Part shown: positions 1 to 26,428 of the stretch, piece after piece | Layout of the letters: every line of letters begins with the position of its first letter | Numbering within the stretch: the first letter of the stretch is position 1 | Virus record (IMG/VR): IMGVR_UViG_3300023503_000053 | Location: 1 to 26,428 of that record | Strand: one strand, 5' to 3' | Length of the DNA: 26,428 nucleotides | Source: a virus | Made by a program: the position numbers and the translations under genes | The notes under the pieces: model-generated | Seen by the model: only the letters and a program-made list of their open reading frames with translations | What the model was told of the DNA's origin: nothing | The model's database searches: none

Positions 1-690
1 GCAGACACGACGACCTTTAACTTAAGTGTAACTGACAGTGACAGTGGGGCAAACTTTGTAGTGCCATCAGCATTGAGTCAGAGCAGTGTAAGTCTGACAC
101 CTGGGCAGAGCACAACAGTAACACTTATGGTAACTGCCCAGACAGGAGTAACAAGTGGTTCAAACAGCACAACAGTAACAGTCTCAGATGGAGGAGTAAA
201 TCATGCTGATGTGGTATCTAATGCTGTAACGACGGTGCTCGGCACAGCAAATGCATCATCTACAGCCTCTCCAGCAGGCACGACTAATGACCTCATAGAG
301 ATTTTTCCTAATGTGAGTGGATATGATTATATTCCTGAATGGGCAGTTACTGTGTTTGAATACGACCTTGACCTGCCAGCAGGGGCACATACAATCACAC
401 TCTACATTCAGAACAATCTTGGCTTTACAATAAATGCAACCAATTCTGATGATGACATATGGCTTGAGTGTGATTACATAGATGCTTACGATGCTATCTA
501 TGGGCATCACTATGAAACAGTTAAATCAACAGAGATCAACATTGCTCAAAGAGCTGATGCAACCGATTGGGACAGCTTGACTGTAACATTCACTCAGGCA
601 ACGAGTGGTAGAGTGAAGCTGAGATTAAAGATTTCAACCTACAGTGCCACAGGCACTATTTATGTTGACCCTGAAGTGGTGGTGAGCTAA
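1..690 (+). CDS. C-terminal part of an Ig-like (NEW3-type) phage structural protein, 5' partial
   Basis: The reading frame is open from base 1, so the gene begins upstream of the window; about 229 residues are visible. Residues 1-65 have the look of a bacterial Ig-like NEW3-type domain: Ser/Thr-rich beta strands around SLTPGQSTTVTLMVTA and a G-S-N-S-T-T-V-T-V repeat. The rest (from about residue 85) is a separate all-beta domain with alternating hydrophobic residues, ending in IYVDPEVVVS. The C-terminal end of the tail fibre at 15422-16813 has similar wording (TPTIYVNPQAV), so both may carry a related C-terminal beta-sandwich. It lies one base ahead of the next gene and upstream of the tail genes, where phages usually keep head decoration or appendage genes. 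A surface-exposed decoration or fibre role is inference; the family is not firmly recognised. Confidence 0.7.
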   Translation, partial: ADTTTFNLSVTDSDSGANFVVPSALSQSSVSLTPGQSTTVTLMVTAQTGVTSGSNSTTVTVSDGGVNHADVVSNAVTTVLGTANASSTASPAGTTNDLIEIFPNVSGYDYIPEWAVTVFEYDLDLPAGAHTITLYIQNNLGFTINATNSDDDIWLECDYIDAYDAIYGHHYETVKSTEINIAQRADATDWDSLTVTFTQATSGRVKLRLKISTYSATGTIYVDPEVVVS

Positions 691-691
691 G

Positions 692-1936
692 ATGGCATTT
701 CTGTGGACATACGGGACAGTTAAAAGAAAAACATCAGGCACAACTCCAACTGTAGTATGGAGTTATGGAAAGCCCACTGTTTATTTTGAGTATGTGAGTG
801 GTGGCGGGGGGACAACTTATACCAAGACCATCAACATAGACGCAATAGTTCAAAAGGTTCTTTCTCAAACAGTTAGCTATGATGCACTGCTACAGAAGAC
901 ACTGCCTGTTGCTCTGTCTGTAGATGGTATTCTACAAAGACTGGCAACTTTAACCACACAAATGGATGCTGTTACACAGGCAACAAAGGAAATTACCACT
1001 ACAATAGATGCTATTGCACAAAAGGCAGGGTTGAGCATTCCAGCACAGGTGGATGCTGTGCTGTTTGAGACTTTTACTGAAGGATTTAGTCTTGACAGTG
1101 TATTACAACAGTTAAAGACAAAAGGCATCTCTGTGGATGGTGTGCTTTCAAAGATAAATACAGAGGTAATCTCTGTAGATGCTCTGCTTGCCAAATATGG
1201 AATTACGACATCAACATCTATTGATGCATTACTACTTAAGCAAGGTGCAGTGGTTGTATCTGTAGATGGGTTGCTACAGAGCACAAGGTCTATTACATCA
1301 CAGATGGATGCTGTGCTTTATAGTGTTACAGGCACTCAGGTAATTTCTACACAGCTTGATGCTTTGCTTAAAAAACTTGGTGTGATAGCACAGGTCAATC
1401 TTGATGCACTGACACAGAAGACAAATACAATGAGCATATCTGTGGATGGAATGCTTAGTCAAGAAGTTTTGAAAGCATTTTCAATTGATGCTGTAATGAC
1501 AAAGGCTATCACACAGCAGGTTTATATTGATGCTCTGACCAAAAAGACACAATTTACTGATATATCGCTTGATGCACAGATTTATAAATTACAGAGTATA
1601 TCAACATCACTTGATGCCGTCATTGGCGGATTGAGTGGACTTGGAGTAGAGCTGGATGCTCTGCTTACACAAGTTGGTAAAGCCCAGCTTGTAAGTCTTG
1701 ACGCACTACTACTACAGGGACACATACTGCCCATAACAATGGACAGTATCTGCTATCAGGTAGGAACTTACAATGTGGATATGGATGCTGTGCTTAGGGG
1801 GCAGATGGCAAAGACAACTCTGCTTGATGCTGTTGTTTATTCTGCCCTTGTTACTGCTACCCCAAAGTATAGTTTTGCTTCAACAGGTGGCAGATACAGA
1901 TTTGATGTGAGCAGTAGATTTCATGCTGTGGTGTAG
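692..1936 (+). CDS. 14-residue-repeat structural protein (24 Asp-Ala-Leu-Leu repeats)
   Basis: Start ATG lies one base after the upstream stop, with a GGTGG-rich stretch just before it. The 414 residues have a short head (1-47, Gly-rich around GGGG), then 24 consecutive repeats (about 48-390), then a C-terminal beta strand tail. Each repeat is about 14 residues of the form [I/L/V]-S-[V/I/L/M]-D-[A/G/S]-[L/V/I]-L-x-K followed by a variable 5-7 residues. Eighteen or so units are exactly 14 long; a few are 15 and one is 17. Asp is invariant and the next residue small, with hydrophobic residues on both sides, which suggests a solenoid or stacked fibrous shaft. Similar xLDAxLQ repeat proteins occur in phage structural regions, but no function is assigned. 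Its place between beta-rich structural genes suggests a virion appendage. Confidence 0.8.
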   Translation: MAFLWTYGTVKRKTSGTTPTVVWSYGKPTVYFEYVSGGGGTTYTKTINIDAIVQKVLSQTVSYDALLQKTLPVALSVDGILQRLATLTTQMDAVTQATKEITTTIDAIAQKAGLSIPAQVDAVLFETFTEGFSLDSVLQQLKTKGISVDGVLSKINTEVISVDALLAKYGITTSTSIDALLLKQGAVVVSVDGLLQSTRSITSQMDAVLYSVTGTQVISTQLDALLKKLGVIAQVNLDALTQKTNTMSISVDGMLSQEVLKAFSIDAVMTKAITQQVYIDALTKKTQFTDISLDAQIYKLQSISTSLDAVIGGLSGLGVELDALLTQVGKAQLVSLDALLLQGHILPITMDSICYQVGTYNVDMDAVLRGQMAKTTLLDAVVYSALVTATPKYSFASTGGRYRFDVSSRFHAVV

Positions 1937-1963
1937 TGCAGAAAGACTGTGTAGGAGGTTGCT

Positions 1964-2443
1964 ATGGCAGCAACAGTACAAATTCATGAAATGACGAGTG
2001 CTTCAACAGGTGTGGACAAGACAAATGGAACTGTTAGGTTCAAAAGTGCTGATGAGACTACTGTGGATACTAATAACAGACTTCAGATTCCAGGCTCTGG
2101 TAACACTTACAGTTACACCAAACAGCTTCAGTTCTACTTTGCTACTGCACCATCTGTGGATATTCAGAACCTGAAAGCTTACTCAAGCGGAACAAATCCC
2201 TGGACTGGTGTTACTGTGCAGTATGATGTGCAGACAGGTTTTTCAACTAATGTAAACACAGATATTGTAGGAACTGACCTTTTCACTGCTACATCTGCCG
2301 CACCAATTGACCTTGGAGTGGGTCCCCACACAGGAACTGGTTATAAAGGCAATATCCTGAGACTTCAGATGGTGGTGAGTTCTACTGCAAGTTCTGGCAC
2401 ATTGACTGCTGAAACTCTGACCCTGAGCTATGATGAGTCCTAA
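1964..2443 (+). CDS. Small beta-rich phage structural protein, unknown
   Basis: 159 residues; ATG preceded by a good ribosome-binding site (GTAGGAGG, about 6 bases away). The sequence is almost entirely Thr/Ser/Gly-rich beta strand (QIHEMTSAS at the start, then FATAPSVDIQNLKAYSSG, and ETLTLSYDES at the end), with no cysteines, no signal peptide and no membrane segment. This composition is typical of phage decoration or appendage proteins. It lies between the repeat protein and the 118-aa gene, in the late structural operon. I recognise no named family; virion association is inferred from composition and context. Confidence 0.75.
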   Translation: MAATVQIHEMTSASTGVDKTNGTVRFKSADETTVDTNNRLQIPGSGNTYSYTKQLQFYFATAPSVDIQNLKAYSSGTNPWTGVTVQYDVQTGFSTNVNTDIVGTDLFTATSAAPIDLGVGPHTGTGYKGNILRLQMVVSSTASSGTLTAETLTLSYDES

Positions 2444-2453
2444 AAAGAAAAAT

Positions 2454-2479
2454 TGAGGGTGGCTTCAATGCTACCCTCA
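2454..2479. terminator. 10-bp hairpin between late genes
   Basis: Stem TGAGGGTGGC (2454-2463), six-base loop TTCAAT, and GCTACCCTCA (2470-2479), with one G-T pair. On the + strand there is no T-tract after it, so it may be an mRNA processing or stability element between late genes. On the - strand the stem is followed by a T-rich tract (complement of 2441-2453), so it could terminate antisense transcription. The next gene's ribosome-binding site starts about 13 bases downstream. Confidence 0.5.
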
Positions 2480-2500
2480 GACTAAATACATGGAGGTGTA

Positions 2501-2857
2501 ATGAGACCAAGCGATACTTATTACTGGGAGATGGAAACAAAAGATAGCAAGGTTGTGAGACAGTATGATGAAAATGGAAAGGAGCAAAGCTGGAAGAAGC
2601 TGGTTAATCCTGATGATGTGGTGAGGGTAAGTTTAATCCCAAGACTTTCTGTGCTACCAAGACATGATGTAGTAATTGATAGAAGTGCTGGAGAAAAATT
2701 TATTAAGAGATTTGGTAGAGGATTTATAAAGCAGGCAGAGGATGGACTGAAACTCAGGGAGTATGTAAACTGTATAATGACAAATAGGTATAGGTTCTGG
2801 GTGTTCAGTGATGGTAGGTGTTTGATAACAAAAAATGATTATGAGGTGTATGTATAA
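2501..2857 (+). CDS. Conserved phage protein upstream of fiber-tail adaptor (unknown function)
   Basis: 118 residues; ATG after a clear GGAGGTG site. Basic and aromatic-rich: YYWEMET at residues 7-13, KEQSWKKL, then a central SLIPRLSVLPRHDVVID segment, FIKRFGRGF, and a C-terminal MTNRYRFWVFSDGRCLIT segment. I have the impression that this pattern recurs in proteins next to small fiber-tail-adaptor genes in other siphophages, but I cannot name a family. Its stop shares one base with the start of the next gene (TAATG), so the two are translationally coupled and probably act together in the virion. Confidence 0.75.
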   Translation: MRPSDTYYWEMETKDSKVVRQYDENGKEQSWKKLVNPDDVVRVSLIPRLSVLPRHDVVIDRSAGEKFIKRFGRGFIKQAEDGLKLREYVNCIMTNRYRFWVFSDGRCLITKNDYEVYV

Positions 2858-3171
2858 TGCAGAGACTATTTGTAATACCAGACCCAAAACCAACTTATGC
2901 AGAATGGTTTGTAGATGTATATCTGTCCAATTGGCTGGCAGGTGAAAACATCAAGACTGTAGGGTTTTCAGCTAAAAAGCTATCAGATGGCACTGATGCT
3001 ACTACAGAAGTTCTGGATGTTTCGAAAAATACAAATACTACTTCAGTGATTAAGCCTTTTATCAGAGGTGGCACTTCTGGCGAATGGTATATAGTTACAC
3101 TTCAAGTTGAAACAGATGCTGGTTCAAAAGAGGAATTCTATATCAAATTTCAAGTAAGAAATGTCTACTAA
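2857..3171 (+). CDS. Phage fiber-tail adaptor-like small protein
   Basis: 104 residues; the start overlaps the upstream stop by one base. Visible pattern: D-x-Y-L-S-N-W-L-A-G-E-N-I at residues 21-33, two beta strands, then I-R-G-G-T-S-G-E-W-Y-I-V-T-L-Q-V and a final F-Y-I-K-F-Q-V strand. This is the layout of the small Ig-like phage proteins annotated as fiber-tail adaptors (W-L-x-G-D-x-I early, G-G-T-x-G-x-x-Y late). Such proteins are thought to link tail or head structures to fibres. The assignment rests on motif spacing remembered from the family, not on a search. It overlaps the next gene by 11 bases. Confidence 0.6.
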   Translation: MQRLFVIPDPKPTYAEWFVDVYLSNWLAGENIKTVGFSAKKLSDGTDATTEVLDVSKNTNTTSVIKPFIRGGTSGEWYIVTLQVETDAGSKEEFYIKFQVRNVY

Positions 3172-3604
3172 GGTTTATATATTTAAAAAAGATGAGGAAG
3201 TGCCTGCCCCTAAAAAAGGACGGGTATATTGTATCAAAAATGGGCAGGTCAAGGTTGTAAGATACCTACAGAATGGTAATGAAGCAGTGCTTGATATAAG
3301 AAAAGAAGGGGAGTATCTGTATGAGCTTGAGACATTTGGAATTAACCAGCCATGTAACTATGTAACTTTAAATGATGTAACTCTAGAGGAAGTCTCTGTA
3401 ACTGGATTTAATCTTATAGAGTTTATCATAAACAAGTATTACTTTTTCCATAAAAGAATGGAGCTACTGTGGCTTAACAATGCCCGGGATAGAATTGAAG
3501 AACTAAAACAGCTTTATGATTTAAGCCTTTTAAGAGGGGCGGAAGTGGCAGGTCTGGCAGGTGTAACAAGGGAAACTGTATCCAGAGCCAGAATAATTGA
3601 GTAA
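3161..3604 (+). CDS. Truncated CRP/FNR-family transcriptional regulator
   Basis: 147 residues. Residues about 15-75 match the cyclic-nucleotide-binding-type beta roll of CRP/FNR proteins: a G-R-V-Y-C-I-x-x-G-x-V-K-V core, a strand ending L-D-I, then a G-E-Y-L-Y-E-L turn. Residues about 83-120 are the long dimerisation helix. Residues 126-147 are the helix-turn-helix, with A-G-V-T-R-E-T-V-S-R as recognition helix. The protein is shorter than the usual 200-230 residues: the N-terminal strands are minimal and it stops just after the recognition helix, with no beta-hairpin wing. It overlaps the adaptor gene by 11 bases inside a structural operon, which is unusual for a regulator. It may control late or host genes. 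The fold is fairly secure; ligand, DNA target and activity are unknown. Confidence 0.7.
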   Translation: MSTKVYIFKKDEEVPAPKKGRVYCIKNGQVKVVRYLQNGNEAVLDIRKEGEYLYELETFGINQPCNYVTLNDVTLEEVSVTGFNLIEFIINKYYFFHKRMELLWLNNARDRIEELKQLYDLSLLRGAEVAGLAGVTRETVSRARIIE

Positions 3605-3673
3605 AATCACAGATTTAACTTTAAATTTGTATTAAAGTCAATGATATAAGAAATACGAAAGGAGGCATTTAGA

Positions 3674-3844
3674 ATGAAAGTTGTATATGTATCTGGTGGC
3701 ACAGATATTATAGAAGTAAATGGCATAACTTTTGAAAAAGGCAAGCCAGTAGATGTAGATGATGATTTCGGCAAAGTGCTACTTAAAAAGACAACTGTTA
3801 AATTTGAAGAAGTAAAGGAAAAAGCAAAGGAAGGAGGTAAATAG
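3674..3844 (+). CDS. 56-aa phage protein ahead of the tail tube gene
   Basis: ATG at 3674 follows AAAGGAGG at a good distance; the frame runs 56 codons to TAG, two bases before the tail tube start. It begins MKVVYVSGGTD and has a V-N-G-I-T-F-E-K-G-K-P-V-x-V core, a K-V-L-L-K-K segment, and ends in a Lys/Glu-rich helix. This resembles the small single-domain phage proteins often encoded just before a tail tube gene (F-x-x-G-x-x-V, then LL, then FE), whose role is not established. Spacing and ribosome-binding site argue that it is real. Confidence 0.7.
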   Translation: MKVVYVSGGTDIIEVNGITFEKGKPVDVDDDFGKVLLKKTTVKFEEVKEKAKEGGK

Positions 3845-3846
3845 AA

Positions 3847-4824
3847 ATGGCACAGGCATTAGGTTCTAAAGGAAGGCTTATATATCAGGAGGAGCCAAGT
3901 TTTAAAACTGACCCCACTACTTTTGATGGTATATTACTGCCATTTGTAGATGAAGACTTGAGGTCTTCAAGAAATCTGATAGACAGTGAGCTTATTCGTG
4001 CTAAAAGGGATGCTACAAAGCCAGTTCTTGGTAATAAGGATGTTACAGGTTCAATCAGGACATATCTTCAGCCATATATTGGCTCACTGATTAAAGGAGT
4101 GCTTGGTTCAGTAACTACAACTGGCACTGGTCCCTATGTTCATACAATCACATCAGCAGATACTCTGCCAAGCTATACCATTGAGAAGGGCTTTACTAAT
4201 ATTAATCAGTATCTCCGCTACAGTGGCTGTAAGATAAACAGCATGACCCTGAATGTTACAAGTGAGGGATTTCAGGAAGTTACCTTTAATGTTATAGGTG
4301 CAAAAGAAAATACAGCTACAAGTTCTTCTGTATTTAGCGGTGGTGGGTCATACACAGACTATGGTAAAAGTTGCTATACAGGATTTGAAATTACCACCAT
4401 TCAGGAAGGTGGCTTCGATATAGCCATAGTAACGGAAATCAGAGACCTTACGATTGAAAACAATCTTGATACAAATGTGTTTGTCATAGGTGGGCAGAGT
4501 GAGAGGAACTCCTTACCAGAAGGAAAAATCAGAGTTACTGGCACATTGACTGCTCTGTTTGAAGACATAACACTTTACAATAAGGCAGTCAACAGCACAG
4601 AGACATCCCTTAAAATTGTCTATCAGTTTGGAACAGGAGATGGAACATCTGGTAATGAATATGTAGAGTTCTATATTCCTGAAATGATTTATCAGCCACA
4701 AGCACCTGTTATATCGGGACCTGCTGGAGTTCTGGTTGATCTTCCATTCCAGGCTTATTATGACAATTCAGTAGAACAGTCCATAATTCAGATAACAATT
4801 AAATCAACACAAGCAACACTATAA
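3847..4824 (+). CDS. Major tail tube protein
   Basis: 325 residues; ATG preceded by GGAGG at 9 bases. It is the structural subunit that stacks into the hollow tail tube. Visible signs: all-beta composition, an early polar loop rich in Arg/Ser/Asp, a G-F-x-x-I-N-Q-Y-L motif near residue 116, E-I-R-D-L-T-I-E-N-N-L-D (about 198-209), R-V-T-G-T-L-T-A-L-F-E-D (about 230-241) and the C-terminal P-V-I-S-G-P-A-G-V ... A-Y-Y-D pattern typical of phage tube proteins of this size. The gene order (tube, chaperone with frameshift, tape measure) supports the call strongly. Late and probably highly expressed, given the strong ribosome-binding site. Confidence 0.9.
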   Translation: MAQALGSKGRLIYQEEPSFKTDPTTFDGILLPFVDEDLRSSRNLIDSELIRAKRDATKPVLGNKDVTGSIRTYLQPYIGSLIKGVLGSVTTTGTGPYVHTITSADTLPSYTIEKGFTNINQYLRYSGCKINSMTLNVTSEGFQEVTFNVIGAKENTATSSSVFSGGGSYTDYGKSCYTGFEITTIQEGGFDIAIVTEIRDLTIENNLDTNVFVIGGQSERNSLPEGKIRVTGTLTALFEDITLYNKAVNSTETSLKIVYQFGTGDGTSGNEYVEFYIPEMIYQPQAPVISGPAGVLVDLPFQAYYDNSVEQSIIQITIKSTQATL

Positions 4825-4826
4825 AA

Positions 4827-4840
4827 TGAAAACATTTTCA
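4827..4840. promoter_or_regulatory. Palindrome TGAAAACATTTTCA (copy 1, intergenic)
   Basis: Near-perfect 14-base inverted repeat between the tail tube stop and the chaperone ribosome-binding site. The identical 14-mer occurs at 17531-17544, and TGAAAGCATTTTCA occurs inside genes at 8127-8140 and 13509-13522, all in + orientation. It could be a protein-binding site or a small mRNA hairpin; no function is demonstrated. Confidence 0.35.
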
Positions 4841-4851
4841 AAGGAGGTTTT

Positions 4852-5271
4852 ATGCTTATTGTTAGAAAGCCTGACGAAACCAGTGAAGGCACATGGTTTG
4901 ACCTCAGATTTCGTGGTGAAACCATCAGATTGAAAATTCGTCCATTGACTGGAGAAGTTCTTGAGCGTATTCGTAAGAAACACAGAAAGATAACTCGGGA
5001 AAGAGACCCTCAGACAAGGCAGCTTGTGAAAGTAGAGACATTTGATGATGAAGCCATTACGGCAGACCTTGCAGATTATGTTCTTGAAGATTTTGAAGGC
5101 ATAGGTGAAGCACCAAATAAGCCACTTGAAGTTACAAAAGAAAACAAGCTACTGGTTATGGACATTCCATCTCTTGATGGTGAAATCTCAATTGCAGATT
5201 TTGTATTTGAGAAAGCTCGTGAACTTGCAGCAGTATCTGCTAAAGAATATGAGGAACTTGAAAAAAACTAA
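4852..5271 (+). CDS. Tail assembly chaperone, gpG-like zero-frame product
   Basis: 139 residues; start follows AAAGGAGG. In lambda-type phages this protein coats the tape measure protein and recruits tail tube subunits, and is absent from the finished virion. Visible: an N-terminal beta region (W-F-D-L-R-F-R-G-E-T-I-R-L-K-I-R-P-L-T), a helix rich in Arg/Lys/Glu, the D-Y-V-L-E-D-F-E-G-I-G-E segment at about 80-91 followed by P-L-E-V-T-K-E-N-K, and a C-terminal helix. This layout is usual for the smaller chaperone. The zero-frame product ends at the TAA directly behind the slippery heptamer A-AAA-AAC, and a fraction of ribosomes should continue into the -1 frame. Confidence 0.85.
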   Translation: MLIVRKPDETSEGTWFDLRFRGETIRLKIRPLTGEVLERIRKKHRKITRERDPQTRQLVKVETFDDEAITADLADYVLEDFEGIGEAPNKPLEVTKENKLLVMDIPSLDGEISIADFVFEKARELAAVSAKEYEELEKN

Positions 5272-5300
5272 TTGATGCCACCAGGTGGCGATTTGGTGGC
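5262..5300 (+). promoter_or_regulatory. Programmed -1 ribosomal frameshift site in the tail chaperone gene
   Basis: The heptamer A-AAA-AAC (5262-5268) is in the correct phase (GAA AAA AAC) and the zero-frame stop TAA follows at once (5269-5271). After an 8-base spacer comes GCCAC/GTGGC (5277-5281 with 5285-5289), or alternatively GCCACC with GGTGGC at 5295-5300, as a stimulatory hairpin. Slippage by -1 moves reading to CTA at 5268 and stays open to 5639. Slippery site, spacer and stem are the classical elements. Confidence 0.85.
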
Positions 5301-5639
5301 GGTTTAAAATATTGTCAGGCTTGTTCTAAAAAAGCAGAAGTCATGGGGTCAAGTGTAGATTGTTATGAATGTGAAAATAAACCACCTGCACTTGACCCTG
5401 ATTTACAAACACTATTTGAATGTTTTTGCCTGTGTTCTGGACAGTTAAGGTCAAGTTTTGGGAGTGTTTACGGACTGGATTACAATGTCGTAATACATGT
5501 AGCAAAAGATTTTGGAATTGAGACTAATAAGACATTCTATAAATTACTGAAAACATTTGAAGACACACTAATAGTGGAGCTAAATAAAAATGCCGAAAGA
5601 AGCATCTCTGAAAATTCAGGTCAAGGTAGCAGGGGCTAA
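5268..5639 (+). CDS. gpT-like -1 frame extension of the tail assembly chaperone (zinc-ribbon)
   Basis: Read by -1 frameshift from the upstream gene, it adds 123 residues, giving a fusion of 262 residues (4852-5639). The decisive evidence is a four-cysteine cluster C-x2-C-x12-C-x2-C at extension residues about 16-35. The first Cys pair is encoded before the internal ATG at 5343, so only the frameshifted product has the whole putative zinc site. After it come P-P-A-L-D-P-D, further cysteines, and a helical segment. Lambda gpT works in the same way: the extension binds tail tube subunits while the gpG part holds the tape measure. The ATG at 5343 has no convincing ribosome-binding site, so an independent protein is unlikely. 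The last 50 bases overlap the tape measure gene. Confidence 0.85.
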   Translation, partial: LIDATRWRFGGGLKYCQACSKKAEVMGSSVDCYECENKPPALDPDLQTLFECFCLCSGQLRSSFGSVYGLDYNVVIHVAKDFGIETNKTFYKLLKTFEDTLIVELNKNAERSISENSGQGSRG

Positions 5640-8600
5640 GGCTGCTCAACATGCCCTTGCTACTTTACAACAGGCAATCTTTAAAACCTTTGGTGTAACC
5701 TATAAACATGCCGCCAATAACTTCAGAATACTGGGCAATATGCCCACTGCTATCCGAAAGACTGTAAAGGAACTTGAAAATGCAGAAACTGTCTTAAAAG
5801 CCATTACACGGGGCAAAGTCTCTCCTAAAGATTTTGGTCTCAGTGCTGATGCTTTCAAGAAAATGTCTTATGCTGTAAAGCAGGCTAAGCCCCAGATAAT
5901 GACACTTCACCGTGAACTTGAAAAAGTAAAACTTGAAACACAGAGTATAACCAATCAGCAGAAACTTTTACAACAGCATCCATTCTTCAGGAAAGCTTAT
6001 GGTGCAAGAGCTGTAAGTGCTATTTCAAAAGTTTCTGATATTCAGAAAGAAGTTAGTGATGCCAAAAAACTTGAAGCAGTATTAAAAAGAATTAACTATC
6101 TAAAAGACCTTTATAGAAAAAAAGGATGGACAAGAAAATCTCAGGAACTGTCAGTTATACAGAAAGATATTGAAAGAAGTCTTGGTATCAGACAGACCTT
6201 CTTTAGACGGGTATCTACAGGATTGCAAAGGCTATTTCCTGAGTTTAGCAGAAATACCCGTGCCATGATGGATTTTAATAGAGAAGCTCAAAGAGCATCC
6301 TTAAGACTTGGCAGAATTGCAGGCAGGTCTGTATTTCTTGTAACTATGCTTGGTGGACTATTTGCAGCATGGGCAGGGGCTAAAACAGTCTTTAGAGAAG
6401 CATTTCAGGCAGTAGAAAAATATCGAAAGGGATTGGCTGGGCTAACCGCTCTCACATTAACATTTATTAAGCCAAAAGCCAATGAAGGATTAGCTGACCA
6501 GTATAAGAGGGCAACTGCTTATGCTAAGCATCTGTATAAAGTTCTGGAAGATGTGGCAGCTACTACACTCTTAACAGGCGACCAGGCTAATCTGCTTGCT
6601 CAGGTGTTTTTAAGAAATGGTCAGTTTATAGATGTCTTTAATAAAAAACAGGTGGCGGCATTCAAAAGCATAGCAAATGCTATTGCTATTGTTACTGAAG
6701 GACAAAATAAAGAAGTTCAGATTTCTTCAGAAATTAATGATTTACTTGACGGTAGAATTACTCAGCACGATAGATTGGGACAGATGTTACTTAGAGTTGA
6801 TAAAAATCTAAAGAAACACATTCAAACATGGAGGCAAGAAGGAACATTAATTGAGCATATAGGGGGACTTCTTAAGGGATTTGATGCTGTAAGTGGCCAA
6901 ATAGCCGCCACATGGGAAGCTATTTCTACAAAACTATCTACAGCCTTTAGCAGACTTTCAAGAACAGCTTTTCGACCTGTTTATGAGGACATACTTAACT
7001 TTGTCAATAAACTTACAGATAGTCTTGACAAAAATAGTCTGGGTCTGACCCAGATGGTCTGGGTGAAATACAGAAAACTCAGAGGTATTCTTACCAGTCT
7101 GTTTTCAGTATTTGATACTCTTGTAAGCATTACAAAGAAACTTGCCATTAATCTTGGTTCAATATTTTTGTCTGCATTATTATATAGAGGTATAATGAGA
7201 GTAGTCAAAGCCATTAGCATAATGACTGAAGGATTTAAATCCTTTGCAATGCTAACAAGAAGAATGCTTGTTTTTCTTGTTCTGGATACACTGGTTGAGA
7301 TTGTTAGATGGATGAATAGAATAAAAGACTTAAACAGAACTATGAAAGAAGTTGCCGAAAAAGCAGGATTGAGTAAAAAACAGAGACTTGGCTTGATTGA
7401 AAAGAAAACTATCTTTGGAACAGCTCGGATTGGGTATACAATTCCTTCTGAACAGGAACAATTTATCAATAATAAACAGGTTAGAAAAAGGGTGCAAGAA
7501 CTAAAAGAAAAAATGGCAGCTACTTCTGAAATGATATATGATGCCCTACAGTTTAAGGGTAAAAAACAGGGATTTATAAGTGCAGAGACAGGTGAATTTA
7601 TAAAAGGAGCAAATAAGGAGCTTTTAAAATACTATTGGTTTACTCTCAGAGGGGCAGAAGGAACTGCTGCCCTGCGTAAAGAACTTGAAAAATTAGGCGT
7701 CAGCTATCATATTGTAACTTTGACTAAAATACTAAAGGCAAAAGAGGAACTACAATTACTTGCTCCAGAGACTGCCGCCAGATTTATTAAAGAATTTGTC
7801 TATATAGGGCAAGATGGCGCTATACATTTTAAGAAAGGATTTGATGAAAAGATCAAAAAAGAACTTTCTCTATCTGCTGTAATTCCAGCACTTACACAGG
7901 ATACAGAAAAGCTGAAGAAAACAGGTGAGCAATTTGGCAAACTTATAGCTGATGCTATGTTACTTGGCGCTACTGATATAGAAAAAATCAGGAATCAATG
8001 GCAGACACAACAAAAACAGATAATTGAGGCTTTTTACAGTCTCTCACCTGAACAGCAGAAAGCCAGAGCTCCTATGTATGGCAAAGCATTAATGCACTTA
8101 AAAGAATACTATACAACAGCGGAAAATGAAAGCATTTTCAAATCTCTTATAAAGCAATACAATACTGAACGAGATTTAGAGGAATTAAGATATGGCTGGC
8201 AGGGTGTTTTAGGGGTATCAATGGAATGGCTTCCAACAGTAGAAGAAGCCATTAAAAGAATGAAAGAATTACATCTTACAGGCACGCAGACTTATTTAGA
8301 TATGATAAAACTACTATATCAATTAAAGGGTGTTCAACAAGAAGCTAATCAGAAAGTTGAAGATGCAAAGGGCACCTGGGAAGATATACTATCTGATATA
8401 TCTTCTATATATAATAAAAATACAATAAAAGGATTAGTGTCTAAAAGACAGGTTTTACAAGAAATTCTGCCTTATGCCTCTTCAGATGTAAAACAGGAAA
8501 TTATGGATGAATTACAAAAAACTAATGAAGCAATTCAAGAACAACAGGCAGAATTGTTAAAGAAAAATTATCCCTTTAAAGCAGGATTACAATCAATGCT

Positions 8601-9210
8601 TAAGGAGTGGCAGAATACTGCAAAGCAGATGTATGACCTTGCACAGTCAACTGCACAGGCGATGGAGAGGGCTTTTGGGGATTTCTTCTTTGACTTAATA
8701 ACAGGCAGATTTAAACAGATGAGGGATATAATTGTTGGCTTCCTTGAAAGCATAGCAAGGGCAATATCTAATCTGATGGCACAGAGGATGGTGGCAGCGA
8801 TATTGGGCTCATTCCTTGGAGGTGGAACTACAACAGCCACAACTACTACTGCATCAACTGGTGGGTATCATCTAGCTGGCTATGGTTCACTTAGCTATAA
8901 CCCTGCCTATATGAGAGCAAGTGGTGGTAGTGTATATGCAGGAAAGGCTTATATAGTAGGTGAGCAGGGTATGGAGCTTTTCATACCAGGAACTTCAGGA
9001 ACAATTGTACCAAACCATAAGATAACAACGGACAGACCAAATGTTAATGTGGCAATAAATATAGAGAACAAAACAGGTGTGCCTGTGGATGCTGAACAGG
9101 GCAAGATTGAATTTGATGGTGAAAAGTATATTGTGGGTGTGGTGTTAAAGAGCATACAGCAAAGAGGTGCACTGTATCACGGAGTTAAAGCAGTTCAGCA
9201 GGGGGTGTAA
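5590..9210 (+). CDS. Tail tape measure protein
   Basis: 1206 residues, the second longest gene in the window. It sets tail length and is threaded through the tail tube; at roughly 0.15 nm per residue a tail near 180 nm would be expected (inference). Residues 1-240 are largely helical and basic. A hydrophobic segment at about 246-266 (SVFLVTMLGGLFAAWAGA) and others near 517-570 are the membrane-active segments usual in these proteins. The middle is coiled-coil-like and Lys/Glu/Gln-rich. The C-terminal end has the typical pattern: F-F-F-D-L-I-T-G-R-F, a Gly/Thr-rich linker, then G-G-S-V-Y-A-G-K-A-Y-I-V-G-E-Q-G-M-E-L-F-I-P with S-G-T-I-V-P-N (about 1117-1142). The start overlaps the chaperone extension by 50 bases. 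Confidence 0.93.
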   Translation: MPKEASLKIQVKVAGAKAAQHALATLQQAIFKTFGVTYKHAANNFRILGNMPTAIRKTVKELENAETVLKAITRGKVSPKDFGLSADAFKKMSYAVKQAKPQIMTLHRELEKVKLETQSITNQQKLLQQHPFFRKAYGARAVSAISKVSDIQKEVSDAKKLEAVLKRINYLKDLYRKKGWTRKSQELSVIQKDIERSLGIRQTFFRRVSTGLQRLFPEFSRNTRAMMDFNREAQRASLRLGRIAGRSVFLVTMLGGLFAAWAGAKTVFREAFQAVEKYRKGLAGLTALTLTFIKPKANEGLADQYKRATAYAKHLYKVLEDVAATTLLTGDQANLLAQVFLRNGQFIDVFNKKQVAAFKSIANAIAIVTEGQNKEVQISSEINDLLDGRITQHDRLGQMLLRVDKNLKKHIQTWRQEGTLIEHIGGLLKGFDAVSGQIAATWEAISTKLSTAFSRLSRTAFRPVYEDILNFVNKLTDSLDKNSLGLTQMVWVKYRKLRGILTSLFSVFDTLVSITKKLAINLGSIFLSALLYRGIMRVVKAISIMTEGFKSFAMLTRRMLVFLVLDTLVEIVRWMNRIKDLNRTMKEVAEKAGLSKKQRLGLIEKKTIFGTARIGYTIPSEQEQFINNKQVRKRVQELKEKMAATSEMIYDALQFKGKKQGFISAETGEFIKGANKELLKYYWFTLRGAEGTAALRKELEKLGVSYHIVTLTKILKAKEELQLLAPETAARFIKEFVYIGQDGAIHFKKGFDEKIKKELSLSAVIPALTQDTEKLKKTGEQFGKLIADAMLLGATDIEKIRNQWQTQQKQIIEAFYSLSPEQQKARAPMYGKALMHLKEYYTTAENESIFKSLIKQYNTERDLEELRYGWQGVLGVSMEWLPTVEEAIKRMKELHLTGTQTYLDMIKLLYQLKGVQQEANQKVEDAKGTWEDILSDISSIYNKNTIKGLVSKRQVLQEILPYASSDVKQEIMDELQKTNEAIQEQQAELLKKNYPFKAGLQSMLKEWQNTAKQMYDLAQSTAQAMERAFGDFFFDLITGRFKQMRDIIVGFLESIARAISNLMAQRMVAAILGSFLGGGTTTATTTTASTGGYHLAGYGSLSYNPAYMRASGGSVYAGKAYIVGEQGMELFIPGTSGTIVPNHKITTDRPNVNVAINIENKTGVPVDAEQGKIEFDGEKYIVGVVLKSIQQRGALYHGVKAVQQGV

Positions 9211-9214
9211 AGAA

Positions 9215-10018
9215 ATGAGTGTGAATTTGATTAAAAATGGTGGATTTGAAACAGGAGATTTAACAAATTGGTCAACTTTTATTGATGGTGGAGCTGGTGC
9301 ATCTGCTACTTTTTCTGCAACAACTTCAGATAAATATTCTGGTAATTATTCTTGTTTTATTAATATTGCAAGTGGTGGAACATCTGCAAGTAACATTCAG
9401 TTATATCAGGAATATTTTAATATTGTTAAAGATCTTAAGTATAAAGTCAGATTCTATGCCAAAGCAACAGCAGCAAGAAGTACAGATGTCAGAGTGATTC
9501 AGACAGTGTCTCCTTATAGTGTTTATGGTCTTGACGCTTCAGTTAATCTTACCACTTCTTGGCAGCTTTATGAATTATCATTTACAGCCAATACAACTGC
9601 CAATGACACCAGATTTCAGTTTAGATTGGGTGGAAATGTAGAAGATGTTTATATTGATGATGTTTCTTTGACTATAGACTTTTCTCTTTCAAAAAATCCT
9701 ACAGTAGAAGGTTATAGTCAAACAGTTCTCTTTGACCCTGTACTGAGGAGTAAAACAGATGGTGGTTATCGACACACAAGAGCAAGATTTACAAGAGTAC
9801 CAAAGAAATGGCGACTTCACTATACTGCAATGTCTGATACTGATAAAGCCACTATGGAAGCATTTGAACAGGCTTGTGGATATGGGGCACAGAGTATGAC
9901 ATGGACTAATCCAAAAGATGGACAAGAATATACAGTGAGATTTTCAAAACCAGTTGAGTATAGACTTTTCAGAACTTCACAGCTCTGGGAATTTGAAGTA
10001 GAGCTTGAGGAGGTCTGA
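9215..10018 (+). CDS. gpM-like minor tail protein with N-terminal carbohydrate-binding-module-like domain
   Basis: The ATG at 9215 is chosen because GGGGGTG lies just upstream; 267 residues. Residues 4-155 look like a CBM4/9-type jelly-roll: N-L-I-K-N-G-G-F-E-T-G-D-L-T-N-W at the start, a S-G-N-Y-S strand, Y-K-V-R-F-Y-A-K-A in the middle, and V-E-D-V-Y-I-D-D-V-S-L at the end, all diagnostic for this fold. Residues about 165-267 match the gpM-type minor tail protein: G-G-Y-R-H-T-R-A-R-F-T-R-V-P-K-K-W, then a long strand pair ending W-E-F-E-V-E-L-E-E-V. gpM-type proteins sit at the tail tip next to gpL. The sugar-binding domain is an extra module; it may help the tip hold cell-wall or surface glycan. 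The domain's DNA looks more AT-rich than its neighbours. Confidence 0.8.
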   Translation: MSVNLIKNGGFETGDLTNWSTFIDGGAGASATFSATTSDKYSGNYSCFINIASGGTSASNIQLYQEYFNIVKDLKYKVRFYAKATAARSTDVRVIQTVSPYSVYGLDASVNLTTSWQLYELSFTANTTANDTRFQFRLGGNVEDVYIDDVSLTIDFSLSKNPTVEGYSQTVLFDPVLRSKTDGGYRHTRARFTRVPKKWRLHYTAMSDTDKATMEAFEQACGYGAQSMTWTNPKDGQEYTVRFSKPVEYRLFRTSQLWEFEVELEEV

Positions 10019-10644
10019 TGGCAAGAAATCTACCTGTAAACATCATAACAGAGGCGAATGAGCTTGACAGTAAAGGTGCATGGCTTGTTCTGCTTGATAT
10101 TACCCTTCCTGACAGCACCCAGCTTTATCTGGTAAAAAACACTGAAAACATTACATACAATGGACAGGAATACACTGCCACAGAGTTTAATTTATCTTTG
10201 AATAGCTCAAAGGGCAAAGGGCAGCTTCCACAGCTTACATTGAGCATAGAGAATGTTACCCATGTGCTTGAAAGTTATATTGAGGCTACAAATGGTGGAG
10301 TAGGGTCAACTGTGGTGCTGAGGGTGGTTAATTCAGAGCATCTGACAGAGAATTATTCAGAGCTTGAGATGACTTTCACTGTGGTTGGCACACAGGTGAA
10401 TGCTAATTATGTAAGCTGGCAGCTTGGAATAGTAAGCCCTACACTTATGAGATTTCCACTTTACAAATACAATCCCCTCATGTGTGGATATAAGTTTAAG
10501 TCTGCAAGATGTGGTTACACAGGCACAGATACTACCTGTGACAGAACTCTGGATGCTTGCAGACAGAAAGGAAACAGTAAACGATTTGGTGGCTATGTGG
10601 GACTTCATAATCCTGCTTATAGCTTAAGGATAGTGGGGTTTTAA
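10018..10644 (+). CDS. gpL-like minor tail protein with C-terminal cysteine cluster
   Basis: 208 residues; the start overlaps the previous stop (TGATG). The N-terminal 150 residues are beta-rich, with L-V-L-L-D-I-T-L-P near residue 23 and Y-N-G-Q-E-Y-T-A-T-E-F. The C-terminal part has N-P-L-M-C-G-Y-K-F-K-S-A-R-C-G-Y, then C-D-R-T-L-D-A-C-R-Q-K-G-N and R-F-G-G-Y, that is four conserved Cys followed by the R-F-G-G turn. In lambda gpL the equivalent Cys residues bind an iron-sulfur cluster, and the same is likely here. The protein is part of the tail tip between gpM and the gpK-type peptidase. The next gene begins within its stop codon. Confidence 0.88.
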   Translation: MARNLPVNIITEANELDSKGAWLVLLDITLPDSTQLYLVKNTENITYNGQEYTATEFNLSLNSSKGKGQLPQLTLSIENVTHVLESYIEATNGGVGSTVVLRVVNSEHLTENYSELEMTFTVVGTQVNANYVSWQLGIVSPTLMRFPLYKYNPLMCGYKFKSARCGYTGTDTTCDRTLDACRQKGNSKRFGGYVGLHNPAYSLRIVGF

Positions 10645-11054
10645 TGATTGATGTATCTGACCTTATAGGATTTGGATTTAAAGAAGGCGGAAGAAGTAAA
10701 GAAGAAGGTTTTGACTGCTATGGTCTTGCTATAGAAATTTACAGACGGTTGGGCTTTAAACTGCCTGACTACTTCTGGGTAGAGGATTTAGTGGAAAGAG
10801 ATGAAAGGATTAATGAGTGGGCTAAACAGGATTTTATCAGACTTGAAAACCCAAAACCTTACTGTATTGTAACATTTACTTTAAGAAGACCCTATACAAC
10901 TCATGTGGGCGTAATGCTTGAGAATTGTAGAAGATTTATCCACATTATGCCAAAACGGAATGTTTGTATAGAGGTGCTTGACTATATGTTTTGGGAAAAG
11001 AGAGTAACAGGATACTTTTATCCAGAGGGGTTTGACTATGATGCAAACAGATAA
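10644..11054 (+). CDS. NlpC/P60-family tail peptidase (gpK C-domain-like)
   Basis: 136 residues; start in TAATG. Catalytic pattern of NlpC/P60 cysteine peptidases: nucleophile Cys25 in G-F-D-C-Y-G-L, His in T-T-H-V-G-V-M-L (about residue 88), and a third polar residue at H100 (F-I-H-I-M). In lambda gpK a similar domain sits in the tail tip and is thought to cut peptidoglycan peptide cross-links during tail assembly or DNA entry. This protein has only the peptidase domain and lacks the N-terminal JAB (Mov34) domain of full-length gpK. It follows gpL and precedes gpI/J, the usual order. Confidence 0.88.
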   Translation: MIDVSDLIGFGFKEGGRSKEEGFDCYGLAIEIYRRLGFKLPDYFWVEDLVERDERINEWAKQDFIRLENPKPYCIVTFTLRRPYTTHVGVMLENCRRFIHIMPKRNVCIEVLDYMFWEKRVTGYFYPEGFDYDANR

Positions 11055-14000
11055 ATACAAAATAGTGAAAGTAAAAAATCCCTTTGACAGAAATGATAGG
11101 GAAGTAAAGGTAGAGGATTATTCTATCCTTTCTGTTAAGAAGATAGTGGAGAGGGAAGGGGTGGCAGATCTGCCTGTAAAGGTGGCTGTAAATGGTGTAG
11201 TGATAAAAAAAGAAGATTGGGCAGATAAATATCTATTCCCTAATGATGTGCTTACAATTGTGCCTGAGATACAGGGGGGACACTCTGGTAAAAACATATT
11301 AAGAATAGTGTCTATGATTGTAGTGGCGATTGTGGCATGGGAAGTTGCTCCTGTGATTGCAACAACTGGAGCTCTTGGGGAATGGGCTGGTGCTACATGG
11401 GTAACGGCAGCGGTGGCAATGGGAATTAACATTGTAGGTGGAATGATTGTCAATGCACTTTTGCCACCACCAAAACCACAACTTGATAAACTTGATACTC
11501 CAGAGCTAAATGCTTCACCAAACTATGGCTGGTCACCTCACACAACACAGCAGCCAGGCATTGTAGTGCCTAAGATATATGGCACAATTAAAACCCGTGG
11601 TAATTTAATAGATACATACATTTCACATAAAGAAGAAAAAAAGGGGGAAAAACAGTATTTACATCTTTTAATTGCACTCGGTATGGGACCTGTATATACT
11701 ATAACAGACTACAAAATCAACAATCAACCTGTAGAGAACTTTCATGGAGTGTGGATACATTCAAGGAAAGGGTATCAAACACAAACAACAATCCCAGGAT
11801 TTAACAATACAATAACAGAGTATCCCCAGTCTAATAGTAAAGTTCTCTATTCCAATCCTGTAATCTACCAGACTCAGGGTAACAATTATGATGCACTTTC
11901 TATAGAGATAACTTTTCCACGAGGATTATATCAGCTTGATTTACATAATGGAGATAAACATCCTTTAAGTGTGAATTTAAGGGTGTCTATAAGTGATGAT
12001 GGTGGAGTTACATGGAAATCAATTACTCATCAGACAGTTCAGACATCTGTAACATCAGGAGGCTATTGGTCTGGGGGATTCTGGACACAAGAGTTTAGAA
12101 ATCCACAATGGTTTGAGGTTGCTAGAGGAGGCTTTAGTCCTGCTCAATATTATAATGGTGCTCCTGTTGGATATTTTGGTGGTTCCAGAACCTACTGGAG
12201 ATGGATTGATCCTATACCATCTGTGCATATAGTTACATCTACAGTAGATTATGTAACTATTAAAAGAAATCGACCAAAACCTTTTACACTTCATTACAGA
12301 TTTGATACAGGGGGAAACTATAAGCAATATTGGGTGAAGATTGAAAGACTTACTGCTGATAGAGACCAAAATCAGGGATACTATGATGAGTTTTATTTCA
12401 CATCGATAAAGGAAATCTACTATGATGACTTTGAATACCCCCACCATGCACTCGTAGGGATTAAAGCACTTGCTACAGACCAGTTATCAGGAACATTGAA
12501 CTTTTCCTGCAAGGTTCAGGGAGCACTGGTGAGAGTGTATGACGGGGCTAACTGGTCTGTGCAGTATAGCAATAACCCTGCATGGGTGTGTTATGACATT
12601 CTTACTCAGCCAGTATTTGATGACAACCTGAATGTGCTGGAGTATGAAGGATATGACCCATCACAGATAGATTATCAGGCATTTTATGAGTGGGCGCAGG
12701 AATGTAGTAACAAGGGGCTTGAGTTCAATGGTATCTTTGACAGTGATACATCTGTGTGGGATGCTGCTTTGAAGGTGGCAGAAGTTGGAAGAGCAATCCT
12801 TTATACAAAAGGGTCAAAAATAACCTGTGCTGTGTTTAAAAAACAGGATACCCCTGTGCAGATATTCAGTGTGGGGAATATTTTGATGGACAGCTTTGAG
12901 GAGACTTTTGTAAGCCTTGACAACAGAGCAGGAATGATAGAGATAGATTATCTGAATAAAGAGAAAGATTATGAAAGAGACAGACTTGTGATAGTAGATG
13001 AAACGAGTAATAATCCAAACAATAAGGTTACACTGAAAGGATTTGGTATAACGAGTAAGGAACAGGCTTACAAATATGCAAAGCTATATCTATATAAAAA
13101 CAAGTATCTTACAAGGTCTATCAAATTCAAAGCAGATGTAGATGCGATAGTATGCACACTTGGAGATAGAATAGACATACAGCATGACATCCCCTCATGG
13201 GGTGTGGGTGGAAGGATTGTATCTGCTACTTCGGATAGTGTTACACTGGATAAAGAAGTAACAATAGAAAGTGGTAAAACCTATGTGATTACAATAAGAC
13301 TGAAAGATAATACTCTTGTTACAAAGACTATTACAAATGGGGCAGGAACTTACACAACCCTTAATGTCTCAAGTAACTTTACTACTGTGCCAGAAAAATA
13401 TGACCTTTATATCTTTGGTGAACAAAACATTCATAAAAAACCCTTCATAGTAACCCAGATAGATGTTGACCAAGACCAGTATGCCACCATTTATGCTATT
13501 GAATACAATGAAAGCATTTTCAATGTAGATACAGAACAACCAGTTGTGCCTACCATCAATTACTCAACTCTTAATCCTTATCCACCTGTGGTGGATGTAG
13601 AGGCTACAGAGCTATGGACAAGGAATAATAATGGACAGCTTATTGATGTAATAGATATTTCATGGACAAGACCCCATTCATCTGCATTTAGAGGGGTAAA
13701 GATATATTACCAGAGAGATAATTCAGACACATGGGAGTATGCAGGAGAGACACTTGGAGACAGTTTCAGATTCCCTGATGTGATAGTGGGAAGCACTTAT
13801 ACTTTTGCTATCTGCACCATAAACACAATGGGACTTCAAATGCCTATTCAGGATGCGCCACAGATAACAGTTACAGCACAAGGTAAGAATGCATTGCCAA
13901 GTAATGTAACTGGATTTACTGCTACAGTGATGGATTACGGCATAGTGCTTTCATGGGATGCAATCCCTGATGCTGACCTTGATATTTATGAATTATCCTT

Positions 14001-15402
14001 TGATGATGGAACTGTGATAGCAGAGGTAAAGGGAACCAAATACTTCTACAACATGTTATCCACAGGCACTTACACATTCAGGATAAGGGCAAGGGATACA
14101 TCAGGTAATTATTCTTCAGCTTATACAACATACCAGCTAACTATACATGGAGCAACTGCACCAAGTATCACGGGCAGCTTTGAAGGGCAGAACTATGTGC
14201 TTTCATGGACTGAACCTACTGCTGGGGATTTTCCAATAGTAAAGTATGAAATACGATATGGGAATGACTGGACAACTGGAACTGTGCTTGCTAAAACAAA
14301 AAGCACAAAATACACTGGACATGCAGGGTGGTCTGGAACAAGGACATTCTTTATAGCTGCTATTGATGCTATAGGAAACTATGGAGCAGTGAGCTCAGTA
14401 TCTATGAATGTGCAATCACCTTCAGCAGTATCAGTAACAGCAGAGGTGATTGATAACTTTGCCCTGCTTAAATGGACAGAACCTACTACACACACCCTGC
14501 CAATTGATGTTTACGAAGTAAGAAAAGGAAGCGCATTCTCTACTGCCACTGTGCTTGGAAAGGTGAAGGGAACTTTTCATACTGTGTTTGAAAGCTCAGC
14601 AGGAAACTATACTTACTGGGTTGTGCCTATAGATACGGCAGGTAACTATGGAACTGAAACCTCTGTAACAGTAGCAGTTGCACAACCACCTGATTTTAAA
14701 CTTAATGTTACATGGAATGATGACTTCTCAGGCACAAAGACAAATGCAATGCTTGACAATGGAGTGCTTTATGCCCCTGTGAATACTACAGAGACATATG
14801 AACAGCATTTTATCAACAATGGCTGGTCAACATGGCAGGATGCTATAAATGCAGGATATAACTACTACCTTGAGCCTACACCATCTACTGCAAGCTATGA
14901 ACAGACCTTTGATTATGGAGCATTGCTTAATAGCTCAAAGATAACTGTAAGTCCTACAAAGCAGGATATAGATGGAACTGTATCAACTCAATGCACCATA
15001 TCTGTAAGCTCTGATAATGTAAACTGGACAGACTATATAAACACATGGAGTGTTTATGCCACACAGTTTAGATATGTGAAGGTGAAGATTGATTTTTCAA
15101 CTACATCTGGGGCTGACCTGTGTAAAGTAACTGCATTAAATGTAAGACTTGATAGTAAGCTGAAAAATGACGCTGGCAGAGGTTATGCCAATGCTTCAGA
15201 TACAAATGGGACATTTATAAGTTTCAATGAAACCTTTGTAGATATAGAGAGTATTGTAATTACGCCTGAAGGTAGCAGTGCAATTATCCCTGTGTATGAC
15301 TTCAATGATGTGCCATACCCCACAGGATTTAATGTTTATTTGTTTGATACAAATGGCAATAGAGTAAATGGTTATTTTAGATGGACAGCAAGAGGTTATT
15401 AA
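11038..15402 (+). CDS. gpI-gpJ fusion: central tail-tip host-specificity protein with FN3 domains
   Basis: Start set at ATG 11038 (AGAGGGG lies 7 bases upstream); TTG 11032 and ATG 11041 are alternatives; about 1454 residues. Residues 1-85 are a beta-grasp, MoaD/ThiS-like domain ending P-N-D-V-L-T-I-V-P-E-I-Q-G-G, followed by hydrophobic helices (about 88-145): this is a lambda gpI-type segment. The following 700 residues are the TipJ core, recognised by G-I-V-V-P-K-I-Y-G near residue 180 and by the A-L-V-G-I-K-A-L-A-T-D-Q-L-S-G and N-P-A-W-V-C-Y-D-I-L-T motifs. Four FN3 repeats span about 845-1220. The last 230 residues are a beta-rich receptor-binding region, with a discoidin-like stretch near 1365-1380. 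This is the central fibre and adsorption determinant. It overlaps the peptidase gene by 17 bases. Confidence 0.9.
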   Translation: MMQTDKYKIVKVKNPFDRNDREVKVEDYSILSVKKIVEREGVADLPVKVAVNGVVIKKEDWADKYLFPNDVLTIVPEIQGGHSGKNILRIVSMIVVAIVAWEVAPVIATTGALGEWAGATWVTAAVAMGINIVGGMIVNALLPPPKPQLDKLDTPELNASPNYGWSPHTTQQPGIVVPKIYGTIKTRGNLIDTYISHKEEKKGEKQYLHLLIALGMGPVYTITDYKINNQPVENFHGVWIHSRKGYQTQTTIPGFNNTITEYPQSNSKVLYSNPVIYQTQGNNYDALSIEITFPRGLYQLDLHNGDKHPLSVNLRVSISDDGGVTWKSITHQTVQTSVTSGGYWSGGFWTQEFRNPQWFEVARGGFSPAQYYNGAPVGYFGGSRTYWRWIDPIPSVHIVTSTVDYVTIKRNRPKPFTLHYRFDTGGNYKQYWVKIERLTADRDQNQGYYDEFYFTSIKEIYYDDFEYPHHALVGIKALATDQLSGTLNFSCKVQGALVRVYDGANWSVQYSNNPAWVCYDILTQPVFDDNLNVLEYEGYDPSQIDYQAFYEWAQECSNKGLEFNGIFDSDTSVWDAALKVAEVGRAILYTKGSKITCAVFKKQDTPVQIFSVGNILMDSFEETFVSLDNRAGMIEIDYLNKEKDYERDRLVIVDETSNNPNNKVTLKGFGITSKEQAYKYAKLYLYKNKYLTRSIKFKADVDAIVCTLGDRIDIQHDIPSWGVGGRIVSATSDSVTLDKEVTIESGKTYVITIRLKDNTLVTKTITNGAGTYTTLNVSSNFTTVPEKYDLYIFGEQNIHKKPFIVTQIDVDQDQYATIYAIEYNESIFNVDTEQPVVPTINYSTLNPYPPVVDVEATELWTRNNNGQLIDVIDISWTRPHSSAFRGVKIYYQRDNSDTWEYAGETLGDSFRFPDVIVGSTYTFAICTINTMGLQMPIQDAPQITVTAQGKNALPSNVTGFTATVMDYGIVLSWDAIPDADLDIYELSFDDGTVIAEVKGTKYFYNMLSTGTYTFRIRARDTSGNYSSAYTTYQLTIHGATAPSITGSFEGQNYVLSWTEPTAGDFPIVKYEIRYGNDWTTGTVLAKTKSTKYTGHAGWSGTRTFFIAAIDAIGNYGAVSSVSMNVQSPSAVSVTAEVIDNFALLKWTEPTTHTLPIDVYEVRKGSAFSTATVLGKVKGTFHTVFESSAGNYTYWVVPIDTAGNYGTETSVTVAVAQPPDFKLNVTWNDDFSGTKTNAMLDNGVLYAPVNTTETYEQHFINNGWSTWQDAINAGYNYYLEPTPSTASYEQTFDYGALLNSSKITVSPTKQDIDGTVSTQCTISVSSDNVNWTDYINTWSVYATQFRYVKVKIDFSTTSGADLCKVTALNVRLDSKLKNDAGRGYANASDTNGTFISFNETFVDIESIVITPEGSSAIIPVYDFNDVPYPTGFNVYLFDTNGNRVNGYFRWTARGY

Positions 15403-15421
15403 ATAAAGGAGGTGTTTAAAG

Positions 15422-16813
15422 ATGGCAGATTGGAGTAAACCAATAACAGGTGATACTTATGCAGATATAATTAGTGAAATCAGAGCTCGTGATGAGGATG
15501 TGGCAAAACAGTTTGATGGAACTACATCAAGCAATATTCCTACAGATGCAATCAGATGGAACAGCACAAACAAAAGATGGGAAAAGTGGAATGGAACTCA
15601 GTGGAACCCACTCTCAGCAACCTACAATATAGACCTTGACTTTGCACCATATGGAACAATTTCATCTACTACAGTAATAAATGCTATTAAAGAGTTGGCA
15701 GATGAAAAGTTAGATAAGTCAGGTGGAACAATAACAGGAACTTTACAAATATCATCTGACATTGCAGAGATTAGATTAGATAGCGGAGTTAGTTATTATA
15801 AGAGAATTACGTGTAACGATGGAAGTGGTAACTTTTGTGTTAAAGCTAACTACGATGGCGGTAGCCGATATATTGTAAGTAATCATGGTGCTGCAGGATT
15901 AGTATTAAACACTGAATATCAAAAAGGTGTTATGGAACTAAGAGTTGCACCAAAAGGAACTGCAGGACAGGCTGCAACGTTCAAGAAACTTTATATTGAC
16001 TCTACGGGAACTTGTACTTGGGATGGTAACACAATATGGCATGCTGGTAATGATGGTTCAGGCAGTGGGCTTGATGCTGACAAGCTGGATGGTTATGAAT
16101 CAAGCTCATTCCTCCGTAAAGCAGAAGCTGTGCCAGTGAGAGATAGTGCAAGGAATTTGACAATTAAAAGCGCCATTATCTCAAATCCTGCTAAGATAGA
16201 GGTTACAGCAGATGAAGTGATATTGCAGGATAGTTCTGGCAACCCTTATAGAGCCACAGGAGTAAATGTATCCATTCATTCGACTGCAAGTGGAGTAAAT
16301 GGCTTAGACACAGGTTCTATGGCAACAAATACATGGTATTATGTATGGTTAATTTACAATGGTTCAAATGTGGCTGGGTTAATCTCTTTGTCACATACAT
16401 CTCCAACGCTACCTTCGGGATATACACATAAAGCATTACTTGGGGCTGTAAAGACTGGAGCAACTGCTACCGCTTTTCTTAGCAGCCTTCAAGTAGATAA
16501 TAGGGTGGCTATCACTACTCAAAGTTTTACAGGTTTACAAGGAACATCTTATATATCATTGAATATCAGCAATGTAGTCCCACCACATATTACAAAGAAA
16601 ATAAAAGGGTACACTACTCATAGTGGTAATGCTTACGCAGATCATCCAATCATAGCTACAAACACTGATTATGTTGACCATGTGAAGACTTCACGTCACT
16701 ATTTTGAAGTAATAGTAGAACCAAGTGCTACTCCGACAATTTATGTTAATCCGCAAGCAGTTGCTTCTTTTGGAGAAAGTAGTAGTATTTACATTACTGG
16801 TTATGAGATTTAA
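15422..16813 (+). CDS. Tail fibre / receptor-binding protein
   Basis: 463 residues; ATG after AAAGGAGGTG. The N-terminal 70 residues carry W-N-S-T-N-K-R-W-E-K-W-N-G-T-Q-W, the usual attachment-region repeat of tail fibres. The K-L-D-K-S-G-G-T-I-T-G-T-L motif (about 93-105) and I-W-H-A-G-N-D-G-S-G-S-G-L-D-A-D-K-L-D-G (about 205-224) are hallmark tail fibre sequences. The rest is Gly/Ser/Thr-rich beta structure; the last strand (T-P-T-I-Y-V-N-P) resembles the end of the protein at 1-690. It follows the central tip protein, the usual position. Length is modest for a side fibre. Fibre identity is secure; the receptor is unknown. Confidence 0.9.
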   Translation: MADWSKPITGDTYADIISEIRARDEDVAKQFDGTTSSNIPTDAIRWNSTNKRWEKWNGTQWNPLSATYNIDLDFAPYGTISSTTVINAIKELADEKLDKSGGTITGTLQISSDIAEIRLDSGVSYYKRITCNDGSGNFCVKANYDGGSRYIVSNHGAAGLVLNTEYQKGVMELRVAPKGTAGQAATFKKLYIDSTGTCTWDGNTIWHAGNDGSGSGLDADKLDGYESSSFLRKAEAVPVRDSARNLTIKSAIISNPAKIEVTADEVILQDSSGNPYRATGVNVSIHSTASGVNGLDTGSMATNTWYYVWLIYNGSNVAGLISLSHTSPTLPSGYTHKALLGAVKTGATATAFLSSLQVDNRVAITTQSFTGLQGTSYISLNISNVVPPHITKKIKGYTTHSGNAYADHPIIATNTDYVDHVKTSRHYFEVIVEPSATPTIYVNPQAVASFGESSSIYITGYEI

Positions 16814-17165
16814 AGTTATCATAGTAGTAGCATTTGTTTCATTAGCATTGTTCAGCGGCAACGCTAATGCTGACGATTTGCTGGCTGGAGAGGCTGCATA
16901 TTGGACTCTGCATATTATGGACTGGGGACAAACTCTTGAGATAGCAAGACATCCAGAAAAATACTATGAATTGAATCCTATATTGGGAAGACATCCAGGT
17001 GTTGGAAAAGTAAATACTTATTTTTTAATAACCGGGATTGGGCATACACTTATCTCAGCAGCTTTGCCAAAAAAATATAGAAGAATATGGCAGTGGTTTA
17101 CAATTGGAATTGAAAGCAGTGTTGTTTTACATAATTTTAGAATAGGATTGAAAGTGAGGTTTTAA
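16803..17165 (+). CDS. Secreted or membrane phage protein with signal peptide (unknown)
   Basis: The start is placed at ATG 16803, inside the end of the fibre gene, because it gives a clean signal peptide: M-R-F-K followed by a hydrophobic core V-I-I-V-V-A-F-V-S-L-A-L-F and a likely cut after A-N-A. About 120 residues. The mature part has D-W-G-Q-T, then E-L-N-P-I-L-G-R-H-P (about residues 57-66), a hydrophobic stretch Y-F-L-I-T-G-I-G-H and a C-terminal R-I-W-Q-W-F-T-I-G-I-E-S-S helix. The N-P-I-L-G-x-x-P signature with a following membrane helix is, as I remember it, a recurring but uncharacterised phage protein pattern. Location near the end of the late operon would allow a role in lysis or envelope change, but nothing visible proves it. 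Confidence 0.72.
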   Translation: MRFKVIIVVAFVSLALFSGNANADDLLAGEAAYWTLHIMDWGQTLEIARHPEKYYELNPILGRHPGVGKVNTYFLITGIGHTLISAALPKKYRRIWQWFTIGIESSVVLHNFRIGLKVRF

Positions 17166-17166
17166 A

Positions 17167-17529
17167 ATGCCAATATCTTGGAAAAAGAAAATCAATTCTT
17201 GCTGGTGGCTAAAGAATGATGATGACCCAGTGCCGCCTGCATGGTTTGTGAAAAATAAACCACACTGGTATAGGATGTTCATGTGGTATCTGAGAAATCC
17301 TTTGCACAATTTTACCTTTTATGTCATTGGCATAGCGGACAAACAATTTGAAAGCTATGGTAAGCGACCAGATACTGTTTTTGTGCATGGCTGGGACTGG
17401 GCAGTGAGAAAATATAAGTGGTTAAGACTGCCATTTATAAGCTATCAGGGGCATGGCTGGCAGTTTTATATTGGATGGAGGGATAGAGGAAACTTTGGGG
17501 TGAAATTGAGAAGGATTTCACCCCATTAA
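17167..17529 (+). CDS. Conserved aromatic phage protein, unknown
   Basis: 120 residues, starting one base after the previous stop; TGAGG lies about 7 bases upstream. Very rich in Trp, Tyr, Phe and basic residues: W-W-L-K-N-D-D-D-P-V-P-P-A-W near the N-terminus, N-P-L-H-N-F-T-F-Y-V-I-G-I-A-D-K (about 43-58), F-I-S-Y-Q-G-H-G and Y-I-G-W-R-D-R-G-N-F-G-V-K-L-R at the end. I believe this arrangement occurs in other phages and prophages in the same position after tail genes, without known function. No signal peptide or clear membrane helix. The terminator hairpin overlaps its last codons. Confidence 0.72.
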   Translation: MPISWKKKINSCWWLKNDDDPVPPAWFVKNKPHWYRMFMWYLRNPLHNFTFYVIGIADKQFESYGKRPDTVFVHGWDWAVRKYKWLRLPFISYQGHGWQFYIGWRDRGNFGVKLRRISPH

Positions 17530-17549
17530 TTGAAAACATTTTCATTTTT
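17497..17549 (+). terminator. Late operon terminator hairpins
   Basis: Stem GGGGTGAAAT (17497-17506), eight-base loop, ATTTCACCCC (17515-17524): ten perfect pairs, overlapping the end of the last late gene. It is followed by an AT-rich segment and a second small hairpin TGAAAACATTTTCA (17531-17544) with TTTTT after it, a weak intrinsic terminator. The position between convergent operons supports a terminator role. The first stem has no T-tract on either strand. Confidence 0.65.
17531..17544. promoter_or_regulatory. Palindrome TGAAAACATTTTCA (copy 2, convergent intergenic)
   Basis: Identical to the 14-mer at 4827-4840. Here it is followed by TTTTT, so it may be only the stem of a short terminator. 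The exact repeat 12.7 kb away is what makes it notable. Confidence 0.35.
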
Positions 17550-17608
17550 AATATTCTATTTACAATATTATTCATTTTTGTTTTACTACTGGTAACAATC
17601 AAGAATTA

Positions 17609-17827
17609 CTAAGGAATGTCCCAAAATTTTATATCCCAATGTTCCGCCAGTTGTGCCATTAGCTTTTTGAGTTCTTCTATATCTATACTCTCTTTCCCTT
17701 CATGTTTCTGCATTTGGTTTAGCTTTCCCCATAGGTCATGCAATACAAAGAAAGCCTCCTGTCCTTTTATTGCAGCATAATGTTCCCAATTTTCCTCTGG
17801 TAGATTGAATTTAAGTATTGCTTTCAT
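17609..17827 (-). CDS. Small acidic phage protein, early region
   Basis: 72 residues; AGAAGG lies upstream of the ATG. It begins M-K-A-I-L-K-F-N-L-P-E-E and then reads A-A-I-K-G and L-H-D-L-W; the opening (M-K-x-x-L-x-F-N-L-P-E, then a helix) resembles a recurrent small phage early protein that I recall as usually having an L-R-x-x-x-K-Y tract; that tract is not seen here. The C-terminal half is a charged helix ending in W-D-I-K-F-W-D-I-P. Last gene of the - strand operon. Function unknown; probably a soluble regulatory or accessory protein. Confidence 0.7.
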   Translation of the reverse strand: MKAILKFNLPEENWEHYAAIKGQEAFFVLHDLWGKLNQMQKHEGKESIDIEELKKLMAQLAEHWDIKFWDIP

Positions 17828-17841
17828 ACTAACCTTCTTTC

Positions 17842-18177
17842 CTAATCATTATGCCCCATTTCGATCAAGCAGTAATTGTTATAGCCGTATATAGGCAATT
17901 CATCTTGCAAAATAAAATGGATATGTGTATCCCCACATATCCAGTGCCTTAATGTTATTCTTTTTACTCCAGGCAATTTTCTTTCTTCAAAAATCCCTTG
18001 TATCATAGGAGTGAGATACTTTAAATCTCTGTATTGAGTTATAACGCAAAAAACTCTTTCAAACCCAAGTTCTACATGGGATGCAAGGTCATGCACTTTT
18101 GCAAAGGTCTTTCCACAACCTCTTCCATTTAAGTAACCTAATTTGACTTTATGCAATTTATCAAGTTCTGTTCTCAT
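17842..18177 (-). CDS. Minimal P-loop protein, terminase/helicase-like N-terminal fold (unknown)
   Basis: Start put at ATG 18177, with GTGAGG six bases upstream (ATG 18183 and GTG 18189 are alternatives); 111 residues. Residues about 15-23 read N-G-R-G-C-G-K-T, very close to the Walker A of phage terminases and SF2-type ATPases (G-G-R-G-S-G-K-T). Then come H-D-L-A, a V-F-C-V-I-T-Q-Y-R strand and a C-terminal Y-C-L-I-E-M-G strand that could be Walker B. The usual motor domain is more than twice this size, and nothing follows the second strand. It may be a small NTP-binding regulator, or a piece of a larger ancestor. It overlaps the upstream gene by 17 bases. Confidence 0.6.
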   Translation of the reverse strand: MRTELDKLHKVKLGYLNGRGCGKTFAKVHDLASHVELGFERVFCVITQYRDLKYLTPMIQGIFEERKLPGVKRITLRHWICGDTHIHFILQDELPIYGYNNYCLIEMGHND

Positions 18178-18739
18178 TGTCATCCTCACTTATTTTCATT
18201 AATGTCCAATCTTCATATATCGGTATCTGCCCATCAACAGCATGATAACTCACACGGGACTCAATACAACGGGATACTGACAATAAAGTTATATAAATAT
18301 AACCTGACATTGACATCTTTATATCATATTCTATTTTTATATTCCAATGATACTCAAGATATTTGAAATTAATCTCTGCTATCATTTCTGCTGTTGATAA
18401 CATATGTTCCATACATGCAGTTATAAAATTCGCATAAATCATTCCCTCTTCATCAGATAGTATAGTGCATTCTACAATATCATCAGGGATACCAAGTTTA
18501 TGGGAAGCATTAATTTTTATTTCTCTTACTACATTTAAATGGACATTAATATATCTCTGCACATCCTCTGCTGCTTCTAATAAAACATCCAATAGAGAAT
18601 TGGGAGCATCACATCCCCGATGACATTGTATAGACTTACAATCCAAACAAGACTTATTTATTTTATTTTTATATTTATTCACTATAAGTTCTTCTCTGTT
18701 TTTCTTCTTGATATGATATTTAACCATTTCTTTTTTCAT
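18161..18739 (-). CDS. Cysteine-containing early phage protein, unknown
   Basis: 192 residues; AGAGGAG site before the ATG. N-terminal 30 residues are strongly basic (many Lys). A Cys cluster C-L-D-C-K-S-I-Q-C-H-R-G-C at about 31-43 could bind a metal (C-x2-C-x4-C-x3-C). The following helices include E-A-A-E-D-V-Q-R-Y-I-N-V; the C-terminal part is acidic (E-D-D-N-E-N). No known family recognised. The basic tail and Cys cluster would fit nucleic-acid binding, but that is inference. Confidence 0.6.
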   Translation of the reverse strand: MKKEMVKYHIKKKNREELIVNKYKNKINKSCLDCKSIQCHRGCDAPNSLLDVLLEAAEDVQRYINVHLNVVREIKINASHKLGIPDDIVECTILSDEEGMIYANFITACMEHMLSTAEMIAEINFKYLEYHWNIKIEYDIKMSMSGYIYITLLSVSRCIESRVSYHAVDGQIPIYEDWTLMKISEDDNENRT

Positions 18740-18821
18740 GCTTTCTCCTCTGCTTTTTTATCTCTATTAATTCTTCTTTCCCTGTTTTTATTGGTTCATC
18801 ATAACAGACCTGCACTTGCAT
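18720..18821 (-). CDS. Possible 33-aa basic peptide
   Basis: ATG 18821 to TAA 18720, filling the gap between the 58-aa gene and the 192-aa gene. It starts M-Q-V-Q-V-C-Y-D-E-P-I and ends in a Lys/Arg/Glu-rich helix. A GGAGG lies about 13 bases upstream, rather far, and a 9-codon frame starts closer to it. The peptide overlaps the start of the 192-aa gene by 20 bases. Composition looks protein-like, but the evidence is thin. Confidence 0.35.
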   Translation of the reverse strand: MQVQVCYDEPIKTGKEELIEIKKQRRKHEKRNG

Positions 18822-18829
18822 AAGACATC

Positions 18830-19006
18830 TTAAACCTCCATTTTCCAGAAATATTCACACTTGCCATTTTTGAATGGCACAATAACAAACTGGCTCAAAA
18901 ACTCATTTGTTCTACTACTAATATACCACTCAAAAGTAATATATCTCTTACATTTTTTCTTCAATAGGCAATCTGTGCCTTTACAAACAGTGATACTCTT
19001 AATCAT
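18830..19006 (-). CDS. Small Cys-rich phage protein, unknown
   Basis: The start is put at ATG 19006 (GGGAG eight bases upstream); 58 residues. It overlaps the dUTPase stop by eight bases. Cysteines in C-K-G-T-D-C-L-L-K-K-K-C-K-R-Y (about 8-22) and a last C near residue 51 could form a small metal site. The C-x4-C-x5-C-x-R-Y pattern resembles small conserved phage early proteins of unknown function. It is translationally coupled to dUTPase. Confidence 0.65.
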   Translation of the reverse strand: MIKSITVCKGTDCLLKKKCKRYITFEWYISSRTNEFLSQFVIVPFKNGKCEYFWKMEV

Positions 19007-19448
19007 TTCCTGAACTCCCAAATCCTCTTGCTCCTCTTTCTGTAGGATAATGTTTTTCAAAGTCTATATAAATATCTTTATTAACTACAATCTCTACTTC
19101 ATAGTCTTTACTAAAAACCATCTGGCAAATTCTGTCAGTTGTAAACAATTTAACATCAAAATCTCCGTGATTAATCAAAATTACTTCAACCTCACCCCGA
19201 TAGTCTGGGTCAATCAGCCCTGGTGAGTTTAAAACCGTAACTCCAAATTTACGAGCAAGACCACTACGAGGTCTAATATCTGCATGACAGTCTGAAGGCA
19301 TTGCCAGTTTAAACCCTAAAGGAATAGAAAGCCATTTATGTGCTGGAATTATAATATTCTTTCGGGTCTTACAATCCCAGCCTGATGAATCATATTTTTT
19401 CTCTGGCACAAGATGCCAGTTAAAAGAGCACAAGATAATTTTATTCAT
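18999..19448 (-). CDS. dut: dUTPase (deoxyuridine 5'-triphosphate nucleotidohydrolase)
   Basis: 149 residues from ATG 19448, which has its own strong site (GGGAGG, five bases away). dUTPase converts dUTP to dUMP and pyrophosphate, keeping uracil out of phage DNA and feeding thymidylate synthesis. All five trimeric dUTPase motifs are visible: I D-S-S-G-W-D-C (residue about 18), II R-P-R-S-G-L-A (about 61-67), III G-L-I-D-P-D-Y-R-G-E-V with the catalytic Asp (about 76-86), IV D-R-I-C-Q-M-V (about 105), and V R-G-A-R-G-F-G-S-S-G at the C-terminus. Length matches the family. The frame also runs upstream to 19523 and encodes a copy of the methyltransferase N-terminus (M-N-W-K-D-K-F-P-K-E-N-R). A 174-residue form with this tail is possible but seems to be a recombination by-product. 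Confidence 0.92.
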   Translation of the reverse strand: MNKIILCSFNWHLVPEKKYDSSGWDCKTRKNIIIPAHKWLSIPLGFKLAMPSDCHADIRPRSGLARKFGVTVLNSPGLIDPDYRGEVEVILINHGDFDVKLFTTDRICQMVFSKDYEVEIVVNKDIYIDFEKHYPTERGARGFGSSGND

Positions 19449-19523
19449 AAAAACCTCCCTATTCTCTTTTGGAAATTTATCCTTCCAATTCATATTCTCT
19501 TTATTTAGTTTTGGTTTTGTCAT
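19449..19523 (-). pseudogene. Orphan N-terminal methyltransferase cassette fused ahead of dUTPase
   Basis: Twenty-five codons in the dUTPase frame. The first 22 equal the N-terminus of the methyltransferase at 19520-21022 (M-T-K-P-K-L-N-K-E-N-M-N-W-K-D). It has an excellent ribosome-binding site (AAGGAGG, TAAA spacer, ATG) and overlaps the methyltransferase stop by four bases. It is likely a leftover of a lost methyltransferase. It could still be translated as a tail on dUTPase or as a coupling leader. Confidence 0.7.
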
Positions 19524-19528
19524 TTTAC
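19465..19528. repeat. 64-bp direct repeat, copy 1 (methyltransferase N-end)
   Basis: Identical to 20964-21027 over 64 bases. It encodes the methyltransferase N-terminal residues plus the start codon; homology resumes for a few bases (TCCTTT) beyond one mismatch. The other copy belongs to the intact gene at 19520-21022. It probably arose by duplication or recombination in a methyltransferase array. Confidence 0.9.
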
Positions 19529-21022
19529 CTCCTTTAATTCTTTAATTGTGTCTTTAATTCTTTGTTTAGCTATTTCACAATACTTTTCATGGAGTTCTAT
19601 TAAAATCCACTGCCTACCAACATTTTTACATGCAATCGCTGTCGTACCGCTCCCTCCGAATGGATCTAACACAATTCCCCCTGCTGGTGTTTTAGTCAGT
19701 GTGCATAGATATTCCATAAGTTTGAGAGATTTTACAGTTGGATGCGTGTTGCCTACACCACGCTCTTTCTTGGAAGCCTTAGCACAGTAGAAGAAGCGGG
19801 CATTATTTTCCCCTTTTCCTGTTAAGTCAACCTTTATCTGCTTAAAATAACGGGAAGCTCCGCCTTTGTCGCCAAAGCCCACCCTTCCCTTCTCTCTATT
19901 TTTTGAAGTATCAGTACCAAAAATACTAACTGCATTGCCATTGCCACCACCAGAACTTAATCCCAATTCCCCACTCTGCTCATCTAACATATAGCAAGGG
20001 CATTCTGGGTTGGTATGGATTCGATAACCACCTTTATATGTTCTTCCAGCGGGCTTTCCTTCTGATTTTCTCCATATACCACCTTTTACTTCTTCTGGTT
20101 CTTTAATTTCTTCTGTCCCTTCTATCACCTCATCACAAATACATTCAAGGATTATGTTGGCTGGGAAGCGACCTTGTGGATGTTGTTCTCCTTTATTTTT
20201 ACCATCCAAATTACTTCCATAACCAACTTTACCAGACCCTATTGATAGTTTTTCATTTGTCCCTATCCTCCCCCCGTCAATATTCAACCCTGCTACTCCC
20301 CACTTCAAAGCATTTTGAGCATAGCCTCCTTCTGGACTTTTAATGGCTAAAATAATCGGTTCAAATGCTGGCTTTAATGCTGTTCCGTATCCTTCCCAAT
20401 CATTTTTTACTATATTGTTGCCAACTTCTATTTGGTTTTTTTGGAATATCTTGTCTGCAATATTCACATTTTTTAATTTCTTGTGCCGTAAATACATATC
20501 CTCCTTATATTCATTATACATATTTTCTAATTGTTTTCTTATATTCTTTGCTATATTTAAAGATTTGGGAAATCCGCTACCATAAATCCAGAGGATAGTA
20601 TCTTTAATCTCAAACCCAGCCAATCTTAAACTCATACTCATCAAATCTTGAGTCCTTGTCCCAGCAAACACTAAAGCAGTTCCACCAGGTTTCAACACCC
20701 TATACACTTCCCTCCACAAAGCAGGTGGTGGAACGAAAGCATCCCAATCTTTCCCCATAAATCCTGATCCACCTGGTATATAATCATCCTCACCCGACAG
20801 CCACTTCATCATCGTTTCCCGTATTTTCTTTTCTGATATGTTCGATAGCCCGTATGGTGGGTCTGTTATCACGGTATCCACACTATTCTCTTCCATCTTT
20901 TCCAACACTTCTATGGAGTTTCCGTTGTATAGTATTCCCCCATCTGCCTCATAATATCTGTTTTCTTTTGGAAATTTATCCTTCCAATTCATATTCTCTT
21001 TATTTAGTTTTGGTTTTGTCAT
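19520..21022 (-). CDS. Beta-class DNA amino-methyltransferase (N6-A or N4-C), 500 aa
   Basis: Start ATG overlaps the previous stop (ATGA) with AAAGGA upstream; M11 is an alternative start that matches the paralogues. Motif order is IV first (T-D-P-P-Y-G-L at about 54-60), then a long target recognition region of about 350 residues with Gly-rich and N-P-E-C-P-C segments, then motif X-like H-P-T-V-K-S-L-K-L-M-E-Y and motif I L-D-P-F-G-G-S-G-T-T near residue 455. That order and D-P-P-Y define the beta class. Target base and sequence cannot be read from it. It is much larger than the two paralogues at 23083 and 23876 because of the central region. The last residues (C-E-I-A-K-Q-R-I-K) share their DNA with the orphan end at 21909-22016. 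No nuclease lies nearby, so it is an orphan methyltransferase, probably for anti-restriction. Confidence 0.9.
   Translation of the reverse strand: MTKPKLNKENMNWKDKFPKENRYYEADGGILYNGNSIEVLEKMEENSVDTVITDPPYGLSNISEKKIRETMMKWLSGEDDYIPGGSGFMGKDWDAFVPPPALWREVYRVLKPGGTALVFAGTRTQDLMSMSLRLAGFEIKDTILWIYGSGFPKSLNIAKNIRKQLENMYNEYKEDMYLRHKKLKNVNIADKIFQKNQIEVGNNIVKNDWEGYGTALKPAFEPIILAIKSPEGGYAQNALKWGVAGLNIDGGRIGTNEKLSIGSGKVGYGSNLDGKNKGEQHPQGRFPANIILECICDEVIEGTEEIKEPEEVKGGIWRKSEGKPAGRTYKGGYRIHTNPECPCYMLDEQSGELGLSSGGGNGNAVSIFGTDTSKNREKGRVGFGDKGGASRYFKQIKVDLTGKGENNARFFYCAKASKKERGVGNTHPTVKSLKLMEYLCTLTKTPAGGIVLDPFGGSGTTAIACKNVGRQWILIELHEKYCEIAKQRIKDTIKELKEVK
19537..19588. repeat. 52-bp direct repeat, copy 1 (methyltransferase C-end)
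   Basis: Identical to 21911-21962 for 52 bases; beyond one mismatch a further CCTCCTTT matches. It encodes E-K-Y-C-E-I-A-K-Q-R-I-K-D-T-I-K-E on the - strand. Confidence 0.9.
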
Positions 21023-21027
21023 TTTAC
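20964..21027. repeat. 64-bp direct repeat, copy 2 (methyltransferase N-end)
   Basis: Partner of 19465-19528, at the intact start of the 500-aa methyltransferase. Confidence 0.9.
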
Positions 21028-21897
21028 ATCCTTTCCATGCCTTGCCACAAACTCTAACGCCTCTCTAATTGTTTTCTCACTTACCCTTGCTCCGTTAGAC
21101 AACTCAATTAGCCCCTCTTCCCCTTCACCATCGGGCAAGCCAGTCTCTTTCAAAATCCCATAGGCAACTTCACCCCCGATCAGCTTACCACAGGTGATAG
21201 TTTTTTCTTTCTCATCAATTTCACGCCAGTTACAAACCCCAGCGAAAATTCTCAATCCTGCTTTAAGAGTGGTCCCACAAGTAATGGAGAAATGAGAGAT
21301 AATCCCTCCACCAGTCTCAATCCACTCACCAGCTTTAATCCCTCCACCAGCTTTAATCCACTCGTCAGCTTTAATCCCTCCACCTGCCTCAATCCATCCA
21401 CCAGTTTTAATCCACTCACCAGCTTCAATCCCTCCGCCAGTTTCAATCCAATCACCAACCTCAATCCTTCCAATAGCTTTAATCCACTCGCCAGCTTCAA
21501 TCCCTCCACCAGTCTCAATCCACTCACCAGCTTTAATCCACTCGTCAGCTTTAATCCCTCCACCCGCCTCAATCCACTCACCAGCCTCAATCCCCCCACC
21601 AGCTTTAATCCATCCACCAGTTTTAATCCACTCACCAGCTTCAATCCCTCCACCAACCTCAATCCAATCACCAGTTTTAATCCACTCGCCAGCTTTAATC
21701 CACTCACCAGCTTTAATCCCTCCATCAGCTTTAATCCACTCGCCAGCTTTAATTAACCCACTGGCTTCAATACTACCCTCTACTACTAACCCCTTCTCCA
21801 AATCAATCTCCAAATCCCCATTGGTTATTAAATTCCCCTCCCAGTAATACCTCCATCCCATATCTTTTAGCCCTTTTGTTTTGGATGTAATTTTCAT
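21019..21897 (-). CDS. 25-hexad repeat protein, beta-solenoid-like, unknown
   Basis: Start put at ATG 21897 because AAAGGAGG lies directly upstream; ATG 21912 is also in frame. 292 residues. After a 45-residue head (G-W-R-Y-Y-W-E-G-N) comes a run of 25 hexapeptides from about residue 51 to 200, alternating types G-E-W-I-K-A and G-G-G-I-E-A. Ile is at position 4 of nearly every unit, and Trp or Gly at position 3. This periodicity suits a left-handed hexapeptide-type or bactofilin-like beta-solenoid. The C-terminal 90 residues are different: two cysteines, then a charged helix. DNA repeats are 18 bp. The gene sits between a methyltransferase C-end and an N-end, like inserted cargo, and overlaps the methyltransferase start by four bases. 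Function unknown. Confidence 0.8.
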   Translation of the reverse strand: MKITSKTKGLKDMGWRYYWEGNLITNGDLEIDLEKGLVVEGSIEASGLIKAGEWIKADGGIKAGEWIKAGEWIKTGDWIEVGGGIEAGEWIKTGGWIKAGGGIEAGEWIEAGGGIKADEWIKAGEWIETGGGIEAGEWIKAIGRIEVGDWIETGGGIEAGEWIKTGGWIEAGGGIKADEWIKAGGGIKAGEWIETGGGIISHFSITCGTTLKAGLRIFAGVCNWREIDEKEKTITCGKLIGGEVAYGILKETGLPDGEGEEGLIELSNGARVSEKTIREALEFVARHGKDVK

Positions 21898-21908
21898 TTT
21901 TCCTCCTT

Positions 21909-22016
21909 TCATTCTTTAATTGTGTCTTTAATTCTTTGTTTAGCTATTTCACAATACTTTTCTTCTAACTCAATACCTATCCATCTACGATTTAATTTTT
22001 CACAGGCCACAAGTGT
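21909..22016 (-). pseudogene. Orphan C-terminal remnant of a beta-class methyltransferase
   Basis: Directly after the C5-methyltransferase stop, 35 codons remain of a methyltransferase end: T-L-V-A-C-E-K-L-N-R-R-W-I-G-I-E-L, then E-K-Y-C-E-I-A-K-Q-R-I-K, and a TGA. This is the segment that follows motif I in the neighbouring methyltransferases, but motif I and everything before it are gone. No start codon or separate ribosome-binding site is obvious. The downstream solenoid gene starts a few bases after its stop. Confidence 0.85.
21911..21962. repeat. 52-bp direct repeat, copy 2 (methyltransferase C-end)
   Basis: Partner of 19537-19588, inside the orphan C-terminal remnant. Confidence 0.9.
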
Positions 22017-23086
22017 TATTCTACTTTTATAAAAGAAAATATCCAAGCTATTACATCAACAGTCCAAGTGTTTCCTACCATTTTATATCTTTGAGTATCT
22101 GATATCTGTTTTACTTTACCATCTTCAAATAAACCATATTGAGTATAATTATCAGGTAAAGTTTGTAATCTCTCACATTCAAGAGGTGTAAGTCTTCTTA
22201 CCCTAATAATTCTATCTACCAAAATTTTTGGCTGTCTATACCCTCCTTGCATTGTAGTTAAAGTGGGAGATTTACCAAAAATTGAATAAACCCTTTTAAT
22301 TATATCATATCCTTTTAAATCTAAATACCCAATACAAAAACACAAATTTGTAGCTCCAGAATTTGATACTCCTTGGCCTGCTGCAGTTAAACATTTAGCT
22401 TTTTGTTCTGGAGTTCTTAAATTAGCTAATGCTTTTTTTAAAGATGTTCTCCCTTTAATATTTAATAACCTATTCTCTATATAATACTTCTTATCAACCT
22501 CATCTTCTAAAATATCTTTCAATAATATTCCATTATCTTCAGGCAACCCTTCAACAGGTATATTTGTCCAATATAATCTTCTTCTGTTTTGTGCTGATAC
22601 TAAAGCTGAATTTATTTCAATAGGCTCTACTTCCAAAGCATTTGTAACTACATCTCTCCACTTTTTAGCCACTCTGACATTCTCAAGTAAAAACCACTTA
22701 GGTTTAATCTCTTTCAACAACCTTGCAAATTCCCAAAAGAGATAAGATTGTCCTTCAAATTCAAATCCTTGTTCTTTTAACTCTAAATATTGTTCAAGTG
22801 AAGTAACTTCTATTTTTTCTTTTGTTACCATACCTTGTCTCTTACCTGCAAAACTGAAGTTCTGACAAGGACTCCCTCCCATTATTAAATCAACTTCTTT
22901 AAAATCTTCTCCTTTCAAATATCTAATATCACCAACAAATATTGTATCTGGATAATTATATCTTGCTACTGCAATAGCATATTTATCAACTTCACTTGCA
23001 TAATACTTTTCAAATTTAATTTCTACTCTATCTAATGCTAATCTACCACAAGAGATACCATCAAAAAGACTTAATACATTTCTCAT
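22016..23086 (-). CDS. C5-cytosine DNA methyltransferase (Dcm/DNMT3-like phage type)
   Basis: Start put at ATG 23086 (AGGAGG eight bases upstream); GTG 23095 is three codons earlier. About 356 residues. Motif I L-S-L-F-D-G-I-S-C-G-R-L-A-L (about 4-17), motif IV G-G-S-P-C-Q-N-F-S-F-A-G with the catalytic Cys (about 73), motif VI L-L-E-N-V-R, motif VIII Q-N-R-R-R-L-Y-W, motif IX L-T-P-L-E-C-E-R-L-Q-T-L-P, motif X M-V-G-N-T-W. All C5-methyltransferase motifs are present, so it should be active. It transfers a methyl group from S-adenosylmethionine to C5 of cytosine. The F-D-G-I-S-C-G start is the phage DNMT3-like subtype. Overlap with the upstream methyltransferase stop is four bases (ATGA). The gene is visibly more AT-rich than the dUTPase side. 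Confidence 0.93.
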   Translation of the reverse strand: MRNVLSLFDGISCGRLALDRVEIKFEKYYASEVDKYAIAVARYNYPDTIFVGDIRYLKGEDFKEVDLIMGGSPCQNFSFAGKRQGMVTKEKIEVTSLEQYLELKEQGFEFEGQSYLFWEFARLLKEIKPKWFLLENVRVAKKWRDVVTNALEVEPIEINSALVSAQNRRRLYWTNIPVEGLPEDNGILLKDILEDEVDKKYYIENRLLNIKGRTSLKKALANLRTPEQKAKCLTAAGQGVSNSGATNLCFCIGYLDLKGYDIIKRVYSIFGKSPTLTTMQGGYRQPKILVDRIIRVRRLTPLECERLQTLPDNYTQYGLFEDGKVKQISDTQRYKMVGNTWTVDVIAWIFSFIKVE

Positions 23087-23859
23087 ATCAGCCACCTCCT
23101 CTCTTCAAATAGTTTTCTTTGTCTAACAATTTCTTCTATTCTTTTCTTAGCTATTTCACAATATTTCTCTTCTATTTCAATACCGATCCATCTTCTATTA
23201 AGTTTTTCACTTGCAATAGCTACAGCACCTACACCAATAAAAGGATCTAATACTATTTCGTTTTCTCGAGTAGAGTTGTCTATTAAAATTTCCATTAACT
23301 CTACAGGTTTTTCTGTATCATGGGTATTTTTACCATTTACTTTAGTCTTTTTATTAGGAATTGATAAAATATCAGATGTCCCACAATTATTTATTCTTTT
23401 AGCTTTACCTTTTCTACCAAATAAGATATACTCAAACTGTGACATATAAAACATACTAGTAATCTTGTTACCCTTATCCCATATAAGACTTCTTATGAAA
23501 TTTACATTTTTTATATTATAAATAACACTTAAATATTCATACAAATTTTTATGGTTTGTCATAACATAAAAATGAGTGTGTGTTTTTAATTTACTTATAA
23601 CAAAAGGTAACCATTCTTTAACATCAACATCGTTATGTTTAAAAACTTTACCTTTCATATTTATATCTTTTCTAAACATTCCTCCTGCTCCTCCAGCACT
23701 ACCCCTACTTGTTGTTCTGTAAGGAGGGTCTGTGACTACTAAATCTATACTTTCACTCGGAAATTGCTTTAAAATCTCTAAACAATCTTGATTATATAAA
23801 ATTCCATTCTCAGTTTCAAAATAATGATTTTCTTTTGGGAATTTATCTTTCCAGCTCAT
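23083..23859 (-). CDS. Beta-class DNA amino-methyltransferase, 258 aa
   Basis: Start follows AAGGAGGTGATAAA; 258 residues. N-end M-S-W-K-D-K-F-P-K-E-N-H-Y-F-E, motif IV V-T-D-P-P-Y-R-T-T (about 42-50), a Gly-rich loop after it, target region to about 195, then motif I I-V-L-D-P-F-I-G-V-G-A-V-A-I-A (about 205-219). Motif I differs from the usual F-G-G-S-G-T-T but keeps F-x-G-x-G. The last 35 residues (E-K-L-N-R-R-W-I-G-I-E) match the other methyltransferases here. Small for the class, but motifs are in order. Specificity unknown. DNA is AT-rich compared with the 500-aa paralogue. Confidence 0.9.
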   Translation of the reverse strand: MSWKDKFPKENHYFETENGILYNQDCLEILKQFPSESIDLVVTDPPYRTTSRGSAGGAGGMFRKDINMKGKVFKHNDVDVKEWLPFVISKLKTHTHFYVMTNHKNLYEYLSVIYNIKNVNFIRSLIWDKGNKITSMFYMSQFEYILFGRKGKAKRINNCGTSDILSIPNKKTKVNGKNTHDTEKPVELMEILIDNSTRENEIVLDPFIGVGAVAIASEKLNRRWIGIEIEEKYCEIAKKRIEEIVRQRKLFEERRWLI

Positions 23860-23875
23860 TTTATCACCTCCTTAT

Positions 23876-24664
23876 TTAAAATAAACCTCTTTGTTTTATA
23901 ATTTCTTCTATTCTTTTCTTTGCTATTTCACAATATCCCTCATTGATTTCTATTCCTATCCATCTTCTATTGAGTTTTTCACAAGCTACAAGAGTTGTTC
24001 CACTACCACAAGTAAAATCAAGCACTAAATCACCTTCGTTGGTATATGTTTTGATAAGATACTCTAACAAAGCTAATGGTTTTTGAGTAGGATGTTTATC
24101 TACATTATGCTCATTATTTATTTTTAATATAGTTGTAGGATAATTAGTCTTAGTTTGTATATGAACCTCTTTATCTGGAACTTTACCATACACACGACTC
24201 TTTTTTCGGCCTTCTGTATTCTTTTTTATGAAATTACAATCTACCAATCCTTGTGGATTATAAGTAGGTTGTTTTTTATAAAAAACAGATATTATTTCAT
24301 GTTTAACCATAGGTCTTTTCTTTGCTTGTAAATGTCCAGTTTTTCTTGATTTTTCCCAAATCCAATCATACTTAAACTCTTTAAAATTGCTAACTCTCAA
24401 TAAACTACTAAAAGGCTCGCTTCCAAATAAAACAATAGGCGTCCTATCTTTCCTAATTCTCTTTAACTCTCTCCACATATCATCAAATGGAATAACAATA
24501 TCCCATTTGCAAGCAGTTGTTCCATAAGGAGGGTCAGTAATAATAGCGTCAAATATCTGCTGTGGAAACTTACTCATTGTTTCAATGGCTTCAGCATTAT
24601 ATAATATTCCATTCTCAGTTTCAAAATATCTATTTTCTTTAGGAAATTGGTCTTTCCAATTCAT
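23876..24664 (-). CDS. Beta-class DNA amino-methyltransferase, 262 aa (phage type, DPPYGTTACKWD)
   Basis: 262 residues; ATG in ATGA overlap with the upstream gene, preceded by GAGGTG. Motif IV reads T-D-P-P-Y-G-T-T-A-C-K-W-D (about 42-54), the form often seen in phage N6-adenine methyltransferases; then F-D-D-M-W-R-E-L-K-R-I and L-F-G-S-E-P-F, the motif X-like H-P-T-Q-K-P-L-A-L-L-E-Y, and motif I V-L-D-F-T-C-G-S-G-T-T (about 213-223). Adenine as the target is likely by resemblance; the site is unknown. It shares its N-end and C-end with the paralogues in this block. Confidence 0.92.
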   Translation of the reverse strand: MNWKDQFPKENRYFETENGILYNAEAIETMSKFPQQIFDAIITDPPYGTTACKWDIVIPFDDMWRELKRIRKDRTPIVLFGSEPFSSLLRVSNFKEFKYDWIWEKSRKTGHLQAKKRPMVKHEIISVFYKKQPTYNPQGLVDCNFIKKNTEGRKKSRVYGKVPDKEVHIQTKTNYPTTILKINNEHNVDKHPTQKPLALLEYLIKTYTNEGDLVLDFTCGSGTTLVACEKLNRRWIGIEINEGYCEIAKKRIEEIIKQRGLF

Positions 24665-25092
24665 TCTGTCACCTCAAACTTTGTATATCCATTCTCTCTT
24701 AACCAAATCAGCATTTCTGCACGGGCATTGGGTTCAGTATCGGCAATTCTTTCTACTGAACAATACTTCTCATCTTTTATATCATCATATTCTTCATATC
24801 TTACTATCCAGCTTCCATTATATCCCTTTTTTATTATCAAATTCCCCAGTCTCTTTATATATTCAGGCAACCACTCTCCCAACTCTCGGCAAGTGGGGGC
24901 TTTGATGTCGCTTACTACCAATACTGGGTCTTCATCTAATTCTAAAACAAGTTTCCATTCAAAATTTGCAGAATTAGGGTTTTTAAAAACTTTTCTCCAA
25001 TACAACCCTCCGTCATCTTGTGGAAATCCCAACTCCTTCAATTTCTTGCACAACTCCAAACTCGGAACTTCTTTTGTAAGGTCAAAAGACAT
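24661..25092 (-). CDS. Conserved phage early protein (LPE/WLRENGY type), unknown
   Basis: Start put at ATG 25092 with GAGGGGGTGG upstream; 143 residues. An in-frame extension to 25206 would overlap the upstream gene and has no better site. Features: P-S-L-E-L-C-K-K-L-K-E-L-G-F-P-Q near the N-terminus, L-Y-W-R-K, A-P-T-C-R-E-L-G-E-W-L-P-E, and the C-terminal A-R-A-E-M-L-I-W-L-R-E-N-G-Y. This fits a widespread phage protein of unknown role. The partial gene at the right edge is a paralogue. Coupled to the next methyltransferase by a four-base overlap. Confidence 0.75.
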   Translation of the reverse strand: MSFDLTKEVPSLELCKKLKELGFPQDDGGLYWRKVFKNPNSANFEWKLVLELDEDPVLVVSDIKAPTCRELGEWLPEYIKRLGNLIIKKGYNGSWIVRYEEYDDIKDEKYCSVERIADTEPNARAEMLIWLRENGYTKFEVTE

Positions 25093-25151
25093 ATTCCACC
25101 CCCTCAAAATAGAATAGATATGACCTTTTATTGCTTTTCTAACCTTATCCA

Positions 25152-25343
25152 TCATTCCCAAAACACCCTCATGCTTGCTAAAAAACAACCTCTTGGATAA
25201 CCCCATGTATAGTAGTGTTTGATAAACTTAACACTCCACCCCTGATAATAATAATCATTCACAAAAGCCTCATCTATGTATTTACAGATTAGTCTCAAAA
25301 CAGCACCTTCTGAATATTGGATAACCTTTCCTTTAACCTCCAA
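25152..25343 (-). CDS. Small aromatic hypothetical protein
   Basis: 63 residues from a TTG start at 25343; GGAG is about 14 bases upstream, so initiation is uncertain. Tyr/Trp-rich C-terminal half (D-Y-Y-Y-Q-G-W, H-Y-Y-T-W-G-Y) with no recognised motif and no Cys cluster. It lies six bases after the 124-aa gene stop and ends 59 bases before the next start, so it fills a gene-sized gap in the operon. Real protein likely, function unknown. Confidence 0.5.
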   Translation of the reverse strand: MEVKGKVIQYSEGAVLRLICKYIDEAFVNDYYYQGWSVKFIKHYYTWGYPRGCFLASMRVFWE

Positions 25344-25348
25344 TTTAT

Positions 25349-25723
25349 CTATTCCCGCTCCAGATATTCCCTTGCTTTTGAGATAATGTTTAATACATCT
25401 TCACCAAATACAGGAATAATTAACCCTTTATTGATAGTGCTAAACCACTTCACCTGCTTTTCATTTAATTTCATCTCTGGGTTCTTTTCCACCTGTTCAG
25501 GAAGGTCAATAGGGAATATATCTGGCACAGCCTCCACTACAGCATATATTGCTGTCTTCAAAGTAAAGTTATCATCTTCCATTTCCTGCTGAATATAATG
25601 AATCCATCCTTTGTGAATTAATCCACTGTCTTCCAACTGGTTACTTTTTTCATCAAGCAAATCCTTCAATGTTTTTCCTTTAGGAATTTGTAGCATATTG
25701 CTCTCCGACAATTTATCCCTCAT
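25349..25723 (-). CDS. Hypothetical early phage protein, 124 aa
   Basis: Start put at ATG 25723, with GGAG seven bases upstream. A longer frame to 25807 reads through the tandem repeat of the upstream YopX gene and is an artefact. The N-terminal part M-L-Q-I-P-K-G-K-T-L-K-D-L-L-D-E-K (about 10-26) and the acidic middle (E-D-D-N, D-I-F-P-I-D-L-P-E) point to a soluble helical protein; the C-terminal helix is charged (K-A-R-E-Y-L-E-R-E). No family recognised. The ancestral YopX stop overlapped this start, as shown by the remnant at 25724-25845. Confidence 0.65.
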   Translation of the reverse strand: MRDKLSESNMLQIPKGKTLKDLLDEKSNQLEDSGLIHKGWIHYIQQEMEDDNFTLKTAIYAVVEAVPDIFPIDLPEQVEKNPEMKLNEKQVKWFSTINKGLIIPVFGEDVLNIISKAREYLERE

Positions 25724-25845
25724 CTTCCATCTCCAACAGTTCAGGATTTTCATAAATGTTGCCAATAACTTCCAAATCTTGCCATTTAATCCAATTATTC
25801 TTGCCATTTATGCCAATAACTTCCAAATCTTGCCATTTAATCCAA
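25724..25845 (-). pseudogene. Displaced original C-terminus of the YopX-family gene
   Basis: Between the present YopX stop and the next gene, the last repeat copy encodes W-Q-D-L-E-V-I-G-N-I-Y-E-N-P-E-L-L-E-M and a stop overlapping ATG 25723. This is the expected end of a YopX-family protein (I-G-N-I-Y-E-N-P-E-L-L). It is now out of frame with the rest of the gene because of the tandem duplication. Confidence 0.8.
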
Positions 25846-25920
25846 TTATTCTTGCCATTTAATCCAATTATTTTCATAGATGTTGCCAATAACTTCCAAA
25901 TCTTGCCATTTAATCCAATT
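25777..25920. repeat. Imperfect tandem repeat in the YopX gene end (units 51, 22, 51 bp)
   Basis: The 20-base core TCTTGCCATTTAATCCAATT occurs at 25777, 25828, 25850 and 25901, spaced 51, 22 and 51 bases. On the - strand it encodes N-W-I-K-W-Q-D/E. The 22-base step is not a multiple of three, so the array shifts frame and yields an early stop for the gene read through it. Confidence 0.9.
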
Positions 25921-26211
25921 AACTGTCCAACCTTTTACAGTGAAATATGGGGGATTAAATATTACCACTCCTTTTGTTGGTTCTGATACACTGAAGGCTG
26001 TTTTTGGATATTGAACAATATCCCCTTCATATATTTCCTTGCCATTTTTATCTTTCAATCCAGTATATTCCATTAAAATTTGATTTTTCTGGATATTTTC
26101 TATCATAAAGTTTAATCTTTCGTTATCATTGTAATGGTCATAATAAGGCTCTGGATTATAATCCATCTCTTTCTTTTCTTTATTCCATGCTCTAAATTTA
26201 ATCTCTCTCAT
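25846..26211 (-). CDS. YopX-family phage protein with altered C-terminus
   Basis: Start put at ATG 26211 (AAGGAG upstream); 121 residues. N-terminal R-E-I-K-F-R-A-W-N-K-E and the central L-M-E-Y-T-G-L-K-D-K-N-G-K-E-I-Y-E-G-D-I-V are the signature of the YopX family, found in many phages and Gram-positive and Gram-negative prophages; the function is not known. The core domain is complete up to L-E-V-I-G-N-I-Y-E-N, but then a second N-W-I-K-W-Q-E is added and a stop follows. So the end is a duplication-derived tail in place of P-E-L-L-E. The gene overlaps the upstream gene's end by 14 bases. Confidence 0.85.
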   Translation of the reverse strand: MREIKFRAWNKEKKEMDYNPEPYYDHYNDNERLNFMIENIQKNQILMEYTGLKDKNGKEIYEGDIVQYPKTAFSVSEPTKGVVIFNPPYFTVKGWTVNWIKWQDLEVIGNIYENNWIKWQE

Positions 26212-26428
26212 ATCCCATCTCCTTCTCAAACTTCACATATCCATTTTTTATGCACCAGATTAAAGATTTAGCAAGGGCATCAGAGAAATTATCTTTAAAC
26301 TCTATATACTCACCATAACCAGCTTCATATAAATTTTCATCTTTATATATTGCTAACATTGCCCATCCTATAGGTCTATCAACATCAGGAGTGTCTATAG
26401 TTATCTCTTCAGGCAACCACTTCAGCAG
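26198..26428 (-). CDS. Conserved phage early protein, N-terminus beyond window edge
   Basis: The frame is open to the last base; 76 codons of the C-terminal part are visible. Starts in the window at L-L-K-W-L-P-E-E-I, then G-W-A-M-L-A-I-Y, a Y-G-E-Y-I-E-F stretch, and A-L-A-K-S-L-I-W-C-I-K-N-G-Y. The order W-L-P-E then A-x-x-x-L-I-W-x-x-x-N-G-Y equals that of the protein at 24661-25092, so the two are paralogues about 1.1 kb apart. Function unknown. Confidence 0.8.
   Translation of the reverse strand: MLKWLPEEITIDTPDVDRPIGWAMLAIYKDENLYEAGYGEYIEFKDNFSDALAKSLIWCIKNGYVKFEKEMGYERD

What the first reader, a model, noticed from the sequence alone, without database searches (positions are those of the whole stretch)
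3161..3604. CRP/FNR-like regulator embedded in the tail operon, lacking the wing
A 147-residue protein with a cyclic-nucleotide-binding-type beta roll, a dimer helix and a helix-turn-helix (A-G-V-T-R-E-T-V-S-R) overlaps a structural gene and precedes the tail tube gene. It ends right after the recognition helix, so the usual winged part is missing. A late-expressed regulator of this type could sense a host signal or interfere with host CRP/FNR sites or heterodimerise with a host regulator.
Basis: partly seen in the sequence, partly recalled or inferred. Interest (0 to 1): 0.58.

Follow-up and report, generated by a model that had tools for sequence, protein, structure and literature searches.

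The report
Miniature wingless CRP-like phage protein
A phage carries, among its tail genes, a cut-down version of a common bacterial gene switch (the CRP/FNR type) that keeps the DNA-reading helix but has lost the wing and most of the residues that would sense cyclic AMP; it is unusual in phages, but what it does is not known.

Summary
The ORF 3161-3604 (+, 147 aa) is real and is homologous to CRP/FNR regulators. Pfam cNMP_binding matches above its curated cut-off (E 1.7e-7). A CRP/FNR model scores 45.4 bits against at most 8.7 in 2000 shuffles. The helix-turn-helix scores 18.2 bits against at most 7.7 in 5000 shuffles, and no wing is found in the protein or in any downstream frame. An alignment-guided AlphaFold2 model gives a beta-roll, one long helix and two HTH helices (mean pLDDT 69.9); Foldseek's best PDB matches are CRP/FNR proteins. 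Relative to CRP, four segments are missing: N-terminal helix, about 12 residues near helix B/C, D-E hairpin with AR1, and wing. The three base-contacting residues of CRP are kept (R137, E138, R142); five of six checked pocket positions are changed. No close relative was found; 0 of 80 phage records with a related tail-tip gene carry the domain. Best reading: a captured, miniaturised, probably cAMP-independent DNA-binding protein acting as repressor or competitor. Function is untested; sensing of a host signal is not supported.

The parts
3161..3604 (+). 147-aa wingless CRP/FNR-like protein gene (whole ORF with stop)
3170..3400 (+). beta-roll (cyclic-nucleotide-binding type), about residues 4-80
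   Evidence: Pfam PF00027 at residues 21-80, E 1.7e-7; genome search of the same domain at 3221-3400, 32.4 bits, over cut-off; model strands between residues 4 and 79
3413..3520 (+). single long helix, residues 85-120, aligned with CRP helices B/C/D
   Evidence: model, pLDDT about 57-60 here, so low confidence; alignments
3536..3586 (+). two-helix HTH, residues 126-142, with R137, E138, R142 at the CRP base-contact positions
   Evidence: PF13545 at 3518-3589, 16.6 bits, below its cut-off
3609..3630 (.). 22-bp near-perfect palindrome just after the gene; possible operator, lead only
   Evidence: 145 of 3000 simulations of the local composition give one as good; no second copy in the window
2857..3171 (+). 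upstream neighbour, Gp77-like fiber-tail adaptor, overlaps the gene by 11 nt
   Evidence: PF23148 E 1.7e-9
3674..3844 (+). 56-aa ORF between the gene and the tail tube, no family match
3847..4824 (+). tail tube gene
   Evidence: PF18906 E 7.7e-47

Best explanation
The gene is a captured CRP/FNR-type regulator that has been shortened to about two thirds. It keeps the whole beta-roll, a dimerisation-type helix and a three-helix HTH core (end of the long helix plus two short helices). It has lost the N-terminal helix, about 12 residues near helix B/C, the D-E hairpin (where AR1 lies in E. coli CRP) and the wing. Most likely it works as a cAMP-independent dimer that binds short palindromes with CRP-like half-sites. 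With the wing and the AR1 segment gone it should not activate as E. coli CRP does, so it should act as a repressor or competitor: at a phage operator (for instance the palindrome at 3609-3630) or at host CRP/FNR sites during virion production. Shown: homology of both domains, the absent segments, retained DNA-contact residues, changed pocket residues, gene position. Inferred: dimer, DNA binding, target, timing, direction of regulation.
For: Pfam PF00027 above cut-off. CRP/FNR HMM 45.4 bits, best of 2000 shuffles 8.7. Separate beta-roll and HTH models beyond 5000 shuffles, wing model not. Of 30 plasmid matches listed (31 in all, E 0.2-8, individually weak), 29 are annotated Crp/Fnr regulators and 1 as a cyclic-nucleotide-binding protein; 20 of the 31 cover at least 80% of the query. 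Model with beta-roll, long helix and HTH; all 50 Foldseek PDB rows shown are CRP/FNR-family structures by title; VIA-align best Z 10.9 over residues 1-109, rmsd 2.3, 102 aligned. CRP R180/E181/R185 align with R137/E138/R142, named as the specific base contacts of CRP (PMC12531629, passages) that read TGTGA (PMC11253593, passages). The TS motif is replaced by F96-H97; in the cAMP-independent DdrI the Ser128 position is a Tyr that helps fill the pocket. The open frame, in-frame losses at element boundaries and GC3 of 0.32 (tube 0.30, J 0.30) suit a settled gene.
Against: No enrichment of CRP or FNR consensus sites. The candidate operator is marginal. No relative with the same architecture was found, so selection cannot be measured. 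Pfam HTH_Crp_2 is below its cut-off (16 of 27 bits). The HTH part of the model has pLDDT about 47-58, and the alignment behind it was chosen to keep the CRP register, so the model is partly circular; VIA-align rows mostly cover residues 1-126 only.
Confidence: 0.45

Rival explanations
1. Dominant-negative partner: the protein pairs through its long helix with a host CRP/FNR subunit and makes a heterodimer that binds DNA poorly.
For: Beta-roll and long helix are kept; wing and AR1 segment are missing.
Against: The three base-contact residues are all kept, which a pure poison would not need. The dimer helix appears shortened by about 12 residues, which could hinder pairing with a full-length partner. 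Sequence identity to the compared CRPs is only 17-31%; the host is unknown.
Confidence: 0.15
2. A captured host gene that is decaying and has no function.
For: Four segments are missing; no relative in phages of the same tail type (0 of 80 records); shortest open frame among 34 matches in 793 genomes is 223 aa.
Against: The frame is intact, losses lie between structural elements and base-contact residues are kept, and GC3 fits the neighbours. Strong divergence argues against a recent capture.
Confidence: 0.25
3. The CRP fold was reused as a virion part (neck, tail completion or adaptor protein).
For: It sits just upstream of the tail tube region, where four related contigs have a 144-164-aa protein that I read as a tail terminator, and no connector or terminator relative was found in this window.
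Against: No similarity to those neck or terminator proteins; DNA-contact residues kept. The missing neck genes may lie upstream of the contig start.
Confidence: 0.08
4. Unrelated beta-rich phage protein with a chance HTH motif.
For: The GVTRETVSR motif also occurs in other proteins.
Against: Scores far beyond shuffles for both domains in the right order and Pfam above cut-off.
Confidence: 0.02

Closest known systems
CRP (CAP), Escherichia coli
   Same: beta-roll, long helix, HTH; base contacts R180, E181, R185 all kept as R137, E138, R142
   Different: 147 against 210 aa; no N-terminal helix, no AR1 segment, no wing; G71, R82, S83, T127, S128 changed
DdrI, Deinococcus radiodurans (PMC11253593, passages read)
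   Same: CRP family with a pocket unsuited to cAMP; bulky residue at the Ser128 position
   Different: DdrI has a winged HTH (same passages); full length
Crp/Fnr regulator WP_225510370.1, Rhizobium leguminosarum plasmid (L012)
   Same: short (184 aa); poor wing score (5.3 bits against 13.7-23.4 in the 12 other references) and short D-E linker, so wing loss has a bacterial precedent
   Different: keeps a longer N-terminus and the B/C region; recognition helix differs (SPEALYR)
A0A6J5RKH2, uncultured Caudovirales phage, named as a Crp cAMP-binding protein (BFVD)
   Same: phage-encoded CRP-type model, best viral structure match, E 5.5e-7
   Different: 216 aa; not examined further
CRP-like protein at the end of viral contig IMGVR_UViG_3300014039_000311 (L109)
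   Same: CRP-type protein on a viral contig
   Different: longer (191 aa from the first listed start), wing model 15.2 bits (it was one of the 13 sequences in that model); next to replication-type genes by my reading, not tail genes

Membership tests
CRP/FNR transcription regulators | N-terminal cyclic-nucleotide-binding beta-roll | tested here: met
   PF00027 31.5 bits, cut-off 27.5; 36.8 bits against at most 9.8 in shuffles
CRP/FNR transcription regulators | long dimerisation helix | tested here: inconclusive
   helix 85-120 predicted at pLDDT about 57-60; about 12 residues short near helix B/C; dimer not tested
CRP/FNR transcription regulators | C-terminal HTH of CRP type | tested here: met
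   16.2-18.2 bits against at most 7.7 in 5000 shuffles; but PF13545 only 16 bits, cut-off 27
CRP/FNR transcription regulators | wing after the recognition helix | tested here: not met
   wing model 0.3 bits in the protein, -0.4 to 0.4 in the three downstream frames
CRP/FNR transcription regulators | base-contact residues R180, E181, R185 | tested here: met
   R137, E138, R142; role from PMC12531629
CRP (cAMP-responsive) | cAMP pocket G71, E72, R82, S83, T127, S128 | tested here: not met
   Y54, E55, Q63, P64, F96, H97: one of six kept; register of R82/S83 uncertain by one; the place of G71 in the pocket is recalled, the other five are named
CRP (cAMP-responsive) | activating region 1, residues 154-164 | tested here: not met
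   segment falls in a gap; conserved only in the E. coli CRP class anyway (PMC12531629)
FNR (iron-sulphur) | cluster-binding cysteines | tested here: not met
   two cysteines in all; FNR's need for four is recalled
CRP/FNR transcription regulators | sequence-specific DNA binding and control of transcription | not testable with these tools
   needs purified protein or genetics

The most novel reading that the evidence does not exclude
A phage has built the smallest known CRP-type regulator: a ligand-independent, wingless, hairpinless dimer that still reads CRP half-sites and is made with the tail proteins to shut or hijack host CRP/FNR promoters (or its own tail-tube operon) during virion assembly. 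'Smallest known' rests only on what was compared here.
Probability: 0.15. Interest if true: 0.65.

Novelty: new variant of a known kind. Interest (0 to 1): 0.42.

Why it matters
CRP/FNR regulators are central in bacteria but look rare in phages: no PHROG family matched this one below E 0.06, 13 of 50,697 phage records matched two CRP queries and several of those look like bacterial DNA, and one viral contig gave a CRP by conserved patterns. If this one works, it shows how little of a CRP is needed to read DNA, whether the wing and hairpin are dispensable, and how a phage may interfere with a host's global regulator late in infection.

Tried and rejected
AlphaFold2 without an alignment gave pLDDT 36 and was not used. 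Searches for relatives with the protein itself found none: phages, viral contigs (50 pattern matches, 0 confirmed), genomes (594 pattern matches, 0 confirmed). Tail tube, J and tape measure as single queries found no close relative in viral contigs. The methyltransferase brought 80 viral loci, none with the CRP-like or other tail proteins except one weak tube match, E 0.004. A conserved HTH pattern in genomes gave 9 loci, 7 of them CRPs by reading, used as references. VIA-align rows mostly end by residue 126, so they say little about the HTH.

In the wider survey, the CRP model also gave weak hits beyond the references: L007 (E 0.0041) and L148/L149 (E 0.0075); not followed. Searches of two groups (drawn as the phyla of a Bacillota and a Nitrospirae genome) gave matches at E <= 1e-4 in 13 of 398 and 20 of 395 genomes, 34 genes, all with open frames of 223 aa or more; other phyla were not searched and the host is unknown.

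CRP/FNR consensus sites: no enrichment. Promoter-like sites near the gene are no more than in shuffles (6 against 8.4). tRNAs and Rfam families: none. Wing remnants downstream: none. Tail terminator or connector relatives among window ORFs: none. Paper searches showed nothing on a wingless or phage-encoded CRP in their listings; only passages of PMC12531629 and PMC11253593 were read. Most subscription papers are not in that library, and 'CRP/FNR' with a slash could not be searched as such.

Full report
Observation. The ORF 3161-3604 (+) encodes 147 aa. An in-frame stop at 3155-3157 fixes the N-terminal limit. The ORF overlaps by 11 nt the end of a Gp77-like adaptor gene and is followed, after a 69-nt gap and a 56-aa ORF, by the tail tube gene. 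The window is a virus record of 26,428 bases with a lambda-like tail-tip set: NlpC/P60, Phage_tail_L/DUF1833 and GpJ domains.

Identity. Pfam cNMP_binding matches residues 21-80 at E 1.7e-7, above its cut-off; HTH_Crp_2 (E 0.012) and LacI HTH (E 0.0023) match the C-terminus below theirs. No PHROG family matches better than E 0.064. A CRP/FNR model from 13 references scores 45.4 bits; the best of 2000 shuffles scores 8.7. Split models show that both halves carry signal: beta-roll 36.8 bits against at most 9.8, HTH 16.2 (18.2 for residues 100-147) against at most 7.7 in 5000 shuffles; the wing model gives 0.3 bits, and -0.4 to 0.4 in the three downstream frames. The 13 references score 5.3 to 23.4 with that wing model; they were used to build it.

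Individual matches are weak. tblastn in 72,556 plasmid records gives 31 records at E 0.2 to 8; of the 30 listed, 29 are annotated Crp/Fnr regulators and one as a cyclic-nucleotide-binding protein. PDB sequence matches are CRP/FNR proteins at E 0.02 to 0.4.

Anatomy. Alignments with E. coli CRP, FNR and other members put gaps in four places: the N-terminal helix, about 12 residues near helix B/C (the exact place varies between alignments), the D-E hairpin including the segment that is AR1 in E. coli CRP, and everything after the recognition helix. CRP R180, E181, R185 align with R137, E138, R142. Pocket positions G71, R82, S83, T127, S128 align with Y54, Q63, P64, F96, H97; E72 is kept as E55. 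The role of these residues is taken from passages of PMC12531629 and PMC11253593, except G71, which is recalled. In the latter paper, the cAMP-independent DdrI carries a Tyr at the Ser128 position that helps fill the pocket.

Structure. The model without an alignment failed (pLDDT 36). With four CRP rows (A5) the mean pLDDT is 69.9 and pTM 0.54: beta-roll residues 1-80 at 65-91, a helix 85-120 and HTH helices 126-132 and 137-142 at about 47-60. A5 was selected from 300 trials for CRP register, so the model tests compatibility and is not independent evidence. Foldseek's 50 listed PDB matches are CRP/FNR-family structures. VIA-align gives Z 10.9 at best, over residues 1-109, rmsd 2.3, 102 aligned. 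The TM-scores are modest (0.42-0.59 by query length) and the rmsd is high in full-length Foldseek alignments, as expected for a low-confidence C-terminal arrangement. Among viral models only one match is a CRP (A0A6J5RKH2, 216 aa); the second below E 0.001 is a Megaviridae STAS-domain protein.

Relatives. No relative of the protein was found in phages, viral contigs or genomes at the sensitivity of those tools. A profile of the tail-tip protein J found 105 viral relatives, of which the best 80 were kept. None of these 80 records has a cNMP_binding match at E <= 0.01 (40, 40); the same search finds it in the window (32.4 bits). Many of the 80 are fragments, so absence is not proof. In four of these loci (L117, L120, L124, L138) the gene before the tube is a 144-164-aa protein that I read as a tail terminator; nothing similar is found in the window. 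In 793 genomes from two groups, 34 matched genes at E <= 1e-4 have open frames of at least 223 aa. Wing loss has a precedent in a 184-aa Rhizobium plasmid Crp/Fnr protein.

Rarity in phages. Two CRP queries match 10 and 11 of 50,697 phage records, 13 distinct. Several look like bacterial DNA by name and length (for example records of 378-582 kb); this was not tested. A conserved-pattern scan of 2.9 million viral contigs gave one CRP (L109); that scan is not exhaustive.

Mechanism. A beta-roll plus an HTH that keeps CRP's base contacts suggests DNA reading of TGTGA-like half-sites. The changed pocket suggests independence from cAMP. The missing AR1 segment and wing argue against E. coli-style activation, though AR1 is not conserved in most of the family anyway. 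So repression or competition is most likely. Consensus sites are not enriched. A 22-bp near-perfect palindrome at 3609-3630 starts 5 nt after the stop codon; 145 of 3000 local simulations give one as good, so it is a lead only. Dimer formation, DNA binding, target and timing are all inferred.

Verdict. By homology it belongs with CRP/FNR, but two defining features (wing, cAMP pocket) were tested and not met, so it is filed as a wingless variant and not as a regular member. It is one orphan protein with unproven function, hence moderate interest.

Noticed in passing
18999-19523, 19520-21022, 23083-23859, 23876-24664 (all -): A dUTPase and three methyltransferase-like proteins start with the same leader (NWKDKFPKEN-type). 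For the dUTPase and the first methyltransferase the DNA is 96% alike over 77 nt (19459-19535 and 20958-21034), so a start segment seems to be copied between unrelated genes.
   Followed up: partly
21891-21983: A copy (86%) of a 93-nt stretch at 19517-19609, which covers the 3' end of the first methyltransferase, lies at the start of the repeat protein gene and before the next methyltransferase; it looks like a left-over end of a methyltransferase gene.
   Followed up: no
21019-21912 (-): 297-aa protein with an 18-nt repeat unit (25 register copies listed) and a weak FapA beta-solenoid match (E 0.0081).
   Followed up: no
692-1936 (+): 414-aa protein made of repeats of the type 'xxSxDAxLxK', no family match better than E 0.04.
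   Followed up: no
9167-10018 (+): Tail protein with a carbohydrate-binding domain (CBM_4_9, E 9.7e-15) at its N-terminus; the related proteins in other phages are shorter (one search lists frames of 348-378 nt).
   Followed up: no
1-3846: No tail terminator or head-tail connector relative was found upstream of the tube, unlike in four related contigs.
   Followed up: partly
L012 299-850: A 184-aa Rhizobium plasmid Crp/Fnr regulator also seems to lack the wing and a full D-E hairpin; an adenylate/guanylate cyclase gene lies next but one.
   Followed up: partly
17497-17524: Perfect 10-bp-arm inverted repeat near where the two gene blocks converge; could be a terminator.
   Followed up: no
25760-25921: Tandem repeat of 51/73-nt units at the start of ORF 25349-25807 and the end of ORF 25846-26229.
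   Followed up: no

Follow-up and report, generated by a model that had tools for sequence, protein, structure and literature searches.

The window, which is the whole 26,428-bp virus record analysed here, encodes a tail module on the + strand; a gene block occupies the − strand. It very probably carries a tandem array of viral beta-class DNA methyltransferases in which exchangeable bodies lie between conserved ends and are swapped by recombination. Viruses apparently change their DNA-methylation repertoire by recombination, and the purpose is probably to evade host restriction enzymes. The order on the − strand is C5-methyltransferase, orphan C-end, solenoid gene, M500, orphan N-end, dUTPase, as had been described in the initial annotation from the orphan C-end onward. 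Two more methyltransferases with the same N-end motif, A and B, are upstream of the repeat region, and the C5-methyltransferase is located between B and the orphan C-end. The features are:

18999–19448, − strand: dUTPase core (PF00692, E 4e-23); a longer ORF from 19523 adds an N-end fragment
19465–19528, − strand: N-end repeat copy 2, the orphan N-end, in frame upstream of the dUTPase; 64-bp exact match
19520–21022, − strand: M500, 500 aa, N-end + GFMGKDWD-type body + C-end (PF01555, E 2e-32)
19537–19588, − strand: C-end repeat copy 2, the last codons of M500 (EKYCEIAKQRIKDTIKE); 52-bp exact match to 21911–21962
20964–21027, − strand: N-end repeat copy 1, the tail of the ribosome-binding site and M500 codons 1–20 (MTKPKLNKENMNWKDKFPKE); 64-bp exact match to 19465–19528
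21019–21897, − strand: beta-solenoid protein, 292 aa, between a C-end and an N-end
21910–22037, − strand: orphan C-end of methyltransferase X; contains C-end repeat copy 1 (21911–21962)
22016–23095, − strand: C5-cytosine DNA methyltransferase (PF00145, E 3e-39)
23083–23859, − strand: methyltransferase B, N-end motif MSWKDKFPKENHYFETENGILY (PF01555, E 2e-34)
23876–24664, − strand: methyltransferase A, N-end motif MNWKDQFPKENRYFETENGILY (PF01555, E 7e-36)

M500, A and B are predicted beta-class N4/N6 DNA methyltransferases: in each, motif IV (DPPY) lies ahead of motif I (GSGT), and all three match the family profile (PF01555, E 2e-32 to 7e-36) as well as phrog_67 (E 6e-62 to 3e-73). Methyltransferase A is 67% identical to the L188 methyltransferase of the related virus G017, and the C5-methyltransferase has 85% and 57–69% identity to the two halves of an intein-split orthologue in the same virus.

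Direct-repeat analysis and base-by-base alignment gave the same positions and lengths for the two repeats as originally noted, 64 bp for the N-end and 52 bp for the C-end, both exact. When mismatches are allowed, they lengthen to 77 bp at 96% and 93 bp at 86%, and the similarity crosses the ribosome-binding site and the ATG (AAAGGAGG.AAAATGA). The probability of identical codon choice by chance is ~3e-5 for the C-end and ~4e-5 for the N-end, so the repeats are copies rather than the result of convergence. As first observed, C-end and N-end are separated by a whole gene once, the solenoid gene, and by a few bases the other time: at the uninterrupted junction, 8 bases lie between the C-end repeat (19537–19588) and the N-end repeat (19465–19528), and the stop of M500 overlaps the next ATG (ATGA). 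This arrangement had been interpreted as one junction in an empty and an occupied state. The better reading is of a C|N junction that was duplicated and flanks the body of a chimeric methyltransferase, M500, with a gene inserted at the ribosome-binding site of one copy.

The body of M500 belongs to a widespread phage family, and the WKDKFPKEN N-end is found in none of the 73 body relatives (of 80 retrieved) with a readable N-terminus. The N-end belongs to another set of methyltransferases and is thus foreign to this body family, so M500, judged from the sequences of its relatives, is a chimera. A search with strict DNA patterns found the N-end in only 3 contigs; an alignment-based search found 29 loci. 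The N-end (WKDKFPKENRYFETENGILY) is carried by 28 methyltransferases, many with unrelated bodies, in ca. 25 contigs. Two of these contigs are from MAGs, one of them a Thermodesulfobacteriota MAG that its title places in Guaymas; the others are from viruses. Body relatives without the N-end are not limited to M500: a WGLR-type body has it in L193, L195 and L196 and lacks it in L204, and phage relatives of A and of the L182 and L176 enzymes mostly align only downstream of it.

Bodies were compared by pairwise identity and Mantel tests; clustering by BLAST E-value was of no use, as every beta-class enzyme is linked to the others by shared motifs. Mean identity among the 28 enzymes is 73% in the N-end vs 19% in the body. 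Over 378 pairs, N-end and body similarity have an r of 0.03, an argument weakened by the under-sampling of divergent N-ends in a set collected by N-end pattern, which does not affect the locus comparisons below. The two ends do vary together (Spearman 0.44, Mantel p 0.004). Neither is correlated with the first body segment; the value for the N-end is −0.12.

Comparison of loci in related viruses from other metagenomes, the check proposed in the initial annotation, found different bodies between the same ends, as well as empty loci, and the arrangement in those viruses is not a fixed one. At the RNR-alpha/RNR-beta locus, where flank identity across viruses is about 85–95%, some viruses lack a methyltransferase, and the others have conserved N- and C-ends around one of two different bodies. 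In G004 (L172/L235) and G017 (L188/L236) the flanks are 85–90% identical and the N-ends are 91% identical over 98 bp; the bodies cannot be aligned, and similarity resumes at 88% at the C-end and continues through RNR-beta. Body exchange at an orthologous position is thus directly visible. The methyltransferase is missing in G007 (L237), in L234 and in the more distant L238. The empty site reads ACTACTCTACT-AAGGAGGT-TAGAAAAGATGG, which is left flank, 8-bp Shine-Dalgarno sequence and right flank. G004 has this left flank, too, with AAGGAGGT at its end and the methyltransferase after it, and AAGGAGGT-TAGGAAAGATGG comes from the 3' end of the gene. The inserted gene therefore has the 8-bp sequence at both edges, which is partly expected of a usual Shine-Dalgarno sequence.

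Three alternative methyltransferase bodies are found at a second, SbcC-like locus. Between L176 and L182, identity is 90.7% through the N-end, the bodies are unrelated and the C-end is common to both, while L180 has a third body, of L172 type, with an internal deletion. The L172-type body is thus found at two loci, RNR in G004 and SbcC-like in G011 (L180), with 94% identity over 32 aa.

Ends are also shared between loci of a single genome. In G017, the L174 and L181 methyltransferases are ca. 80 kb apart and have unrelated bodies, but their C-ends are identical over 91 bp, including a 16-bp tandem duplication that results in a frameshift. A damaging mutation common to different bodies is hard to explain except by transfer of the end. 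A 39-bp exact match at the N-end likewise links the L181 and L188 enzymes of this virus, whose bodies are also unrelated. All of these records are metagenomic assemblies; three pairs of loci (L173/L174, L181/L182 and L234/L237) were assembled independently from two metagenomes and are 99.3–99.9% identical.

The initial proposal that conserved ends let the phage swap, gain or lose methyltransferases is therefore borne out in the related viruses. Exchange at the exact locus in the window we can only infer, since a search of IMG/VR with tail-tip protein J found no close relative.

The orphan N-end (19523–19459) is directly followed by the ribosome-binding site and ATG of the dUTPase (AGGGAGGtttttATG, ATG at 19448). 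Since the dUTPase has its own start, the N-end fragment is an in-frame leader or a remnant. The alignment to most dUTPase relatives starts near residue 27–48 of the longer ORF, so the leader looks like a local feature. The orphan C-end, at 22003–21910 in the gene order, came from a lost methyltransferase, X, and is fused at TTTTATA to the 3' end of the C5-methyltransferase. It is identical to M500 for the last 52 bp only. The identity starts abruptly: upstream of it, the orphan C-end has TLVACEKLNRRWIGIEL, of A/B type, where M500 has IACKNVGRQWILIEL. The A/B-type sequence in this upstream part is LVACEKLNRRWIGIEL, and the orphan C-end is 86% identical to the L175 methyltransferase over 109 bp, into motif I.

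A tandem duplication of M500 within one genome, followed by decay of the flanking copies to orphan ends, would need no exchange between methyltransferases. The orphan N-end does copy the leader of M500 itself (MTKPKLNKE), which is missing from A and B, and tandem methyltransferase arrays exist in L087, L170, L189, L192 and L196. Within the window alone, it is possible that the N-end copy arose by duplication of M500 and decay. The mixed orphan C-end is left unexplained by such a history; M500-like in its last 52 bp and A/B-type upstream, it indicates that two different methyltransferases exchanged ends. With the N-end of M500 foreign to its body family and exchange seen elsewhere at orthologous loci, duplication alone is an improbable account of the region.

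Another explanation is that the ends are under strong purifying selection at the protein level, with no more than a faster rate of evolution in the bodies. Many contigs do have the conserved N-end peptide, general SAM-binding motifs are part of the C-end, and purifying selection on a functional N-end could account for part of the conservation. It does not account for identity at synonymous positions, and selection on a protein cannot place the same frameshifting duplication on unrelated bodies. Body relatives lacking the N-end, and different subfamilies at one locus despite flanks that are 85–95% identical, also contradict this explanation, which is very unlikely. We give the same low weight to an assembly artefact, in which the 52- and 64-bp repeats mis-joined different genomes. 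The window is of metagenomic origin and the repeats are shorter than a typical read. However, the genes are intact and have a translational overlap (ATGA), and the same type of structure arises independently in other contigs, some of them assembled twice from two metagenomes. Least likely is a dedicated mobile element or site-specific recombinase (invertase, integrase or homing endonuclease) that moves the methyltransferases and the solenoid gene: the borders of the inserts are clean, and related viruses have intein-like inserts close by, but the inverted repeats (at least 24 bp) and linked recombinase that mark site-specific shufflon or invertible methyltransferase loci were not found – the window has no inverted repeats of that length and no recombinase is named among its genes scanned – and breakpoints vary inside the ends, with no fixed long target and the 8-bp Shine-Dalgarno sequence as the only constant border.

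Exchange of bodies between conserved ends could proceed as follows. The 5' end of the gene (ca. 20–45 codons, up to motif IV) would stay similar enough in DNA to act as one homology arm, and the 3' end (ca. 20–40 codons, from motif I/II to the stop) would act as the second. Recombination within these arms, homologous or homeologous, would replace the body and with it the target-recognition region. Whole genes would be added or removed, and orphan ends left behind, when exchange is unequal or a deletion occurs, whether between arms or between Shine-Dalgarno sequences; tandem arrays would offer many recombination arms. In the window, such events would have made M500 a chimera, left two orphan ends and placed one gene at a ribosome-binding site. 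The enzymes involved, the order of these events and the selective reason for them are matters of inference, and the viruses would probably benefit from a methylation repertoire that changes in the face of host restriction. A broader reading can be offered only tentatively: a set of viruses, some of them in the Guaymas MAG record, may share, over many lineages and loci, one standard pair of methyltransferase ends as a plug-in system in which any captured body can be loaded anywhere, with Shine-Dalgarno sequences as the gene-level joints. Such a system would allow fast, selectable turnover of viral methylation patterns.

Orphan methyltransferases are common in phages and protect them against restriction by the host. 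To our knowledge, turnover of this repertoire is rarely visible. Intermediates are visible here – chimeras, orphan ends, empty and occupied sites, and two or three bodies per locus – and they provide a test set for whether restriction pressure drives swapping.

The closest parallels differ in the unit that moves. In the domain-movement (DOMO) system of Helicobacter pylori restriction-modification specificity genes, arranged as x-(TRD1)-y-x-(TRD2)-y, the repeats on either side of the specificity part recombine, so that this part is moved, deleted or duplicated, between loci as well (Furuta et al. 2011, PMC3077401). The viral genes are similar in that a variable part is flanked by repeats, the C|N junctions around M500 are duplicated, genes form tandem arrays (L170, L087), and the same body occurs at different loci (L172 type at RNR and SbcC-like). 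The DOMO unit, however, is a TRD inside a bacterial S subunit or Type IIG gene, whereas the viral unit is the whole body, from motif IV to about motif I, of a stand-alone methyltransferase, and the viral case leaves orphan ends between genes. Specificity shuffling of the DOMO type would thereby extend from bacterial restriction genes to whole viral methyltransferases.

In temperate phages, homology-driven mosaicism by relaxed recombinases is an established process (De Paepe et al. 2014, PMC3945230). In the available text of that paper and of a lambda Red study of exchange at diverged homologies (PMC2327257), such exchange leaves traces at the borders of swapped pieces, as do the 91% N-end over 98 bp and the 88% C-end that border unrelated bodies at the RNR locus. 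Here, however, the borders lie within one gene family and the ends recur at several loci and genomes. The recombinases found are of the RecA family (in six of 12 related records, including three showing exchange); Rad52-like RecT or Erf was not found in the 12 records searched, and the record of the window is a fragment. Actinophage orphan methylases have within-gene recombination, reticulate histories and movable inserts, including inteins (PMC9957025). In those genes it is inteins and other inserted elements that move, whereas in the viruses described here bodies are replaced between conserved ends. In lactococcal 936 phages, orphan methyltransferases are present or absent at a fixed locus and have demonstrated protection from restriction, according to the available text of PMC4759559 (citing Murphy 2014); that text does not mention the conserved, exchangeable gene ends present in the viruses here. 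No earlier description of end-swapping in phage methyltransferases was found in the open-access literature, a negative result that does not by itself establish novelty.

Adjacent methyltransferases in L170 overlap end to start, and the upstream gene provides the Shine-Dalgarno sequence of the downstream one. The solenoid gene of the window also adjoins such sequences: it begins AAAGGAGGAAAAATGA and is followed by AAAGGATGTAAAATGA, while the uninterrupted junction reads AAAGGAGGTAAAATGA, so that an RBS+ATG-like sequence is present at both of its edges. These boundaries look like those of an insertion from one Shine-Dalgarno sequence to another, the type of boundary also seen where the gene is gained or lost at the RNR locus. 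The 292-aa repeat protein had been regarded as cargo of the junction. A role as dedicated cargo was rejected: its relatives in other viruses (L200–L202) are in unrelated neighbourhoods, not between methyltransferase ends. Its AlphaFold2 model has a mean pLDDT of 80.9, and ca. 96–98 within the solenoid. A parallel to the solenoid gene is found in G017, where an additional gene of 195 aa, missing in G004, lies directly upstream of the N-end at the RNR locus.

Several of the methyltransferases that carry the conserved 5' gene end (N-end) are broken. Copies at three loci (L172, L180 and L185) are disrupted by frameshift, internal deletion and stops, a pattern of sequence damage that suggests rapid gain and decay of N-end methyltransferases. 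Another contig (JAMOQH010000042.1; L170:1-3334) consists entirely of four tandem methyltransferases. Within this array, the Shine-Dalgarno sequence of a downstream methyltransferase is supplied by the overlapping 3' end of the preceding one.

The 292-aa product of the solenoid gene (21019-21897, - strand) is a beta-solenoid built from six-residue repeats (IKAGEW), and the solenoid part of the AlphaFold2 model is predicted with a pLDDT of ~96-98. Relatives at L200-L202 share its N-terminal cap and repeats but differ in the C-terminal part.

Intein-like insertions were seen in two related viruses. In virus G017 (L188:6787-7410), one of ~200 aa splits the C5-methyltransferase orthologue exactly at the catalytic Pro-Cys motif, with the borders GSPC-FAEGTKVLTKEGYKN...NNVIVHN-CQNFS. 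The C5-cytosine methyltransferase of the window (22016-23095, - strand) has no such insertion, and is 85% identical to the G017 copy immediately upstream of the insertion point. In virus G004 (L235:751-1744), an in-frame insertion of ~1 kb (CVAPDTRILTKEYGYIEI...) lies within RNR-alpha; it is missing at the corresponding position in G007 and G017.

Two other repeat regions were found in the window. Three 52-bp direct repeats (25746-25921; 85–98% identity, spacing 51 and 73) are placed between and across the starts and ends of two short - strand ORFs. Near the tail genes, a 414-aa protein (692-1936) contains ~19-residue repeats of the VDALLQK type.
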